NCBI GenBank assembly: GCA_903927025.1
Contig: CAIYLG010000037.1
Location: 1 to 64,000 of the forward strand
DNA: 64,000 nucleotides
Direction: 5' to 3'
Source: an uncultured Armatimonadota bacterium
GTDB taxonomy: Bacteria; Armatimonadota; Fimbriimonadia; Fimbriimonadales; Fimbriimonadaceae
A program made the translations under genes and the position numbers. The notes under the pieces are model-generated. The model was not told the origin of the DNA, did not search any database, and saw nothing but the letters and a program-made list of their open reading frames with translations. How positions within the stretch are numbered: position 1 is the first letter of the stretch; each line of letters starts with the position of its first letter. Below, in pieces: positions 1-64,000 of the stretch.

Positions 1-86
1 ACTGACGCTATCGCGCCGCCAGCTTCGATTTCCTTCAACACCTTCAGGATCTCGTCCTCGGTGTAGCGCTTGCCAGTTTTCTTCAT
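1..86 (-). CDS. IS3-family transposase OrfA, N-terminal 28 residues (partial)
   Basis: The ATG at 86-84 opens a frame starting MKKTGKRYTEDEILKVLKE and continuing IEAGGAIAS before leaving the window. This is the characteristic N-terminus of IS3-group OrfA proteins, whose helix-turn-helix domain recognises the element's ends. The lysine- and arginine-rich start followed by a Y-T-E-[DE]-[EQ]-I motif and an E-A-G-x-x-[IV]-A stretch is what identifies it. The rest of orfA and any orfB, normally joined by programmed frameshifting, are outside the window. Whether the element is intact cannot be judged. Confidence 0.85.
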   Translation of the reverse strand, partial: MKKTGKRYTEDEILKVLKEIEAGGAIAS

Positions 87-141
87 GTGATTCCAGACGG
101 ATTTCACACTTCAAGTGGGTCAAACTACGGGGAACAGGTCA
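1..141 (-). mobile_element. End of an IS3-family insertion sequence (IS407-like), cut by the window edge
   Basis: The segment holds the start of an IS3-type orfA reading leftward off the window. About 55 bases of non-coding DNA separate it from a plausible terminus at 141. Read on the minus strand the terminus begins TGACCTGTTCCCCGTAG, which has the TG start and general look of IS407-group ends. The other end lies outside the window, so terminal repeats and target duplication cannot be checked. The exact boundary is inferred; the family call rests on the OrfA N-terminus. Confidence 0.7.
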
Positions 142-223
142 TTTCGACCCAAGTTAAGAAGAGGGATATGAGTTCTCCGTATTCCATTTTCCGCACGCGC
201 AAACTGGTTGGGTCATCGTGCAT
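142..223 (-). pseudogene. Possible gene start truncated by the IS element
   Basis: On the minus strand an ATG at 223-221 opens a frame beginning MHDDPTSLRVRKMEYGELIS. It stays open up to the inferred IS terminus at 141 and stops inside the element's end. It lies 16 bases downstream of the small frame at 240-437, as in an operon. The reading is that the IS inserted into this gene and only its first 27 or so codons remain. No family is recognised and the frame is short, so a chance ORF is possible. Confidence 0.3.
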
Positions 224-239
224 CGTAATTCGCTCCCAT

Positions 240-437
240 TCAGACAAATCTCGCCGGTTCAGAATTCAAACCCACAGTCACACGCAGGTTAGGGTCAGGA
301 GTGACTTCAACGCAAACCTTCGCGCTGATCAGCGGAACCGAGTTAGCGAGGTTTGAAAGAAATATGTCGAAGGATAGGCACAAGTCGTTGTTCGGACGCT
401 CTGAATACAGTGCTGTGGTCACTCTAGATATCTCCAC
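240..437 (-). CDS. Hypothetical protein, 65 aa, possibly a gene remnant
   Basis: This is a GTG-initiated frame of 65 residues just upstream of the IS-truncated frame at 142-223 on the same strand. The C-terminal half (…ISAKVCVEVTPDPNLRVTVG…) looks like beta-strand-forming protein sequence rather than a shadow. There is no Shine-Dalgarno site, no recognised domain and no signal peptide. It may be the tail of a larger gene that has decayed, as have its neighbours on both sides. The start is not secure. Confidence 0.3.
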   Translation of the reverse strand: MEISRVTTALYSERPNNDLCLSFDIFLSNLANSVPLISAKVCVEVTPDPNLRVTVGLNSEPARFV

Positions 438-567
438 AGAACCTCATCCTGCCTTCAATGCATCGCTATTCCTAATTCAAGCGCTCAGATTCATCGAATA
501 TTACATGGGCTGGTAAGTGCGCGCAATACGACGCCCGCGTCAATAGGGAAAGTGACAGGTCCAAGTC

Positions 568-783
568 ATGGGAGACGGCCAACTGGTATTCATCGCCGAA
601 GAACTGCTGACAACCGCCCGGCAAAACGCGACAAGATACTGTTAACTCCGGGAAAACGTCCGCGCAAACGTCCGGCGGCTAGTAAAACGAATCTTCCGCA
701 AATTCAGCTATCCACCCGACCTAGAAGACCCGGCCGTTCGGGTTGTGATTGAGCAAGTCGAAGTCATTTGTCGAGAGATTTAG
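568..783 (+). pseudogene. hsdR: Remnant of type I restriction endonuclease subunit HsdR (C-terminal ~70 codons)
   Basis: Read from 568 the frame gives MGDGQLVFIAEELLTTARQN, then an internal TAA at about 634, then LRENVRANVRRLVKRIFRKF and SYPPDLEDPAVRVVIEQVEV up to TAG at 781-783. This matches the far C-terminus of HsdR proteins, where a run of the form T-[VA]-R-x-N-x-T-I-D-W-x-[LV]-R-E-N-V-R-A precedes a K-R-I-L-R-K-x-x-Y-P-P-D motif. The stop falls exactly at the T-I-D-W segment, so the region is mutated. The rest of hsdR and any hsdM or hsdS are absent. It lies 19 bases from the convergent desaturase gene. It is a dead relic of a restriction-modification locus next to an IS. Confidence 0.8.
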
Positions 784-801
784 GTCTCTGTCTCTGCAGA
801 T

Positions 802-1770
802 TTAGGGCTGTTCCTTTGAATGTTCTGCTCGAGTGGACGCAACCTTTTTCGTACGGCACATGGCCTGGAATAGTAGAGATGGAGTTCCGGTTTGCGATCT
901 GCTTAAAACGCCTGGGCTTTCGTCAGCTACTGCGTGGTATTCCGGAACCGCAAGCAATACGGCGTGCGCCGCAGGCAGATTGAAATATGGAATCCCTGGA
1001 AAGAGGTGGTGGATCAGGTGGTAGTTTTCGTTATGAATACCAAGGATCCATTTCTCCCATTTACTTCCGAGGCGGTTCCTTGATTGAAATGTCTCATTCC
1101 AGTCATCTCTGTCGTAGGGGTAATGCTCACCCAATTCGCACAACCAGCCTACAATTGGGTAGACATAAACTAGGGCCACGATCCATGCAACAGTCGGGGC
1201 TCTAAGGAGAGGAACCTGAAGTGATAGGTATATGCATGCCATCCAGAAGAGAATCAATGCCACATAGTCTCGAAAGGAACGGCCTGCGGTTAAGCCTCGG
1301 TCTGTAAAGACGTACTTTATGTATCTTATGGTGCAGTAGCCTGAAAGTAACAGGAGAAGGCTTCGGTTTCCATTGCCAAGTAGTCGATACTGCTCATCGT
1401 GAAATAGGACTTCAGGATCCAAATCTTCGACTCCAAGCGCTCTGTGGTGATCAAAATGAGATCTCTTATATGCACTGTAGCTCTGGACAACTGTTGCACT
1501 GCTTAGTAAGCCGAGCGCCTCGTTGAGCACACGTCTTCGAAAGAGAATCTGATGCGAAGCCTCGTGAACGAGAGTCGAAAGGCTCCTTTGCGCAATTCCG
1601 CAAATGAACACGCTGGCGACGAAGCCAGCCGATCCGAACATTGGCAAAAGTACGGCAACGATAATCATGACTAAGGAATGGCAAGCGGCCCTAAGGCCCT
1701 GCGCATCATTTGGAGTGACCAGGCTGGCCAATCTGCTCCGGATTTCTGGGTTAAGTTCCAACTTGTTCAT
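802..1770 (-). CDS. Membrane fatty acid desaturase family protein
   Basis: This is a di-iron integral-membrane desaturase or hydroxylase. The three canonical histidine boxes are present in order: HEASH (HxxxH), HFDHH (HxxHH) and, near the C-terminus, HLIHH followed by LFPGIPY. Several hydrophobic segments lie around them. The length of about 320 residues is normal. Enzymes of this family introduce a double bond or hydroxyl into acyl chains or acyl-lipids using O2; substrate and position cannot be told. The start is taken at the ATG at 1770; an in-frame TTG at 1809 would add 13 residues. Either way the start overlaps the end of the phosphoesterase gene by at least 20 bases, so the two genes are translationally coupled. 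Confidence 0.88.
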   Translation of the reverse strand: MNKLELNPEIRSRLASLVTPNDAQGLRAACHSLVMIIVAVLLPMFGSAGFVASVFICGIAQRSLSTLVHEASHQILFRRRVLNEALGLLSSATVVQSYSAYKRSHFDHHRALGVEDLDPEVLFHDEQYRLLGNGNRSLLLLLSGYCTIRYIKYVFTDRGLTAGRSFRDYVALILFWMACIYLSLQVPLLRAPTVAWIVALVYVYPIVGWLCELGEHYPYDRDDWNETFQSRNRLGSKWEKWILGIHNENYHLIHHLFPGIPYFNLPAAHAVLLAVPEYHAVADESPGVLSRSQTGTPSLLFQAMCRTKKVASTRAEHSKEQP

Positions 1771-3472
1771 CCCCAAGGTACCCACGAATATGGGCGTCAA
1801 GACCTTCAAATTCTACAGCCTCGTTGAATGCCAGTTCTAGCCGTTGCTCCCAGTCCTGGGCTGGAGTGTTGCCTTCGGGCCCGCCGAAGGCATAGTAGGT
1901 CCAAATATTTCGACTAGGAGTTGGACCGCTGGCGCGAGTCGAAGTTTCTACACTTGACAAGACCCCAACTGAAATCCCACCGTAAACCACCACGTCAAGG
2001 GCGCCGTCGAGGTGGATTTTCCAAAGTGACCGAGTCGCGAAGCGAAAGGTAATACCAGCCGCTTTACACGCGAGTATATGCTCACGAACGGCTGGATCTA
2101 CGAGCTGCTCTTGCCTGTCAACGATAAATAGTCGCTTGACTGATGTCCCACGCTCGGCAGCTCTTTGAAGTGTCGCCAAGAAGTCTGAATATGAAGTTTG
2201 ATATTGGTTTTGAATGAAGTCTTCGTAGGTTGCGAAGTGGAATGCAGTCAGAACGGAGTCTTTGGCAGTCAAGCCCTGGAGTTGGGCGATGTCGTGCGCA
2301 TCAACCTCAAACTCCTCTAAAGTGTATTTTCCGTCTTGGGCGAGCCTGATCATCCGGGCATATTTATCATTGATATACGGGCTCACTGACCCAATAGATG
2401 ATGCCGACTGGCGCTCGTTGGGTTTGCTCGGTAAGACTGAAAAGAGTTGTTGCAGTTCATTGGCCTGCCTCTCGCCTGTTGGGAGCATGCACTTCGAATA
2501 CCATGGGTACTCGAGATCGCCGGATTGAGCATTGTAGAAGCTCTCATCGCCGACCTGTGAGATCTTATAAATGGCCTTGTTGCTGAAAAGTGCGCCCTTC
2601 TCATCAATCAGTATCTGAAAGACGGTGAAACCAGAGGAATTGTCGCCTCCAAAGTCCCCATAGAGCGGTTCGCCGCAAAAGCTCCACAGCGAATCATCTT
2701 GCCGCCGGTAAAGCCCATGGTCAAAGTGTTCGTGACCGCAAAGGTGCATTGCGGTTCGATCAAATAACGACCGAACTCTGTTGCGATCATTCTGCCGGAG
2801 CCAATAGAGGGGCTCATGCGAAGACACAATCGCGGCATGTTTACTGGCGACCCAGTCATCAAACCCTTCCTCCAGATGTCCTGAAGGGAAACAAAGTTTA
2901 TCTTTCAGTCTGTCACCCGTATGGTCCCCTTTTGACAGATTCAGATACCCAAAGTTACAGGTTTGAACACCTATCTGAAGTGGAAAGCCTTCCTTGACAA
3001 AGGTGAAGTCATGTCTCTGATTCCCCGGGATAAGGTAGGATTTTCCGCGAAACACTCTGGCGTATGAGGCATATGCCTTCTTGATGAACGCCTTCGCCAC
3101 CATATCCTTGGACAGGTCGACCTCCTGATATTTTTCCATCTTCGTGAGAATTGAGTCCAAGATGAGATCTTTCGGATCGGCGCGTATGATGTCGTGATTG
3201 CCTGGGAGGACTACAAGCTTTTCGTAGGAGAGTTCTCGTTTGAGCTTAGTTAAGAAGTCAGAGACCTCCAAGAGGTCCTCTCGCAGGCCGCTGAACGATA
3301 AATCTCCTGTAAAGAACAGAATGTCGATCGGTGCCTTTACATCGGCTTTCGCCCGTCGCAACCCCTTGAGGAGTCGTTGCTTAAAAACAACCCAGTCATT
3401 TGAGTTAACTCGTTGGGAAGTGTAGTGCAGATCAGTCAACTGAATGAAAGTTAAGATTGGCTTAAAGGTCAT
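1751..3472 (-). CDS. Calcineurin-like metallophosphoesterase with a C-terminal domain of unknown type
   Basis: A 573-residue protein. The first ~320 residues carry the metallophosphoesterase signature in order: TDLH, FTGDLSFSG, LPGNHD, SSHEP and CGHEHFDHG, all with metal ligands intact, so a two-metal hydrolase of a phosphodiester or phosphomonoester is expected. Residues ~380-560 form a second domain containing an NQYQTSYSDFLATLQRAAER stretch, then GTSVKRLFIVD and a W-rich end. This recalls phospholipase-D-like sensory or effector domains but lacks a visible HKD motif, so it is left unassigned. There is no signal peptide; it is probably cytoplasmic. It is the first gene of a two-gene unit with the desaturase. 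A TACGTT box sits 9 bases before the ATG and no Shine-Dalgarno is present. Confidence 0.8.
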   Translation of the reverse strand: MTFKPILTFIQLTDLHYTSQRVNSNDWVVFKQRLLKGLRRAKADVKAPIDILFFTGDLSFSGLREDLLEVSDFLTKLKRELSYEKLVVLPGNHDIIRADPKDLILDSILTKMEKYQEVDLSKDMVAKAFIKKAYASYARVFRGKSYLIPGNQRHDFTFVKEGFPLQIGVQTCNFGYLNLSKGDHTGDRLKDKLCFPSGHLEEGFDDWVASKHAAIVSSHEPLYWLRQNDRNRVRSLFDRTAMHLCGHEHFDHGLYRRQDDSLWSFCGEPLYGDFGGDNSSGFTVFQILIDEKGALFSNKAIYKISQVGDESFYNAQSGDLEYPWYSKCMLPTGERQANELQQLFSVLPSKPNERQSASSIGSVSPYINDKYARMIRLAQDGKYTLEEFEVDAHDIAQLQGLTAKDSVLTAFHFATYEDFIQNQYQTSYSDFLATLQRAAERGTSVKRLFIVDRQEQLVDPAVREHILACKAAGITFRFATRSLWKIHLDGALDVVVYGGISVGVLSSVETSTRASGPTPSRNIWTYYAFGGPEGNTPAQDWEQRLELAFNEAVEFEGLDAHIRGYLGDEQVGT

Positions 3473-3481
3473 GGAGGGCTC

Positions 3482-3487
3482 AACGTA
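3482..3487 (-). promoter_or_regulatory. Putative -10 box (TACGTT) of the phosphoesterase-desaturase unit
   Basis: On the minus strand TACGTT ends 9 bases before the ATG at 3472, with no ribosome-binding site between. This is the TANNNT spacing seen at several other starts in this window and implies a leaderless or near-leaderless transcript. Confidence 0.4.
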
Positions 3488-3573
3488 CCGTCAATGCGGC
3501 CAACCCGGATATAAGACGGGAACGAGAATTCTATCAGAGAGATCTTTCAGTTGCAACCCTTATTCGAAACTAG

Positions 3574-3914
3574 CCGATTGCAACTAAGGGCCCAGCTTTT
3601 CAGTCCTACAAAGTGGAACCAGCGGCCATCGTCCTTGATTTCAATGTGCGGCGCGGCGGGGCGCCTACTACTTTGCATCCGACACCGAATCGGTAAGCTG
3701 GATAACAATTGGATCAGAAAGCGGGTGGGCGTCAAACGCGTTGATCCAAATTGAGACTTGCCCGCGGCAGGCCTATGCTGGGTGGCTCAGATACAAGGTT
3801 GATTCAATATTCCAGGACGTGAACTGGGAAAGTTATGCCAGCACTGATCTCCGTTCCCTAAATGCGGACGAAATCCCCTTTGATGTGTTAAGTGCGTGCA
3901 AATCAACCCGATGA
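3574..3914 (+). pseudogene. Frameshifted relic of an unrecognised protein (C-terminal ~110 residues)
   Basis: From 3574 one frame reads IATKGPAFQSYKVEPAAIVL and then DFNVRRGG. At about 3660 the sense shifts by two bases and continues as AYYFASDTESVSWITIG, then SNALIQIETCPRQAYAGWLR and NADEIPFDVLSACKSTR up to TGA at 3912-3914. Both halves look like natural protein, with aromatic-rich, strand-and-helix composition, and neither has a usable start codon, so this is read as one gene end broken by a frameshift. No family is recognised. It lies upstream of the phosphoesterase gene on the opposite strand, making the second relic in the first 4 kb. Confidence 0.45.
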
Positions 3915-3955
3915 ACTAGGTAGTAGCGACGCGAGTCGAACTAGAAAGTGAACGA

Positions 3956-5143
3956 ATGGTAGTTGGGAAGTTAGCCACATTGGAGGATCAGACCTTTTTT
4001 GCACCCGGGCAACGCGATTCGGCGGACCTCATCTATTTGGAGGCCAGCACCGCTTCTTCGGCGCATATTGGTCAAGAGATCCTGAATGCGATTCCGGATC
4101 TGGCGATGATCCTGAATGACAAGAGGCAGATCGTGGCCGCCAATCAACATTGCCTCGATGCGCTCGGACTCGAATTCGCGGAGTCTCTCCATGGACAGCG
4201 ACTCGGGGAGGCACTTCGATGTATCCACGCGGGCCAAGGCCCCAACGGCTGTGGGACGTCGGTCGCCTGTCGGCAGTGCGGCGCCACCAAGGCGATGATG
4301 TCATGTCTCAATTCGCAAGGCTCAGCCCAGTACGAATGCCGAATCACGGCTCATGAAGTCGAGTCAGACTTTGAGACTTCGATGGAATTCCTGGCGAAGG
4401 CCAACTACGTCAAGATCGGCGACTACGGCATGGTGCTCTTGGTCCTTCGAGACATTAGCGCGGAAAAGAGGAAAGATGCGCTGGAGCGCCTCTTCTTTCA
4501 CGACGTCCTCAATACCGTAGGCGGAATGATTGGTCTGGCCGACTTGATGGTCACGGTCAACGCGGCCCAATCGAACGACTATGCTCATCTGATTCACCAT
4601 CTGGCCGAGAACGTCGCAGAAGAAATCACGGCACATCGCAACTTGATTCAAGCCGAGAACGGAACCCTTCAGGTTGATTTGGCAAACGTCTGCGTGGGGG
4701 ATATCTTTGAAGAGGTCGCCGAAGGGCTGCGGTACCACCCGATCTGCAAAGGGCTCCAAATTGAAACGCAAGCACCGGAGAACTGTTGCTTAAGAACAGA
4801 CAGGGTCCTTTTGCGCCGAATCGTCGGCAACCTCACCAAGAACGCCCTTGAGGCAAGTCCGAAGGGGTCGACCATCAAACTCGAGGCCAATTCGACCGCG
4901 GAAGGGGTCAATGTTCAGGTCAGAAATCCGGGGGTGATCCCGGAGTCGATTCAGTCTCAGCTATTTAAGAGATCCTTCAGCACGAAAGGCGACGCCGGGC
5001 GTGGGCTGGGCACCTACAGCATCAAGCTGTTCGCAGAGCGATTTCTGCACGGCAGAATCTCATTCACCAGCGGTGCTGAGGACGGAACCGTGTTCATGGT
5101 GGACCTTCCTTCCATCATCGAGACAACATCTCTTCGTGTCTAG
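3956..5143 (+). CDS. PAS-domain sensor histidine kinase with a cysteine cluster in the sensor
   Basis: A 395-residue soluble kinase. Residues ~40-170 form a PAS domain with an inserted cysteine cluster: C89, C99, C105 and C108 within a GCG…C..CG arrangement, which could bind a metal or sense redox state. The dimerisation helix carries FFHDVLNTVGG with H182 as the likely phospho-acceptor; the usual HE(L/F)RTP box is replaced. The ATPase domain has an N box NLTKNALEA (292-300) and a G box GRGLGTYSI (348-356); the D-x-G box reads NPG. No membrane segment or signal peptide is seen, and no response regulator adjoins it. It autophosphorylates with ATP if active; the partner is unknown. Confidence 0.85.
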   Translation: MVVGKLATLEDQTFFAPGQRDSADLIYLEASTASSAHIGQEILNAIPDLAMILNDKRQIVAANQHCLDALGLEFAESLHGQRLGEALRCIHAGQGPNGCGTSVACRQCGATKAMMSCLNSQGSAQYECRITAHEVESDFETSMEFLAKANYVKIGDYGMVLLVLRDISAEKRKDALERLFFHDVLNTVGGMIGLADLMVTVNAAQSNDYAHLIHHLAENVAEEITAHRNLIQAENGTLQVDLANVCVGDIFEEVAEGLRYHPICKGLQIETQAPENCCLRTDRVLLRRIVGNLTKNALEASPKGSTIKLEANSTAEGVNVQVRNPGVIPESIQSQLFKRSFSTKGDAGRGLGTYSIKLFAERFLHGRISFTSGAEDGTVFMVDLPSIIETTSLRV

Positions 5144-5373
5144 ATTGCGAAACCTCGCTGAGGTTTTTCGAACCTAAATCGTACGGCTGCGGCTTCAGAC
5201 CTGCACACTGCTTTCCAAATGGTGGTCGTGGGAACCTGGGATACCTTCTGGCTGGCTGGCGTGAGCTGAGCGTTCGTGAGCGATAATTCTTGATTGCTGC
5301 ATTGTTTGGCAGATAATCTCGACCCTCAATCGGGGACAATCCCTTTACGCTCCCGGACCATCTTTAGGATTTT

Positions 5374-7434
5374 ATGCTGACCGCCGCTTCACCGAAATTT
5401 GCCTATCGAACCTGGATTCGGCTCGTTATTTGGCTCGTATTCGGGCTCCTTCCAGCTTTCAGCCTCGCTCAGTGGCAAGAGGGGCCATCCAGTTCAGCTT
5501 TGTCGATTGCCTACACGAAAGATGGGAAGTACCTCGTTGAAGAAGGTAACTCCTCGTTCTTGGTGTTCACGGTGGCGACCGGTGCAGTTAAGGCGATCCC
5601 CATCCAGAACTTGAACGGCTTCAGCAATCTGATTCAGTATTGGTCTGCCCCTGTCACCTGGGCGATTTCTCCGGACAGCAAAACCCTCGCAGTGGCCGAA
5701 TTGGATACCGCCAGCAATAGAGAAGTCATTCAGTTCTGGGACTTGGGAACGGGAATACAGGCTGCCAATAAATCGGTGAATTCAAGCCTCACGCCCCAGA
5801 GCCTCACCTACACTTCCGATGGCAAGACGCTGATTCTTGGCTCAACATCGCCGATCCAGCCCGGCACGCTCGCCTGGATAAGCAGCTCAACCGGTGCCAT
5901 CACAAAATCGGTAGAGATCCCGGGACCATCCATCGGCGGATTGACCACTTCAAGGATTGGTCTTTATGTGGCAGGCGCCGAACTGGAGGCAAATGGGGCA
6001 ACGGTTTATATCTGGTATGTCGGGTCGGGCAAATTGGTCCACACGATATCGCTTCCGGGCGCAAGCGCGATGCCTTCGCTTGATTTCTCGTCCGATTCAA
6101 ATTCACTTGCCATCGCGACGTCTAGCTCGGCTGCATCCTGGAGTGTGAAAACCGGAAAGCTGGTCAAGCAGGTTCAAACCAGCCTCACGGTGGGGCAGTG
6201 GGTTCGATTCTCCCCAGATGGCAGCACACTCGCAACCTTGGGAGATGGCTTTCAGGTTTCGCTTTACAAGGCGACGACCGCTGCCAACATCGCCAACCTG
6301 AACTCTAATCAGTACAGTTCAACGTTTGCATTTTCCTTTTCGCCCGACGGAAGAACGCTAGCCGTCTGCAGCGGCAGCCAGTATGAAATTGGCACCTCCA
6401 TTCAGCTATGGAGCCTTGCTTCCAAAAGCATCACAAGGAACCTGAGCGCCTACCTTCCTGTCGCCTCAAACAATCAGTTGTATTCGGCTGATCATCTCCA
6501 TTTATATGGCGCGGTGAGAAACTCCTTCAACGGCACAAAAACAGTCCAAGTAGCGCAGTGGGATCCCGTCACCGGGGCTTCGCAGGCCGCCTACGACTCG
6601 GACCTCCCTGGGGGAATTGCAGCCATCACCCTATCGAGCAACGGGAAGCTTCTTGCTGCGGTTGGGATCAAGTTCGTTAACAACAGCATCACCGCAGGGG
6701 TCGATGTGTGGAACGTGGCGACCAATACGAAGGTGAAGTCCCTTGTTTTCAGCTCCATACAGTTCGGGTATGCCATCGCGTTTACGCCTGACAGCAAGTC
6801 GTTGATCGTGGCCGGAACCACTCAAACCGGCGTAGCCATTCAGGAGATCGAAATTCTGACAGGCAAGACCCTCGCAGCGTACACCTTCGCGGGATCTGGG
6901 TCTGTGAGTTCCATTGCCATTTGTTCTTCCGGAAATCTTGTCGTGATTGGTTACGGTGGGAAAGGCGCGGTGATTGATCTTTACAATCTTGCCACGCACA
7001 AAATCTTGGGTGCATTGCCCACGACTTCCACCAGCGGCGTAACGTGTGTGGCATTTTCCCCGGATGGAAAATGGATCGCCAGTTCAGGAGCGGTGCCGGG
7101 CAACTCGGGCCCGCCCACTGGATATCTGCTGGGCAACATCGAAGTTTTTGATGCATCGACTCTGCAGCTCCTTAGCGCGCAGTCTCAGCAGTTCATCAAC
7201 CAGGTCCCGACGACAGTTCTGTTCTCAGCTGACGGCAGGAGTATCTTTTCTAATCCTGTCGGGGTTATGGCGTGGACGGCTCCCCGTTTGGGCCCGCCGA
7301 CTACGTTAGGCTCGATGGCAGGAGTTGGTTTCGCGGTGTCGCCGAATCGGGCCCAGGTTGCGGTCGTCACGCAGGGCGGAGGAATTGCTTCCTCCGCCCT
7401 GCCGACTGGCAACCTGGTCGTGATGAAGAGATGA
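5374..7434 (+). CDS. Secreted WD40-like beta-propeller protein without Ig repeats
   Basis: A 686-residue protein with an N-terminal signal peptide: basic start, hydrophobic core LVIWLVFGLLPAFS, likely cut after SLA. The rest is a chain of propeller blades, many with the S-P-D-G-K/R-x-L-A-V loop (for example SPDSKTLAV, SPDGRTLAV and SPDGKWIAS). Such blades form one or two beta-propellers that bind ligands or proteins outside the cytoplasm. It is the shortest of four paralogues in the window (others at 9431, 14998 and 18367) and the only one lacking the C-terminal Ig-like repeats. It converges on the PadR-associated gene with an 11-base gap. The ligand is unknown. Confidence 0.8.
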   Translation: MLTAASPKFAYRTWIRLVIWLVFGLLPAFSLAQWQEGPSSSALSIAYTKDGKYLVEEGNSSFLVFTVATGAVKAIPIQNLNGFSNLIQYWSAPVTWAISPDSKTLAVAELDTASNREVIQFWDLGTGIQAANKSVNSSLTPQSLTYTSDGKTLILGSTSPIQPGTLAWISSSTGAITKSVEIPGPSIGGLTTSRIGLYVAGAELEANGATVYIWYVGSGKLVHTISLPGASAMPSLDFSSDSNSLAIATSSSAASWSVKTGKLVKQVQTSLTVGQWVRFSPDGSTLATLGDGFQVSLYKATTAANIANLNSNQYSSTFAFSFSPDGRTLAVCSGSQYEIGTSIQLWSLASKSITRNLSAYLPVASNNQLYSADHLHLYGAVRNSFNGTKTVQVAQWDPVTGASQAAYDSDLPGGIAAITLSSNGKLLAAVGIKFVNNSITAGVDVWNVATNTKVKSLVFSSIQFGYAIAFTPDSKSLIVAGTTQTGVAIQEIEILTGKTLAAYTFAGSGSVSSIAICSSGNLVVIGYGGKGAVIDLYNLATHKILGALPTTSTSGVTCVAFSPDGKWIASSGAVPGNSGPPTGYLLGNIEVFDASTLQLLSAQSQQFINQVPTTVLFSADGRSIFSNPVGVMAWTAPRLGPPTTLGSMAGVGFAVSPNRAQVAVVTQGGGIASSALPTGNLVVMKR

Positions 7435-7445
7435 CTGCTTGGCTA

Positions 7446-8537
7446 TTACGCAATCACTCGCTGTGGCCAGCGGCGCTTGGGTAGTGCGGTGCGCAAGGCG
7501 AGCCAATCAACGAGCAGGAAAGCAGGCATCAGGATGAGCGTCCAGAAAACGGTGCCGATCCACAAATCCGGGTTAGGGAAGAAGAGCTTGCCTGCTTTGG
7601 CATCTCGCCCGTATGCGGCCAGCCGGATGAAGCCGACTCGCTGATCTCTCACTTGCTTAAGGTCCGTCGGTCCAAACTCTGACCACTCCTTTTTGGCGTC
7701 ATCAAAACTCGCCATCGTTTCCAGCACAATCGCCGAGCCGTTTACTAAGAAAAACGCCCCGAATCTTCGCGGCACCACGTACTTGCCGCCAGGGTCCAAT
7801 GTGATGCCGAGGACGGCTGGATAGAGTTTCTCAGCACCGAACTTGGATGCTGCCGCTGCCGGGTTTTGAAGATCTTCTGATAGCTGACTGGACTTACTTG
7901 CCGATGCGTACTCACTGATTCCGTGGGTGAGGTACGCGTCATACATGTTCATTGCTTTGAGGTTGTGCTCCACACGGGGCAGGTCTCGGCTGAGGTGGAA
8001 CCTAGAGATTCCCTCGTACATTCCTGGAACGGAGATCATCCAGTAAGAGATCAGCGGGATAGAAAGCAGGGCCGCGAGAACTGTAAATCCCGCCAACGGC
8101 AAACGGTAAGACCGAAGACCGGCCCGAATGGACGCAGTGATGATCGCCATCCCTATGAGGCCGACCACTCCCGCAAGGTAGTTCTGCCACAGGTTGCCAA
8201 AGTTATCGAAAGGGGCGCTGAGAGTGAGCCAGTGGAAGTTCCAGGCGTAGATCGTGACCCATGCACCGGCGCCTGCCCACCAAACGGGATTGAGTCCCCA
8301 AAGCTTTTGAGGCCAGCCTTTAAGGAAGCCCATCGCAACCTTCTCGGGGCGGCCATAGGCATCAATCGCGCTCGCGGCCGCTTCGGACTCGGTCAAGCCC
8401 TCGGCTACTTTGCGGCTGACAGACTCGTTGAGGTGGGCCTCCGCTTCCATCACGATTTTCTCGATCCGAGAGGCCGGCATCTTTTGGTTGAGCAGGAGCT
8501 TGAGCTCCACGACGTACCAGTCGATCAACTTAGCCAT
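7446..8537 (-). CDS. PadR-associated membrane protein with an N-terminal permease-prefix-like domain
   Basis: A 363-residue protein. Residues 1-75 are a helical domain (helices around LIDWYVVELKLLLNQKM and HLNESVSRKVAEGLTESEAA) of the kind found in DUF1700/permease-prefix proteins encoded beside PadR regulators. Three membrane segments follow between about residues 80 and 175, then an extracytoplasmic stretch of about 150 residues, and a last membrane segment near WTLILMPAFLLVDWLAL. Its ATG overlaps the end of the padR gene by 8 bases, so the two are translationally coupled. These partners usually act as membrane sensors or stress-linked proteins; the function here is not known. Confidence 0.7.
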   Translation of the reverse strand: MAKLIDWYVVELKLLLNQKMPASRIEKIVMEAEAHLNESVSRKVAEGLTESEAAASAIDAYGRPEKVAMGFLKGWPQKLWGLNPVWWAGAGAWVTIYAWNFHWLTLSAPFDNFGNLWQNYLAGVVGLIGMAIITASIRAGLRSYRLPLAGFTVLAALLSIPLISYWMISVPGMYEGISRFHLSRDLPRVEHNLKAMNMYDAYLTHGISEYASASKSSQLSEDLQNPAAAASKFGAEKLYPAVLGITLDPGGKYVVPRRFGAFFLVNGSAIVLETMASFDDAKKEWSEFGPTDLKQVRDQRVGFIRLAAYGRDAKAGKLFFPNPDLWIGTVFWTLILMPAFLLVDWLALRTALPKRRWPQRVIA

Positions 8538-8868
8538 TGTTGCCCTCCATTGCGATGATCCCGGATCCCAGCACCGAGCCGACTCCGGCGACGAACTTTT
8601 GCCACTCGGCCCGACTCTTGGCGAGTTCCGCCTTGCCCTGGGGCGTGATTTGATACACGCGCCTAGGGGCGGCGCCTGTATCGGTCTGCCACTCTGCGGT
8701 GACGAGTCCGGCTTCCTCTAGCTGGTGGAGGTAGGGGTAGATCTGTCCTTCCGAGAGTTTCCCGGCACCGCCGGATTCGCGGATGCGCCGTACAATCTCG
8801 TACCCATGCAGGGGTTCTGCCTGCAGCGTGCCCAGGATCATTGCCTTGATGTCGACTCTAAATGCCAT
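8530..8868 (-). CDS. PadR-family transcriptional regulator
   Basis: A 112-residue winged-helix DNA-binding protein. The fold is shown by HGYEIVRRIRE (recognition region start), SEGQIYPYLHQLEEAGLV (the helix-turn-helix with the family's typical G-x-[IL]-Y-P-x-L-x-x-L-E pattern), and the wing RRVYQITPQGKAEL. The short C-terminal helix for dimerisation follows, as in PadR subfamily 2. The start is supported by AGAGGA about 8 bases upstream of the ATG. A palindromic AT-rich site lies 20-45 bases upstream, so autoregulation is likely. It probably controls itself and the coupled membrane gene. Confidence 0.9.
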   Translation of the reverse strand: MAFRVDIKAMILGTLQAEPLHGYEIVRRIRESGGAGKLSEGQIYPYLHQLEEAGLVTAEWQTDTGAAPRRVYQITPQGKAELAKSRAEWQKFVAGVGSVLGSGIIAMEGNNG

Positions 8869-8889
8869 CTTGAATTCCTCTGAGATGAG

Positions 8890-8912
8890 TATATATCAAA
8901 ATTCTATATATA
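8890..8912 (-). promoter_or_regulatory. Palindromic AT-rich operator, likely PadR binding site
   Basis: Two 7-base arms, TATATAT (8890-8896) and ATATATA (8906-8912), flank a 9-base spacer. The site lies just upstream of the padR start and overlaps where its promoter should be. Symmetry, spacing and position fit a dimeric winged-helix repressor that regulates its own operon. The strand shown is that of the regulated genes. Confidence 0.6.
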
Positions 8913-8913
8913 T

Positions 8914-9376
8914 GGAGGAATAATTATTTGGTTGGAGCATTCCGATCCATCTGGACATGCCGACCAGGGCTTCAACTTCGGACAGAAGCCTGGGAATCTG
9001 CAAGGCTTTGAGAGTGCGCCGAAGCATTACGTCGCTGGCCGGGTGAACCGACTGCTCCATTGGGAGTTAAGGGATTGGAGATGGACACCCCGACCCTAAG
9101 CGTGTCGCGGCCCTGACATGACAACCAGGCAGAAATGATTTTCTCTTGCCAAATATCGGAAGAGCCTATTGCACCAGGAAGCAGGTTTCGATCCTCAGTA
9201 TTGGCGGTGAGAGACATCAGCAAGGTTTAGGTTGTCGTTTCGTATGCCTTCGTCTTTTCGGGCTGGCTATAGCTCTGCCCTGTTTCGTCGCTCGAATGTG
9301 TCGACTACTCACCCGACGGAGACTCGGTCAGGCAGATCATCCACCTGGAACCTCGCAACCGTTAGGATTGGGAAAA
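8914..9376. other. Intergenic region without a recognisable gene
   Basis: About 460 bases between the padR promoter and the terminator of the large propeller-Ig gene. The small frames in it have no family resemblance, ribosome-binding site or protein-like composition. No RNA gene is recognised. Confidence 0.6.
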
Positions 9377-9419
9377 GAAAAGGAGGGCTGGTTGCCAATC
9401 GCAGCCAGCCCTCCTTTTC
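9377..9419 (-). terminator. Rho-independent terminator of the 1736-residue propeller-Ig gene
   Basis: A perfect 15-bp inverted repeat, GAAAAGGAGGGCTGG (9377-9391) and its complement (9405-9419), with a 13-base loop. It lies 12 bases beyond the stop codon at 9431. On the minus strand the stem is followed by TTTTCCC. An A-run on the other side could make it work in both directions. Confidence 0.8.
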
Positions 9420-9430
9420 ATTCTTGAGTC

Positions 9431-12400
9431 CTATGGATTGTGAATGTAGAGTCCTACTGTGAAGGTGCTTCTGCCCTGGTTTGCCACCACCGTCACGGAT
9501 ACGTTGCTTGTGACCACGCTTGTAAAGATGGTGAACTTCGCAGAGGTGGCACCGGCCGGTACCGTTACAGTTGAGGGAACCGAGCAGTCGGGACCCTGGA
9601 TGCCCAGGTTCACCACCGAGCCACCTGCAGGAGCGGGAACCGCTAGAACGACCGTTCCCGTCACAGTGCCGCCGCCGACCACCGAGTAGGCGGACAGGTA
9701 CAGCTCGTTGAGAATGGTCGGGTTCACCGTGATCGTTGCCGAACTCGATTTGCCTCCCTGCGTTGCCGTTATCGTCGAAGTCTCAGCGAGCAGAACATAC
9801 GGCGTGGTGATGGTGAACGAGGTATTCGCTGCACCTGCTGGGACGGTCACTGTGCCCGGCACTCCGAATGTGGTCAGGCTGGTTGTGAGCGTGAAGGTTG
9901 AGCCGCCAGCAGGAGCGGCGCCCGGCAGGGTAATCGTTCCTGTGCTGCTGGTGCCGCCGATAACCTCAGAAGGCGCAATCGACAGCACGAATGCCCCCGG
10001 AGCATTGATCGTCAGGGTTGCGGATGCGGAAGCTCCGCCAAGACTTGCCGTGATGTTCGCGGCAGTTGTCGTGGTCACCGAACCAGTGGAGACCGGGAAG
10101 TTCGCCGAACTGGATCCTGCCGGGACGGTGACGCTGGCAGCAACCGTGGCGGCGCTGCTGCTCGAGGTGAGAGACACCGTAGTGCCGCCAGTGGGAGCAA
10201 CTCCCGTCATTGTGAGGGTTCCTGTTGACGAACCGCCTCCGAATACCGACGTCGGAGACAGGCTAACTCCCAGCATGCCAGGGGCATTGACGGTGAGCGT
10301 AGTCGTCTTGGTGATGCTTCCGTGGGCAGCCGATATTGTTACCGTCACTGAAGTTGAGACTGCTGATGTTGTGACCGTAAAGTTCGCGGCGGTTGCGCCT
10401 GCGGCAATAGTCACGCTGGAAGGCAGAACCGCACTGGCGCTGCTGGAACCTAGGGCAACGACGAATCCGCCTGTTGGGGCTGGGTTTGAGATAGCCACGG
10501 TTCCGGTTGCGGACCGACCGCCAACCAGACTCGTGGGCGATACGGATACTCCGACCAGGCCGGGAGCATCGATGGTGAGGACTGCGCTTCGCGAGATCCC
10601 AGCCTGAGTTGCGGTAATCGTCGCCGTTGTCGATGTGGCGACTGACTGCGTCGCCACGGAGAAGGTCGCAGACGATGCGCCTGAAGGGACTGTGACAGTT
10701 GCCGGCAGCGTCGCATAGGAGCTGCTGGATGAGAGCGAAATGATGATTCCGCCGGTTCCGGCTGGGCCAGAAAGGGTGACGGTTCCGGTTGAGGAGAGTC
10801 CACCGAGGAGCTCAGTCGGCGAGAGCGAGATGCTGGCCAGAGAGGGCGGCGTAATCGTCAGTACCGTTGAGAACGATGCGGTGCCAAGCTTTGCCGTCAG
10901 CGTTGCATTGGTGGACGCGGAAACGGCTACGGTGGCGACTGTGAATGTCGCAGAAGTGGCTCCTGCGGCAACCGTGACAGAGGCTGGCACCGTTGCGGCG
11001 CTGCTGCTGGAGGTGAGGCTCACCACAGATCCGCTGCTTGGGGCGGGACCCGTTAGAGTCACGACTCCCGATGCAGAAGCTCCACCCGCTACAGGATTCG
11101 GTGTCACGCTGATTCCACTAAGGACCGAGGACGTGATGGCAAGAGCAGCCGACTTGCTGCTTCCGTTGTAGCTCGACGTGATTGTTGAGCTGATATTCGA
11201 GGAGACAGCCGAAGTTGAAATGGTGAACGTTGCAGATGTTGCGGCGGCTGGGATCGTGACGGACGCCGGTACCGTTGCAGGCCCAGTGGCGGAGAGCGTC
11301 ACGATGGAGCCGGTGGAAGGCGCTCCACTTGACAGAGTTACGGTTCCGGTAGAAGAGTTGCCACCAACGACGGACGTTGGGGACACCGTAACGGAAGTTA
11401 TGTTTGGAAGACCATTCACAGTGAGCGGCACTGAGATCGTGGTTTTGCCCTGAGTAGCCGTAATCGTAAGCGAGACGGTACTCGGGATGACCGACGTGGC
11501 GATGGTGAAGGTCGCGGACGTTGATCCAGCAGGAACTGTGATCGTAGCGGGCACGGTTGCCGCCGCCACATTGCTTGAGGTGAGGTTCACCGCGGACCCT
11601 CCAGTCGGAGCGGCTGCGCCAAGGGTGACCGTACCCGTGGAGGATGCGCCTCCTGCGACGATGCTTGGTGAAACCGTCAGGCTCGAAAGAAGCGCCGGGT
11701 TGATCGTCAGCGCTGCATTGAGACTTGTTCCAGATTCGGTTGCCGTGATGGTTGCTGTTGAGACAGCAGTGACCGCCGACGTTGTGATGTTGAACGTTGC
11801 CGTGGTGGCGCCAGCAGGAACTGTAACACTTGCTGGAACGGTTGCCGAGGTGTTGTTAGAAGCTAGGTTCACCACCGCACCGCCTGTCGGCGCTGCGGTG
11901 CCAAGGGTGACTGTGCCTGTCGATGGCGAGCCACCGACCACGCTCGTCGGTGACAGGGTCAAGCCAGCCAACGCGATAGGATTGATCGTCAGCGAAGTGT
12001 TGACGCTGACTCCGGAAGCAGTGGCCGTAATCGTCGAAGTTGACACTGTCGAGACGGCAGAAGTCGAAACCGTAAATGTCGTGGAGAAGGTTCCGGGGCT
12101 CACCGTGATGGATGCAGGAACCGAAGCCGGGCCGGTCGCGCTCAGATTGACGACCACGCCATTCACCCCTGCCACACCGCTTAAGGTCACTGTACCAACG
12201 GAGGTGTTGCCTCCGACCACAGTGCTCGGATTGACCGTGACGCCGGTTAGGGTGACGCCTGAAGTTACGGTTAAGGTGGCGCTCTTGGAATAGGGGCCGC
12301 TCGAGGCCGTGATCACCAGCGAGCTTCCCGCTTCTGCCTGGGTCGTGGTGATCGGAAAAGTGGCAGAGGTTGCCCCAGCGGCAACCTGAACACTTGCCGG

Positions 12401-14641
12401 CACGGCATAGCTGTTAAATGGCGAGGAGTAAAGCCCCACAGACACTCCACCGGTTGGAGCTGGGCTCGAGAGAGTTACCGTTCCGACGGATGCATTGCCT
12501 CCGACAACTGAAGTTGGGTTCAAGGTTAGGCTTGCGATGGGGTAGCTGGTGAACGTAGGGACCGTGCCCACGTTCAGGTCTTGTCCCCCATAGGAATACG
12601 CCAGTTGGGTGCCATCAGGAGAAATTGCCAGACTGGTTACTGAGACCCCAAAGTATCCAAGCAGTGTCTTTGATGCGACGCTGAATACTTCGATTCCTTT
12701 GTCAGAGGAGGTGTAAAGTGTTTTGCTGTCTCGCGTGAATACTGGGGATCCGGCAGTCGTCGCACCAGTGGTGACCGGCAGGGTTCCCTCAAGGGTCTTA
12801 GTAGCTGTGCTCCAGAGCTCTGCCGCTCCAAAATAGTTGAAGCCGGTGGCGGGGAACTGCTGACCGACGATGGCGATGTGGAGGCCGTCAGGTGAACAGG
12901 CAACGCCTTGTGGGCTGTTGATACTCGTCGGGAGGCTGGCTACCTTTGATCCGGTGGCAGGATTCCACAGTTCGAGCATTCCGGTCGAACCGCCTTGCTG
13001 ACTTGTAAGCACCAGCGTTTTGCTGTCTGGCGAGAACGCTAGGACCTGGTTAGTTGTTCCAGTGGAAAAGAATGTTGAAATCGGGAGTCCAGTGGCAATA
13101 CTGAATACTTGGACCTGGGTTCCAAAAGGTGAGATGGATAGACCCGTGACCGCCAGCATTTTGCTGTCCGGCGAGAAGCAGAACGTTCCTGGGTTGGGAA
13201 CCGTTGTGCTCCAAGTTCCAGTTTGCTGAAGTGTTATTGGGTCCCAGAACTGAATTTGAGCCGTGTTCACACCAGATAAAGTGGCGAGAGTGGAACCGTC
13301 AGGCGAGTACAGCGTTTGCGAATGAGCCGGAAGTGCTCCGCCCCATGCTCCGGTCGTAGTGTTCCAGAAGTTGATTCCGGTGGATTCAGTCAAAAAGCCA
13401 CTGCCCAATACTGATTGACCATCTGGAGAGAACTTGGGGTTCTGTCCCCCGCCGGCTGCCCAGATGGTATTTATGGTGACAAGGGTTTGGGGGTTTTTCA
13501 GAAGTATTTGACCCGCCCCACCAAAGAGGGGGAACTCCGGAGAAAGCACACTGCCCAGGGCTAGATCTAGTCCATTAGGTGAAAACGCCAACGAAAGGAT
13601 CTCGGCTTGCTCATTAATTGTTGCCGTACGAGCCCAGTTCGCGGTGGACCATGTTTCCAATTGGCCATACGAAGACAGTGTTGGATAGGAACCCTGAGTC
13701 GTGTTGCCCGCCACTTCCAGAGCAGAACCGTTTGCTGTAAATGCCAAGGCGGTGACGGAGCCTACGTGCGTGGCAACGTTTCCATACTTGTTGCGGTAGA
13801 GAATGCTCCACAGTTCCAGGTTAGTGCCCACATTCAGCGTTCCATTTCCGGCCGCGGCGAGGAATTTGCCATCTGGAGAAAACGCGAGCGCGGCTGTATC
13901 GATGTTTGAGGTCGCGAATGAGTTGGCCAAAGCGCCGCTTGCCACAGTCCATAGCTCAAGCGTCCCTCCAGTGGATTTTTCTCCACCCGATGCCAGGAGG
14001 GTGCCGTCGGGTGAGAAGGCTATGGAATCTACCTGCGAAGCCGAAGTGCTCAGCGTCGAAATCTTTGCTCCGCTTGACGCGTTCCAAAGCTCCAGCACGC
14101 CCCCCTTCGAGTTAGTGCCGCCAGCGGCAATCTTTGTCCCATCAGGTGAATAGGAACAGGCATGAACCGAAGTGGCGGTCGTTGGAAGAGAAGCGATCAG
14201 AGTTCCATCTGAAACCTTCCAAAGCTGAAGGCCAATGGCGCTGCCAACTACCAGAGTTTTGCCATCGAGTGAAAAGGAAAGGGACTTTACGTCAATCCAC
14301 GCCGTGTGCAACCCAAGAATAGGGAGGTGGGTGGATGCATTGTAGATCTCCACACCGCCGTTGCCGCCTGCGGCAATGAGGTTGCCGTCAGGAGAGAACG
14401 CTGTTGTTTCGCAACCGCCGATGTCGGCAAATCGCCACCGAACTGGAATGGGTCCCTGTGCCATGGCTCGACTAGGAGCAAAGCCAACGAACGCCAAGAG
14501 GCACAAGAGCAAGCCGAGCCGAGCCCGACTTGAATGATCGACATCTTCGAGGCGAGCCAGTCTCCCCAAAAATTGGGTTGCCTGACGCAGAAGTCCGATG
14601 TGGAACTGGAGAGTATTCATGTGTGTTGGTGGGACACGCAT
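9431..14641 (-). CDS. Giant secreted protein: WD40-like beta-propellers plus 11 Ig-like repeats
   Basis: A 1736-residue extracellular protein. A basic N-region is followed by the hydrophobic core RLGLLLCLLAFVGFA and a likely cleavage after AMA. Residues ~60-690 are propeller blades with many SPDG loops (SPDGTKIAAG, SPDGKFLAAA). From about residue 700 to the end come 11 Ig-like modules of about 93 residues, each opening with a V-x-P-x-x-V-x-G-G-x-x-x-x-G-T-V-T-L motif and containing a V-P-A-x-V-T-V-x-A-G-A-x-x-A-x-F strand. The start at 14641 is supported by GGAGAGGA about 7 bases upstream; an internal ATG at 14620 is the alternative. There is no anchor, sorting motif or catalytic domain. It is transcribed divergently from its paralogue at 14998 and ends at a strong terminator. 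Likely an adhesin or surface-matrix protein; this role is inferred. Confidence 0.85.
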   Translation of the reverse strand: MRVPPTHMNTLQFHIGLLRQATQFLGRLARLEDVDHSSRARLGLLLCLLAFVGFAPSRAMAQGPIPVRWRFADIGGCETTAFSPDGNLIAAGGNGGVEIYNASTHLPILGLHTAWIDVKSLSFSLDGKTLVVGSAIGLQLWKVSDGTLIASLPTTATSVHACSYSPDGTKIAAGGTNSKGGVLELWNASSGAKISTLSTSASQVDSIAFSPDGTLLASGGEKSTGGTLELWTVASGALANSFATSNIDTAALAFSPDGKFLAAAGNGTLNVGTNLELWSILYRNKYGNVATHVGSVTALAFTANGSALEVAGNTTQGSYPTLSSYGQLETWSTANWARTATINEQAEILSLAFSPNGLDLALGSVLSPEFPLFGGAGQILLKNPQTLVTINTIWAAGGGQNPKFSPDGQSVLGSGFLTESTGINFWNTTTGAWGGALPAHSQTLYSPDGSTLATLSGVNTAQIQFWDPITLQQTGTWSTTVPNPGTFCFSPDSKMLAVTGLSISPFGTQVQVFSIATGLPISTFFSTGTTNQVLAFSPDSKTLVLTSQQGGSTGMLELWNPATGSKVASLPTSINSPQGVACSPDGLHIAIVGQQFPATGFNYFGAAELWSTATKTLEGTLPVTTGATTAGSPVFTRDSKTLYTSSDKGIEVFSVASKTLLGYFGVSVTSLAISPDGTQLAYSYGGQDLNVGTVPTFTSYPIASLTLNPTSVVGGNASVGTVTLSSPAPTGGVSVGLYSSPFNSYAVPASVQVAAGATSATFPITTTQAEAGSSLVITASSGPYSKSATLTVTSGVTLTGVTVNPSTVVGGNTSVGTVTLSGVAGVNGVVVNLSATGPASVPASITVSPGTFSTTFTVSTSAVSTVSTSTITATASGVSVNTSLTINPIALAGLTLSPTSVVGGSPSTGTVTLGTAAPTGGAVVNLASNNTSATVPASVTVPAGATTATFNITTSAVTAVSTATITATESGTSLNAALTINPALLSSLTVSPSIVAGGASSTGTVTLGAAAPTGGSAVNLTSSNVAAATVPATITVPAGSTSATFTIATSVIPSTVSLTITATQGKTTISVPLTVNGLPNITSVTVSPTSVVGGNSSTGTVTLSSGAPSTGSIVTLSATGPATVPASVTIPAAATSATFTISTSAVSSNISSTITSSYNGSSKSAALAITSSVLSGISVTPNPVAGGASASGVVTLTGPAPSSGSVVSLTSSSSAATVPASVTVAAGATSATFTVATVAVSASTNATLTAKLGTASFSTVLTITPPSLASISLSPTELLGGLSSTGTVTLSGPAGTGGIIISLSSSSSYATLPATVTVPSGASSATFSVATQSVATSTTATITATQAGISRSAVLTIDAPGLVGVSVSPTSLVGGRSATGTVAISNPAPTGGFVVALGSSSASAVLPSSVTIAAGATAANFTVTTSAVSTSVTVTISAAHGSITKTTTLTVNAPGMLGVSLSPTSVFGGGSSTGTLTMTGVAPTGGTTVSLTSSSSAATVAASVTVPAGSSSANFPVSTGSVTTTTAANITASLGGASASATLTINAPGAFVLSIAPSEVIGGTSSTGTITLPGAAPAGGSTFTLTTSLTTFGVPGTVTVPAGAANTSFTITTPYVLLAETSTITATQGGKSSSATITVNPTILNELYLSAYSVVGGGTVTGTVVLAVPAPAGGSVVNLGIQGPDCSVPSTVTVPAGATSAKFTIFTSVVTSNVSVTVVANQGRSTFTVGLYIHNP
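9434..12550 (-). repeat. Eleven tandem ~280-bp repeats encoding Ig-like domains
   Basis: The 3' part of the gene is made of 11 consecutive units of about 280 bases, recognisable in protein by the [VLF]-x-G-G-x-x-x-x-G-T-[VIL] motif near the start of each. The units have diverged in sequence, so this is an old array rather than a recent expansion. Its biased codon usage creates long but spurious open frames on the plus strand. Confidence 0.8.
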
Positions 14642-14982
14642 TTCTGATCCTCTCCAAAATCAGAAAAACGCAAAGATTGCGATTATTAAATTTGACGTTT
14701 TTGGGCGTCCACAAAACGTGCGACATTTCGCAGACCATCCGCTGACGAATCATTTAAGCGCTTAAGTGAAAGCTGGCGAAACTGAACCTATTTCATCGGT
14801 TAATTTTGCTGCAGATGGAGCAAAAAGTTATCACTCCTCTTTTTGTCGAGTCGGGAGTTATCGCTTCGCTGCCGCTGCCAAACCGTACGGCGAAATTTCA
14901 TGTCAGCTCGGCGGAAAAGCGATGAAGATGCTCTTTCCAGAATAGAAACTTCCAAGGTTCTGGTTAGTAGAGGATTTACCGG
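14642..14982. promoter_or_regulatory. Divergent promoter region between two propeller-Ig genes, with a 12-bp palindrome
   Basis: About 340 non-coding bases lie between oppositely transcribed paralogues. A perfect palindrome, TTAAGCGCTTAA, sits at 14754-14765, about 110 bases upstream of the minus-strand gene and 230 upstream of the plus-strand gene. It is a candidate operator shared by both, but no regulator can be named. No small gene is seen. Confidence 0.4.
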
Positions 14983-14988
14983 TAAAGT
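14983..14988 (+). promoter_or_regulatory. Putative -10 box (TAAAGT) before the TTG start at 14998
   Basis: TAAAGT ends 9 bases before the TTG, the same spacing as the TANNNT boxes at other starts in the window. No Shine-Dalgarno lies between. This is the main support for the upstream TTG rather than the ATG at 15055. Confidence 0.35.
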
Positions 14989-14997
14989 ACCAGTGTT

Positions 14998-17900
14998 TTG
15001 AAGCCATCGATCATTCGCGGCAGCTTTGCACCCCTCCCGAAGTCATTCATTCGAATGAGGTTGGGCTTGTGCCTCCTTGTCGCAACTGTTGGACTCCCCC
15101 AGCTGTTACAAGCACAGGCGCCGGTTCCATTCAAATGGAAATTTAATTCGATCGGAGCGGGAGAGGCGATTGCCTATTCGCCGGACGGATCGCTCATCGC
15201 GGTAGGTGGGCCCGGTGGTGCTGAGATCTACAATGCTGCCACAGCACGCCCGGTTTTGGGTCTGCCTTCCGGATGGATGGAAGTGAAGGGGCTTGGGTTT
15301 TCGCACGATGGGAAAACTCTCGCCGTTGCCAGCACCGTTGGACTTCAGCTTTGGCGTGTGACGGACGGCGTGCTCTTGGCGACCCTGCCAACCGTCGCCA
15401 CCACAGCAAACGCTTGTGTCTACTCGCCGGACGGGACGAAACTTGCGGTTGCTGGAATCGGCCCATCTGGAGGTGTGCTGGAACTATGGGACGCATCCAG
15501 TCGGACGAAGATTTCCACGCTTGCGACATCTGCCGGGCACGTCGAATCTCTCGCTTTCACTCCAGACGGCTTGTCCTTAGTTAGCGGAGGCGCGAAGGGA
15601 AGTGCAGGCACTCTTGAGGTGTGGACTGTTTCCACCGGCGCGTTGGTGACCTCACTTAACACATCTGCGGTGCAGGCATCCGCCCTTTCAATTTCACCGG
15701 ACGGAAAGACGTTGGCGGTGGGTGGAAATGGAACGCTGAATGCAGGATCGAAACTGGAACTCTGGAATCTTCCAACTCGCTCCCGAACCACTACCCTGCC
15801 GACAGGTGTCGGTTCCGTTACAGCTCTGGCGTTCACGCCAGATGGCGGTTCGCTCGAGGTTGGGGGAAACAATGTCAAGGGGAGCAGCTATGGGGCCAGT
15901 TCCTCCGGCCAATTGGAACTGTGGGCGATATCAAGTCAGATACGTATGGCACTGACGAACCAGTCGAACGAAGTTCTCGCCTTCGCATTTGCACCCAATG
16001 GGTTGCGGCTTGCAGTGGGCGGCACCAATTCGATGCAGTTCCCGACCCTTGGATACTGGGCGGGTGCGCTTCAAACGTTTTATCCAACAAATCTTGTCGC
16101 AGATGCTCAAATAGGAATTGGCGGAGCCGCAACGGTGTCAGGGTTTTCACCTCCTGCGTTCTCCTCCGATGGCAAATCCATCCTCGGTGGTGCGTTTTCC
16201 AGCCCGACTACAGGAACCAACCTTTGGGATGCGGCCTCGGGCCAATGGAAGGGCGGAGTTAACGGGGGCATGTTTGAAGCGTTCTCGCCTGATGGAAAGT
16301 CAATTGCCGTTGGCTACGACTGGAATACAGCGCAGATCCAGTTTTGGGATTCTACAGCGTTGACCCTGAATACAACGCTGAGCACAGCAGTGGCAAATCC
16401 AGAAGCTATGGCATTTTCGCCAGATGGAACGAAGCTTGCAGTGGGTGGGCTGAATTTATCTCCTTATGCCAACGTTGTACAGGTTTTGAATCTATCCACC
16501 GGGCTCCCGATCTCCTCGCTGGTATCTGCCGCCAATGGTGGGTCGATGTGCCTTGCTTTTGCTCCCGATAACACCACGCTTGCTATTTCTGGTCAAGTGG
16601 GTGGGTGGACGGGCATCGTTGAGTTGTGGAACGCCTCCACGGGCACGAAGCTCGGATCACTTGGGACAAACGAGAACAATCCGTTAGGACTGGCGTTTTC
16701 ACCCGATGGAGTGAATCTTGCCATTGCCGGTCAGCGGTACCCATTTGGGCTTGGAAACCCATACGGAGACCTTGAGCTTTGGACGGTGGCTACCCGAGCC
16801 TATGGCGGGACTCTCCAAATTCGAGCCGGCACTGGAACGATGGCATCGCCGGTGTTCACGTCAGACGGCAAATCGCTTTACGTAGCGTCCGACCTCGGAA
16901 TCCAGGTGTTTAGTGTGGCGACAAAGAAGCTGCTCGGCTACTTTGGCAACCCGGCTGAGTATCTCGCGATTTCTCCCGATGGCAGCCAGCTTGCTTTTTC
17001 GTCAACGAGCAATGACCTGACTGTTGGACCGATTCCCGCGATTCAGGCGTATCCGGTCGCAAGCCTCTCCGTCAATCCTTCAGTGTTCGCAGCGGGCAAT
17101 TCTGCGGTTGGCACGGTAGGACTCAATTCTGTTGCGCCGTCCGGGGGCGTCACTATTGGCCTGTATTCCACGTTTATGGGAACTGTTCCGGCCTCAGTAT
17201 GGGTCGCACCAGGCGCGAAAACCACGACTTTTCCGATCACTACCTACGCCCAGCAGGCTCAGACAACAATGGTGATCACGGCATCGAGTGGCCCGTATTA
17301 TCAGACGGCTTCGGTGAACCTCACGCCGTACCCGCCTGTGCTGTCTACTCTTATGGCGACTCCATCTTCTGTGCTTGGAGGTAATACCACGCAAGGGTCC
17401 CTCACAGTAGCATCAGCCATTTTGGGCGCGATTGTCCCGGTCTATCTGTCCAGCAACAATCCCGCCGTCACAGTTGAGAACTCCGTTCCGCTATTCAAGG
17501 GGAACACCACTTCGAATTTTTCGATCTGGAGCAATCCAGTGAGTGCGCCAACCATCGCGACGGTAACAGCAATTTTGGGAACCAGCACTCTGACGACGTC
17601 GGTGACGGTGCTTCCGGCTACGATCTCCAAGCTTTCCTTGGCAGCGTCTTCCTTACAGGGTGGCAAAGGGACTACGGGAACAGTCGCCTTAAACGGTGCG
17701 GCTGGCAAGCAGGGCATCGTTGTCGCGCTGACGAGTACAAGCACTTCGGTGACAATGCCTGCGAGTGTGACAGTGCCCTACAAGGCAACCCAATCGAACT
17801 TTAATGTTTCGACAACCGCAGTGGATGCTTCAGTCTCGGCGACCCTCACCGCTACAACAGGCACGGTTTCCCAAACGGCTACGCTTGCGATTGCAGCTCC

Positions 17901-18186
17901 GCAGCTGCTGTCCATGGTGTTGGCGCCAACAACGGTGAACGGCGGAGCGTCGACTGAACTCACGGTAAAGCTCAACGGACCGGCTGGACCGAGCGGGGCG
18001 GTCGTCACTTTGAGTTCCTCGTCTTCGGTCGCTCACTGTCCAGCATCGCTGACGATTCCGGCAGGTAAGACCTCCTGGAGCGTCTCCATCGGCACATCGA
18101 CGGTGACGGCGAACACGTCAGCAACGTTCACCGCCGCCTATAGCGGTTCGACGCTGACGGCGACGGTGACCATCAACAGCCCGTAG
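14998..18186 (+). CDS. Secreted WD40-like beta-propeller protein with 4 Ig-like repeats
   Basis: A 1062-residue paralogue of the giant protein at 9431-14641. The signal peptide is LGLCLLVATVGLPQLLQA with likely cleavage before QAPVPFKW. Propeller blades run to about residue 680 with repeated SPDG loops (SPDGSLIAVGG, SPDGTKLAVAG, SPDGKTLAVGG). The last ~380 residues are four Ig-like modules of the same family as in its neighbour. The first module (YPVASLSVNPSVFAAG…, ending with an ASSGPY segment) is clearly orthologous to the first module of the 9431 and 18367 proteins. The start is uncertain: TTG at 14998 has a -10 box at the right distance, while ATG at 15055 gives a standard short signal peptide. 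No anchor is seen. Confidence 0.82.
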   Translation: MKPSIIRGSFAPLPKSFIRMRLGLCLLVATVGLPQLLQAQAPVPFKWKFNSIGAGEAIAYSPDGSLIAVGGPGGAEIYNAATARPVLGLPSGWMEVKGLGFSHDGKTLAVASTVGLQLWRVTDGVLLATLPTVATTANACVYSPDGTKLAVAGIGPSGGVLELWDASSRTKISTLATSAGHVESLAFTPDGLSLVSGGAKGSAGTLEVWTVSTGALVTSLNTSAVQASALSISPDGKTLAVGGNGTLNAGSKLELWNLPTRSRTTTLPTGVGSVTALAFTPDGGSLEVGGNNVKGSSYGASSSGQLELWAISSQIRMALTNQSNEVLAFAFAPNGLRLAVGGTNSMQFPTLGYWAGALQTFYPTNLVADAQIGIGGAATVSGFSPPAFSSDGKSILGGAFSSPTTGTNLWDAASGQWKGGVNGGMFEAFSPDGKSIAVGYDWNTAQIQFWDSTALTLNTTLSTAVANPEAMAFSPDGTKLAVGGLNLSPYANVVQVLNLSTGLPISSLVSAANGGSMCLAFAPDNTTLAISGQVGGWTGIVELWNASTGTKLGSLGTNENNPLGLAFSPDGVNLAIAGQRYPFGLGNPYGDLELWTVATRAYGGTLQIRAGTGTMASPVFTSDGKSLYVASDLGIQVFSVATKKLLGYFGNPAEYLAISPDGSQLAFSSTSNDLTVGPIPAIQAYPVASLSVNPSVFAAGNSAVGTVGLNSVAPSGGVTIGLYSTFMGTVPASVWVAPGAKTTTFPITTYAQQAQTTMVITASSGPYYQTASVNLTPYPPVLSTLMATPSSVLGGNTTQGSLTVASAILGAIVPVYLSSNNPAVTVENSVPLFKGNTTSNFSIWSNPVSAPTIATVTAILGTSTLTTSVTVLPATISKLSLAASSLQGGKGTTGTVALNGAAGKQGIVVALTSTSTSVTMPASVTVPYKATQSNFNVSTTAVDASVSATLTATTGTVSQTATLAIAAPQLLSMVLAPTTVNGGASTELTVKLNGPAGPSGAVVTLSSSSSVAHCPASLTIPAGKTSWSVSIGTSTVTANTSATFTAAYSGSTLTATVTINSP
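17047..18183 (+). repeat. Four tandem Ig-like-domain repeats
   Basis: Four units of about 93-95 codons. Each opens with a hydrophobic strand and a G-G or A-G turn, then a VPASVxV-type strand in most units. They are more diverged from one another than the units in the 11-repeat paralogue. Confidence 0.7.
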
Positions 18187-18366
18187 GTTGGTTGTCTGGG
18201 GCCAATTGGGTGCAATCCGCCCGGTTTTGCTGCTTCGCGCCAACCCTGGTCTGGATTAGTGAATCCTTGCGGGATATCCGAAATCTATGTGGAACGTATT
18301 CGGCTAAAGCCATGCCGGGGTTGACGGTTGTATTTTGTGCTCCATGTAGAGTTGCTGTCACGGCCA

Positions 18367-21261
18367 TTACGGCTTGAGCTGAATCGTTTGGCTCACAGAA
18401 ACCTGCCCATAAGTAGCCGTGACCGTCACCGTCTTGGGTGACGTCACTGAGTTCGCCTGGATGGAAAAGTTGGCCTTCGTCGCGGATGCACCTACGGTTA
18501 TGGTGGCGGGAATCGTAAGGTCGGGGCTTGAGCTTGACAAAGTAATGACGGCTCCAGGGGGAAGTGGATAGCCGTTCAGTATCACAGTTCCACTCGTGAA
18601 GCCAAAACTCTTAAGGGACTGAGAGTCGACGGTCAAGGCAATCAGCTTTGCAGGCAGAGCCACGAACGTCGTCGTCTTGGAAACTCCGTTGAGGCTGGCG
18701 GTAACCACGATGTTTGTTGGTTGGCTCACGGTGGGACACAAGAAGTTGAACTGGTTGTAGTTGAAGCCAACGTACATAGGCAGAGTAATGGTGCTGTTGA
18801 GGCCGGCTCCGACAATGGTTACTGTCACATCCTGTTCCTGGGGGCCGGCCGGACCCGCGAGAGTCACCGTGCCTCCAATTGAATTGGGAGCAACTCCAGC
18901 ATTCGCTGAAAGAACAACCGCACCCAAACTGGCTGGCGTAGGGGAAACCGTGTTGAGGGTAATCGATTTGGTATAGGGCCCGGATTGGATCGTGACAATG
19001 TTGGAATTGCTGGGCATGTAGTAAGTGCCCAAGGAGAAAGTGGCCGTTGCAGACCCGGATGGTACAAAGACTTCAGCTGGAACGGTTATCGAATCGTAAT
19101 TGTCCGCGTAAACGGCTAAGGGGACACCACCGGGCGGAGCGGGATGGGTAAGTGTCACCGTCGCCTGGACCGTGCCACCTATCGGAATGGTCGATGAGGA
19201 CACCGCAAAACTTTCGATGGAATAGGATTGAGGTGCCTTTGCGGGTCCGACGATCAGGTCGTTGTTGGCGGTCTCACATGCAACCTGACGCCCGTCTGCA
19301 GAGGTCGTTACGCTGGAAACCACGTCTCTGTAGTATCCAAGGAACTGATTGGTAAGCGGGTTGAATACTAGGAGTCCTCCATCCGTAGCTGCATACAATA
19401 GGGAGCCTTGCTTTGCAAATGCAGTTGAACTTACCGATGTGGTGTTTGAGGCGAGATCGAGTGTTGCGGCTCGCTTGCAGCTTTGCACATTCCAAAGCTC
19501 GAGCAACCCTTTTTGCCCATTGTTGTACGGCCAGATGAGGCCTCCTACCGCCAATGTTCTTCCGTTGGGAGAGAAGTGTACGGTCACTACATTCGTGGCG
19601 GCGGTCGAGTAGGTTGCCTTCAAGGTGCCGGTTGTTAGATCCCAGATTTCCACAAGTCCACTCAGCACTCCTGCCGAGACAAAATTCTCACCGCCAACTG
19701 CCATCAGCTTTCCATTGGGCGAGAATGCAATCGAGTTCACTCTGTAGTTTGTAGTCGAAGTCAACGATGATAATTGGGCGCCAGTTTTCGGATCAAAGAA
19801 CTGAATCTGAGTCGTCGACCCGGGAATCACTGCCGCAAGCTTTGTTCCGTCCGGTATAAAGGCGACCACGTCGGGTGCCGTTGTGGAGAGGGGAACCTCG
19901 ACCAGTTCCGTCAAGGTTTGTGAATCGTAAAATGCCAGCAGCCCACTGCCACCGTAAGCGCCAGCGTCCACAATCGCCATGGTCGTTCCGTCCTGAGAGC
20001 AGGCGAAGCTGTAGATCGGTTCCCAATTGAGGTTGGGAAGGATCCCCTTCCAATATCCGTTTGATTGCTGCCAAACATCTGGAGGACCGGAGTAGCTCAG
20101 CCCACCCCTAATGATCCCCCTTCCATGAGGTTGAATCACCGCCGGCATTGCTCCTGAGTAGATGTTGCTGATTCCGGTCTGAACGGAGCGCTGATAGTTG
20201 CCGGTCAGTGTCTGGAGTTCACCACCTAAATTTGAGTTTGAGACGAACGCTAATGTCGCCCCATCAGGAGAGTAGGTGATGGCTGTGATGTCATTTGGCC
20301 AGAAGTTTGAACTGACGAGGGCCCCTGTTGCAACCGACCACGTGTTGACGTAGCCTGTGAAGTATTCCGTGTAGTGATAGCCCAAGCCTGACGAAACTTC
20401 GACGTCGGCAAGCGTGGTTCCGTCGGGAGAAAACGTCAGAGAAGTGACACCTTGCTGAGTGACCGGCAAAGTGCGCTGAAGCTGCTTCAATGGCACTGAC
20501 CAAAGTTCGGCGACTGCGCCCGGTGTGAAAATCTGTGACCCCCCAACTGCCAACAGGCTCCCATCCGGAGAAAATGCAAGCGAGGAGACTTGGTTTGCCG
20601 TGGTCGATAAGGTTGCCTCCTTTGAGCCCGTCGCTTTCCATATCTCGAGAACCCCTCCAGAGCCGTTCCACCCGCCAACTGCGATCGAATTGCTGTCGGG
20701 AGAGAAGTGGGAAGTAGAAACGACTGTCGCCGCAGTCCGAAGAGACAAGGTAAGGCTGCGGGTCGGCAGATTCCATACTTCAACGAGTCCCAGTGACCCT
20801 TTGCCTCCAGAGACAAGAACGGATTGGCCATCTGGGGAAAAGGATATGGATTGGATGAAGGTTGCCGTTGTGGGGACCCGATACGTTAGAGCCCCAACGT
20901 ATGCATTCCACACTTCAACAATGCCAACGGAACCCTTCGTGCCGCCGACGAGGAGGGAACGACCATCGCGAGAAAACGCTAAAGAGTTGACGCTGGTGGC
21001 ATTAGTTCGAAAACCATGAATCGGAGTGAGGGTTGCCGCACTATAGGTTTGCAGTCCCGTCACTCCTCCCACCGCAAGAGTTTTCCCATCGGGAGAATAG
21101 GCCACCGATTGAGCCGACCAAACCGCGTTGTATCTCCACTCCTGCGGCATGGAGCCCTGACCCCACGCTGTGACATGTTGCCATTGAATTGCAAGAATGC
21201 AACAGGCGCAAACCAGCGTTTTCAGACGGTTCCACTTGATGATCAGGCTGGTGTTGTTCAA
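18367..21261 (-). CDS. Secreted WD40-like beta-propeller protein with 3 Ig-like repeats
   Basis: A 964-residue paralogue. The start is a TTG at 21261, supported by GAGGA five bases upstream. The N-terminal signal region has the core TLVCACCILAIQW and a probable cut near AWG or GQG. Blades with SPDG loops (SPDGKTLAVGG, SPDGQSVLVSG, SPDGSLLAVGG) fill residues ~40-680, followed by three Ig-like modules of about 95 residues. It converges on the 14998 gene with a 180-base gap in which no convincing terminator is seen. Together with the 5374, 9431 and 14998 genes it makes a locally duplicated extracellular family with 0, 11, 4 and 3 Ig modules. Confidence 0.82.
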   Translation of the reverse strand: MNNTSLIIKWNRLKTLVCACCILAIQWQHVTAWGQGSMPQEWRYNAVWSAQSVAYSPDGKTLAVGGVTGLQTYSAATLTPIHGFRTNATSVNSLAFSRDGRSLLVGGTKGSVGIVEVWNAYVGALTYRVPTTATFIQSISFSPDGQSVLVSGGKGSLGLVEVWNLPTRSLTLSLRTAATVVSTSHFSPDSNSIAVGGWNGSGGVLEIWKATGSKEATLSTTANQVSSLAFSPDGSLLAVGGSQIFTPGAVAELWSVPLKQLQRTLPVTQQGVTSLTFSPDGTTLADVEVSSGLGYHYTEYFTGYVNTWSVATGALVSSNFWPNDITAITYSPDGATLAFVSNSNLGGELQTLTGNYQRSVQTGISNIYSGAMPAVIQPHGRGIIRGGLSYSGPPDVWQQSNGYWKGILPNLNWEPIYSFACSQDGTTMAIVDAGAYGGSGLLAFYDSQTLTELVEVPLSTTAPDVVAFIPDGTKLAAVIPGSTTQIQFFDPKTGAQLSSLTSTTNYRVNSIAFSPNGKLMAVGGENFVSAGVLSGLVEIWDLTTGTLKATYSTAATNVVTVHFSPNGRTLAVGGLIWPYNNGQKGLLELWNVQSCKRAATLDLASNTTSVSSTAFAKQGSLLYAATDGGLLVFNPLTNQFLGYYRDVVSSVTTSADGRQVACETANNDLIVGPAKAPQSYSIESFAVSSSTIPIGGTVQATVTLTHPAPPGGVPLAVYADNYDSITVPAEVFVPSGSATATFSLGTYYMPSNSNIVTIQSGPYTKSITLNTVSPTPASLGAVVLSANAGVAPNSIGGTVTLAGPAGPQEQDVTVTIVGAGLNSTITLPMYVGFNYNQFNFLCPTVSQPTNIVVTASLNGVSKTTTFVALPAKLIALTVDSQSLKSFGFTSGTVILNGYPLPPGAVITLSSSSPDLTIPATITVGASATKANFSIQANSVTSPKTVTVTATYGQVSVSQTIQLKP
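18370..19228 (-). repeat. Three tandem Ig-like-domain repeats
   Basis: Three units of about 95 codons at the 3' end of the gene. The first contains the VPAEVFVPSGSATATFSL strand and the IQSGPY segment, matching the first Ig unit of the two neighbouring paralogues. Confidence 0.65.
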
Positions 21262-21490
21262 TAGGTCCTCTACGCTGCCGAGCTTCGCTTTCGGCTCTAT
21301 GCTAGCTCCGCAAAGGCTCTAAGGGCAAATGCAGGTCTCATCTTGCGCAAGATCCTCACTGTGAGCTACCTGCCATCTGCGTAAGAAGACAAGCCAATTC
21401 TTTCGGCAGGGTGAATCAATGCGCCGCAGCGTTAAAGGATTGAAGCCTACGGAGGCCCGGATGGGCTTCAGGATTAAGCTCGACGCGCTG

Positions 21491-21496
21491 TAAACT
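21491..21496 (+). promoter_or_regulatory. Putative -10 box (TAAACT) of the GH16 gene
   Basis: TAAACT ends 6 bases before the ATG at 21503 and no ribosome-binding site is present. Position and form match the other start-proximal boxes and suggest a leaderless mRNA. Confidence 0.4.
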
Positions 21497-21502
21497 CAGT
21501 TC

Positions 21503-22264
21503 ATGCTGTTGAGCCTCATTGCCGCCGTGACCTTGCTTCAATCCCCCAAGACGGAATGGAAACTCGTATGGAGCGATGACTTTAAGCGCAATGGCCTGCC
21601 GGACCCAAAGAAGTGGGGTTATGAAGTTGGGCTCGTTCGGAACAACGAGGCGCAGTACTACACGGATCGCCGACGCGAGAATGCCCGAATTGAAGGCGGC
21701 AAGCTTATCCTTGAGGCGAGAAGGGAAGAGTTCAAGGGATCCCACTACACGTCCGCCAGCATCAATACCTTCGGCAAGTTTACGTTTCAGTACGGTCGGG
21801 TCGAGGTTTGCGCCAAGCTCCCCAAGACGCGAGGCTCTTGGCCAGCAATCTGGATGATGGGAGAAGATATTCCGATGGTTGGATGGCCCCGATGTGGCGA
21901 GATTGACATCATGGAGCACGTTCAGCAGACTCCAGGCACGATCTACAGCACCGTACATCAAGCAAAAGACGGTGGCGGACACCAAAGCAAAGGCGGAAAG
22001 ATGCAGATTGACGACTATGCGGACTCGTTCCATGTTTATGGGATGGAGTGGTCAAAATCGGGCCTTGACTTCTTTGTAGACAGCAAGCCGTTCTTCAGCT
22101 TTCCGTACGCCGGCCCTTCCACTTGGGCGTTCGATCGGAAGATGTACCTCATGCTCAATTTGGCGATCGGGGGCTCTTGGGGCGGTGAAAACGGAATTGA
22201 CGAAGAAAATTTTCCGTGTCGAATGGAAGTGAAGTACGTGCGCATCTACCAAGCATCTAGGTAG
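21503..22264 (+). CDS. Glycoside hydrolase family 16 endo-beta-glucanase (laminarinase-like)
   Basis: A 253-residue secreted enzyme with a short signal peptide (LLSLIAAVTLLQS). The GH16 catalytic motif is GEIDIMEH: E133 nucleophile, D135 and E138 acid/base, in the E-x-D-x-x-E form typical of laminarinases. Conserved supporting segments are present: FQYGRVEVCAKLP, GSWPAIWMMG, DSFHVYGMEWS and LMLNLAIGGSWGG. These enzymes cut beta-1,3 or mixed-linkage beta-1,3/1,4 glucans with retention, outside the cell; the exact glucan is inferred. It stands alone between the propeller and S53 protease genes and appears to be transcribed from its own start-proximal promoter. Confidence 0.9.
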   Translation: MLLSLIAAVTLLQSPKTEWKLVWSDDFKRNGLPDPKKWGYEVGLVRNNEAQYYTDRRRENARIEGGKLILEARREEFKGSHYTSASINTFGKFTFQYGRVEVCAKLPKTRGSWPAIWMMGEDIPMVGWPRCGEIDIMEHVQQTPGTIYSTVHQAKDGGGHQSKGGKMQIDDYADSFHVYGMEWSKSGLDFFVDSKPFFSFPYAGPSTWAFDRKMYLMLNLAIGGSWGGENGIDEENFPCRMEVKYVRIYQASR

Positions 22265-22489
22265 CTGATTCACGAGCTTGAACCTAATATCTCGCGCCCG
22301 TCGGGGTGTGTTGTTCCGATCTTGCGGCTTTTTGTTGCAAATGACATCCTAGCAATTAAGCCTAATTGATCTGAGTGACCGCAAAACACGGATTGAGGGT
22401 AGACGCTGCCCCCCCACAGACTATCAATTGCTATTTGCGCCTGGACTTAGAAGAAGGACCGTCCAGTGCGACAGACAGGATGTTGAAAA

Positions 22490-25400
22490 ATGAAAATTAG
22501 CCTACGACGCCTTGCCGGATGCACTCCCATCCTCCTAATGCCCTTAATGGGTCATGCGGTGGATCAGAAGAAAGTGCCTCTTGACATCGCACCGCCCAGG
22601 GCCATCGAGCGCGCCATACACGTGGGTGCGGTCGATCCAAATCAGGTGCTTCACCTCGCAGTCAGCCTTCCATACGCCAACCAGGCGGCTGTCGAGCAAT
22701 TCGTGGCATCGGTATCCAATCCGAAGAGCCCCAACTATCGCCACTTCTTAACCCCTGAACAGGTCGGTGTAAGATTTGGACTGCCTCAAGCGCAGGTGGC
22801 TAAGGTTGTGAACTTCCTCAAGGCGAGCGGCATGTCCGTCAAGCTTGAAGCGAAGAACAGACTCTCGATTCTTGCTGACACGACCGTTGCCAATGCCTCC
22901 AAGGTTTTCGGCGTCTCTTTCGAGCAGTATCAGTCAATTGAGCCATCGGATGCAGCCGCACCTGAGCGTTTTTCATTCATGGGGTCTCCAACCGTCCCCG
23001 CCGAGGTTGCGGGCTTGGTTTCCGACATCTCCGGCATGGAAAACTTCACTCGGCCGAAGGGTCACACCCTTACCCCGACGATGGTTCGAACCCTGTATTC
23101 AACTGCAACCATGTTTAATGGTGGAACGACGGGTGCAGGCCGAACGATCGGTATTTCGAGCTGGGATGGATTCCGCCTCTCGAACGCATCCAGCTTTATC
23201 AGCTACTACGGACTTCCAGTTCCGTCCGCGGGCGCACTGTCTAACGTTACTGTCACCAAGCTTGACGGTGGATCTGGAGCCGGCACGCAGTCTGGCGAAG
23301 GCGACCTGGACATCCAGTGCACCCTCGCAGTTGCTCCGCTTGCCAGCATCATTATTTACGATGGCTACAACGGTGACCTGATCAATGTTTTGACTCAAGA
23401 AGTCAATGACAACAAGGCGGATATCATCACGGAAAGCTACGGCTGGGGAATCACTGCCAGCAGTTCACTGACGGCGGTGCATAACCTCCACCTCTCCATG
23501 AGTGCCCAGGGCATCACGTACTTGGCTGCTTCTGGCGACAGCGGCACCACCATCAGCACCTACGGCTATCCAGACTTGGAACCGGAAGTTCTCATCGTCG
23601 GCGGAACTTCGGTCACAACCGGAACCACTGGCACGCGAACGACTGAAACTGGCTGGACCGGAAGCGGCGGCGGTTGGCAGACCACTACGGCAGCCACATT
23701 CAATGTAAAGCCTTCCTACCAGAGCGCTGTCGGACCTAGCGGAGTGAACTTCCGACTGGTTCCAGACGTCTCGGCGAACGCTGACCCGAATACCGGCTAC
23801 ACCTTGTATCTGGCCGCAGGCACTTACTCGTCCTTCACGATCAGCACATCTGGCGTCTACTCCGGCTTTGGCGGCACCAGTGCCGCATCGCCAAGCGTTG
23901 CAGCGTCCCTGGCACTCGCCGAGCAGTCGATCATCGCTGGTGGCGGTCTTGCGGCTAACTCGTTGGGCAAGCAAAGATTTGGTCGAATCAACGACCTTCT
24001 CTACGGCTACAACGGCAACTCCAGCATCCTGTTCGACGTCACGTCGGGCAGCAATGGCACTCTGCCAAGCGGTTCAACATCCAGCGCGGCGGCGGGTTGG
24101 GACACGGTAACGGGTCTTGGCGCGCTGAACTTCCAGGGCCTGGTCAACCAGGTTCTCGGAGTGAAGGCCGCAACGATCTCTAGCCTCACCCTTTCGGCTT
24201 CGACCATCGAAGGCGGAAACGGTACGGCGATCACCGGAACGGTCACTCTCAGCACCGCAGCTGCCGCTGGTGGACAAGCTGTCACGCTGGCATCGTCTAG
24301 CACAGCTGTAACTGTTCCAGCTTCAGTCACGGTTGCGGCAGGGGCCTCAACTGCGACGTTCACGGCTACAACTTCGGCAGTCTCTGCTCCGACATCCGCC
24401 ACGGTAACGGCGTCGGTTACAGGCAGTTCGGCAACCGCGGCTCTCGCTCTGACGATTCCGCATCCTACATCTCTGACGCTGAGCAGCTCATCGGTCTCTG
24501 GCGGCACTTCGGTGACCGGCACGGTGACGATTGCAGAAAAGGCGCCAACTGCTGGAGTGGTGGTGAACCTCTCCTCAAACAGCACCACCGCGACGGTTCC
24601 TGCTACGGCGACAGTTGCTTCTGGCGCAACCACGGCAACCTTCACGGTGTCCACATCGGCGGTAACCGCATCCACCTCTGCCACCATCACGGCGGCATCG
24701 GGTACTGGTTCGACTACTGCTGGTCTTACGATCACCGCGTTGACTGTCAAGTCGCTCTCGTTGAGCAGCACCAGCGTCTACGGCGGCACGACAACTGCGG
24801 TGACAGGAACGGTGACACTTAGCGGCGCGGCTCCTTCTGCTGGAGTGGTTGTGACTCTAAGTGCCTCAAGCACTGTTCTCAAAATCTCTGCGGCATCGAT
24901 CACGATCGCTTCGGGCAAAACTTCGGGAACGTTCACGTTCACGGAATCAGCCGTCAGCGCAGTCACCGCAGTGACGGTAACTGCCTCAGGTGCTGGATCC
25001 AGTGCGACCGCGACCTGCACAGTCAATCCCGCGGTGTTGAGCGCAGTGAGTGTTTCGTCCACCTCTGTGGTTGGCGGCGTCACGAACCCAACGCTCACAG
25101 CCACGCTGAATGCTCCTGCAGGGCCTTCCGGTACGGTGGTGACGCTCGGCTCCAGCAACACAAGTGCTGCCAAGTTCAGCGTGTCATCGATCACGGTTGC
25201 CCCTGGTGCCACCACGGCAACTGCCACGGTGACAACTGCAGCGGTTGCTTCGAACACCTCCGTCACCCTGACCGGTACGAGCGGCGTCTCAAAGACGGCA
25301 ACGCTGACCGTGACTGCACCAACCTTGACTGGCCTTTCGCTCAGCGCAAGCACGGTTCAAGGCAACAGCAGCAACTCCGTGACCGGAACGGTAACGCTCT

Positions 25401-25612
25401 CCGGACCGGCTGGCTCGTCCGGAGTGAAGATCACTCTGAAGAGCTCCAATACAACCGTAGCTCCGGTAACTGCGTCTATCACGATTGCGGCTGGGGCGAC
25501 CAGCGGAACGTTCTCAATCGTGCCGACAAAGCCAACGGCTAACACCAGCGTCACCATCACGGCGACTCTGGGAACTGCCTCCAAGACTGCGACCTTAACG
25601 GTTACACCCTAA
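22490..25612 (+). CDS. S53-family (sedolisin/kumamolisin-like) serine-carboxyl peptidase with 5 Ig-like repeats
   Basis: A 1040-residue secreted pre-pro-protease. A signal peptide covers the first ~24 residues (…ILLMPLMGHA). The pro-domain (about 30-190) contains the family's YRHFLTPEQ segment. The catalytic domain has E270 and D274 in SGEGDLDIQ, the oxyanion aspartate D350 in ASGDSGT, and the nucleophile S464 in GGTSAASP, so the Glu-Asp-Asp-Ser set is complete. The calcium site lies near FDVTSG…GWDTVTGLG. Five Ig-like modules follow (from about residue 560), of the same type as in the neighbouring propeller proteins. These proteases work at acidic pH and self-process. A Shine-Dalgarno (CAGGA) precedes the ATG and a strong terminator follows the gene. 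Confidence 0.9.
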   Translation: MKISLRRLAGCTPILLMPLMGHAVDQKKVPLDIAPPRAIERAIHVGAVDPNQVLHLAVSLPYANQAAVEQFVASVSNPKSPNYRHFLTPEQVGVRFGLPQAQVAKVVNFLKASGMSVKLEAKNRLSILADTTVANASKVFGVSFEQYQSIEPSDAAAPERFSFMGSPTVPAEVAGLVSDISGMENFTRPKGHTLTPTMVRTLYSTATMFNGGTTGAGRTIGISSWDGFRLSNASSFISYYGLPVPSAGALSNVTVTKLDGGSGAGTQSGEGDLDIQCTLAVAPLASIIIYDGYNGDLINVLTQEVNDNKADIITESYGWGITASSSLTAVHNLHLSMSAQGITYLAASGDSGTTISTYGYPDLEPEVLIVGGTSVTTGTTGTRTTETGWTGSGGGWQTTTAATFNVKPSYQSAVGPSGVNFRLVPDVSANADPNTGYTLYLAAGTYSSFTISTSGVYSGFGGTSAASPSVAASLALAEQSIIAGGGLAANSLGKQRFGRINDLLYGYNGNSSILFDVTSGSNGTLPSGSTSSAAAGWDTVTGLGALNFQGLVNQVLGVKAATISSLTLSASTIEGGNGTAITGTVTLSTAAAAGGQAVTLASSSTAVTVPASVTVAAGASTATFTATTSAVSAPTSATVTASVTGSSATAALALTIPHPTSLTLSSSSVSGGTSVTGTVTIAEKAPTAGVVVNLSSNSTTATVPATATVASGATTATFTVSTSAVTASTSATITAASGTGSTTAGLTITALTVKSLSLSSTSVYGGTTTAVTGTVTLSGAAPSAGVVVTLSASSTVLKISAASITIASGKTSGTFTFTESAVSAVTAVTVTASGAGSSATATCTVNPAVLSAVSVSSTSVVGGVTNPTLTATLNAPAGPSGTVVTLGSSNTSAAKFSVSSITVAPGATTATATVTTAAVASNTSVTLTGTSGVSKTATLTVTAPTLTGLSLSASTVQGNSSNSVTGTVTLSGPAGSSGVKITLKSSNTTVAPVTASITIAAGATSGTFSIVPTKPTANTSVTITATLGTASKTATLTVTP
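24172..25609 (+). repeat. Five tandem Ig-like-domain repeats in the S53 protease
   Basis: Five units of about 93-97 codons with the same L-S-x-S-S-x-x-G-G-x-x-x-x-T-G-T-V-T-[LI] opening and VPASVTVAAGAST-type strand as the propeller paralogues. This shows module sharing between unrelated enzyme and propeller proteins at one locus. Confidence 0.75.
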
Positions 25613-25640
25613 CCGCGTCCCAATTCTTGGGACCCAAATT

Positions 25641-25682
25641 GCAACTGGCCCGCTTCTGCGAAAGCAGAAGCGGGCCAGTTGC
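25641..25682 (+). terminator. Rho-independent terminator of the S53 protease gene
   Basis: A perfect 19-bp stem (25641-25659 and 25664-25682) closed by a GAAA tetraloop, followed by TGTTTTG. It is the strongest terminator in the window and starts 28 bases after the stop codon. Confidence 0.9.
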
Positions 25683-26114
25683 TGTTTTGAAATCCAGTTC
25701 GCGATCAGCGACGGTCACTTAGGTAGCTGAGGGTATCCGTAAAAGTTACAGTGTTGACATCGCGTCCTTATTTTTAATGTCAAGACAGGCAATGAAAACC
25801 TCGTCAGAATCTGAGTGTCTATGATTTGTATGGCCGTGAAAGATATGTTTCGGTACACGATCGCTTCTCAAGTTGAAAGCCATGCCTGACGTGGCAATTC
25901 GTCGCGCAGTTGATGGTGACAATTTGCCCCTCGTGGCAGTTTGGCTAAAGGAACGGCATTTGTATGAATGTTGTGGCTTGGTCTCAGTTTGGGCAAGAAC
26001 TGCATTGGGGAATTCGATGTTCACGGTGCTTCACCAAGCTCCCTCATGTGGAGCCGGTCATTTTGGTTTACGGGCACCGGGATTCACGTGCATCAGCGAA
26101 AGGTGCGAACGGTT
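25683..26114. other. Intergenic region upstream of the hybrid kinase, no gene recognised
   Basis: About 430 bases without a supported gene. The kinase frame is open back to 25968, but the extra 49 codons have no kinase-like or protein-like character. A minus-strand frame at 25746-26024 also shows no family features. No clear promoter was picked out. Confidence 0.5.
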
Positions 26115-28589
26115 ATGACTCCAATTTCTGTCGAAGGGGATCGTCACAATCTTTTCCAGCTCTACCAAGCGCTGAGAATGGTCTCTCAAACGATCTTTCG
26201 CGCCGAGAGCCCAGATGAGCTGTTCGAGGAGACCTGCAGGATTATCGTCGAGGTCGGCGGCTTCAGCTTGGCATGGATCGGGATGACTTCCGAGCCCAGT
26301 GTGGCAATTCAACCAGTCGCTGTTGCTGGCGACAAAACTGGTTATGTCAAAGCAAAGCTGAGAGATCGTTTCGATCTTGGAGACTGGACCGGCCCAACAG
26401 CTAAATGTCTGCGCGAGGGCCGTGTCATTGTCATCAATGACTCCCTGAACGACCCCACCAGTAGCCAATGGAAGGATCTCGCGATCGCCAACAGCATCCT
26501 ATCCTCAGGCTGTTTCCCGATCACAGCAAATGATGAAGTGATTGGAGTGTTGTCAGTTTATGCGGGGTCGGTCGACTTTTTTATGGAAAGTGAAATCGGG
26601 CTCCTAGAGGAGACAGCACATGACCTGTCCATAGCCCTCCATAAATTCAGGCTGGAAGCTGAGAGGGCTGCTCGTGTTTCAGAGCTGAACCGTATAAAGG
26701 ACATTCTCGATTCTTCTTCAGATGCCATCGTCACTCGAGATCTCGATAACCGAATAACGACTTGGAATAAAGGCGCTGAGAATCTGCTAGGTTGGACGGC
26801 TGAGGAAGTGATTGGTTCTACAGCCGAGCAATTCGTGCCTCCGGATCGGCGAAGTGACTTTATCGTCTGGCTCGCGACAAGCGGTGACGTCAGCCACTTG
26901 GGGCGCGAACTCTCTACGGTGCGGCTACACAAAGATGGAACTCCGATTCCCGTAAGCTTGGTCATCAACCCGCTACGCAATGAAGTGGGCGAAACGATTG
27001 GCGCAGTCGCATCTCTGCGGGATCGGTCAATAGGCAAGGAAGTTTCTGAAGAACTAGATAGGTTCTTTTCGCATTGGCGTGACCTGGCGTGCGTTGCCAA
27101 CACGGAAGGCTTTTTGGAGCGCGTGAGTGACTCTTGGACAGCTACATTCGGTTGGACGGTCGAAGAGTTGAGAGACCACCCCTATGTTGATCTGGTTCAT
27201 CCAGAAGATGTGGACAGCTTTAATGAGGTTTTAAGGGGGCTGCTAACAGGCGCGGGGCCAATTGATTCGTTTGAGTTTCGATTCCGCGGGAAGGACGGTT
27301 CATATCGTATTTTGTCGTTTAGTGCCGCAGCGATCAACCAGGGCAAAATCTACGCATCCGCCCGAGACATCACTGACCTGCGTAAAGCTCAAAACGAGAT
27401 TCTTGATCTTAATCGTCGCCTCGTGGAGAGGGCAACCGAACTCGAGGACGCGGTTGCTGTTGCAGACAGAGCCAATCAGGCGAAGAGTGACTTCCTGTCA
27501 AAAATGAGCCACGAGCTACGAACCCCGCTCAATTCCGTGATGGGATTTGCTCAGGTTCTGCAGATGAAATCCACGGACCCAGGTGTGCTTGAGTGTGCGG
27601 ATTCTATTCTCCGCGCGGGACGCCACTTGCTTGCCGTGGTTACCGACATCCTGGACATCTCCAAGGTCGAGGCCGGACGTTTAGACTGCTTTCCCGAGAT
27701 GGTTCCAATTAGTGGAATCCTCAATCAGGCAATTGAATCGGTTCACTATCTCGCTGCGAAGCGAAATATTGAAATTGAGTTTGCGTCAGATATAGCTTGC
27801 ATCAATGTCTTTGCGGATCGAAAGCGACTTGCTCAAATCTTCATCAACTTGCTCTCCAACGCCGTGAAATACAACCGACACGGTGGCTCAGTTCGGATTT
27901 TCTTGAAGAGTACAAGTGCCACGACTTTCAGAATCGCGATATCGAACACGGGAAAGCCTATCCCGTTAGAGACAGTACCGAAGCTATTCCGTGCCTTTGA
28001 GCGGGCCCCGGGATTAGAAGTGTCTGGAACTGGACTCGGTTTGGCACTGTCTTTGGAACTCGCGAAGCTGATGAACGGCAATTTGGTGTTGGATCACAGC
28101 CATGAGTCAGAAACAGAGTTCGTGTTGGAAATCCCGTCCTTTGACCCCAATCGAGCTGAATATCGTAAGACTCTGGGGGCATCACGGCAGCGAAAATCCA
28201 CCTCTCGACCGCTCGACATCGTTTATGTAGGAGACAGAGCCGAGCACCTGCGAGGAATGGAGGCGATGCTTCACATGTTTCAGTCCGTAGAGCTTCGATG
28301 CGCCATCCAACCGGAAGGCGGTCTTGCACTCATGAAGCTACGGAAGCCTGACGTCCTACTGGTGAGTTTGGAAATCTCCGACGGTGGCGCAGAAAAGATG
28401 ATTGATGCGGCACAACACGACCCTGGCCTCCGGTCAATCCCCATCATCGGCCTTCTTTCCGAGCCATCCGACCGAGCTGGAAGTGAGCTCCGACTTCACG
28501 GAGTGTCGTCCATCCTCATGAGACCGTTTAGCCTCGACGAACTGTTCATACAGATTGAGCGCGTGCTCGGCAGCGAGGTAGCGGGATGA
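26115..28589 (+). CDS. GAF-PAS-PAS hybrid sensor histidine kinase with a degenerate receiver domain
   Basis: An 824-residue soluble kinase, counted from the ATG at 26115 (AAAGGTG lies upstream; a longer in-frame start at 25968 gives a meaningless N-terminus). Order: GAF domain ~15-175, PAS ~185-305 (TWNKGAENLLGWTAEEVIG), second PAS ~310-430 (TFGWTVEELRDHPYVDLVHP), HisKA with MSHELRTPL (H466), HATPase with NLLSNAVKYN and GTGLGLALSL, and a C-terminal receiver-like domain ~700-823. In that last domain the phospho-acceptor position reads LLVSLEI (Ser instead of Asp) and the acidic pair is GD, so it cannot be phosphorylated normally. The gene overlaps the downstream REC-HD-GYP gene by 4 bases (ATGA), its obvious partner. 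Confidence 0.9.
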   Translation: MTPISVEGDRHNLFQLYQALRMVSQTIFRAESPDELFEETCRIIVEVGGFSLAWIGMTSEPSVAIQPVAVAGDKTGYVKAKLRDRFDLGDWTGPTAKCLREGRVIVINDSLNDPTSSQWKDLAIANSILSSGCFPITANDEVIGVLSVYAGSVDFFMESEIGLLEETAHDLSIALHKFRLEAERAARVSELNRIKDILDSSSDAIVTRDLDNRITTWNKGAENLLGWTAEEVIGSTAEQFVPPDRRSDFIVWLATSGDVSHLGRELSTVRLHKDGTPIPVSLVINPLRNEVGETIGAVASLRDRSIGKEVSEELDRFFSHWRDLACVANTEGFLERVSDSWTATFGWTVEELRDHPYVDLVHPEDVDSFNEVLRGLLTGAGPIDSFEFRFRGKDGSYRILSFSAAAINQGKIYASARDITDLRKAQNEILDLNRRLVERATELEDAVAVADRANQAKSDFLSKMSHELRTPLNSVMGFAQVLQMKSTDPGVLECADSILRAGRHLLAVVTDILDISKVEAGRLDCFPEMVPISGILNQAIESVHYLAAKRNIEIEFASDIACINVFADRKRLAQIFINLLSNAVKYNRHGGSVRIFLKSTSATTFRIAISNTGKPIPLETVPKLFRAFERAPGLEVSGTGLGLALSLELAKLMNGNLVLDHSHESETEFVLEIPSFDPNRAEYRKTLGASRQRKSTSRPLDIVYVGDRAEHLRGMEAMLHMFQSVELRCAIQPEGGLALMKLRKPDVLLVSLEISDGGAEKMIDAAQHDPGLRSIPIIGLLSEPSDRAGSELRLHGVSSILMRPFSLDELFIQIERVLGSEVAG

Positions 28590-29644
28590 TTCAGCTTGGA
28601 TCTGGTTATCCACTCGCCAGAATCTGCATCATTGACGATGATTCAGACAGCGTCGGGTACTTCAAGTCGCTGCTTGAGTGGAGCGGCTACCAGAACCTCA
28701 TTGGCATCGAAGATGCAACGAAGGCTCTGGCGGGCATCGAGAGCTACGATCCCGATTTGATTCTGCTTGACCTGTATATGCCGGAAGTCTCCGGGTTTGA
28801 GCTCTTAGCGCAGATTCGGCAGATTCACTCAAGTGTTGACTATCTGCCAATTATCGCCATCACTGGCGACACTTCTGTCTCAACCAAGACGCGCGCTTTG
28901 GATGCCGGCGCCACCAACATGATTGAAAAGCCGGTGGATGCACTCGAGCTTCTGCTCAGGGTGCGAAACCTGCTCGATACCAGAATGGCTCACGTCCAGC
29001 TTCGTCGATACCGCGAACATCTGGAGGAAGAAGTTGCGCTGCGCACGGCAGATTTAGTTTCGGCACAGCACGGAGCATTGGAAGCGTTGGCTCGGGCCGC
29101 TGAGTACCGAGATGACAATACCGGCGAACATGCTCGTCGTGTGGGTGATTTAGCTTCCGAAATCGCCTGCGCTCTCGGCTGTGGAACTCAGTGCGTGGAG
29201 ATGGTTAAGCTCACGGCCCCCCTCCATGATGTCGGGAAAATCGCCGTGCCGGACAGCATTCTCCTTAAACCTGGAACGCTTACCGATCTCGAATATGAGC
29301 TGATGAAGCTTCACACTTCGGCAGGGGCACAGATCCTTTCGACGATCCATGCCCCGGAGATGGAGATGGCCCGGGAAATTGCGCTGTCCCACCATGAACG
29401 TTGGGATGGTAGAGGCTATCCGGAAGGTATCAGAGGAGAAGGGATTCCGCTCTCTGCGAGGATCGTCGCTATCGCGGACGTTTACGATGCTCTGACGCAC
29501 GAGCGTCCTTATAAGCGCGCATGGTCGCACCAAGAGGCCGTCATCGAAATTCAGGCTCAAAGTGGGCATCAATTTGACCCGAACTGCGTTGACGCTTTCT
29601 TCCTGGTAGCGGAGCAGAGAGGCCTCACAGGTCCCGTATTTTAG
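28586..29644 (+). CDS. Response regulator with HD-GYP domain (predicted c-di-GMP phosphodiesterase)
   Basis: A 352-residue protein. The receiver domain (1-130) is complete: D17/D18 acidic pair, D62 phospho-acceptor in ILLDLYMP, and K115 in MIEKPVD. A coiled linker (~135-165) leads to an HD-GYP domain with H182 (EHARRVGDLA), the HD pair at 214-215 (APLHDVGKIA), HH 269-270 (SHHERWDG) and GYP 277-279. All metal-binding and GYP residues are present, so hydrolysis of cyclic di-GMP under phosphorylation control is expected. The start codon overlaps the kinase stop (ATGA), so the pair is co-translated. The probable outcome is control of motility, surface or biofilm genes; that last step is inferred. 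Confidence 0.92.
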   Translation: MIQLGSGYPLARICIIDDDSDSVGYFKSLLEWSGYQNLIGIEDATKALAGIESYDPDLILLDLYMPEVSGFELLAQIRQIHSSVDYLPIIAITGDTSVSTKTRALDAGATNMIEKPVDALELLLRVRNLLDTRMAHVQLRRYREHLEEEVALRTADLVSAQHGALEALARAAEYRDDNTGEHARRVGDLASEIACALGCGTQCVEMVKLTAPLHDVGKIAVPDSILLKPGTLTDLEYELMKLHTSAGAQILSTIHAPEMEMAREIALSHHERWDGRGYPEGIRGEGIPLSARIVAIADVYDALTHERPYKRAWSHQEAVIEIQAQSGHQFDPNCVDAFFLVAEQRGLTGPVF

Positions 29645-29831
29645 CTGGTCTGCGATCAGCCATCGCAAAGGGTGATGAACCTCTCGTGATCCATCACATT
29701 GTTAACGAATGCTAATCGACCTCGCGGGGCTCTCAGTCGTCTCTTCCTGCGATAATCCTTCGGCGACCTGCAGTTGACACAGGCGATGCTGTAAGCCCAT
29801 TTAGGAAAAGCTGGCCGGACGAGGGCAAAGC

Positions 29832-31160
29832 ATGATCGCCAATCGAGCAAAGGAAGTGGAGTTGGGAAGATTCACAGGCAAACGGAGAGCGTTCAGAGAT
29901 ACCTTCGGGGGACAAAATCCCGTGAATGCGTCAGAAGAATCCATCTCGAATTTGCGCCGTTCGTTTTTTCGGATATCGCTGCAAGCTTTGGCTTTAGGGT
30001 CGCTCGCTGTTGCAAGCGGTCAGACCCCAAGTGCGCTCGTCGGTAAAGCCCTCAAAATCAGAGAAGGTGTTCGCTCGGCAAGAGCGTTGCTGGTCTCGGC
30101 TCAGGCCCAAGCATCTGCCCTAGGAGCCTATCCGACAACGAGACTGGAAACAGGATTTGGTTCTCGTTCCGATCTGCAGGGTGGGGAAGATCTTGCGCTC
30201 TTTCAGCCGATCGATCTTTTTGGGAAGTATCGCGCAGGGATGGCAAGTGGGCGTGCCCAGGTGGCTCAAGCCGAAGCCGCTCTAAGACAAGAAGAACTCT
30301 CCGTTCAACAGGAAGTCCTGATGGCATACGCCCAGTGGGCTTCTGCCTATCGAAATCGCAAGAATGCACTAGCCCAACTCGACATCGCGGGGCAGGTTCA
30401 AAAGGCGACTTCGAAGCGAGTGGAGGCGAAAGCGTTGCCTGAGATACAGCTTGAACGCGCGAATCTGGAAGTGGAGAAGTTTAGCCAGGTGGTTGAAGAT
30501 CGATCCGCAGCGCTCGAAACGGCCCTGATCAAACTGACTCAGGTGGTCGGCGGGGAGCTTTCAGGAGGTTCTGCGGCTGAGCCTCAGCCCATCCAGCTGC
30601 CTGAGATGATGGTGGACGCATTTGAGAAGGTTCGGCCAGAGCTTTTAACTTTAGCCAGTCAAACCAAGTCCTCGCTGGCGGATGCAAAGACCGCGCGACT
30701 TAGCAAATTGCCCGATCTGGAATTCCAGGCTCGACGGTCTCCCTGGAATATTGGCAGCGAACAATTTGAAATTCGCCTCCAACTGGTGTTCCCACTTTGG
30801 GATCATGGAGCCGCAAGGCAGCGGGAGATTGCGGCGAAAAACCAGGTGCTTGCCAGCCAGCTTGAATACGAAGATACAAAGAAGCGAGTTATGACCGAGA
30901 TTAAGTCAGCAAAGATTCAGGTGGAAACCTCCGCCCGTTCCGTCACAAGCTACACCAAGCTTGAAAAGGGTGCGGATGATCTTCTCAAGCGCACTCGGCG
31001 CGGGTATGAACTCGGGGCAAATAGCCTCTTGGATGTGTTGGATGCGGAGAAGGCACTTTACGACGTCCGAGATCAGCTCTCGAGCGCTCAACTGGATTCT
31101 GACTCCGCTGTTGCTAGCCTCATGGCAGCCGAAGGTCTGCTGTTGGAGGCAGGTCGATGA
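29832..31160 (+). CDS. TolC/CzcC-type outer-membrane efflux channel
   Basis: A 442-residue outer-membrane factor. A signal-like segment (FFRISLQALALGSLAVASG) lies at about residues 45-65, preceded by an unusually long N-region; GTG at 29922 would shorten it. The ATG at 29832 has GAGGG seven bases upstream. The body is the typical two-fold repeat of long alpha-helices (for example VAQAEAALRQEELSVQQEV and ELGANSLLDVLDAEKALYDV), the hallmark of the OEP/TolC family. It forms the exit duct for the RND pump encoded by the next two genes. Its stop overlaps the adaptor start by 4 bases. Confidence 0.85.
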   Translation: MIANRAKEVELGRFTGKRRAFRDTFGGQNPVNASEESISNLRRSFFRISLQALALGSLAVASGQTPSALVGKALKIREGVRSARALLVSAQAQASALGAYPTTRLETGFGSRSDLQGGEDLALFQPIDLFGKYRAGMASGRAQVAQAEAALRQEELSVQQEVLMAYAQWASAYRNRKNALAQLDIAGQVQKATSKRVEAKALPEIQLERANLEVEKFSQVVEDRSAALETALIKLTQVVGGELSGGSAAEPQPIQLPEMMVDAFEKVRPELLTLASQTKSSLADAKTARLSKLPDLEFQARRSPWNIGSEQFEIRLQLVFPLWDHGAARQREIAAKNQVLASQLEYEDTKKRVMTEIKSAKIQVETSARSVTSYTKLEKGADDLLKRTRRGYELGANSLLDVLDAEKALYDVRDQLSSAQLDSDSAVASLMAAEGLLLEAGR

Positions 31161-32716
31161 GAAGCCCGCTGAAATGGCTCCCCGTTGTAGCGGTTTTGGC
31201 AGCAAGCGGCTGCTCGAAGGCACCTGCCGGAAAGGAAGACGCGCCTCCAGACGTCACGATGACGGTTGAAGCTGCCACGGTCGCCCAAAAGACCATGCAC
31301 GAGACCGTGTACCTGGACGGCAACTTTGTCTTTTCACCAGGGGACTACGCGCGTCTTTCTCCCGCAACATCAGGAAGATTGACCAGCGTGTTGGTTAAAG
31401 AAGGCGATCACGTCCAAAAGGGTCAGCTCCTGGCACAGATCGACATGGCGGTCTTAGGTTCACAGAAGAGCAGCGCGGCGCTGGGAGCTTCTTCTGCTGC
31501 AGCCCAAACCAGTCAGGCTGTTGCTTCGCTACAGGCTGCAAAGAGCGAGTTGTCGAGTCAGATAAAGACTGCTGAGTTAACGTTGGAATCGGCGATTCTC
31601 GAGCGAAACTCCAACGTCGATGCTGCGCAAACGGATCTGGACAAGCTTAAGGCAGGTGCGCGACCCCAGGAAATTGCCCAGGCGGAACAAGCGCTGCGTC
31701 AGGCGCGGATCAATCGAGACCATGCGAAATCTGATTCTGATCGCGATCAGATGTTGCTCAAGGAAGGCTACGTTTCTGGACAACAGGCAGAAGCCAGCAA
31801 GGCTGCCTACGAAGTTGCAGACTCTGGTTTGAGGCAGGCTCAGCAACAGCTAGAGCTGATCAAACTCGGTGCGCGCCAGGAAGATCTGAAGGCAGCCGCT
31901 ATTCGGCTTCAGGCGGCCAAACAGCTGGGAGACAAGAAAGTGGAAGCGGCAAGGACTGCCCTCCAGCAAGCCAAGCAGGGAATTCTCGCTGTTCGGGCCA
32001 AGGACGCAGAAGTCGCCGCGGCCAAGCTTACGGCCTCCCAAAAGTCCGCTGACGCTGCCGCGGCGGGTGGGCAGGTTAGTTTTGGAGAGATTCGAGCTCC
32101 CTTCTCGGGGACGATCGTGAGGCGTTCCCTCAACCCGGGAGACTCTGCAGATACGACCGCTCCGGTTCTTGAGGAAACTCGAGACGGAAGCTCCATTGAG
32201 TTTGCTGGAGCAGCTTCCAGCTCAGTGGCATCGCAGCTCACCCTTGGGATGTCAGCGTTTGGCGGAGAAGGGATCGAGACGATCGGCACGGTTCGGTCGA
32301 TCGGTGTGGCGGATGTGCAATCCGGTCTTGTCCCTGTACGCATCCACCTGACTCATCCTCCTGAAGGAGCCAGCACAGGACAGTTTAGTCGGCTCCGGGT
32401 CGTCTTGAAGGAACTGAAAGATGCCTTGGTTGTGCCGGTTGCCTGTGTGGTGACACGGGACGACAAGGAGTACGTCTATGTTGTCAATGGTGGTAAAGCA
32501 GCTCTTACGGAAGTGACTGCAGGCCCAACTGAAGCAGGGAACACTGCGATCCTCAAAGGTCTGCAAAAAGGACAGCAGGTCGTTGTGCTCGGACAACACG
32601 AGCTGTCTGATGGAGCCAAGATTGAAATTGCGAAGCCGGAAGCCGAGGAACAGAAGGGGACGAAGTCTGGCGAAAAGCCAGAGGTTGAACCAGGCAAGTC
32701 CGGGGCTGACAAGTGA
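31157..32716 (+). CDS. RND efflux periplasmic adaptor (membrane fusion) lipoprotein
   Basis: A 519-residue adaptor linking the inner-membrane pump to the outer-membrane channel. The N-terminus is a lipoprotein signal with lipobox AASGC (C19), so it is acylated. A lipoyl-like half motif (SGRLTSVLVKEGDHVQKGQL) precedes a very long, alanine- and glutamine-rich coiled-coil hairpin (~residues 105-295), then the second lipoyl half (GEIRAPFSGTIVRRSLNPGD) and beta-barrel domains. The tail is charged (EEQKGTKSGEKPE). The hairpin is longer than in most CzcB/AcrA proteins. ATGA and GTGA overlaps on both sides place it firmly in the operon. Confidence 0.88.
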   Translation: MRSPLKWLPVVAVLAASGCSKAPAGKEDAPPDVTMTVEAATVAQKTMHETVYLDGNFVFSPGDYARLSPATSGRLTSVLVKEGDHVQKGQLLAQIDMAVLGSQKSSAALGASSAAAQTSQAVASLQAAKSELSSQIKTAELTLESAILERNSNVDAAQTDLDKLKAGARPQEIAQAEQALRQARINRDHAKSDSDRDQMLLKEGYVSGQQAEASKAAYEVADSGLRQAQQQLELIKLGARQEDLKAAAIRLQAAKQLGDKKVEAARTALQQAKQGILAVRAKDAEVAAAKLTASQKSADAAAAGGQVSFGEIRAPFSGTIVRRSLNPGDSADTTAPVLEETRDGSSIEFAGAASSSVASQLTLGMSAFGGEGIETIGTVRSIGVADVQSGLVPVRIHLTHPPEGASTGQFSRLRVVLKELKDALVVPVACVVTRDDKEYVYVVNGGKAALTEVTAGPTEAGNTAILKGLQKGQQVVVLGQHELSDGAKIEIAKPEAEEQKGTKSGEKPEVEPGKSGADK

Positions 32717-35700
32717 AGATTTCGGACTGGGCCATTCATCACGTCCGGCCGGTCATTTTTCTCACGGCGCTACTGTCGCTTGCCGGCATCTTCCTCTATC
32801 GAACCTTTCCGGTCTCTATCCTGCCGGATGTAACGTTCCCGCGCGTCGTTGTCGTTGCGGAGGCAGGAAGTCGTCCAACCAAAGTTGTAGAGATCACCAT
32901 GACGCGGCCCCTCGAAGAGGCTCTCGCGACGGTTCCGAACGTTAAACGAATCCGCTCCAAGACAAAACCGGGTTCCACCGAGATTTCTGTCGACTTCCTC
33001 GACGGCACAGACGTAGTTCTTGCCGAGCAGCTAGTCAATGCAAAGGTGAACCAGATTCGCCCTGAACTACCGCCTGAGACACAGACGGAAGTCGAAAGGA
33101 TGAATCCTACGGTATTCCCAGTTCTTGGCCTTACGGTCAATTCAAAATCCCTGACTCAGACGGAACTGTGGAACTTAGCCACATACACGCTTCGCCCTAG
33201 GCTGTCGCGGGTTGAGGGTGTCGCGAGGGTCGTGGTGCAAGGAGGTCGGGCGCCGGAAATTGAAGTTGGAATCAATTCGAATGAGTTAGCCGCGCAAGGG
33301 CTTTCCACGACTGACGTCGTCTCCTCGATTCAGGCAAGTAATTCGGTGCGGTCGGTTGGCAAGATCAACCAGCAGTTCAAGCAATTTCAGGTTGTTCTGA
33401 ACAGCGAAAAACAGTCCATCGAGGGTCTCAAAACGATCGTGGTTGGCCACAAAGGTGGCATTCCGATCAAGTTGACGGACGTCGCAAGAGTGTCGGCATC
33501 GGCCGAGGACAAAACGACGATCGTCAGCGCCAACGGCAAAGAATCGGTTCTGATCAACATCATTCGGCAACCATCCGCAAATTCTGTGGCGATGGTTGAT
33601 GCGATCAACAAAGAGCTCACCGTGTTGAAAGGTGGTCTTCCGAAGGATGTCAAGATCGGACTGTATTACGACCAGTCCGTCTTGATCAAAGAGGCGGTTG
33701 CCAGCGTGAGGGACGCGGTCCTTATTGGTGCGGTTCTTTCCATTGTGGTGCTGCTGGTTTTTCTTCGGAACCTGCGAGCCACGCTTGTTACCGCGTCAAT
33801 CATTCCGATCACGCTGTTTATCACGTTCCTGTTCATGCGTTTGGCTGGACTCACGCTGAACTTGATGACACTTGGTGCGCTTGCGGTTGGCATTGGGCTG
33901 ATCATCGACGACGCTATCGTTGTTGTTGAGGCCGTGTTCCGGTTCATTCGAGCGGACGGTACGGTTGGAGATGCTGTCAAGGAAGCTGCATCCCATATTG
34001 CGGTTCCGATGATTTCTTCGACGGTAACTACCGTGGTCGTCTTCCTTCCGCTAGCCTTTCTTCAAGGGGTTGCGGGAGCATTCTTCCTAGCACTGGCGCT
34101 CACGTTGACCTTGGCGCTCATGATCTCGCTGGTTTTGGCCCTCTGCGTCAGCCCAAGCCTGTGCTCTTCCTTCTTGCGATACCGCGAAGGAATTCATGAT
34201 GAGGGGAAATTCTTCGGCGGTGTCTCGCGTGCTTACGAGGCGATTCTAAAGGGCCTTTTGCGACACACCTGGGTGTCGATTCCGATCATTCTCGCGATTG
34301 TTGCAGGAACAGTCGCACTCGGTACCCATCTGAAGTCTGGATTCATGCCCGCGCTTGACGAAGGGGCCTTTGTTCTCGACTATCTGAGCCCTCCTGGGAC
34401 CTCGTTGGCGGAGTCGGACCGACTCTTGAAGAAAGTCGATGACATCCTTCTGAGCACTCCTGAAATCGCTACATTCTCTCGAAGGACCGGTACTGAGCTG
34501 GGTTTTGCCATCACCGAAACGAATCGTGGTGACTACGCCGTGATGCTCAAGCCAAACCGAAAGCGGGGAATCGAAGAGGTCATGGCGGAGGTTCGCGGCA
34601 AGGTTCAAGAAGAGGTGCCCGGTCTTGACGTTGACTTTATCCAGGTACTCCAAGACCTCATTGGGGACCTGGCTGGTAACCCTGATCCGATCGAAGTTAA
34701 GTTTTTTGGTGAAAACAAGGCAGAGACCGAAAAGCTGGCATCCGCCTTTGCCGACAAGATTGGAAAGATCAAGGGCGTTGTTGACGTGAAGTCTGGTGTC
34801 GTCGAATCCGGCCCCCAAGTTGAGTTTCTACCGAATGAAGCAGAAATTGGCAGGAGAGGGCTCACAGACGACCAGGTGTCTGCCCAGATGGAGGCAACGC
34901 TGTATGGAACAGTGGCAACCCAACTTGTATCCGGAGATCGGCAGATCCCGGTGAGGGTCCGGCTGCCAAAGGAGTCCCGAAGCTCTTTGGACGCTATCGA
35001 GCACATGCGGATCACGGCTCCTAATGGAATCGTCCTCCTCAAGGATCTTGGCCAGATTCACCTGATCGCAGGTACGTCTCAGTCGGCACGTCAGGATCAG
35101 AGGCGCCTTGTTGCGGTAACTGCGGGCCTTGAGAACATTGACCTTGGCACGGCGGTTGGAAAGGTCAAGGAAGAGCTTGCGAAATTTCCACTTCCGCCCG
35201 GCGTCACCGTCAATTTGGCGGGCCAATTCCAGAGTCAGCAGGAATCGTTTAGGAACTTGACGCTGGTCCTCGGAGCCTCCGTGCTTCTCGTATTCACCGT
35301 CATGCTGTTTCAATTCGGAAGTTTTGAAGCCCCACTCGTGATACTCTTCCTGATGCCGCTATCGATGTTCGGCGCCACGCTTGGCCTTTGGGTAACAAAC
35401 ACTGCGCTCAATGTGTCGTCATTCATGGGCGTGATCATGCTCGCCGGAATCGTCGTGAAGAACGGCATCCTCCTGCTGGATCAGGCGCAGGTCTCTCTTC
35501 GTTCTGGGCTAAGTCTTGAGGACGCGGTACTTGAGGCGGGCAGGACTCGACTGAGACCCATCCTGATGACCACACTCACCGCCATTCTGGGATTGTTGCC
35601 TCTTGCCATGGGTATTGGTGCGGGCGCTGAAATGCAAAAGCCTCTCGCAGTTTCGGTCGTGGGCGGTTTGCTGGTTTCCACCTTGATAACCCTGCTGTTG

Positions 35701-35760
35701 GGGCCAACGATCTTCGTGGCACTGTTGAAGTTGAAAAGGCCGGGTCGCTCGCAGATATAG
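32713..35760 (+). CDS. RND-family efflux pump inner-membrane subunit (AcrB/MdtB-like)
   Basis: A 1015-residue proton-driven pump with 12 membrane segments in two halves and large periplasmic loops. The proton-relay acids D399-D400 in TM4 (GLIIDDAIVVVE) match drug/lipophile-type (HAE) rather than metal-type RND pumps. The second half has VSSFMGVIMLAGIVVKNGIL and RPILMTTLTAILGLLPLA, both classic. The start is GTG, overlapping the adaptor stop by 4 bases. Substrates are not predictable. A bidirectional terminator lies 17 bases after the stop. No regulator is linked, unless the upstream two-component pair serves this role. Confidence 0.92.
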   Translation: MKISDWAIHHVRPVIFLTALLSLAGIFLYRTFPVSILPDVTFPRVVVVAEAGSRPTKVVEITMTRPLEEALATVPNVKRIRSKTKPGSTEISVDFLDGTDVVLAEQLVNAKVNQIRPELPPETQTEVERMNPTVFPVLGLTVNSKSLTQTELWNLATYTLRPRLSRVEGVARVVVQGGRAPEIEVGINSNELAAQGLSTTDVVSSIQASNSVRSVGKINQQFKQFQVVLNSEKQSIEGLKTIVVGHKGGIPIKLTDVARVSASAEDKTTIVSANGKESVLINIIRQPSANSVAMVDAINKELTVLKGGLPKDVKIGLYYDQSVLIKEAVASVRDAVLIGAVLSIVVLLVFLRNLRATLVTASIIPITLFITFLFMRLAGLTLNLMTLGALAVGIGLIIDDAIVVVEAVFRFIRADGTVGDAVKEAASHIAVPMISSTVTTVVVFLPLAFLQGVAGAFFLALALTLTLALMISLVLALCVSPSLCSSFLRYREGIHDEGKFFGGVSRAYEAILKGLLRHTWVSIPIILAIVAGTVALGTHLKSGFMPALDEGAFVLDYLSPPGTSLAESDRLLKKVDDILLSTPEIATFSRRTGTELGFAITETNRGDYAVMLKPNRKRGIEEVMAEVRGKVQEEVPGLDVDFIQVLQDLIGDLAGNPDPIEVKFFGENKAETEKLASAFADKIGKIKGVVDVKSGVVESGPQVEFLPNEAEIGRRGLTDDQVSAQMEATLYGTVATQLVSGDRQIPVRVRLPKESRSSLDAIEHMRITAPNGIVLLKDLGQIHLIAGTSQSARQDQRRLVAVTAGLENIDLGTAVGKVKEELAKFPLPPGVTVNLAGQFQSQQESFRNLTLVLGASVLLVFTVMLFQFGSFEAPLVILFLMPLSMFGATLGLWVTNTALNVSSFMGVIMLAGIVVKNGILLLDQAQVSLRSGLSLEDAVLEAGRTRLRPILMTTLTAILGLLPLAMGIGAGAEMQKPLAVSVVGGLLVSTLITLLLGPTIFVALLKLKRPGRSQI

Positions 35761-35776
35761 CGAATTGAATGAATTG

Positions 35777-35818
35777 ACAAAAACTGGGTGTGAGCAGTTG
35801 TCCACGCCCAGTTTTTGT
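35777..35818. terminator. Bidirectional terminator between the RND operon and metY
   Basis: A 16-bp stem with one G-U pair (35777-35792 with 35803-35818) and a 10-base loop. A-rich on the left and T-rich on the right, it can end both convergent transcripts. Confidence 0.85.
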
Positions 35819-35828
35819 TTGTGGTCCG

Positions 35829-37858
<2,030 letters not shown>

Positions 37859-38043
37859 AGGGCTGTAGGTGATCAAGCTGACATGCAATCAATTTGGGAC
37901 TCATCAGCACCCGATTCAGGATTGTCGGACAAACTGAAAGCGTGATGCCTTTGGCGGCTTTCTTGCCTGGCAATACCACGGGTTGAGTGGTCCCCATTCA
38001 CCGAAGGGCTGCCAAACTTGCAGGTCGACCCGTCCTGCCTTCG

Positions 38044-38049
38044 TATAAT
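38044..38049 (+). promoter_or_regulatory. Consensus -10 box TATAAT before the BNR protein gene
   Basis: A perfect TATAAT ends 10 bases before the GTG at 38060. No Shine-Dalgarno fits between, so transcription should begin within a few bases of the start codon. No good -35 is seen. Confidence 0.55.
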
Positions 38050-38059
38050 TCGCATAGAG

Positions 38060-39967
38060 GTGCCGTTGTTGATTTCCCGCTTGCTTGTCATGGTTTCCCT
38101 GAGTTCTTTTGCTCTCGCCGTTCCCGTCTACGCTCAGGTGAAGCGGCAAGACCATGGCACAAAGGGCGTCTGGTACTTCAGCTCAAAGAATGTTGCCGTC
38201 CAGGAAGAGGACGAGGAAGAGACACCTTCGCTTGAGAAGTTCAGCGAACTCATGCCAATGCCAGCCTTGAAGCCGCAAGCCTTTGCGACGCCAGCGTCCG
38301 TCATTCACGGCAATTTCAAGAGCGTTCAGGTCAACGTCAGCGCTACGGGGAAGAACATCCTTGGAGATGCGGCCAACGAGCCTTCCATCGCCATTGATCC
38401 CCTCAATACCAATCGCATCGTTATAGGTTGGAGACAGTTCGACTCGGTCACTTCAAATTTCAGGCAGGCTGGAAATGCCTACTCGTCAGACGGTGGCAAA
38501 ACGTGGCACAACAATACGGTTCTGACGAAAGGGACATTTCGAAGCGACCCCGTCCTTGGCGTGGACGCGAAAGGCAATTTCTATTACAACAGCCTCAAGG
38601 AGACGTTTTATACCGACGTCTTCAAGACTGTCACCGGAACTCCATATACGATAATTGGGCCGGCAATGGGCGGCGACAAGCAGTGGATGGCTGTCGATGC
38701 AACAACCTCCGTGGGTAAAGGCAACCTGTATGAAACATGGAGCACCGCCGGCAATAACTACAGCGGGCGTCAGTTTAGCCGCTCAACCGACGCTGGGAAA
38801 ACCTGGTCTGATCCGATAAACCTGCCTGGCTCTCCCATCTGGGGAACGATGGACATTGACCCCACTGGCAACCTCTATATTGGAGCGCTTGGTGGAGGAG
38901 CCTTTCAGTTCCTCAGATCCTCAAACGCCAAGTACGCCGTGGAGACCCCCACCTTCGACATTAGTTCAAATGTTGATCTTGGAGGCGGAATCGTCTACGG
39001 CTCTTCCATCAACCCGGTTGGCCTCCTTGGACAGACGTGGATCGCCACGGATAAGTCAGCCGGCCCCCACGCCGGCTACATCTACATGCTGTGCTCGGTA
39101 GGAGTGGATAACTTGAACCCCTGCGACGTTAACCTAAGTCGCAGCACAGACGGCGGGCGCACCTGGAGCAAGTTTGTTCGAGTTAACGATGACCCTAAGG
39201 GACGCGGTGCCAGCCACTGGTTTGGCACACTCGCCGTTGCCCCCAACGGTCGGCTTGATGTCGTATGGAATGACAATCGGTCAAACCCCTCTGCATCGAC
39301 GTCTGCGATGTTTGTCTCCTCGTCGTACGACGGCGGCGCAACCTGGACGACCAGCCAGCAGGTAACGCCAACCTTCAATCCGAACATTGGCTACCCACAG
39401 CAAAGCAAGATGGGTGACTACCTTGGCCTCATCTCAGACAAGACTGGGGCGAATGCGGTGTTTTCTGCCACGTTCAACGGTGAAGAGGACATCTGGTTCC
39501 TTCGTTATCCTGTTTCGGCGAATTTGCCAATCCCTGCAGCTGCAGCTGTCCCCCTGGTTGGAACGCTTGCCGGAGGCACGGTGCAGTCGATCCATGTTGC
39601 AGACGGATCCACATTCGACGTTCTGTCCGCTAAGTCGACCGGAGTCGGTCAAGCCGCGGCACTTCAAGCTGACTACGTTTTGCCGATGACCGATATCGTC
39701 GCGATGAGTGCCAACGTCACGGCAAAATCAGCGGTAAACGCAACGGGGACCGTGCAGATTTACAACTGGAAGACAAAGGCGTACATCACCCTGCAAACTT
39801 TCTCGTTTGGAAAAACAGGATCAGTGATTCTGAGTGTCAGCCTCAAGTCGATCAGCTCCTCTTACTTTGACAGTACGGGCAAAGTTCGCCTCCAGCTCAA
39901 GTCAACTCTTGCCGGCACGAAGGCGTTTAAGCTGCAGACCGATCTTTTCCAGCTCCAAATCGGCTAG
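38060..39967 (+). CDS. Secreted BNR/sialidase-fold repeat protein
   Basis: About 635 residues from the GTG at 38060. This start is chosen because TATAAT lies 10 bases upstream and it gives a good signal peptide (LLVMVSLSSFALAVPVYA). A TTG at 38018 would lie upstream of that promoter. Four Asp-box loops (S-x-D-x-G-x-T-W) are visible: SSDGGKTWH, STDAGKTWS, STDGGRTWS and SYDGGATWT, the mark of six-bladed sialidase-type propellers. No clear sialidase catalytic set is recognised, so enzymatic activity is unproven. The last ~120 residues form a beta-rich domain also found at the end of the protein at 48391-50394. It converges with the HAD gene, overlapping it by 4 bases. Confidence 0.75.
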   Translation: MPLLISRLLVMVSLSSFALAVPVYAQVKRQDHGTKGVWYFSSKNVAVQEEDEEETPSLEKFSELMPMPALKPQAFATPASVIHGNFKSVQVNVSATGKNILGDAANEPSIAIDPLNTNRIVIGWRQFDSVTSNFRQAGNAYSSDGGKTWHNNTVLTKGTFRSDPVLGVDAKGNFYYNSLKETFYTDVFKTVTGTPYTIIGPAMGGDKQWMAVDATTSVGKGNLYETWSTAGNNYSGRQFSRSTDAGKTWSDPINLPGSPIWGTMDIDPTGNLYIGALGGGAFQFLRSSNAKYAVETPTFDISSNVDLGGGIVYGSSINPVGLLGQTWIATDKSAGPHAGYIYMLCSVGVDNLNPCDVNLSRSTDGGRTWSKFVRVNDDPKGRGASHWFGTLAVAPNGRLDVVWNDNRSNPSASTSAMFVSSSYDGGATWTTSQQVTPTFNPNIGYPQQSKMGDYLGLISDKTGANAVFSATFNGEEDIWFLRYPVSANLPIPAAAAVPLVGTLAGGTVQSIHVADGSTFDVLSAKSTGVGQAAALQADYVLPMTDIVAMSANVTAKSAVNATGTVQIYNWKTKAYITLQTFSFGKTGSVILSVSLKSISSSYFDSTGKVRLQLKSTLAGTKAFKLQTDLFQLQIG

Positions 39968-40530
39968 AAGACGACCTGAATTACCTGGGCACCTGCCTGA
40001 GATGCGCTGATCATTCCGACTTCGGAATCCTCGTAGACCAGGCAGGACCCGATAGGCACCTCAAGGTCTTCTGCCGCTCGAACATAAGGTTCTGGGTGTG
40101 GTTTGTGATTGCGCACGTCGTCACCTGTGACGATCGTTTGAAAGATGTCCCGCAGATCATGCGCTTCGAGAATTCGGTGCACGCTTGCGGATGACGCTGA
40201 AGTGACCAGGCCAACCTTCAACCCATGCTTGCGCGCCAGCCTTAGTGCGCTGACGAGTGCCGTGTTGATCTCGATGGTAAGAAGAGACGTCCGGTAGATT
40301 TCAGTTTTGCGCAGGGCAATCCTTTCAGCATCCGCATCGATGCCAGCCTCCGCGAGAATCTCAGGAAGGAATTCCCGCCAGTTGCGACCCTGCATTTTCG
40401 CGTCAAATGCACGGCGCGTGATTTCAACCCCGACTTCCTTGAGGGCCTGGTTGTATGCGTGCCAATTGGCGTTCACCGTTCGGGCAAGTGTCCCATCGAG
40501 ATCAACCAAGATTGCCTGGATATCATTCAT
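39964..40530 (-). CDS. HAD-superfamily hydrolase (beta-phosphoglucomutase-like)
   Basis: A 188-residue cytoplasmic phosphatase. Motif I is VDLDGTL with D10 (nucleophile) and D12, motif II is VTSASS, motif III lies in VRNHKPHPEPYV (lysine) and motif IV is YEDSEVG. The helical cap is of the small alpha type inserted after motif I. The family removes phosphate from sugar phosphates and related small molecules. It is the last gene of the five-gene glycan operon; its start overlaps the end of the flippase-kinase gene by 4 bases, so it probably trims a phosphorylated precursor of the same pathway. Confidence 0.85.
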   Translation of the reverse strand: MNDIQAILVDLDGTLARTVNANWHAYNQALKEVGVEITRRAFDAKMQGRNWREFLPEILAEAGIDADAERIALRKTEIYRTSLLTIEINTALVSALRLARKHGLKVGLVTSASSASVHRILEAHDLRDIFQTIVTGDDVRNHKPHPEPYVRAAEDLEVPIGSCLVYEDSEVGMISASQAGAQVIQVVF

Positions 40531-42455
40531 CGGCAGACCTCCATGTACTCTCCGATGAGGATGGTGGTGCAGGCAAAGAAGGCTAGCCCTTTCTCAGGTG
40601 ACTGACGAATCTTGTAAGGCGTTAGGCGCAGATAGTTCACTAGCTCATGGAACTGAATCTCTCGGCAAATGTCTGCACCCAGAGTTTTCTGAAGGATCTG
40701 CTCGACTTCTTCATGGAGCAGATCGTAAGCATGTGATCGGGTCAGGGCAATCGTCAGCTCAGAGCCTTTCCATGCGCATGAAGCGGAACGATTAAGTCCT
40801 TCGTAGCCAAGGTGAAGCGACTGACGAAGCTTTGCCCAGTCGATCAGGGGTGAGTCAAAAAGGTTGCCCGGGTTAGGGTCGATGAGGAACCAGCCTTGCG
40901 AACGAGAGGGATCGACGATGATGTTCTCAATCGTCAAGTCACCGTGTATCTGGCAAGTCCGCCGACACTGCAGCTGTCTTCGAATCCACATGGGATCTTG
41001 GAGCTTCTCCCAATCCCGAAGGTCGTAATCCTTGCCGTTGATTCTGCAGGTGCTTCCAGAAAGAAAGTCTCCAATGAATTTCAGCACAAGCCCTGCGTTT
41101 TTGGAGACCTTATCGGCGCCGTATCGATCGATCTCCTCTTGAGATGCAGGTGATCCTTCCGTCGTCGCATGATACGCGGTCAGCGTATCAATCACGCTGC
41201 CCAGCAATGCTTGGCTCTGCTCGATCGGGGCTGTGTGGATCACATCGTAAAAGTCACTGGCCGTTGGTGAGTACGGCATGTCATAGCGATAGAATGAGGC
41301 ATCTCGGCGCTCGGCTGCTATCTCAACAAGGGGCAGTCTGGCTCCGTTGGCACGTAGCCAATCCACCTGATCTGATAACTTATCTTTGAGGTCCCCAATC
41401 GCAAATTTGCGAATGATTAGCGCGTCGTTGGCTTCTACCAGAGCAGTAATGGCTCCCGATCCACCATTGAAAAGGCGATGGACGACTCCATCCTCAATTG
41501 CGTTGAGACCAAATCCACTTAGGAGTTGGTCGTCTTCTCCGAACATTGAGGCAAGGAAGATGTCGTACTGTGAATGCTCGCGAAAGTGCTCGCTGACCGG
41601 AGATGTTCCAGCATCCCAAGTATTGAAGTGTCCCCGAAACAGGGAGCTACAGACTCGAACGAGATTATTCTTATCTCGAAATAGTCCAACGATCAGGATC
41701 GCGAACACTGGCAGAACGCCAAATGCAAGGAATAAAAGCTCGGAGCCTGCCAATTTGCCCTGCACTGCTCGATCCAGCATCGAATGAAGCGGGCTCCCCA
41801 GCATGTCGTACATCACTTCGGGGAGGCTCACCTTTGCCGCTAGTCCAAACGTGAGATATGACAGGGAATAGAAAGCCCACATAAGGGCGGTGAAGCCCAG
41901 ATACTTTGGCCTGATGAGCTGACGGCTGCTGATGATTTCGGACGTACTCCAAGCAAAATCCAAAACGCCGAAGCTGAGCTTGTGGTTGAAGACGGAAGAG
42001 GTTCTGTAGATCAACCTACGGAAAAACCGAGATTTTTGAACAGCTAGCGTGAGTGCCACGCCAACACTGACGAGAAGGACCGCGATGAGCCCAGTCTTCA
42101 TCATGAAAGAGGGGAGCAGAGAGGCGGCGATCATCCCGAGGCAAGCCAGGCCCAGAACAGCCGCGTCGGACAGCCTTTCGCAGACCACCGTCGCCGCAAC
42201 GTAGGCATATCGAATGTGGCAGCGCTTGCCAAGAAACATCACTCGCACAAGCTCTCCGAGACGTGCTGGCACAAATGTGTTGACGCAGTAACCAAGCGCA
42301 AGACTGAGCAACAGGTCAAAGCGGCCAACTGTTGAACCAGCCGGATAAAACGTCGTCATCCTGAGAGCTCGAACAAAGTGCCCAAGAAGGAGGAGGCCCA
42401 CGGAGGCACTAAACAGGCCAATGACGTGGAAACTAAGGAGGCTCAAGCCTTCCAC
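40527..42455 (-). CDS. Fusion of an LPG-synthase/AglD-type membrane domain with an APH-like kinase domain
   Basis: A 642-residue two-part protein starting at GTG 42455, 13 bases inside the end of the nucleotidyltransferase gene. Residues 1-~275 hold about eight membrane segments and the conserved VPARLGELVRV stretch of the lysylphosphatidylglycerol synthase transmembrane/UPF0104 family, often linked to lipid or glycolipid translocation. Residues ~300-642 are a phosphotransferase of the aminoglycoside/choline-kinase fold: nucleotide loop FNGGSGA, lysine in ALIIRKF, catalytic HGD at 504-506 (QIHGDLTIENI), and a metal-binding IDPN segment. One chain thus carries a putative flippase and a cytoplasmic kinase. 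The fusion is unusual; the substrate is unknown, but neighbours suggest a sugar or small alcohol activated next by the nucleotidyltransferase. Confidence 0.75.
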   Translation of the reverse strand: MEGLSLLSFHVIGLFSASVGLLLLGHFVRALRMTTFYPAGSTVGRFDLLLSLALGYCVNTFVPARLGELVRVMFLGKRCHIRYAYVAATVVCERLSDAAVLGLACLGMIAASLLPSFMMKTGLIAVLLVSVGVALTLAVQKSRFFRRLIYRTSSVFNHKLSFGVLDFAWSTSEIISSRQLIRPKYLGFTALMWAFYSLSYLTFGLAAKVSLPEVMYDMLGSPLHSMLDRAVQGKLAGSELLFLAFGVLPVFAILIVGLFRDKNNLVRVCSSLFRGHFNTWDAGTSPVSEHFREHSQYDIFLASMFGEDDQLLSGFGLNAIEDGVVHRLFNGGSGAITALVEANDALIIRKFAIGDLKDKLSDQVDWLRANGARLPLVEIAAERRDASFYRYDMPYSPTASDFYDVIHTAPIEQSQALLGSVIDTLTAYHATTEGSPASQEEIDRYGADKVSKNAGLVLKFIGDFLSGSTCRINGKDYDLRDWEKLQDPMWIRRQLQCRRTCQIHGDLTIENIIVDPSRSQGWFLIDPNPGNLFDSPLIDWAKLRQSLHLGYEGLNRSASCAWKGSELTIALTRSHAYDLLHEEVEQILQKTLGADICREIQFHELVNYLRLTPYKIRQSPEKGLAFFACTTILIGEYMEVCR

Positions 42456-43183
42456 CCGCTCAGTTTGCTGATCACCGAATCTCTGATGAACTCTAATTCA
42501 CCTGGCGTACCAAACGGAAAGTGCTCTTCCAGCACGTGGAGACCCACTTTGCCACCTTGCTCAAGTATCAGGTTGTACATTCCGCTGATAAACAGCTCGC
42601 TGTATGGGCAGTCTCGCTTGTAGGCTTCATAGACCTCGGCGAATAGGCTTGTAGAAGCAAACAGGTAGCACCCGGCAATGGCGAAGTTGCTGGCGACTTC
42701 CTTTTCCACTGTTCCGATCACTTGTCCAGCGGGATCCAGCTTTGCGAAGGAGTAGGAGGGGCGGTCAGATCGAAATGTAAGAAGCGCCGCGCTCTCGTGA
42801 GCCAAATTGGCAACGCAGGTGTCCAGGTCGCCGGCAATGAATGCATGGTCGCAGTCATTGACTGCAATCGGATGGTTTGGCCGTGTCCATTCCGCTCCTA
42901 AAAGAGCTGTTTCTGCGGAGCCTGATGTGACATCCGAAATGGCCCGAATCTTCGCTTGAGGATAAAAGCTGCGAATGATGTCGCCGAGTTGATGTTGAAT
43001 CTGGTGCTCCTCCAGAATCACGAAGATGATTTCGTCAACTAGTGTGGCCCGCTGAACACTCTCTACCGCCCACCAGAAGAAGGGACGCCCAGCCAAATCG
43101 ACAAGGGGCTTGGGAACCGAAACTCCAGCCGCAGAAAACCGGGAGCCACGTCCCGCCATGGGCATGATTAGGCTGACGCTCAT
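42443..43183 (-). CDS. Sugar- or alcohol-phosphate nucleotidyltransferase
   Basis: A 246-residue cytoplasmic enzyme with the GT-A-like NTP-transferase fold. The signature MAGRGSRF (9-16) and KPLVDLAGRP (25-34) bind the nucleotide; the NDCDHAF segment carries the metal-binding aspartate. It transfers NMP to a phosphorylated sugar or polyol to make an activated donor. It resembles LicC/RfbA-type enzymes; base and substrate cannot be fixed. The start overlaps the GT2 stop by 4 bases and the stop overlaps the flippase-kinase start, so it is co-translated with both. Confidence 0.82.
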   Translation of the reverse strand: MSVSLIMPMAGRGSRFSAAGVSVPKPLVDLAGRPFFWWAVESVQRATLVDEIIFVILEEHQIQHQLGDIIRSFYPQAKIRAISDVTSGSAETALLGAEWTRPNHPIAVNDCDHAFIAGDLDTCVANLAHESAALLTFRSDRPSYSFAKLDPAGQVIGTVEKEVASNFAIAGCYLFASTSLFAEVYEAYKRDCPYSELFISGMYNLILEQGGKVGLHVLEEHFPFGTPGELEFIRDSVISKLSGWKA

Positions 43184-43995
43184 AGTCCTTGGTTGACTCT
43201 CCCGTTTGTTCCCACGACTTCAAACGCGTACGATTCATGCACTCGGGCTCGGTGGTCTATGGTTCGAAACTTGCTCCTCGTGAAGAGGAATTCTCGAACG
43301 ATTGCCAGTGTCTTCATCGTTTGCGAGAACATCCTGACATTCGAGATTTGATCTTCCTCCCTCCAGGTGATCGGGAAGAATTCGAACGTGCGCTTTTTAT
43401 CGGCCAGTCCGAGCAACAGGTAGCAGTTGAACCGTAAGTCATCGCTATAAAGCGTCACATCCAAATCCTTAATCACCGCGGTGCCAAAGATGTTGAGGCC
43501 CGAACCAAGGTCGTGAACTTTGCTTCCAGCACAAATTGAAAACAGCAGATTGAACACGTGGTTTCCCGCGGTTCGAAACAGCGAGTATCCCGGAGTGTTG
43601 GACGCCTTCATAAATCGAGATCCTAGGCAGGCATCCAACCGCCGATGATCCCCCGCATTGAGGACAGGGATAAGTTCTCGTATGTCACCCTGATCGTCTC
43701 CGTGCAGTACGGCAACGTGGGAGTATCCCTTTTCTGCCGCATATCGAAATGCGACCTTGTGTGAGCCACCAAGCCCGTAGTTGTTGAGGTTTCTGCCAAC
43801 GGTTGCCAAGTGGGTTGTCACCTCGGAAAGGACGTTTACCGCCGCACTTTGGGTGTCATCGGTGCTTTGGTTGTTAAGAACCAGCACTTCTGCGAATGTA
43901 TCTGCTTCGATTTCATTCAGGCTCCGGAGCACCCGCACTATCTGTGGGGCGCAGTTGTACGCAGGGATGAATAGCAGAATCCTTTCTTGAGCCAT
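43180..43995 (-). CDS. Family 2 glycosyltransferase (polyprenyl-phosphate sugar transferase-like)
   Basis: A 271-residue cytoplasmic or membrane-associated GT-A enzyme. Key segments are IPAYNCAPQI near the start, LNNQSTDDT, and HGDDQGDI with the metal-binding acids, followed by CLGSRFM. The layout resembles dolichol/polyprenyl-phosphate hexose synthases. No membrane tail is present. It follows the GT-C gene by 3 bases and overlaps the nucleotidyltransferase by 4. It may make the lipid-linked sugar donor used by the large membrane glycosyltransferase upstream, an inference from context. Confidence 0.82.
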   Translation of the reverse strand: MAQERILLFIPAYNCAPQIVRVLRSLNEIEADTFAEVLVLNNQSTDDTQSAAVNVLSEVTTHLATVGRNLNNYGLGGSHKVAFRYAAEKGYSHVAVLHGDDQGDIRELIPVLNAGDHRRLDACLGSRFMKASNTPGYSLFRTAGNHVFNLLFSICAGSKVHDLGSGLNIFGTAVIKDLDVTLYSDDLRFNCYLLLGLADKKRTFEFFPITWREEDQISNVRMFSQTMKTLAIVREFLFTRSKFRTIDHRARVHESYAFEVVGTNGRVNQGL

Positions 43996-43998
43996 TAA

Positions 43999-45837
43999 CT
44001 AAGGAGACGGACCAAACCGCCAATCGAACTTCTGATGAAACTCACTTTCTGTTCGAATGGGCACCCAGGTCTTGGCATGCTTCTGGGCTGCAGCCGCCTC
44101 ATGCTGTGCGCTGGCCAAGAGTGTGCTCACTTTCTCGGAGGTCAGCCGTTGAACGTTTATAGAGCCCTCAGGAACTTGCGCCCTCTTCGGGATGAATGGT
44201 GTCGCCGGAAGCTGAACGTGCCATTGCTTATCCGATGTTGCCGGCAACTCCGTGATGGGGCCGAAGAATCCGGGCACAAACTGCCAATTCAGTGAATAGA
44301 TCGTTTTAAAGTTTTCAGGCTTCAGCGCGGAGAGCCCCCAGATGATCTGAAGTGCCTCGCTGTAAAAGTAGGGCTGCTTGTACCATTGGCCCAGGAGGAG
44401 ATAGGGATCGGGGCATCGAAGGTGTGCAATGGTTTGATCGGCCATTTGAAAGACTTCACTTGCCCCTGCGTACTGAACCTTGGCTCGGTCCGGCTCCATC
44501 ATGTCGAAGCCAGCCTGCAAAACGCGGAGTCTGAAATCATCGTCCGCATTGTAGTGACTGCTGATCGCGAGAAGCGGATTTCCTGGCGTGGCCTGCCGAA
44601 CCACGGAGTCCAGTTGAGCCATCCCGTTGTCCACGTTTTGCTGCCATTCGTGCCAAAGAATGGGCGTCCAGAGGCGACCGATCGCCGTTCGCGGGCCATC
44701 CCGGATAACGATGTCCACAGGACCCAGCATTGTAAAGATGAGAATGCTTGCAGATAGGGGCCTCACCACCTTTGGAAGCAAGGAACTGCCCTTATCAAGC
44801 CATTGCCGATGCATCCACCGAATACCAGCCGCACCATGAATAAGGAGCGCAGGTGTTCCCAGCAAGAGAAACATCCTGATCTCGATTGCCTTTGGAAGAA
44901 ACATCGCATAAAAGGCAATCGGCAAACCGACGAGCCAGATAGCTCGCCAAACGTTGTTTCGGCGTATGAAACTGATCGCACCGATCCCTATGAGCCAGGG
45001 AGTGATATATCCAAAGAAGCCTAGACTGACTACTTTAAGCCGAGAATCGGCCTCGAGCCACTCGTGAAGGGTGCTGAACAGCTTTGTGATCTTCAGGGAT
45101 TCAGTCAGTCGGTATGGAGTTGCAAAGTGTGCCAAACCCATGATGAAAATGGTGCCGGCAATCATGAGTCCAGCCCGGAGCGCGCACCGCTTCCAGTGGG
45201 GTTTGCCGATGTAGAGGCAAACGCAAAGCGGCACGCTCATCACGACTGCATCAAAGCGCACGAGCAGGGCAAATGCCATAAGCGCTCCTACTGCAAGCCA
45301 CCTGCTGTCTGACTCCGATTCCTTGGGTACGCCCGCCAGAGCCAACATGGCGAATGCGGCTGAGGGCAGGTTGTCTGAAAAGAAATATCCGATTTCGACC
45401 AGACCAGGAGTCAACAGGAAGACGAGAATAAGCAGCGGAACGGATTCTTCTGACCATCTCCTCGCGACCTGAATAGAAGCCCAACTGAAAGCGCAGAAGC
45501 TGAGTATCATCAGCAGGCGAAAAACCCAGTCGCCGGTGCTGCCCGTCACCCTCATTGCAATTTGAAGCAGATCAACCAACCCACTTCGGCTCATGTAGAG
45601 AAATTCGGTCGTGATTGGATAGGATTGGTCCGCGAGCGAAAGCCCGTGGGGACCGTGCCGATTCATTAGGATGGCAATCGATTGGAGCTGAGCGGAGAAC
45701 GCCTCAAGATGGGCGGAAGTTAAAACGGGCCAAAGCGTCCATAGTCCGAATGCGACTAACGGAACCATCCACTTCAGTTGAAGGGTTTGCGGTCGGACCT
45801 CGAGTTCCTGATCTTGGTCCCGCGGGTCCGTCGACAT
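43999..45837 (-). CDS. Polytopic membrane glycosyltransferase-like protein (GT-C, ArnT/GT39-like)
   Basis: A 612-residue protein with about ten membrane segments starting near LVAFGLWTLWPVLTS, a first extracytoplasmic loop of about 60 residues, and a soluble C-terminal portion (~390-612) containing GSINVQRLTSEKV. The topology fits GT-C enzymes that move sugars from polyprenyl-phosphate carriers on the outer face. The diagnostic acidic pair of the first loop is not clear, so the assignment is by topology and operon context. It is the first gene of the glycan operon; a TAACCT box ends 6 bases before the ATG with no Shine-Dalgarno. It is divergent from the HExxH protein, 72 bases away. Confidence 0.6.
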   Translation of the reverse strand: MSTDPRDQDQELEVRPQTLQLKWMVPLVAFGLWTLWPVLTSAHLEAFSAQLQSIAILMNRHGPHGLSLADQSYPITTEFLYMSRSGLVDLLQIAMRVTGSTGDWVFRLLMILSFCAFSWASIQVARRWSEESVPLLILVFLLTPGLVEIGYFFSDNLPSAAFAMLALAGVPKESESDSRWLAVGALMAFALLVRFDAVVMSVPLCVCLYIGKPHWKRCALRAGLMIAGTIFIMGLAHFATPYRLTESLKITKLFSTLHEWLEADSRLKVVSLGFFGYITPWLIGIGAISFIRRNNVWRAIWLVGLPIAFYAMFLPKAIEIRMFLLLGTPALLIHGAAGIRWMHRQWLDKGSSLLPKVVRPLSASILIFTMLGPVDIVIRDGPRTAIGRLWTPILWHEWQQNVDNGMAQLDSVVRQATPGNPLLAISSHYNADDDFRLRVLQAGFDMMEPDRAKVQYAGASEVFQMADQTIAHLRCPDPYLLLGQWYKQPYFYSEALQIIWGLSALKPENFKTIYSLNWQFVPGFFGPITELPATSDKQWHVQLPATPFIPKRAQVPEGSINVQRLTSEKVSTLLASAQHEAAAAQKHAKTWVPIRTESEFHQKFDWRFGPSP

Positions 45838-45843
45838 TCAGAG

Positions 45844-45849
45844 AGGTTA
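45844..45849 (-). promoter_or_regulatory. Putative -10 box (TAACCT) of the glycan operon
   Basis: On the minus strand TAACCT ends 6 bases before the ATG at 45837 and no Shine-Dalgarno is present. It faces the TATATT box of the divergent gene inside a 72-base gap, so the two promoters are nearly back to back. Confidence 0.4.
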
Positions 45850-45894
45850 CCTTTGATCTTTAAAGTCCTCTACTCTGCGAAGCTTTGTCCGCTG

Positions 45895-45900
45895 TATATT
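45895..45900 (+). promoter_or_regulatory. -10 box TATATT before the HExxH protein gene
   Basis: TATATT ends 9 bases before the ATG at 45910. It supports that start over the much longer in-frame start at 45778, which would overlap the divergent gene, and suggests a leaderless transcript. Confidence 0.5.
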
Positions 45901-45909
45901 CAAGGCTTC

Positions 45910-46533
45910 ATGAAAAGCTTCAGCAGGGTGCTCGTGACGGCCGTTTTTGCAATTCTTGCGCTGTCGGCGGCGGCAGATGACTACGCCGATTCGAAATGGA
46001 AAGAGGAAACCGCAAAGGGCAACTCGCCTTATCATCGCGTGAGCATGTCGGATTACAAAGTTGTCCAAAACATCAATGGTCAAGCCGACATGAGAACTTG
46101 GGGCTTTATCCACTACAGCTATACATATCATTGGCACCAGGACGGCAAGCTCGTCTCAGTGAAGATTACGAAGATGAATATTCGGTCGGGTTTCGAGGGG
46201 GCGAAGTCACTGCGTCGGGCAGGATTTAGCGATGAATCCCTCTTGGTCCATGAGCAGCACCACCTCGACATCAATGAGATATATGCTGACAAGTTTCGAA
46301 AGACTAAGCTGCCGATCGGGTTCGGTCCGGACGAGAATGTGGCCATTGCTGACCTCAAAACCAAAGTCGACGCGATTTTCACCCACAACTTGAATGGAGC
46401 CAAGGCCATGCAGGCGAAGTACGACAAAGAGACGGAGCACTCACACAACAAGCACCAGCAGGAGCTTTGGAACAAGCTGATTGACAACCTGCTCCGCAAC
46501 AACGACATCAAGTACGCAAAGAACGCCCACTAG
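45910..46533 (+). CDS. Secreted HExxH-motif protein, DUF922-like putative zinc peptidase
   Basis: A 207-residue protein with a signal peptide (FSRVLVTAVFAILALSAAA). The HEQHH motif at 114-118 (LLVHEQHHLDINEIYA), with a further aspartate at 120, is the zinc-peptidase pattern of the DUF922 family. It is preceded by a beta-rich section (GFIHYSYTYHWHQDGKLVSV), as in that family. The C-terminus is a charged helix (AKYDKETEHSHNKHQQELWN). It would be periplasmic or extracellular. Substrate unknown. The start at 45910 is chosen because of the TATATT box and the signal peptide. Confidence 0.7.
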   Translation: MKSFSRVLVTAVFAILALSAAADDYADSKWKEETAKGNSPYHRVSMSDYKVVQNINGQADMRTWGFIHYSYTYHWHQDGKLVSVKITKMNIRSGFEGAKSLRRAGFSDESLLVHEQHHLDINEIYADKFRKTKLPIGFGPDENVAIADLKTKVDAIFTHNLNGAKAMQAKYDKETEHSHNKHQQELWNKLIDNLLRNNDIKYAKNAH

Positions 46534-46635
46534 GCTGAATTTGGGTCCTATGATCTATAGGCCCTCGCTAAAGTCCCCTCGTTTCTTGCTGCTTGTTAGA
46601 TATATCCCGTACGGCTCGTTTCCCCAGTTGTAAAA

Positions 46636-46714
46636 CTTCCTGCGGTTTTAATGCAGGAAGCAATCGTTTGCTTCAGGCTCCTTCCGGTGCTCCATTGGCA
46701 TCGTGAGCCTGAAG
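46636..46714 (+). promoter_or_regulatory. Structured 5' leader with two hairpins upstream of the neprosin-like gene
   Basis: Hairpin 1 has an 8-bp stem, CTTCCTGC (46636-46643) with GCAGGAAG (46653-46660). Hairpin 2 has a 10-bp stem, CTTCAGGCTC (46671-46680) with GAGCCTGAAG (46705-46714), and a 24-base loop. They end 19 bases before the ATG and just ahead of a strong AAGGAAAGGAG ribosome-binding site. The first stem could also be part of a terminator for the upstream gene, but no T-run follows. No known riboswitch class is recognised; a role in mRNA stability or translation control is possible. Confidence 0.4.
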
Positions 46715-46733
46715 TCTTAAGGAAAGGAGCCCC

Positions 46734-48326
46734 ATGATGTCATTCGACCCAAGAACTACGAGTCACGAACTTGCCGAGCATCTTGCTCGCCGACAAAAGC
46801 GCCTGCGAGTGGTGAAGACCACAACAACCCCAAGCGGACAGATTATCGACTGGATTCCGATCGAAAGCCAGTCTGCGGCGGGCAGAATAGCCTCTCCACC
46901 CCCGATGAAGATCATGCCGCAGTCGCATGAGTCGCGGCCGATGTCGGCCATCTCATTTGAACTAGAGGATCCATGTGTCGAGCGAGGCCCCGCAGGAACC
47001 GTACCGATCTTTCGGCCAACGGTAACAGCGCTCCGCCGCAGTCTTGAATCGAACCAGCATGCAAAAATGCGCGGAGGCTGCCACGCCAATCGGAAGCGCC
47101 CTAATCGCAAGGCTACCGATCCCGATCCGTTTGGTTATTTCCACTGCATCAACAGCGAAAATGGCACCTTCTACGGGGCCGATGGAATCCTAAGCGTTTG
47201 GGCACCTTTAATTGACCTTCCGTCGGCTCCGGGTGATGATCACTCCATTGTTCAGTTTTGGCTACAGAACTACGCGGGTGGAGTCACGACTTCTATTGAA
47301 GGCGGCTGGACGTTAGACCAAAGTCTCAATGGCGATCTCCAGCCCCATCTTTTCACGTTCTATACAACCAACGGCTACACCTCGGAAGGGGATGGTATTG
47401 GTGGATACAACAATCAGCACAGTGGCTTTGTGCAGTACAGCGGAGTTGTTGCACCGGGTGCCCTGATCAATGGAGCAAGTTCAGTCGGCGGAGAGCAATT
47501 CTTTGTCCGGATGAAGTTTCAGCTTTACGCCGAGCCCATTACGGGCCAACTGAACTGGTGGATCGGTGTCCAAGGCAGCGGCTCGTTCATTTGGGTGGGC
47601 TACTATCCCGCGAGCCTCTTTAGTGGCGGCGTTGGCAACAATGCTTCTTGGGTGGGCAGCGGAGGTGAGGTCTATTCCAGCCTTGCCGACCCATCAACCA
47701 CACAGGATCAAATGGGCAGCGGGTGGCAGGCGGATGCTGGCTGGACAAAGGCGGCCTATTTGAGCAACCTATTGGTGCAGTCCGACCTGAACGGTACGAT
47801 GGCTGACAGCAATGGAACAGGAACTTCGGATACCGCCACCGGAGCGTCAACGAACCCCTACACCATCCAAACCGACATGAACAGCGGCAGCAGTTGGGGA
47901 AGCTACATATACGTGGGCGGACCCACCTCATCCTCCGCGGCCACAGCCCTGTATGATCAAATCACATTCAATATCACTACGGGCGGAGACGACCTACGTG
48001 GGGACAGCAGCGCGACGGCGACGGTGAATCTCTCAGGGGGTCCTCAGGGCTTCACATTGAAGAACCAGGGAGATGGGAGCTGGGACAACAACTCAAACAA
48101 CGTTCGCAGCTTCCCAATAGGGGGCGGTGCTCAGCCGCTGTCAGCGTTCGGACAAGTCAGCATCACCCTGACGTCCCACAATGGTTTCTTTGAGACCGAT
48201 GACAATTGGAACATCCAAAGCGTCGTCGTTACCCTCAGTGGACCCAGCGGGTCAGTGCAGCTGAAAAGCGAAACTGGCAACCCCTTCGCCAGGCTGACCG
48301 GCAGTGCTCCGACAGTCACGTTCTAG
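46734..48326 (+). CDS. Neprosin-like (DUF239) glutamic peptidase family protein
   Basis: A 530-residue protein. Residues ~130-360 match the neprosin/DUF239 fold, known from plant prolyl endopeptidases and scattered in bacteria: SIEGGWTLDQSLNGDLQP, PHLFTFYTTNGYTSEG, SGFVQYS, GQLNWWIGVQGSG, VGYYPASLF, SGGEVYSS and QMGSGWQAD. The two catalytic glutamates of the family correspond to E189 (IEGGW) and E312 (GGEV). A 125-residue proline- and arginine-containing N-terminal region may be a propeptide, but no signal peptide is visible, which is odd for a normally secreted enzyme. Residues ~425-530 form a beta-rich extra domain (FGQVSITLTSHNGFFETDDN…). The start has the strong ribosome-binding site AAGGAAAGGAG. 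Confidence 0.8.
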   Translation: MMSFDPRTTSHELAEHLARRQKRLRVVKTTTTPSGQIIDWIPIESQSAAGRIASPPPMKIMPQSHESRPMSAISFELEDPCVERGPAGTVPIFRPTVTALRRSLESNQHAKMRGGCHANRKRPNRKATDPDPFGYFHCINSENGTFYGADGILSVWAPLIDLPSAPGDDHSIVQFWLQNYAGGVTTSIEGGWTLDQSLNGDLQPHLFTFYTTNGYTSEGDGIGGYNNQHSGFVQYSGVVAPGALINGASSVGGEQFFVRMKFQLYAEPITGQLNWWIGVQGSGSFIWVGYYPASLFSGGVGNNASWVGSGGEVYSSLADPSTTQDQMGSGWQADAGWTKAAYLSNLLVQSDLNGTMADSNGTGTSDTATGASTNPYTIQTDMNSGSSWGSYIYVGGPTSSSAATALYDQITFNITTGGDDLRGDSSATATVNLSGGPQGFTLKNQGDGSWDNNSNNVRSFPIGGGAQPLSAFGQVSITLTSHNGFFETDDNWNIQSVVVTLSGPSGSVQLKSETGNPFARLTGSAPTVTF

Positions 48327-48375
48327 GGAAGGCTCGACCCGGAGATTGGTTCCGCCATGAACCGGGTCGCTGACC

Positions 48376-48381
48376 TATAAT
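48376..48381 (+). promoter_or_regulatory. Consensus -10 box TATAAT before the gene at 48391
   Basis: A perfect TATAAT ends 9 bases before the ATG. No Shine-Dalgarno is present, so a transcript starting about 7 bases downstream would begin 0-3 bases before the start codon. Confidence 0.6.
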
Positions 48382-48383
48382 AG

Positions 48384-48407
48384 GGGCTCGATGAACCGAG
48401 CCCTTTT
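48384..48407 (+). terminator. Terminator-like hairpin with the start codon of the next gene in its loop
   Basis: A 7-bp stem, GGGCTCG (48384-48390) with CGAGCCC (48397-48403), and a 6-base loop ATGAAC that contains the start codon of the 48391 gene, followed by TTTTCTGTTTT. It has the form of an intrinsic terminator for the upstream neprosin-like gene. A second, weaker 8-bp inverted repeat (48335-48342 with 48362-48369) lies just before it. Transcripts starting at the TATAAT box would lack most of the 5' arm and so escape the hairpin. Confidence 0.5.
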
Positions 48408-50394
48408 CTGTTTTGGTCTTGCTTCCATTGCCGTTTCTGGTGCTGTTGCACAGGGGTGGCAATCCTACGGCGGAAACGCTCAGCATTCCGGAGGATTCAC
48501 CGGAGCGAGTCAGAGCGGGAGTCTCATCCAATGGCAGGCGCCTCTCGATGACGGTTCCAGCTACTTTGGTGCGGCAGTGCTTACTCACTATGCGGGCACG
48601 ATGATCACACCTGCAAACACGGTTGTTTACGCCTATCGGTACACGACGACGGTGGCTAACAAGCCGTACAACGACAACTGGGCAGTTATGGCCCGAAATG
48701 GGGCCACTGGCGCGTTGCTATGGCGCTACAACACTGACTTTAACGCCGCCGTACTGGCTCCAGCCGACTGGACATCCGTCTTTCCTGCCACGCTCGTCCC
48801 GAACGGAAATACGCCTGGAGTCGCGATGGGTGGTTTGGCAGGTTCGGTTTGGTACCGAAAAACGGCCGATGTGGCCAACCTTGCTTTGACCCGGCTCGTG
48901 TTCTATACGACGGTTGCGGACTTCAACGCGAACTCAGCCGCCTACGCTCCAATCACCATTGCAACACCGATAACAGCCGATGGTCAAGGGAACCTCTACT
49001 TTGGCTACATCGTCAAGTCGGCGATCCCAACGAAGCTTTCAGCCCTCGGAAATGGTGGTATCGCGAAGATCAACGTGACGACAGGCAAGTCGAGTTTTGT
49101 ATCCGCATCCTCACTAAAGCTAGCCTACGGAATCAGCACACCAGCGATCAACTCTGCGCCAGCCATCACCACCGACGGCAAGTTCCTCTATGAAGCGTTC
49201 AACGGTGCCCACCCTACGATGGTGAAGTTGGCAACGAAGGACCTTACTCTGGCTGCGTCCGCACAAATCTTTGATCCGTCCGTGGCAAACGGAGACGCAT
49301 CGCTTCCGCAGGAGTCATCGGCATCGCCAATGATCGGGCCAGATGGTCATGTGTTTATGGGGGTATTCGGCAACGGCTACCGTGAGAGCCACGGATGGAT
49401 GGCGCAGTTTGATGCCAACCTGAACCCAAATGACAGTAAAGGGAAGCGTTTGCCCTGGGGTGCATTTGGCTGGGATGACACGGCCGTGGTGGTTCCAACA
49501 AAGATCGTGCCTTCCTATTACGGCAAAGCGCCTTATCTCATCCTCACGAAATATAACAACTACAACTTCTCGTGGGATCCGCTGGCCGATGGAAGCAATA
49601 AGGTCGCGGTTTTGGATCCCTCAAGCGACTCGATCACAGTGGATCGGCAGTCGGGCATTCACACCATGAATGAAGTTCTTACGGTTCTGGGCGTCACCAA
49701 GACGAACGACGATACGACCAAGCCGAATGCCGTGAATGAGTGGTGTATCAACTCAGCTGCCGTGGACATTAACCGAAAGAGCGCTATCGTAAACAGCGAA
49801 GATGGACACATGTACCGATGGAGCTTTGTGACAAACACTCTCACCGAAGCACTCGATCTTCAGCCTCCGACGGGTGAGGCTTATACGATGACCTCGATCG
49901 GTCCAGACGGCCAGCTATACGCAATCAACAACACGATTCTGTTCGCTGTTGGCTCAACGAAACCAACTTCGGTTAGCCGCTATGCCGGTTCGGCGATGAA
50001 CGGTGGCATCGTTCAGCTGACTTCGCGAGATCAGAGCTACTGCACGATCACTTCAGCCAAAGTGGGCACCTTGCAGGAAGCCGGTGTCGAAGCTGATTTC
50101 AAGCAGACCGCTAAGAGCCCGACTGAACTCAATGTCGTGGTTGATTGTGGTGGGACAAACGGCGCGGCTGGCAGCGTACTTGCCTACAATTACAAAACGA
50201 AGCATTGGGACTCGCTTGGAACTGCAGATCTCTCAAAGGGATATGTATTTCACGTTAACGTCCCGGCAGGTGCCGCAAACTACGTCGGTCCAACTGGAAT
50301 CACGCGAGTGGTGGCGCTTGCTTCGATTCCAATCAGCGCATCTCCTGCAAAGTTCAGCCTGATGGTTGACCAGATCACCTGCAACGCAAAGTAG
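48391..50394 (+). CDS. Secreted PQQ-like beta-propeller protein
   Basis: A 667-residue protein with a short signal peptide (ALFCFGLASIAVSGAVA, cut before QGWQSYGG). The start WQSYGGNAQHSGG resembles PQQ-type propeller proteins, and blade-like strands such as GQGNLYFGYIV, DGKFLYEAF, PDGHVFMGVF and EDGHMYRWSF recur. No quinone-binding or catalytic set is recognised. The C-terminal ~120 residues are beta-rich and end in VDQITCNAK; the same domain closes the BNR protein at 38060-39967, with a shared VYNxKTK-type strand (LAYNYKTKHWDSL against QIYNWKTKAYITL). This tail may serve secretion or surface attachment. A terminator follows directly. Confidence 0.65.
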   Translation: MNRALFCFGLASIAVSGAVAQGWQSYGGNAQHSGGFTGASQSGSLIQWQAPLDDGSSYFGAAVLTHYAGTMITPANTVVYAYRYTTTVANKPYNDNWAVMARNGATGALLWRYNTDFNAAVLAPADWTSVFPATLVPNGNTPGVAMGGLAGSVWYRKTADVANLALTRLVFYTTVADFNANSAAYAPITIATPITADGQGNLYFGYIVKSAIPTKLSALGNGGIAKINVTTGKSSFVSASSLKLAYGISTPAINSAPAITTDGKFLYEAFNGAHPTMVKLATKDLTLAASAQIFDPSVANGDASLPQESSASPMIGPDGHVFMGVFGNGYRESHGWMAQFDANLNPNDSKGKRLPWGAFGWDDTAVVVPTKIVPSYYGKAPYLILTKYNNYNFSWDPLADGSNKVAVLDPSSDSITVDRQSGIHTMNEVLTVLGVTKTNDDTTKPNAVNEWCINSAAVDINRKSAIVNSEDGHMYRWSFVTNTLTEALDLQPPTGEAYTMTSIGPDGQLYAINNTILFAVGSTKPTSVSRYAGSAMNGGIVQLTSRDQSYCTITSAKVGTLQEAGVEADFKQTAKSPTELNVVVDCGGTNGAAGSVLAYNYKTKHWDSLGTADLSKGYVFHVNVPAGAANYVGPTGITRVVALASIPISASPAKFSLMVDQITCNAK

Positions 50395-50403
50395 CTTGAA
50401 CTC

Positions 50404-50433
50404 GGTCTCAGTTGGCAACTGCCAGCTGGGACC
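50404..50433. terminator. Terminator hairpin between convergent genes
   Basis: A 13-bp stem with two G-U pairs (50404-50416 with 50421-50433) and an AACT loop, followed by CTTTATT on the plus strand. It lies between the propeller gene and the stop codon of the cytochrome gene on the minus strand. Confidence 0.7.
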
Positions 50434-50435
50434 CT

Positions 50436-51995
50436 TTATTGACCGGCTATGCCTGGCGAAAACTGATTTCGCTCCTTAGCGCCATCGATCAGCTTCATCA
50501 GCTCATCTTCTAGAGCCTGTGCCGTTTCGATGTCATCGGGATCGTACTGCTTGATGAAGCTTGTGAGCTCTTTTACGTTTGACTTTGAGCTGATCTTTAC
50601 CCAGACAGATTTGGTCTTGATCAATTCCTCTTCGAACAGAAGCAGGTTCATTCGGATGGAGTTCGCCGTGAAGTTGATGACCATCTCGCGATACTTTGCC
50701 TCTTCTGGGAGGTCCCGGAACAGATAGCCAAACGACCTCAGACCAGCAAGATCCCAAATTCGGCGACGCCGTATAACCGGTTCCGCCCAAGAGTCAAGGT
50801 CGGTGCTTACAACCGCCTGACGACGCACGTTTGCAAATACGTTGTGAATTGGATATGGGCCGTCCTGCGACAGGCTCTGAGAGAGCCACATCCCAAGGCG
50901 TGTTTTGTCATCGTGCGATGTCTGGAAGAGGCCTTGGTCCGATAGCCAGCCCATCCAAAACCATCCGGATCGAAGGAAGCGCATTTGATCGTCTATCGAA
51001 TACGCACCCGACTTTCGAGTGAGCATCTCCTTGCTGATGCCCAACTGTTCAGTGGAGTGACCCATAAGGGCTCGACACTGCTCTCCCACTTCCCAAAAGG
51101 CGTTGTATCCAAACAGGGAAGGGATCAGGGGATCAAGATGGTTAGACTTGCCATCGACACGGCGACGCAGCTGATCTTGGAAAACGAGGAGCGCCCGATA
51201 CTTGGCAGTTGAGATCGCAGCCAAGCCAAGCATTCGATTGGTGTTCACCAGCTTGATATGGCTCTGCAAAAGATTCTTGAGTCCAGATGTCGAAGGATTG
51301 GCCAAATACTCATCTTCCGCGGAGTACCAGGCATTCAGACTCTCTCCCGGAATGAGAGGAGGAATCTCGGGGAGCCATTCCGCGATACTAGCGTGAGACG
51401 GGCCATGGACCTTGTCCTCGGATAGCCGGCTAAAGGGGATTCCAATCTCCAACGATTGGACATCGACTTTCAGAACTTCGGACTCTGCCAGTTTGGCCTC
51501 TGGAATCGTCCTGATCCGTTTGCCGAAAAGTGTAGGCAATACGCTTTGAAGTTCAGATCCAAATGCTTGGTCACGGGATGCCGGTGTCTCACCTGGCAAC
51601 AGTTTGCCACCAGGCTGAAGCGGACGATCCTCAATGGGGTCTCGCGGATGGTCGATGTTTTGCCTGATCCGCAGCGCGTGAATATAATCGACAAGCAACT
51701 GGGCGTTGGCATCTCCCAGATGTGGAACCGTGCGGCGCTTGATATCAGCGTCAGAAAAGTTGTAAACCGCGAGTTCGATCCCATCCGGGCTATGACAGGT
51801 TGCACACGCGGCACCTTGATCAATTGCACCGGGAGAGCGCCAAAGCTTCAATCCGGTTTTGAGGACATCAGCTTGAGAATGTGCTGGGAGGTTTGGACTG
51901 CTGCCTGAAATCCCTTCCGCTAGGAGCGCGATGCCAATCAGCGCGGCAACAACACGGATTAAACGAGAGTGGCCAATTTTCACGATGGTTTGCAA
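50436..51995 (-). CDS. Secreted monoheme cytochrome c-type protein with a large uncharacterised domain
   Basis: A 519-residue protein. A signal anchor (LIRVVAALIGIALLAEGIS) precedes a cytochrome c-like region with one heme motif, CATCH, at about residues 64-68, followed by NAQLLVDYIHALRI, the usual last helix of small cytochromes. Residues ~150-519 are mainly helical with several tryptophans (RSGWFWMGWLSDQG) and match no family I recognise. Electron transfer in the periplasm is expected for the heme domain; the rest may be a redox enzyme or sensor. It lies 13 bases after the small lipoprotein gene on the same strand, so they are probably co-transcribed. Confidence 0.7.
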   Translation of the reverse strand: MQTIVKIGHSRLIRVVAALIGIALLAEGISGSSPNLPAHSQADVLKTGLKLWRSPGAIDQGAACATCHSPDGIELAVYNFSDADIKRRTVPHLGDANAQLLVDYIHALRIRQNIDHPRDPIEDRPLQPGGKLLPGETPASRDQAFGSELQSVLPTLFGKRIRTIPEAKLAESEVLKVDVQSLEIGIPFSRLSEDKVHGPSHASIAEWLPEIPPLIPGESLNAWYSAEDEYLANPSTSGLKNLLQSHIKLVNTNRMLGLAAISTAKYRALLVFQDQLRRRVDGKSNHLDPLIPSLFGYNAFWEVGEQCRALMGHSTEQLGISKEMLTRKSGAYSIDDQMRFLRSGWFWMGWLSDQGLFQTSHDDKTRLGMWLSQSLSQDGPYPIHNVFANVRRQAVVSTDLDSWAEPVIRRRRIWDLAGLRSFGYLFRDLPEEAKYREMVINFTANSIRMNLLLFEEELIKTKSVWVKISSKSNVKELTSFIKQYDPDDIETAQALEDELMKLIDGAKERNQFSPGIAGQ

Positions 51996-52008
51996 GGCGT
52001 ACTCAAGC

Positions 52009-52374
52009 CTACTGAAGCGTAATGGAGATCGCGTTGCTGGGCGATGAAGTTACTCCCTGGCTCGTGCTGTCTACCACAGTCAGGGAGTAGGTACCCGCTG
52101 CAATCGTCGTCGGAACGGTAACAGCCACAGAAGCGGAATTTCCGGAAGTTGCTGTGGCCGTTGTAACGGTTCCCGTCGTGCTCGCAAACTGCGCGGTCGT
52201 CAGTTTCCCGTTGAAGCCTGCTCCATTAATCGTAAGGACACTCCCTCGCACAACCGGGTTCGGAGAAGCATCCGTGATCACAGGGATCGTTGTGAGCACC
52301 GAGAAGTCGCTGCTAGAGCCACCGCAACCTACCAGAATTGCCGCGGAAGCGAACAACAGGGCCAACCTCTTCAT
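52009..52374 (-). CDS. Small lipoprotein with an IPT/TIG-type Ig-like domain
   Basis: A 121-residue protein counted from the ATG at 52374. The signal peptide ends in a lipobox, AILVGC, followed by GGSSS, so the protein is anchored by an acylated cysteine. Residues ~35-121 form one IPT/TIG-like beta-sandwich, marked by ITDASPNPVVRGSVLTINGA, GFNG, and VPTTIAAGTYSLTV. Such domains mediate binding at the cell surface. A TAACAT box ends 7 bases before the ATG; a longer start at 52482 would hide the lipobox inside. It precedes the cytochrome gene by 13 bases. Confidence 0.75.
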   Translation of the reverse strand: MKRLALLFASAAILVGCGGSSSDFSVLTTIPVITDASPNPVVRGSVLTINGAGFNGKLTTAQFASTTGTVTTATATSGNSASVAVTVPTTIAAGTYSLTVVDSTSQGVTSSPSNAISITLQ

Positions 52375-52381
52375 GTTGGGG

Positions 52382-52387
52382 ATGTTA
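52382..52387 (-). promoter_or_regulatory. Putative -10 box (TAACAT) of the lipoprotein-cytochrome unit
   Basis: On the minus strand TAACAT ends 7 bases before the ATG at 52374 and no Shine-Dalgarno is seen. This suggests a leaderless mRNA covering the lipoprotein and cytochrome genes. Confidence 0.4.
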
Positions 52388-52448
52388 TCACAGGAAACCG
52401 ATGTTCTCAGCTGCAGGGGAATCAAACCTGGCACGGATACAGGACTGG

Positions 52449-52922
52449 TTAGGATTGAGGCTTCGTTCTTTCGGCGATCCACTGACGCATCGCCTTTTGA
52501 CGAAAGGCGAAGATTCCTTCCACCTCACGCTTCACGTAAATAGCGTGGGCAATCTCGCCCAGAATCCCGAAGGGAAGCGCGTAGTCCACCTTGTCCCACA
52601 TCCGAGTCTGGTTTCCCTCGGCCGCAAACCGATGTTCATGGATCCACTGGGCGTAGGGGCCCTTTAACTGACTATCCACAAATCTCACGTTGGGCTCCCA
52701 GACTGTAATCTCCGTTCGCCATGTGACCGGTACGCCTCGAATTTTAAGGTTGTAATCGATCAGCGTGCCTTTCTTCATGTCAATGGGCAAGGGTGTGAGA
52801 ATGTGGAATCCAAGGGTACTTGGGGTCAATTTGGCCAAATTCTCGGCCTTCGAAAAGAACTCAAACACCTCTTCGAGCGGGGCGTCTAGCAGAGTCTCTT
52901 CCGTAATCTGATGAATCTTCAT
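52449..52922 (-). CDS. SRPBCC-superfamily (START-like) ligand-binding protein
   Basis: A 157-residue cytoplasmic protein from the ATG at 52922. The helix-grip fold is indicated by the opening strand and first helix (APLEEVFEFFSKAENLAKLT), TPSTLGFHILTP, the central strands with WRTEITVWEPNVRFVD and GPYAQWIHEHRF, and the long C-terminal helix. It is closest to the cyclase/dehydrase-like SRPBCC proteins often found beside NAD-dependent epimerases. It would bind a hydrophobic ligand in its cavity; which one is unknown. The start gives the usual family length and has a TATCCT box 8 bases upstream. A longer frame to 53012 would overlap the divergent sulfatase. Confidence 0.82.
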   Translation of the reverse strand: MKIHQITEETLLDAPLEEVFEFFSKAENLAKLTPSTLGFHILTPLPIDMKKGTLIDYNLKIRGVPVTWRTEITVWEPNVRFVDSQLKGPYAQWIHEHRFAAEGNQTRMWDKVDYALPFGILGEIAHAIYVKREVEGIFAFRQKAMRQWIAERTKPQS

Positions 52923-52930
52923 CGCCACAC

Positions 52931-52936
52931 AGGATA
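52931..52936 (-). promoter_or_regulatory. Putative -10 box (TATCCT) of the SRPBCC gene
   Basis: On the minus strand TATCCT ends 8 bases before the ATG at 52922, without a Shine-Dalgarno between. It is one of the start-proximal TANNNT boxes that recur in the window. Confidence 0.4.
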
Positions 52937-53002
52937 CGAGTTCCCAGCCTCGATGATTGCAGGCAGAATGGTTGGGCCGAGATGGGGTAAGACCCATTCG
53001 GC

Positions 53003-54409
53003 ATGAAGCCAAACGTTCTGCTTATCTGCGTGGACCAATGGAGAGGGGACGCCCTGGGTTGTGAGGGACACCCTGTGGTGATGACTCCGCACCTTGACCA
53101 GTTGGCGGCAGAAGGGATTCGGTTTCGGAGAGCCTACGCAGCCACACCTTCCTGCATCGCGTCACGCGCCGCGCTGTACACTGGCCTGTCTCAGACCTCA
53201 ACGGGTCGTGTTGGCTACCGCGAAGGCGTTGAGTGGGATTTTGACGTCACGATTGGCTCCGAATTCACCAAGGCTGGCTATCAGACCCAGGCAATAGGGA
53301 AGCTACACGTCTATCCGGAACGCTCTCAGATTGGGTTTCAAAACGTCATCCTGCACGACGGCTATCTTCACTTTGCCAGGAAGAAGCCCAGGGACCTTGG
53401 ACTTGTGGATGACTACCTTGTTTGGCTCCGTGAAAAGACAGGTGATCCCAGAGCGGACTACTTTGACAACGGCGTGAACTGCAATTCTCAAGTGGCGAGA
53501 CCATGGGACAAGCCAGAGGCGCTTCACCCATCAACTTGGATCGTCTCGGAAGCACAAGACTTCTTAAGGAGACGAGATACTCGCAAGCCGTTCTGCCTCT
53601 ACCTTGGCTTCCACCGACCCCACCCACCATACGATCCGCCTCAATGGGCATTCGACCAGTACTTGGGGCAACCTATGCCGGAGCCTCCGGTAGGCGACTG
53701 GGTTTCTGAGATTCTTGACCCGCTTGACGACAGTTGGCGGGCAGACCCGAACGTCGCCCAGTTGAAAGGCCCTGCTTACCAACGCGCGAGGGCCGGCTAC
53801 TACGGACACATCTCACACATTGACCTGTTGATCAATAGGTTTTTAGAGACACTCGCTGAATATGACCTTCGGGAGAACACTGTCATCTGCTTTGTGTCCG
53901 ATCATGGCGAGATGCTTGGAGACCACCACGCATTCAGGAAAGTGTTGCCATACGAGGGCTCCGCTCGAGTGCCGCTTTTGCTCTCGGGTCCCGGTATTGA
54001 AAAGGGACAAGTGGATGCGGAGCACGTTGTGGAACTTCGAGACGTTTTCCCGACACTCTTGGACTCAGTAGGAATTGAGCCTCCCATAGGACTTGATGGA
54101 GAATCCGTTCTTAGACGGGCGAACAGGTGGCGCTCAGTGCTTCACGGCGAGCACACCGCGTTCGGGCAGAGTGTGCACTACTTGACCGACGGGCAGGAGA
54201 AGTTTATTTGGTGGTCCGGCTCAGGCAGGGAACAGCTGTTTGATTTGGGGGCCGACCCGTCTGAACTGGTGGACCTTGCTATTTCTGAGAAGAGTCGTCC
54301 CTGGCGCGATCGTCTGATTAAGATGCTAGAAGGCAGAGAGGAGGGCTTTGTCGAAAAAGGCAACCTTGTGACCGGGCGGCCGGTAAGCCCAGTCCTGCAT
54401 AAAAAGTGA
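53003..54409 (+). CDS. Type I sulfatase (arylsulfatase/choline sulfatase family)
   Basis: A 468-residue hydrolase of sulfate esters. The modification motif C-x-A-x-R is present (C51 to R55 in TPSCIASRAALYTG); the cysteine must be converted to formylglycine by a maturase not found in this window. The metal-binding DQ pair at 11-12 (LLICVDQWRGDALG), GKLHVYPE and SDHGEMLGDH complete the alkaline-phosphatase-fold active site. There is no signal peptide, so the enzyme is probably cytoplasmic and acts on imported substrate. A TAAGAC box ends 9 bases before the ATG. The stop is immediately followed by the toxin-antitoxin pair. Confidence 0.9.
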   Translation: MKPNVLLICVDQWRGDALGCEGHPVVMTPHLDQLAAEGIRFRRAYAATPSCIASRAALYTGLSQTSTGRVGYREGVEWDFDVTIGSEFTKAGYQTQAIGKLHVYPERSQIGFQNVILHDGYLHFARKKPRDLGLVDDYLVWLREKTGDPRADYFDNGVNCNSQVARPWDKPEALHPSTWIVSEAQDFLRRRDTRKPFCLYLGFHRPHPPYDPPQWAFDQYLGQPMPEPPVGDWVSEILDPLDDSWRADPNVAQLKGPAYQRARAGYYGHISHIDLLINRFLETLAEYDLRENTVICFVSDHGEMLGDHHAFRKVLPYEGSARVPLLLSGPGIEKGQVDAEHVVELRDVFPTLLDSVGIEPPIGLDGESVLRRANRWRSVLHGEHTAFGQSVHYLTDGQEKFIWWSGSGREQLFDLGADPSELVDLAISEKSRPWRDRLIKMLEGREEGFVEKGNLVTGRPVSPVLHKK

Positions 54410-54414
54410 CCCAA

Positions 54415-54675
54415 ATGAGCGAAGAAAATGACCATAATCCAGGCGTGAATACGATGAGCGTCCACGAGGCAAAGGCGCACTTTTCGGACCTCCTTCGCCG
54501 GGTTGAGGCGGGAGAAACTATCGTCGTAACCAGGCACAATTCGCCGGTGGCTGAAATCAAGCCGATTCTCGTGAAGCCGATCGAGCTGGGCGCATTTGAA
54601 GGTGAGTTCGTGATTCCGACCGCCGCATTCGCCCCTCTCACCCAAGAGGAGATGAGGGAATGGTATGGCGAATAG
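54415..54675 (+). CDS. Phd/YefM-family antitoxin
   Basis: An 86-residue protein. From residue 14 it carries the family core SVHEAKAHFSDLLRRVEAGE followed by TIVVTRHNSPVAEIKP: the N-terminal DNA-binding and dimerisation fold. The C-terminal ~35 residues are the flexible toxin-binding part. The ATG at 54415 is used; GTG at 54406 (overlapping the sulfatase stop) and an ATG at 54454 are alternatives. It neutralises the adjacent PIN toxin and should repress the pair. It overlaps the toxin start by 11 bases. Confidence 0.87.
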   Translation: MSEENDHNPGVNTMSVHEAKAHFSDLLRRVEAGETIVVTRHNSPVAEIKPILVKPIELGAFEGEFVIPTAAFAPLTQEEMREWYGE

Positions 54676-55063
54676 CCTACGTCTGCTCATTGACACCAAT
54701 GTCTTCATCTGGTCTGCCGTAGAGCCCAAGCGCCTGAGTGCGGCGGCGGCAACGGTCCTCATGGATCCAGATATTTTTCGAACCGTCAGCGTGGTGTCAG
54801 TTTGGGAAATGCAGATCAAGTACGCCGTGGGCAAGCTGCCTCTAAAGGAGAGCGCCGAACGCACGGCCGCGCGGTTTGCGCGCCAATTGAGAGCAGACTT
54901 CCTAGCCCCCAGCCTCGAACACGTTGCTGAGCTTGAGCGGTTGCCGCGTATACACGATGATCCGTTTGATCGGATGCTCATCGCCCAAGCCGTTACGGAG
55001 GGGCTCACGATAGTGACGCCTGATCCTGCGTTCGCGGGATATCCTGTTTCGATTCTTTGGTAG
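54665..55063 (+). CDS. PIN-domain ribonuclease toxin (VapC-like)
   Basis: A 132-residue PIN nuclease. Active-site acids are in place: D10 (LLIDTNVFIW), E48 (SVWEMQIKYAVGKL), D102 (DDPFDRMLIAQA) and D120 (TIVTPDPAF), coordinating the metal ions needed for RNA cleavage. The WEMQIK and HDDPFDRML segments mark the subgroup that pairs with Phd antitoxins. Translation is coupled to the antitoxin through an 11-base overlap. The RNA target cannot be predicted. A hairpin follows the stop. Confidence 0.9.
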   Translation: MANSLRLLIDTNVFIWSAVEPKRLSAAAATVLMDPDIFRTVSVVSVWEMQIKYAVGKLPLKESAERTAARFARQLRADFLAPSLEHVAELERLPRIHDDPFDRMLIAQAVTEGLTIVTPDPAFAGYPVSILW

Positions 55064-55079
55064 GTGCGCGGCGCTCATT

Positions 55080-55105
55080 CGCCTGGACCGATGTCAGTCC
55101 AGGCG
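55080..55105. terminator. Hairpin between the toxin gene and the convergent VPS10/BNR gene
   Basis: A perfect 9-bp stem, CGCCTGGAC (55080-55088) with GTCCAGGCG (55097-55105), and an 8-base loop. It is followed by only a weakly T-rich stretch (CAATCCTTATT). It probably ends both convergent transcripts. Confidence 0.6.
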
Positions 55106-55114
55106 CAATCCTTA

Positions 55115-58105
55115 TTACAGTTTCGTGGCGCTCAATTTAGCAACCCGAGACTTGAGGTCGCGGAAAGCCTCAATCGCACCGGTGCTAGGCGCGGCAGGTG
55201 CACTTTCGACTGCTCCCAGCACGCCGTTCAGCCCGTCGAGGATCGTGCGGAGGCTTCCCTGGTCGGTCGCGGCAGTTCCGCCTTCGTCTGGGGTCCCTGT
55301 TCCACCCGCGCCAAGGATGGAACTGATCCGCTTGCGTACAACTGAACTTTTCTCGGATTTTAGGCGCTTCTCTAGGCGAGTCCGGAGCAGAGTGGCGACT
55401 TGGATCTCATCCTGAACCGAGAGTGCAAACTCATACTGCCGGTGCAGATCGGAAGGTGAAGCTGCGATTCTTGGATCCTTAACGACATCGAACGTCTGTC
55501 GCGCCACGAATCCGTCTGCCTTAAGCACCACCGAATATCGGTCTGGCGGTACGGCGATGCCTCCATCCGTCTTCGTCTTGAAGTTCCAGATCCATCGATG
55601 GCCGCCTTCAGACGTGGGAAGGGAGGTCCCAGGCTGGACCCAGTAGGCCGGGATGTCCAACTGGTTGAGATCAACCTTAGCCACCCGATCGGAACTCGAG
55701 TAGGTGCGCAAAACCTTCCCCGTGCCATCTTCAATCGTCAGCACAGCCTTCGTGACGGAATGCGGCAGCACGTAATCGAAGAGGGCGCCCCAGGGTGCGT
55801 TTTCTCCTTGCGGTTCCTCTGGTGGGAGAGGCGTGCCTTCGTCGAAAGCTCCGAATCCAAACGTGCCGGCACGTTGGAACATCACCGCCTGGGAAGGTTT
55901 GAAGAGTTTGGCTTTGAGTTGACTGTCTTGACTCTGCCTCAGCGGCGACACGTCATCAAGAATCCAAATGGATCGTCCGTGAGTCGCAATGACGACATCA
56001 TCGCCACCGAAGGCAACATCACGAACCGAGGCAGTTGGAAGGTTCAACTTCAGAGAATTCCAATGCTCTCCATCATCGAGTGAGTAGTAGATGCCCCAAT
56101 CCGTTCCAGCGTAGAGAAGCCCCTGTCGCTTTGGGTCTTCCCGGACGACATTGACGAATTCAGTCCCTGGAATTCCATTTGTGATTCGCTTCCAGTGGTG
56201 TCCGAAATCGCGAGTTCGATAGATGTATGGCGTGTCGTCGTCGACTCGGTGACGATCGATACAGATGTACGCCGTCCCAGCATCAAAGTGGGAGGCATCG
56301 ATTAATGCCACCTTGCTCCATGGTCCCAAATCGGGTGGGCTCACATTCTGCCAGTGCTTGCCGTCGTCTTGAGTCAGCCATAGGAGCCCATCGTCGGTGC
56401 CAGCCCATAGCTGGGGAGCCTTGATGGGGGATGGCGCCACCCAGAAGACGACTCCTCGCTGGGTCTGACCGTCATTGTCGGCGACGGTTGCGGCGTCCAG
56501 AGTCTTTGGAACCCTTGTGGTCGGCCTGGTGAGATCAGGGCTGATCGTCTCCCAAGATTGGCCGCCGTTTACGGATTTGAATACCTTCTGGTGGCTTGTG
56601 TAGAGCGCTTTAGGATTTGCCGGCGAGAAGACGATTGGCTGGGTCCACTCACTGCGCCACGCCGTATCAACTTTCCCCAATGTTGGGTCAATGTTCTGCT
56701 CCCATCCTGTCTCAAACTGTTCTCGGCTTCCTGAACTGGAGTAGAGCAGGCCAGGGTGACGCGGGTCGGGAGCGATGGTTCCACTCTCTCCACCGGCATC
56801 CATCGGTCGCTGATACAGCGAGCTGATTCCAGTGTGGATTGTTCGGCTGGGAACCGCTATAGCCCCAGAATCCTGTTGGGCAGCATAGATCCAGTAGGGG
56901 AATCGGTTGTCTGTGACTACGTGATAAAGTTGAGCGGTTGGCTGGTTGTACCAAGAACTCCATGAGGTCCCGGCATCGACGCTGACGATAACGCCTTGGT
57001 CGCTGCCGATGATCATGTGGCTTGGCCACTCGGGCGAAATCCAGCAGGAGTGGTAGTCATCTCCACCGGGTGCTCCCTTAAATGGGATAAAGTGCTTTCC
57101 GCCATCGGTCGAACGGTACGCCGATGTGTTCATAACGTATACCGTGTTGGCATCCTTAGGGTCCGCCGTGATCCCGCCGAAATACCAGCCCCTCATCCAA
57201 ATTCGAGGCTCTCCGTCCGTGTGGGTCCAAGTTTTGCCACTATCGTTGGAGCGATAGATTCCGCCGTCTTTGAAGTTGTTGGTGTCAACGAAAGCGTAAA
57301 CAACTTTCGAGTCCACCGGGGAGACGGCAACGCTGGTCTTTCCTACGAAGCTGGGAAAGCCGCCCCCCGAGATCTTGGCCCACGTTTTTCCCGCATCCGC
57401 CGATCGGTAGAGGCCGCTGCCAGGACCGTTGCTCGGTGGGTAGTAGCTCCAAGGTGGCCTCTTGGTTTGCCACATAGAGGCATAAATGACATCTGAATCG
57501 TTTGGATCCATCGCTAGCTCTGCAGCGCCGGTGTCGGCGTCGGTGTATAGCGACTTTGTCCAGGACTTTCCGCCGTTTGTTGACTTGAATACACCACGCT
57601 GGGTGCTTGGGCCATATTGATGACCCAGAGCTGCGACATAAACAATATCGGGGTCACCCGGATCGACGATGATTCTGCCAATCTGTCGGCTGTCGTCCAG
57701 GCCAAGGTGCTTCCAGGTTTTTCCAGCGTCGGTTGACTTGTAGACGCCATGGCCGTGCTGAATATCGTTGCGCATATCCGCTTCGCCGGCCCCGATGTAG
57801 ATGGTGCTGGGATCGCTGGGTGCGACACAAATTGCTCCGATGGAAGCGTCGGGGAGAGTTTCTGAAATCGGATTCCAGGTTCTCCCTGAGTTCTGGCTCT
57901 TCCAGACGCCTCCGCCTACGGCTCCGAAATAGAACGTGTCCGGTTGCCCAGGCACTCCCGTAACCGCAAGGGCGCGTCCTGCCCGGAACGGACCTGCGAG
58001 TCTCCAGCGAAGTCCGGAAAACGCAGACGGGGTGGTATCGGCTTTGCTGGGTGCAGATGCAGCAAAAGCCATGCAGACCGCAGCACAGGTCAGGAAGAAG
58101 CGCAT
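55115..58105 (-). CDS. Secreted VPS10/sortilin-like BNR-repeat protein
   Basis: A 996-residue protein from the ATG at 58105. This start is chosen because it gives a clean signal peptide (FFLTCAAVCMAFAASAPSKA) and has a TAGACT box 7 bases upstream. Residues ~30-700 are propeller blades with at least ten Asp-box or BNR loops (STDAGKTWK, STNGGKSWT, SADAGKTWA, SNDSGKTWT, TRDFGHHWK, SLDDGEHWN). The set matches the roughly 1000-residue VPS10-like family annotated as glycosyl hydrolase in several soil phyla, though catalysis has not been established. The C-terminal ~250 residues hold a beta-sandwich and a helical tail rich in lysine and serine. Likely binds proteins or glycans outside the cell. Confidence 0.82.
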   Translation of the reverse strand: MRFFLTCAAVCMAFAASAPSKADTTPSAFSGLRWRLAGPFRAGRALAVTGVPGQPDTFYFGAVGGGVWKSQNSGRTWNPISETLPDASIGAICVAPSDPSTIYIGAGEADMRNDIQHGHGVYKSTDAGKTWKHLGLDDSRQIGRIIVDPGDPDIVYVAALGHQYGPSTQRGVFKSTNGGKSWTKSLYTDADTGAAELAMDPNDSDVIYASMWQTKRPPWSYYPPSNGPGSGLYRSADAGKTWAKISGGGFPSFVGKTSVAVSPVDSKVVYAFVDTNNFKDGGIYRSNDSGKTWTHTDGEPRIWMRGWYFGGITADPKDANTVYVMNTSAYRSTDGGKHFIPFKGAPGGDDYHSCWISPEWPSHMIIGSDQGVIVSVDAGTSWSSWYNQPTAQLYHVVTDNRFPYWIYAAQQDSGAIAVPSRTIHTGISSLYQRPMDAGGESGTIAPDPRHPGLLYSSSGSREQFETGWEQNIDPTLGKVDTAWRSEWTQPIVFSPANPKALYTSHQKVFKSVNGGQSWETISPDLTRPTTRVPKTLDAATVADNDGQTQRGVVFWVAPSPIKAPQLWAGTDDGLLWLTQDDGKHWQNVSPPDLGPWSKVALIDASHFDAGTAYICIDRHRVDDDTPYIYRTRDFGHHWKRITNGIPGTEFVNVVREDPKRQGLLYAGTDWGIYYSLDDGEHWNSLKLNLPTASVRDVAFGGDDVVIATHGRSIWILDDVSPLRQSQDSQLKAKLFKPSQAVMFQRAGTFGFGAFDEGTPLPPEEPQGENAPWGALFDYVLPHSVTKAVLTIEDGTGKVLRTYSSSDRVAKVDLNQLDIPAYWVQPGTSLPTSEGGHRWIWNFKTKTDGGIAVPPDRYSVVLKADGFVARQTFDVVKDPRIAASPSDLHRQYEFALSVQDEIQVATLLRTRLEKRLKSEKSSVVRKRISSILGAGGTGTPDEGGTAATDQGSLRTILDGLNGVLGAVESAPAAPSTGAIEAFRDLKSRVAKLSATKL

Positions 58106-58112
58106 GCCCAGA

Positions 58113-58118
58113 AGTCTA
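58113..58118 (-). promoter_or_regulatory. Putative -10 box (TAGACT) of the VPS10/BNR gene
   Basis: On the minus strand TAGACT ends 7 bases before the ATG at 58105. No ribosome-binding site is present. It supports this start over the longer frame reaching 58213. Confidence 0.4.
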
Positions 58119-58290
58119 ACCGTACTGGCAAATCTTTTATAGGGTGTAGAAACAAATCGATGCAGAGCCGCATCTGATCTTGGGAGTGAACCTGGTGAGC
58201 TTGCGGGTCCCAACTTTGAAACCCAATGTCATCAGTGTCGTACCATAGCCATTGAGCCCAGGGACAGGTTCAGTGTCGGAGGAGATTGAG

Positions 58291-59418
58291 ATGACAAAGA
58301 AAGCGCTAATTACAATGACGTCGGCGATTGGATTCGCCGCTGTGTCCATGGCTTCCATGACGACCCAGCAGGCGCCGATCCTTTTGCAGAGCTTCAAGGA
58401 CAGCGATGGTGGTTGGATGGCTTTTGGCGGGGCTGCCAAAACATCTGTCAGCCATGAGCCAGAACTGACTCAGGCATCTGCGGGTGCCCTTCGCTTTGAC
58501 TACACGATTTCAAAGGGTGACTTCAACGGCCTCTATCTCCCTGTGACGATTGGCAGTTGGGAGAAAGCGAAGTCAGTCAAGTTCCGAGTTCACTCTGATG
58601 CTCCAACTGTCTTAGTTGTGGCGCTCCAAAAGCAAGATGGCGGGCGCTTTGTCTCGATGGTGAGCACACCAAAGGGGCTCTGGCAGACTGTTGAGTTGTC
58701 TACTTCCGACTTCATCCTTTCTCAGGACAAGGATGATCCCAAGGATCCCACAGGGAAACTGGATATGTCAAAGGTGGTCAGCGTGGGCATCGCGGATATC
58801 TCTCAATTCTTCCTGTCAATCGACAACCCCGTCCTGTCGGGGCTATTTGACGTAAAGAAAGGGGAGCACCGGCTGTATGTGGACAGCTTCACGGTTGGTT
58901 CAGAATCGATTCCTTCCGGGTTTGTCAGTCAAGGCGACGACGTGCTCATCGACACCCTGACCCATCCTCAGGTTTCTTGGATCGGTCTTGGCGGGATGAA
59001 GATCGTCCGAGCGACAGAACCTCCACTATCTGGAGCCGCGATTCGAGCGGATTACCACCAGACGCCAGGAAAGCCGTCTATTCTTAGTCGCTCCGTGCCG
59101 TCTTGGGTGCTTATCGGAGCCAAGTCTCTTACATTTGATGTTGCCAGCGCCAAGCCAGCAAAACTTGTGGTGCAGCTCGAGCAAGTGGATGGCGGCAAAT
59201 ATAATGCGGTTGTTGATTTACCCGGCGGTTCCATTTTGACGAAGGTCAAGCTCCCACTGAGCGACTTCAAGCGATCCGACGATGCAACGGACAACGACAC
59301 CAAAGTTCACCCAGCTCTACTCAAGAGTCTGATGATCATGGATGCCAGTGGAATGTTGGAGCAGGCAAATTCCGACAATACGCTGTGGGTCAACCACATC
59401 GCAGGCTCCGGCTCCTAA
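58291..59418 (+). CDS. Secreted protein with two tandem jelly-roll (CIA30/CBM-like) domains
   Basis: A 375-residue protein from the ATG at 58291, which has GGAGGA seven bases upstream. The signal peptide is KALITMTSAIGFAAVSMA. Two similar beta-sandwich domains follow: ~25-205 (QSFKDSDGGWMAFGG…, ending with LYVDSFTVGS) and ~210-375 (IDTLTHPQVSWIGLGG…, ending with LWVNHIAGSG). Each has a W-x-x-[FL]-G-G turn, a KSVKFRVHSD- or KSLTFDVAS-type strand and a W-x-x-V-x-L-S-x-x-[DF]-F-type strand, like galactose-binding-like CIA30 or CBM11 domains. Carbohydrate binding is inferred. No catalytic domain is present. A strong terminator follows. Confidence 0.65.
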   Translation: MTKKALITMTSAIGFAAVSMASMTTQQAPILLQSFKDSDGGWMAFGGAAKTSVSHEPELTQASAGALRFDYTISKGDFNGLYLPVTIGSWEKAKSVKFRVHSDAPTVLVVALQKQDGGRFVSMVSTPKGLWQTVELSTSDFILSQDKDDPKDPTGKLDMSKVVSVGIADISQFFLSIDNPVLSGLFDVKKGEHRLYVDSFTVGSESIPSGFVSQGDDVLIDTLTHPQVSWIGLGGMKIVRATEPPLSGAAIRADYHQTPGKPSILSRSVPSWVLIGAKSLTFDVASAKPAKLVVQLEQVDGGKYNAVVDLPGGSILTKVKLPLSDFKRSDDATDNDTKVHPALLKSLMIMDASGMLEQANSDNTLWVNHIAGSGS

Positions 59419-59462
59419 ACTTCCTTCCAGGATTCCTGTCGACACGCGACAAGGATTGCTTC

Positions 59463-59524
59463 AATCAGCCTTCAACCCGAATCTCCAGCCGGACTGGAGA
59501 CACTGGGTCGAAGGCTGATTTTTT
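59463..59524 (+). terminator. Rho-independent terminator after the jelly-roll protein gene
   Basis: An 11-bp outer stem (59463-59473 with 59510-59520) encloses a smaller 6-bp hairpin (59483-59488 with 59494-59499). It is followed by TTTTATTG. Confidence 0.8.
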
Positions 59525-59757
59525 ATTGACAACGGTGCACCCAATTTGCTTCTGAGCCTCTACAGACTTTAGAGGGAGTTGGTTAACGGTGCTTGTTCAG
59601 CATCACTACAGCCGTTACCAAGAGCGGTTAATCGGTTGAATGAGAAAAATTCAACTCCGCACATGCGGCGAGCGCGGTAGATTGTGTCTCTGATGCAAAG
59701 AGGCGTTGTGTGGTGCTCGCGGCGAGCGGCTTTGTGTTTCATGAGCCGAGGTTCGGC

Positions 59758-61386
59758 ATGATCGCAGAACGTCCTAAGACTCGGTATCGCTGGACCGTTT
59801 GTGCCCTCGTCTTCTTTGCGATGACGGTCAACTACCTGGACCGTCAGATGTTTTCTCTGTTGGTGCCCTTCTTTGAGAACGATCTCAAGCTCGGGCCAAC
59901 GGATCTTGCTCTCATTAACGTCAGCTTTATCCTTCCGTACGGCATGGCGATGCTGTTCGTAGGGAGGTTCATTGATCGAGTTGGAATCAAAATCGGGCTG
60001 GCGACGGCCTACATCGTCTGGACCGCAGCCTCCATCGCACATGCACTGGTCAACAGCCTGTATGGATTCATGGGGATGCGCTTTGTCCTAGGGATCGGTG
60101 AATCCGGGATGTACCCGGGCGCAGTCAAAACCATGTCCGATTGGTTTCCGACCCGGGAAAGGTCCATTGCGAACGGAGTGTTCAACGCGGGTGCGAATCT
60201 GGGTGCGATTCTGGCGCCTCTGCTTGGAGTGGCGATCGCCACGAAATGGGGATGGCGGGCCAGCTTCGTTTCACTAGGCGTTATCGGAGCGGTTTGGCTG
60301 GTCTTTTGGAAGCTGATGTACAAGGGACCGGATGAGCACCCCAAGGTGTCTGCATCTGAACTCGAATACATTCGAAGCGATCGCGACGAAGTCACCCCTT
60401 CCATGTCCTACAGTCAACTGTTTGGCATGCGACCCGTGTATGGCCTTGCGATTGCAAAGGCGCTGACGGATGGACCTTGGTGGTTCATCCTTTTGTGGCT
60501 TCCGAAGATCCTGGTCGACCAATTTCACGCTAGCAAACCATTCATGGCGCTGTCGATTCCGGTTGTTTACATCATCGGAGACATCGGTTCGGTGGGAGGG
60601 GGGTGGGCCTCGTCCATCCTGCTTCGCCGAGGCATGACGGTGGGTTCTGCTCGTAAGACGGTGATGTTGATCAGCGCCATCTGCGTCCTGCCCGTTTCCG
60701 GAGTGGGACTCCTCGTTGATCATGCCGCTATCGCCGGTATTCCAAGTGTCTACTGGGCCATCGCCATCCTCGCCCTCGCCGCGGGTGCTCACCAGGGATG
60801 GAGTTCCAATCTCTTTACGCTGATTTCAGACACGGTACCGAAGAGCTCGATGGCGATGGCGGTGGGCGCGATCAACGGCTTCGCTATGGTCGGAGTGTCC
60901 GCCATGCAATTCTTCGTGGGGAGGATGGTCCAGGTGACCAGTTCCTACACGCTGCCTTTCATGGTTGCAGGCACGCTCTATCTGATTGCCCTGGTGATCC
61001 TTCAGGCGATCCTGCCGCATGTTAAGCAGTGGCCGATTGAAAAGAGGGCAGACATGCGCCTAGTCGGTCTCGGGGCTGCCGGATTAATCGCCGCGCTTGG
61101 GTACATGCTCTACGTTACAAATCGTCCCACCTACCTCTCCGTAGATGACTATCTCAAGTTGCGGCCAAACCAAATTCACGCCTCAGCACAGCCAATTCCA
61201 GGGCCTGGTGCGAAGGTTGGCTGGATGGAGGCTAAGTGGTATCAGTGGAAGCTGGATACTGGCGGAGTCAAGACCGAGCTCATCAAGATTGACACCCATG
61301 GGCAGCCATTTGTGGAAGAGAAGGGTGACAAGGCCAGTCACTACGAAGGGCCAGCCTCGGCAAGCATTCCGAAGTTGACGCCTTAA
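59758..61386 (+). CDS. MFS transporter, ACS family (hexuronate ExuT-like), with a C-terminal extension
   Basis: A 542-residue permease from the ATG at 59758 (GAGG seven bases upstream; a longer GTG frame from 59710 is less likely). Twelve membrane segments carry the anion:cation symporter signatures: VNYLDRQMFSLL in TM1, GRFIDRVGIKIG in loop 2-3, RFVLGIGESGMYPGAVKTMSDWFP in pieces across TM4, and GWRASF after TM6. The family imports hexuronates, glucarate and similar acids with H+. Unusually, about 90 residues follow TM12: a probable 13th membrane segment (LGAAGLIAALGYMLYV) and an extracytoplasmic tail with WMEAKWYQWKLD. Its end overlaps the convergent small gene by 4 bases. Confidence 0.88.
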   Translation: MIAERPKTRYRWTVCALVFFAMTVNYLDRQMFSLLVPFFENDLKLGPTDLALINVSFILPYGMAMLFVGRFIDRVGIKIGLATAYIVWTAASIAHALVNSLYGFMGMRFVLGIGESGMYPGAVKTMSDWFPTRERSIANGVFNAGANLGAILAPLLGVAIATKWGWRASFVSLGVIGAVWLVFWKLMYKGPDEHPKVSASELEYIRSDRDEVTPSMSYSQLFGMRPVYGLAIAKALTDGPWWFILLWLPKILVDQFHASKPFMALSIPVVYIIGDIGSVGGGWASSILLRRGMTVGSARKTVMLISAICVLPVSGVGLLVDHAAIAGIPSVYWAIAILALAAGAHQGWSSNLFTLISDTVPKSSMAMAVGAINGFAMVGVSAMQFFVGRMVQVTSSYTLPFMVAGTLYLIALVILQAILPHVKQWPIEKRADMRLVGLGAAGLIAALGYMLYVTNRPTYLSVDDYLKLRPNQIHASAQPIPGPGAKVGWMEAKWYQWKLDTGGVKTELIKIDTHGQPFVEEKGDKASHYEGPASASIPKLTP

Positions 61387-61589
61387 CGTTTCGAGGCTCG
61401 GACCACGTTCTCGACGAGCAGGATGGCGAGGCCGAGAAACAGGAGCGGTGCCCGCAAATTCTCGGGGGCATGAAGGGCGGGAACGATGAATATCGTGACC
61501 AGCAGCCAAACGACGATCCCGATCGCAAGGCTCCCATCCTCTACGAACAGTCCATAGACTTCCTGAAGTGCTTCTAAAGCGGCTTTCAT
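61383..61589 (-). CDS. Small membrane protein coupled to the COG4280-like gene
   Basis: A 68-residue protein with two membrane segments (about IAIGIVVWLLVTIFIVPALH, in which the first residues are the end of the previous helix, and APLLFLGLAILLVENVV). Its ATG at 61589 overlaps the stop of the 61586 gene (ATGA), so the two are co-translated. A longer start at 61700 would overlap that gene out of frame and adds a non-protein-like N-terminus. The family is not recognised. It may be an accessory subunit of the larger membrane protein. Confidence 0.6.
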   Translation of the reverse strand: MKAALEALQEVYGLFVEDGSLAIGIVVWLLVTIFIVPALHAPENLRAPLLFLGLAILLVENVVRASKR

Positions 61590-62341
61590 TTGGTTTGCAC
61601 CTTGTCCAAGTGACCAGCCTTGATCGCAGCAACGCTTGTCAGGGAAATAGTGAGAAAGGCGAAGGCGAGACCAATCAGTGAAAGATCGTCGCCCGGCCAT
61701 TGCATCTTAAGTCCTTCGCCCACCCAGAAGACGCCAAACGAAGAAAGCATGACGCCGACGGCGAACTTCAACGTGTTCTCGGGCACCTTGGAGAGCGGTT
61801 TGTGGATCACGAGACCGAGCAGGACCACTACGAGCCCAGCCGCTGCCGCACCGAGGCTTGCCGGGATCAGCATGTGCCCGACGGATCCCGTGGCGATCAC
61901 GATGAATACAACCTCGAGTCCCTCAAGGACAACGGCTTTGAATGTGGTTACGAGACCGACCCAATCGGCATGAGCCTTGTCCTTGACTCCGTCACCTGAC
62001 TCAAGCTTCCTTTTCTGTTTGAGAAAAATCGCGTCCTCGTCGTGGAGACCGATGATGCCTGCGCCTCTGAGGATCGCCTTTCTGAGCCACCTCATTCCGA
62101 ACAAAAGCAGGAGGATTCCGACCGTGAGCTGCAGCGCCGCTATCGGGATGCGCTGGAGTGCGGGTCCGAACGCGACCACCAATACGGTTAGGAAGCCGAC
62201 CCCGTAAAGGGTTCCTAAGATTGCAGGGCGCCATCCTCGAACAGTGCCGACTGCAAGAATAATCGTCAGTGCTTCAACAAATTCGACAAGTGAAGCCAAG
62301 AAGGAAGCCGTAACTGACGGTGCGAAATGTGCCCAATCCAT
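61586..62341 (-). CDS. COG4280-like integral membrane protein, possible cation permease
   Basis: A 251-residue protein with about seven membrane segments. Two related segments, LVEFVEALTIILAVG (E20, E23) and VVLEGLEVVFIVIATG, each carry a pair of glutamates spaced three apart inside the membrane. This is an internal repeat reminiscent of the R-E-G-L-E motifs of FTR1 iron permeases and of COG4280 proteins. Transport of a divalent cation is a reasonable guess but is not established. A charged cytoplasmic loop (HDEDAIFLKQKRKLESGDG) separates the halves. It is the first gene of a two-gene unit and is divergent from the PSD1 cytochrome gene. Confidence 0.65.
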   Translation of the reverse strand: MDWAHFAPSVTASFLASLVEFVEALTIILAVGTVRGWRPAILGTLYGVGFLTVLVVAFGPALQRIPIAALQLTVGILLLLFGMRWLRKAILRGAGIIGLHDEDAIFLKQKRKLESGDGVKDKAHADWVGLVTTFKAVVLEGLEVVFIVIATGSVGHMLIPASLGAAAAGLVVVLLGLVIHKPLSKVPENTLKFAVGVMLSSFGVFWVGEGLKMQWPGDDLSLIGLAFAFLTISLTSVAAIKAGHLDKVQTK

Positions 62342-62454
62342 TCAGAGGTTCTCACTGAGAAATCCGAAGATTCTCTGCCGTTGCGAACGTATTAAACCGC
62401 AGTTGGACGTCTGAGATTCGGGTGTACACTTTCTTCAGGCTGAATGTTGACCCG

Positions 62455-64000
62455 ATGAAGCTGACCATTCCCGTTTTTGTACTCTCCACCTGCCTGCTGG
62501 CGTATGCGGCAGTCCCCTCTGGAAGGCGATCGCACTCCGCTCCGCCCGTAGACTTTGGAAGGGATATCAAGCCCATCCTTAGCCAAAAGTGCTTCAAATG
62601 CCATGGTCCTGACGCGTCCAAAGCTGCGGCTGGGCTGAGGTTGGATCTATTTGACGGAGCCACCAAGAAGCTACGGGATGGATTTGCGATTGTTCCTGGG
62701 AAGCCAATCCAGTCAAAGCTCCTGGAAAGAGTCTCATCGACCAACGAGGACATGAGAATGCCGCCGCCAGACAGCGGAGCGACACCGCTGACAAAAGAAC
62801 AGATTGCAACGATGGAGGCTTGGATCACGCAGGGGGCCAAGTACGCGAAGCATTGGTCGTTTGTGCCACCCGCCATGCCCAAGTCGCCGGGTGTTAAAGA
62901 CTCCAAATGGTGTCGCAATCCGATTGATGGCTTCGTCCTCGCCAAGCTCGAAGAGGCTGGCCTCAAGCCCGAAACTCAGGCAGATCGACACACGCTAGCG
63001 CTGCGCGCGGCTGAGGTGCTTACCGGACTGCCGCCGACGAAGGCTGAATTAGACTCATATCTGCAAGACAAATCGTCCGACGCCTACGAGCGATACGTGG
63101 ACCGTCAGATGCGGAAAACAGCCTACGGCGAGCAACAGGCTCGATACTGGCTCGATGCAGTCCGATATGGGGACACCCACGGTCTGCAGCTTGACAATGA
63201 GCGTGCGGTGTATCCGTATCGAGACTGGGTCATCGAGGCATTCAACAAAGATCTGCCTTTCGACAAGTTCCTTCTTTGGCAACTTGCCGGTGACCTTCTC
63301 CCCAGCCCTACCACCGAGCAGATGGTTGCTACGGGTTATGTGCGAATGAACCTGACCTCGAATGAGGGCGGCGCCATTGCTGAGGAGTTCCTAGCCAGAA
63401 ACACTTTTGACCGAGTAGAGACAACCGGCACGGTTTTGCTTGGGTTGACGATAGGGTGTGCGCGATGTCACGACCACAAATTCGATCCAATCAAGCAGAA
63501 GGATTATTACGGCCTTTACGCATATTTCAACAGCACGCAAGACCAGCCGTTAGATGGCAATATCGCTCTGCCACCGCCGTTCATCAGGGCGCCAAGTTCG
63601 GAACAAACGCAACGACTCAGTCAACTCGAAGCCGACCTGGGAGCGGTTCGAAAGGGAATTAATGACAAAAATGCGTTGGTTTGGCTGACAGCAAACCGAG
63701 CGGGATCACTAGAATCGAAAGACTGGCAGATCAGCCCGGTCATGATGGCCAAATCCTTCGATGAGGCTTTTGATAAACCCGGTCCAGGAGAGCCAGGACA
63801 TGACACGACCGATTGGAAGCCGCTCAAGTTTCAAGTTGGAAAGGACCACGCGAGTTTAGTGGGCAAAGACAACGCCGCGGTGTATGTGAAGGGAACGGTG
63901 GTCGCCAGCAAAAGGACCAAGCTGATTATTGGCGTGTCGAGTGACGACGCCGTCAAGGTTTGGCTGAATGGGAAGCTGATTCACGCGAACAAAGTCTCCC
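62455..64000 (+). CDS. PSD1-type cytochrome c / DUF1549-containing protein (N-terminal 515 residues, runs off the window)
   Basis: The frame is open from the ATG at 62455 to the window end. A signal peptide (LTIPVFVLSTCLLAYAA) leads to a Planctomycete-type cytochrome c domain with the motif CFKCH and its distal MRMPPPDSG methionine region (~residues 30-120). A DUF1549 domain follows, with PIDGFVLAKLEEAGL, LTGLPPTKAEL, YWLDAVRYGDTHG, YPYRDWVIEAFNKDLPFDKF and a second CxxCH (CARCH). In complete members a DUF1553 domain follows, sometimes after inserted domains; here an insert begins at about residue 380. These proteins are exported, common in polysaccharide-degrading Planctomycetota, Verrucomicrobiota, Acidobacteriota and Armatimonadota, and of unproven function. 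Confidence 0.88.
   Translation, partial: MKLTIPVFVLSTCLLAYAAVPSGRRSHSAPPVDFGRDIKPILSQKCFKCHGPDASKAAAGLRLDLFDGATKKLRDGFAIVPGKPIQSKLLERVSSTNEDMRMPPPDSGATPLTKEQIATMEAWITQGAKYAKHWSFVPPAMPKSPGVKDSKWCRNPIDGFVLAKLEEAGLKPETQADRHTLALRAAEVLTGLPPTKAELDSYLQDKSSDAYERYVDRQMRKTAYGEQQARYWLDAVRYGDTHGLQLDNERAVYPYRDWVIEAFNKDLPFDKFLLWQLAGDLLPSPTTEQMVATGYVRMNLTSNEGGAIAEEFLARNTFDRVETTGTVLLGLTIGCARCHDHKFDPIKQKDYYGLYAYFNSTQDQPLDGNIALPPPFIRAPSSEQTQRLSQLEADLGAVRKGINDKNALVWLTANRAGSLESKDWQISPVMMAKSFDEAFDKPGPGEPGHDTTDWKPLKFQVGKDHASLVGKDNAAVYVKGTVVASKRTKLIIGVSSDDAVKVWLNGKLIHANKVS

Follow-up and report, generated by a model that had tools for sequence, protein, structure and literature searches.

Several described systems combine some of the activities discussed here. 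The nucleotide-heptose pathway consists of a kinase, GmhB and a nucleotidyltransferase, and the Lic system of choline activation includes a choline importer. Among membrane proteins, MprF, the lysyl-phosphatidylglycerol synthase/flippase, flips the lipid that it has itself modified (extracts of PMC8131360), and proteins of the PF03706 family have been proposed as flippases (extracts of PMC5898192). In phages, arabinose is present on the DNA of RB69 (extracts of PMC6024577), and the arabinose pathway of this phage is a proposal of its authors.

The window analysed here, 64,000 nucleotides from an uncultured member of the Fimbriimonadaceae (Armatimonadota), carries on its minus strand five ORFs (45837-39964) that encode, in this order, a GT-C membrane glycosyltransferase, a GT2, a nucleotidyltransferase (NT), a single chain that joins a putative MprF-type membrane domain to an APH-fold kinase (henceforth the fusion) and a HAD phosphatase. 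An ORF check found all five where a preliminary description had placed them, overlapping (GT2/NT by 4 nt, NT/fusion by 13 nt, fusion/HAD by 4 nt) or abutting (a 3 nt gap between GT-C and GT2), and its view of them as a glycan or glycolipid operon appears borne out at the level of sequence. We give a probability of somewhat more than one half (about 0.57) to the reading of the operon as a route for making a lipid-linked sugar and exporting it through the successive action of kinase half, HAD, NT, GT2, membrane half and GT-C; its basis is the genes and domains present, the intact kinase motifs, the conserved linkage and the co-inheritance of the parts.

Table 1. Coordinates of the operon genes and of the parts of the fusion, numbered from the first nucleotide of the window.
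Feature	Position	Strand	Remarks
GT-C membrane glycosyltransferase (PMT_2)	43999..45837	-	612 aa; Pfam PF13231 31.7 bits, cut-off 26.1
GT2	43180..43995	-	271 aa; Pfam Glycos_transf_2 45.1 bits
Sugar-1-phosphate-nucleotidyltransferase-like protein (NT)	42443..43183	-	246 aa; Pfam NTP_transf_3 36.2 bits
Fusion, putative MprF-type membrane domain + APH-fold kinase	40527..42455	-	642 aa, GTG start
Membrane half of fusion	41604..42455	-	residues 1-284; PF03706
Kinase half of fusion	40530..41528	-	residues 310-642; APH-fold
Catalytic-loop motif HGDLTIEN	40923..40946	-	residues 504-511
IDPN motif	40872..40883	-	residues 525-528
HAD phosphatase, beta-phosphoglucomutase/CbbY group	39964..40530	-	188 aa; Pfam HAD_2 101.7 bits

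The fusion is not a gene-calling artefact, because it is a single open frame with no internal stops and frames of about 640 amino acids, again comprising the two halves, are found in other phyla. AlphaFold2 modelled it as one confident chain (pLDDT 92.0, pTM 0.84), and Pfam recognised both LPG_synthase_TM (65.1 bits, cut-off 33.4) and APH (25.1 bits, cut-off 23.2), the latter matching just 12 of 63 fusion members at E 0.01. The APH-type HxD...N loop and the following Asp are intact in the kinase half (H504, D506, N511 and D526 in all 83 aligned fusions); G505, L507, T508, E510 and I525 are likewise identical in all 83, and P527 and N528 in at least 93%. All 50 matches listed by the fold search were APH-fold kinases (Z 19.2 to 16.4; 3tdw, Z 19.2, rmsd 3.5 over 273 residues). 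The leading ones are aminoglycoside kinases, Z giving no choice of substrate, and 5-methylthioribose kinase, maltokinase and pneumococcal LicA (Z 17.0) are also among the matches listed. Foldseek listed N-acetylhexosamine 1-kinase and maltokinase, which, like 5-methylthioribose kinase, we take to be C1-hydroxyl kinases. A role in aminoglycoside resistance was rejected, the best NCBIfam resistance model, APH(6), scoring 12.4 bits against a cut-off of 325.

Genome contigs were scanned with patterns built from four fusions, so that the resulting set favours fusions; of 107 relatives, 80 were kept, each matching both halves, and they bear nine phylum labels besides Fimbriimonas. We counted 83 distinct loci (L018, the same locus as L013, was left out), which are interdependent, many being from Gemmiger and others forming the groups L031/L032 and L040/L042/L046/L047. 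Fusion and neighbourhood were thus found together across phyla, and the genes do stay in company: with matches under 60 bits ignored (for example a 30-bit GT2 in L095), NT occurs in 79 of the 83 loci, HAD in 78, GT2 in 67 and all four in 62. In 73 loci the HAD lies downstream of the fusion at a distance of no more than 400 nt; overlaps were counted in 52 (NT-fusion) and 55 (fusion-HAD), figures inflated by setting ORF starts farthest upstream. No NT was found in the 8.0 kb upstream and 2.9 kb downstream of the L064 fusion, and no HAD at L071, L030 and L037. Part of the 139 operon neighbours without a cluster were examined, 29 by sequence start and some by profile scan. Conservation was scored on alignments that left out sequences shorter than 85% of the median (n = 83 for the fusion, 76 for NT, 73 for HAD and 63 for GT2). 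Distance correlations among membrane half, kinase half, NT, HAD and GT2 ranged from 0.862 to 0.935 (n 56 to 83), and 0 of 999 permutations were as high.

Within the window's own phylum the whole fusion is present in 2 of 291 genomes; 11 match at E 0.001, and of the nine that match in part, eight have the membrane half and one (G224) the kinase (17.9 bits). The fusion is therefore rare, and the earlier description of the joining of flippase and kinase as unusual holds, yet it is a conserved family across phyla and not peculiar to this genome, and it probably moves laterally. In the open-access literature, searched by titles and abstract openings, we found no description of the fusion or the module, nor of the fusion as a characterised enzyme of another pathway; a kinase-HAD-NT trio was likewise not found among 12 of the 33 passages of PMC7824862. 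What emerges is a glycan module of patchy distribution across phyla, whose combination of domains lacks a description in the literature searched, and a testable role for proteins whose sole annotation is 'lysylphosphatidylglycerol synthase transmembrane domain-containing'.

PF03706 matched the membrane half in 63 of 63 fusion members (set A5, E 0.01). Modelled separately (AF2 pLDDT 92.3), this half had as its top fold match MprF of Rhizobium etli (7f47; Z 9.4, modest for a helical protein, 251 of 284 residues, rmsd 4.7; next match, 5.7), whereas a Foldseek search by itself found nothing for this half at E 0.001, MprF included. We infer from family and model that it is an MprF-type flippase domain. 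The earlier term 'AglD-type' suits this domain only and not the enzyme, AglD having a glycosyltransferase and no kinase (extracts of PMC5898192). It is unlikely that the membrane half is instead an anchor that holds sugar activation beside the GT2 while GtrA or another protein flips, a rival that touches one step only and is compatible with the lipid-linked-sugar scheme. GtrA does occur in 20 of the 83 loci, eight of which also have a GT-C from three common clusters, and it was not found in the operon of the window; the remaining 63 loci, of which some lie on short contigs, had no clustered GtrA. Besides the MprF fold match, the identity of R32, G67 and W193 in 83 of 83 aligned fusions and of D97 in at least 93% is more conservation than an anchor would be expected to require.

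According to the preferred lipid-linked-sugar scheme, the cytosolic kinase half would phosphorylate the anomeric hydroxyl of a sugar-phosphate to a 1,n-bisphosphate, the HAD would strip the distal phosphate to leave a sugar-1-phosphate, and the NT would convert this into an NDP-sugar, which a GalE-like epimerase could remodel in the 25 of 83 loci where one was found (350-bit line; three more loci score 226 to 271). The GT2, to judge by its family, would then move the sugar onto polyprenyl phosphate, and the membrane half, by family and fold, would flip this lipid-linked product across to the outer leaflet, GtrA contributing in some relatives. The GT-C, whose orthologue heads an identical five-gene order in G012, is the putative final transferase and may put the sugar on a surface acceptor. 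These predicted roles agree with the earlier suggestion that the membrane domains could flip and attach the product. Given this scheme, pentose-5-phosphate is the leading candidate substrate, at rather less than even odds. Because it is found only in one clade of four near-identical loci (L040, L042, L046, L047) and is the sole rpi gene in both genomes searched (G299 and G300), the rpiB upstream of those operons is probably a housekeeping gene, and it was rejected as proof of a pentose. A transaldolase adjoins the L069 fusion; it is the sole PF00923 match in that genome and was not counted as evidence.

Kinase, NT and phosphatase had been predicted to make an activated sugar or small alcohol. 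The sugar still stands as a prediction and the alcohol is less likely, because the locus has a HAD partner, a GalE-like epimerase in 25 of 83 cases, a GT2 like polyprenyl-phosphate-sugar enzymes and, once, a GmhB-like HAD, and because of the arabinose of RB69. The top NCBIfam scores of the GT2 are AglJ (43.9 bits, cut-off 325) and PpgS (32.9, cut-off 370), far under both cut-offs, and its family supports the earlier suggestion that it makes a lipid-linked sugar. The GmhB-like HAD sits in the usual HAD place in L069, whose genome has a second GmhB-like gene elsewhere, both under the GmhB cut-offs. These features make it distinctly unlikely that the compound activated by kinase and NT is a small alcohol (choline, ethanolamine or a polyol), turned into a CDP-alcohol in the manner of LicA-LicC for decoration of a glycan, even with LicA among the kinase fold matches, MobA/IspD-like scores of the NT in the Pfam scan and NT-kinase fusions in distant relatives; to our knowledge the Lic pathway has no place for a HAD, which 78 of the 83 loci possess. 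The NT profile itself has 4evw as its closest solved structure (107 bits).

A salvage route seems about as improbable. Here the kinase would phosphorylate a free sugar at C1, as N-acetylhexosamine 1-kinase and maltokinase do, both listed by Foldseek, and the HAD would be a house-cleaning phosphatase, which is in keeping with its absence beside two of six distant kinases. Against this, the HAD is nearly as constant as the NT in fusion loci, and in L069 it is bisphosphatase-like rather than missing. A sodium:solute symporter follows the HAD in L040, L042 and L046 (PF00474, 192.8 bits in L040) and fits free-sugar uptake equally, but these three loci are near-copies of one another. Beta-phosphoglucomutase was rejected as the identity of the operon's HAD: the NCBIfam model gives 94.2 bits against a cut-off of 189.4, and His20 and Arg49, presumably functional positions of that enzyme, are both missing, being Asn and Tyr in the family profile and N22 and W51 here. 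It is very improbable that the kinase acts on a lipid, phosphorylating polyprenol or a lipid-linked sugar that the fused domain then flips, since kinase relatives without a membrane domain retain the NT and often the HAD, although MprF shares the plan of a membrane flippase domain followed by a cytosolic enzyme (extracts of PMC8131360) and the two halves co-vary (r 0.928).

Viral contigs searched with this fusion protein gave no match, and with A1 gave seven, each to part of the kinase only; six were read for gene company, L099 being left out. Among six distant kinases from two class samples, the NT is fused or adjacent in all six, and a HAD is clear beside L129 and L136, weak and under cut-offs in L135 and L137, and not found beside L130 and L131. 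Phage G encodes the kinase, HAD and NT as gp311, gp310 and gp309, and the viral contigs L098 and L103 have a BcbF-like HAD-kinase fusion followed by an RfaE-II-like NT. In RB69 there are a kinase (052), an NT-like protein (053), a BcbF-like HAD (051; 49.5 bits, cut-off 162) and an arabinose-5-phosphate isomerase (055); 052 is remote from the fusion kinase (23 bits), and 053 goes unrecognised by the module's NT profile, scoring 4.7 bits. This suggests that APH-like kinase, NT and HAD form a general alternative route to NDP-sugars in bacteria and in phages that decorate their DNA. A tentative and rather doubtful extension is a new route to a lipid-linked pentose, in which ribose- or arabinose-5-phosphate would be converted to the 1,5-bisphosphate by a kinase built into the flippase of polyprenyl-phosphate-pentose, the membrane-less kinase-HAD-NT set feeding phage DNA arabinosylation. 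If so, a single chain would carry out the opening step and the penultimate one, and activation and export could be coupled. Against the lipid-linked-sugar scheme stand the two of six distant kinases without a HAD, the remote RB69 homology and the 20 loci with GtrA, a rival flippase. So do the fusion loci in which no NT (L064) or no HAD (L071, L030, L037) was found, the aminoglycoside kinases at the head of the kinase fold matches, the few fusions matched by APH Pfam, the lack of a Foldseek match of the membrane half to MprF and the symporter of L040, L042 and L046.

In comparison with known systems, the operon shares with LicA/LicC an APH-fold kinase and an NT, but has HAD, GT2 and epimerase partners in its loci and a PF03706 domain where Lic has its importer. 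The fusion resembles MprF in membrane-half fold and in carrying an N-terminal PF03706 domain and a cytosolic enzyme domain in one chain; it differs in a membrane part of only about 285 residues and in an APH-fold C-terminal half, where Pfam and the fold search found no aminoacyl-phosphatidylglycerol synthase domain of the MprF type. AglD, a haloarchaeal glycosyltransferase, likewise uses a PF03706 domain in glycan assembly, but with the domain order reversed and a glycosyltransferase in place of a kinase (extracts of PMC5898192). The RB69 arabinose-activation genes (ORF051-055) share a distant kinase homologue, an NT-like protein and a HAD, together with arabinose-5-phosphate isomerase, whereas they lack a membrane half, serve DNA modification in a proposed pathway, and draw their NT and HAD from other subfamilies. 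Gtr-type systems (GtrA, GT2, GT-C) have a GT2 for a lipid-linked sugar and a GT-C transferase, and their GtrA recurs in some fusion loci, but the fusion operon adds genes for sugar activation and a chain that joins a putative flippase to a kinase. With the nucleotide-heptose pathway it has in common the set of kinase, HAD and NT, a 6-deoxy-D-mannoheptose-pathway protein (6jq8) that ranks second among the solved structures matching the NT profile and, in variant loci, GmhB-like or RfaE-II-like parts. Unlike that pathway, its kinase is APH-fold and membrane-fused, its HAD is of the beta-phosphoglucomutase/CbbY type, and its proteins score far under the heptose-pathway cut-offs (the heptose-1-phosphate guanosyltransferase model gives the NT 13.6 bits against a cut-off of 300, and the best 25 of 44 NCBIfam families for the HAD include no GmhB model). 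By analogy, the scheme is best read as the logic of the heptose pathway carried out by other enzyme families, with a putative flippase fused to the kinase.

As the preliminary description had proposed, the window carries five overlapping or abutting genes, including a fusion of an LPG_synthase_TM membrane half with an APH-like kinase half (see table). In profile searches the former scored far over the cut-off for PF03706 (LPG_synthase_TM) and the latter barely over that for APH, and an AlphaFold2 model of the fusion from 63 sequences reached pLDDT 92.0 and pTM 0.84. The best 50 structure matches listed for the kinase half were all APH-fold kinases (Z 19.2 to 16.4), topped by aminoglycoside kinases and including fructosamine-3-kinase, glucosamine kinase, 5-methylthioribose kinase, maltokinase and LicA; since these differ in substrate, the fold does not decide that of the fusion. 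The membrane half, modelled alone at pLDDT 92.3, gave zero Foldseek matches at E 0.001; its best second-look match was Rhizobium etli MprF (Z 9.4, 251 of 284 residues, rmsd 4.7), the next row standing at 5.7. By family (PMC5898192) and fold it is a candidate flippase, and the kinase half would face the cytosol because it needs ATP.

Whole fusions were found in 2/291 genomes of the window's phylum (the window's own counted; nine more gave partial matches only) and in 2/20 of its genus. In samples from the classes of G300 (by title a Lachnospira) and G292 (by title a Blastochloris), full-length kinase-model matches in a frame of ~640 aa occurred in 2/391 and 1/385 genomes, centre genomes counted. 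The fusion is therefore rare and patchy. All five genes recur in identical order between different flanks in the second genome, G012, and a Pseudochrobactrum algeriensis plasmid has the order GtrA-GT2-nucleotidyltransferase (NT)-fusion-HAD, with rhamnose genes a few kb off. A scan of genome contigs with four fusions as queries returned 107 relatives, 80 of them kept, each spanning from residue 49 or earlier to at least residue 619. The preliminary description had suggested searching for the fusion and its neighbourhood across phyla; besides Fimbriimonas, nine phylum labels came up by record title (Bacillota, Pseudomonadota, Gemmatimonadota, Planctomycetota, Acidobacteriota, Bdellovibrionota, Spirochaetota, Mycoplasmatota, Thermodesulfobacteriota), with neighbours mostly retained. 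The window groups in the tree with G012 and one acidobacterium at 100, nested in a mostly Pseudomonadota set, a placement that suggests, short of proof, lateral transfer. Among the papers listed by searches of an open-access library, none described the fusion.

Coordinates of features in the window and in loci of relatives
Feature	Location	Strand	Remarks
Five-gene operon	window 45837 to 39964	minus	GT-C membrane protein, GT2, NT, 642-residue fusion, HAD phosphatase; overlapping/abutting
4-nt overlap	window 39964-39967		stop of HAD gene with end of convergent BNR-repeat protein gene (38018-39967)
Uridine-kinase-like P-loop protein	window 37259-37858		109.9 bits, equivalog cut-off 220.3; start overlaps that of divergent O-acetylhomoserine sulfhydrylase ORF, if the latter uses its first start codon
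RND efflux operon	window 29832-35760		outer-membrane efflux protein 29832-31160, HlyD-like adaptor 31157-32716, AcrB-type pump 32713-35760
WD40-type repeats	window 9431-14641		1736-aa protein
Neprosin-domain protein	window 46734-48326		132.9 bits, bacterial host; family better known from plants
Two large ORFs	window 48391-50394; 50436-51995		667 and 519 aa; zero Pfam matches at E 0.001
Bacillus phage G gp313-gp306	L017:5963-12916		kinase/HAD/NT genes flanked by alpha-glucosyltransferase genes
HAD-kinase fusion and RfaE-II-like NT	L098 5143-6821; L103 1094-2679		IMG/VR contigs
Sodium:solute symporter	L040:10640-12214, likewise L042 and L046		near-identical loci with rpiB in front
Small cytidylyltransferase-like gene	L137:2818-3249		RfaE-II-like, 40.8 bits (under cut-off); glycan cluster, close to kinase and NT-HAD-like fusion
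Transaldolase gene	L069:10593-11309		313 bits (above cut-off), gammaproteobacterial MAG; downstream of fusion, 4-nt overlap with GmhB-like gene; sole PF00923 match in genome

The gene set was compared over 83 distinct loci (window, G012, plasmid, one scaffold with an unverified phage label and 79 genome contigs), mutually related and, being retrieved with fusion-derived patterns, biased to fusions. The genes do stay together in relatives: NT in 79 loci (70 within 400 nt upstream of the fusion), HAD in 78 (73 within 400 nt downstream), GT2 in 67, and all four, the fusion included, in 62. In three of the four NT-less loci the sequence upstream is just 0.4 to 1.4 kb long, while L064 lacks an NT despite 8.0 kb. 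Among the five without the usual HAD, the L048 contig stops at the fusion, a GmhB-like HAD takes its place in the long-branch member L069, and none showed up at the L071, L030 and L037 loci. Less constant are a module-type SDR whose nearest solved relative is GalE (25/83), GtrA (20/83) and GT-C from three common clusters (32/83); 39/83 have neither of the last two. Distance-matrix correlations among membrane half, kinase half, NT, HAD and GT2 were 0.862 to 0.935 (0/999 permutations equally high); computed among module parts only, and with shared organism history contributing, they show co-inheritance, not function.

Invariant residues are R349, K350, H504, G505, D506, L507, T508, E510, N511, I525 and D526 in the fusion kinase (83/83), D10, D12, T14, K75, K143 and D168 in the HAD (73/73), and D110, D112, E160 and K161 in the NT (76/76), in which G11, G13, R15 and P24-K25-P26 are kept in at least 93%. 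His20 and Arg49, functional positions of beta-phosphoglucomutase, are absent from the module HAD at aligned positions.

Kinases without the membrane half keep similar company. They came from two class samples and from phages. Six distant bacterial relatives all have a fused or adjoining NT: Pfam marks L131 as an NT-kinase fusion, weaker scores do so for L135 and L136, and reading does for L129 (a separate NT adjoins), whereas L130 and L137 are stand-alone kinases beside NTs. Two of the six have an evident HAD (EcbF-BcbF scores of 132.5 bits for L129 and 66.5 for L136, against a cut-off of 162); L135 and L137 show weak candidates under cut-offs, L130 gave no match, and none was seen on the 4.3-kb contig of L131. 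Phage G encodes kinase gp311, HAD gp310 and RmlA-like gp309 (110, 99 and 24 bits against the module profiles), flanked by two annotated alpha-glucosyltransferases; this phage may encode an NDP-sugar route to glycosylated DNA. In viral contigs the kinase carries a fused BcbF-like HAD and is followed by an RfaE-II-like NT, as scored for L098 and L103; this layout was read in 6/7. RB69 has a remote kinase 052 (23 bits), NT-like 053, BcbF-like HAD 051 and arabinose-5-phosphate isomerase 055. A viral-model structure search ranked gp311 first and RB69 ORF052c fourth; ranks 2, 5 and 7 are named guanylyltransferase, NTP transferase and nucleotidyl transferase.

We read kinase, NT and HAD, which recur with fusion partners shuffled, as a path from sugar-phosphate to NDP-sugar. 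The kinase would convert a sugar-phosphate to the 1,n-bisphosphate, the HAD this to the 1-phosphate and the NT that to the NDP-sugar, from which the GT2, GtrA and GT-C partners may form, flip and transfer outside a polyprenyl-phosphate-sugar. Judged from sequence and structure models, the module probably makes an NDP-sugar via a sugar 1,n-bisphosphate for lipid-linked export.

Given this scheme, a pentose-5-phosphate is tentatively the leading candidate substrate, on published observations: the DNA of RB69 bears arabinose, and the authors of that study propose that 052/053 and 055 help UDP-arabinose synthesis, kinase plus esterase being one option (PMC6024577); a 2021 paper notes likeness to both RmlA and APH for 052 and a phosphatase domain for 051 (PMC8056088); and a phage Thanatos homologue was expressed, its in vitro function not found (PMC12838424). 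rpiB adjoins the operon in four near-identical loci, weak pentose support since it is the sole rpi gene in both genomes searched. In three of these four the HAD gene is followed by one for a sodium:solute symporter (PF00474; L040 scores 192.8 bits), an arrangement that would instead fit import of a free sugar.

The proposed bisphosphate route has a counterpart in the heptose pathway, which likewise runs from sugar-phosphate through 1,n-bisphosphate and 1-phosphate to NDP-sugar; the step logic is the same, whereas the module's enzyme families differ. Two variants fit heptose-type logic, the viral RfaE-II-like NT and the GmhB-like HAD of L069, which occupies the usual HAD position (a second GmhB-like gene lies elsewhere in that genome, both under family cut-offs). 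For the fusion itself the precedent is MprF, a flippase fused to the enzyme making its cargo (PMC8131360): both proteins join a flippase domain, here a candidate one, to an enzyme, that of MprF making what MprF carries.
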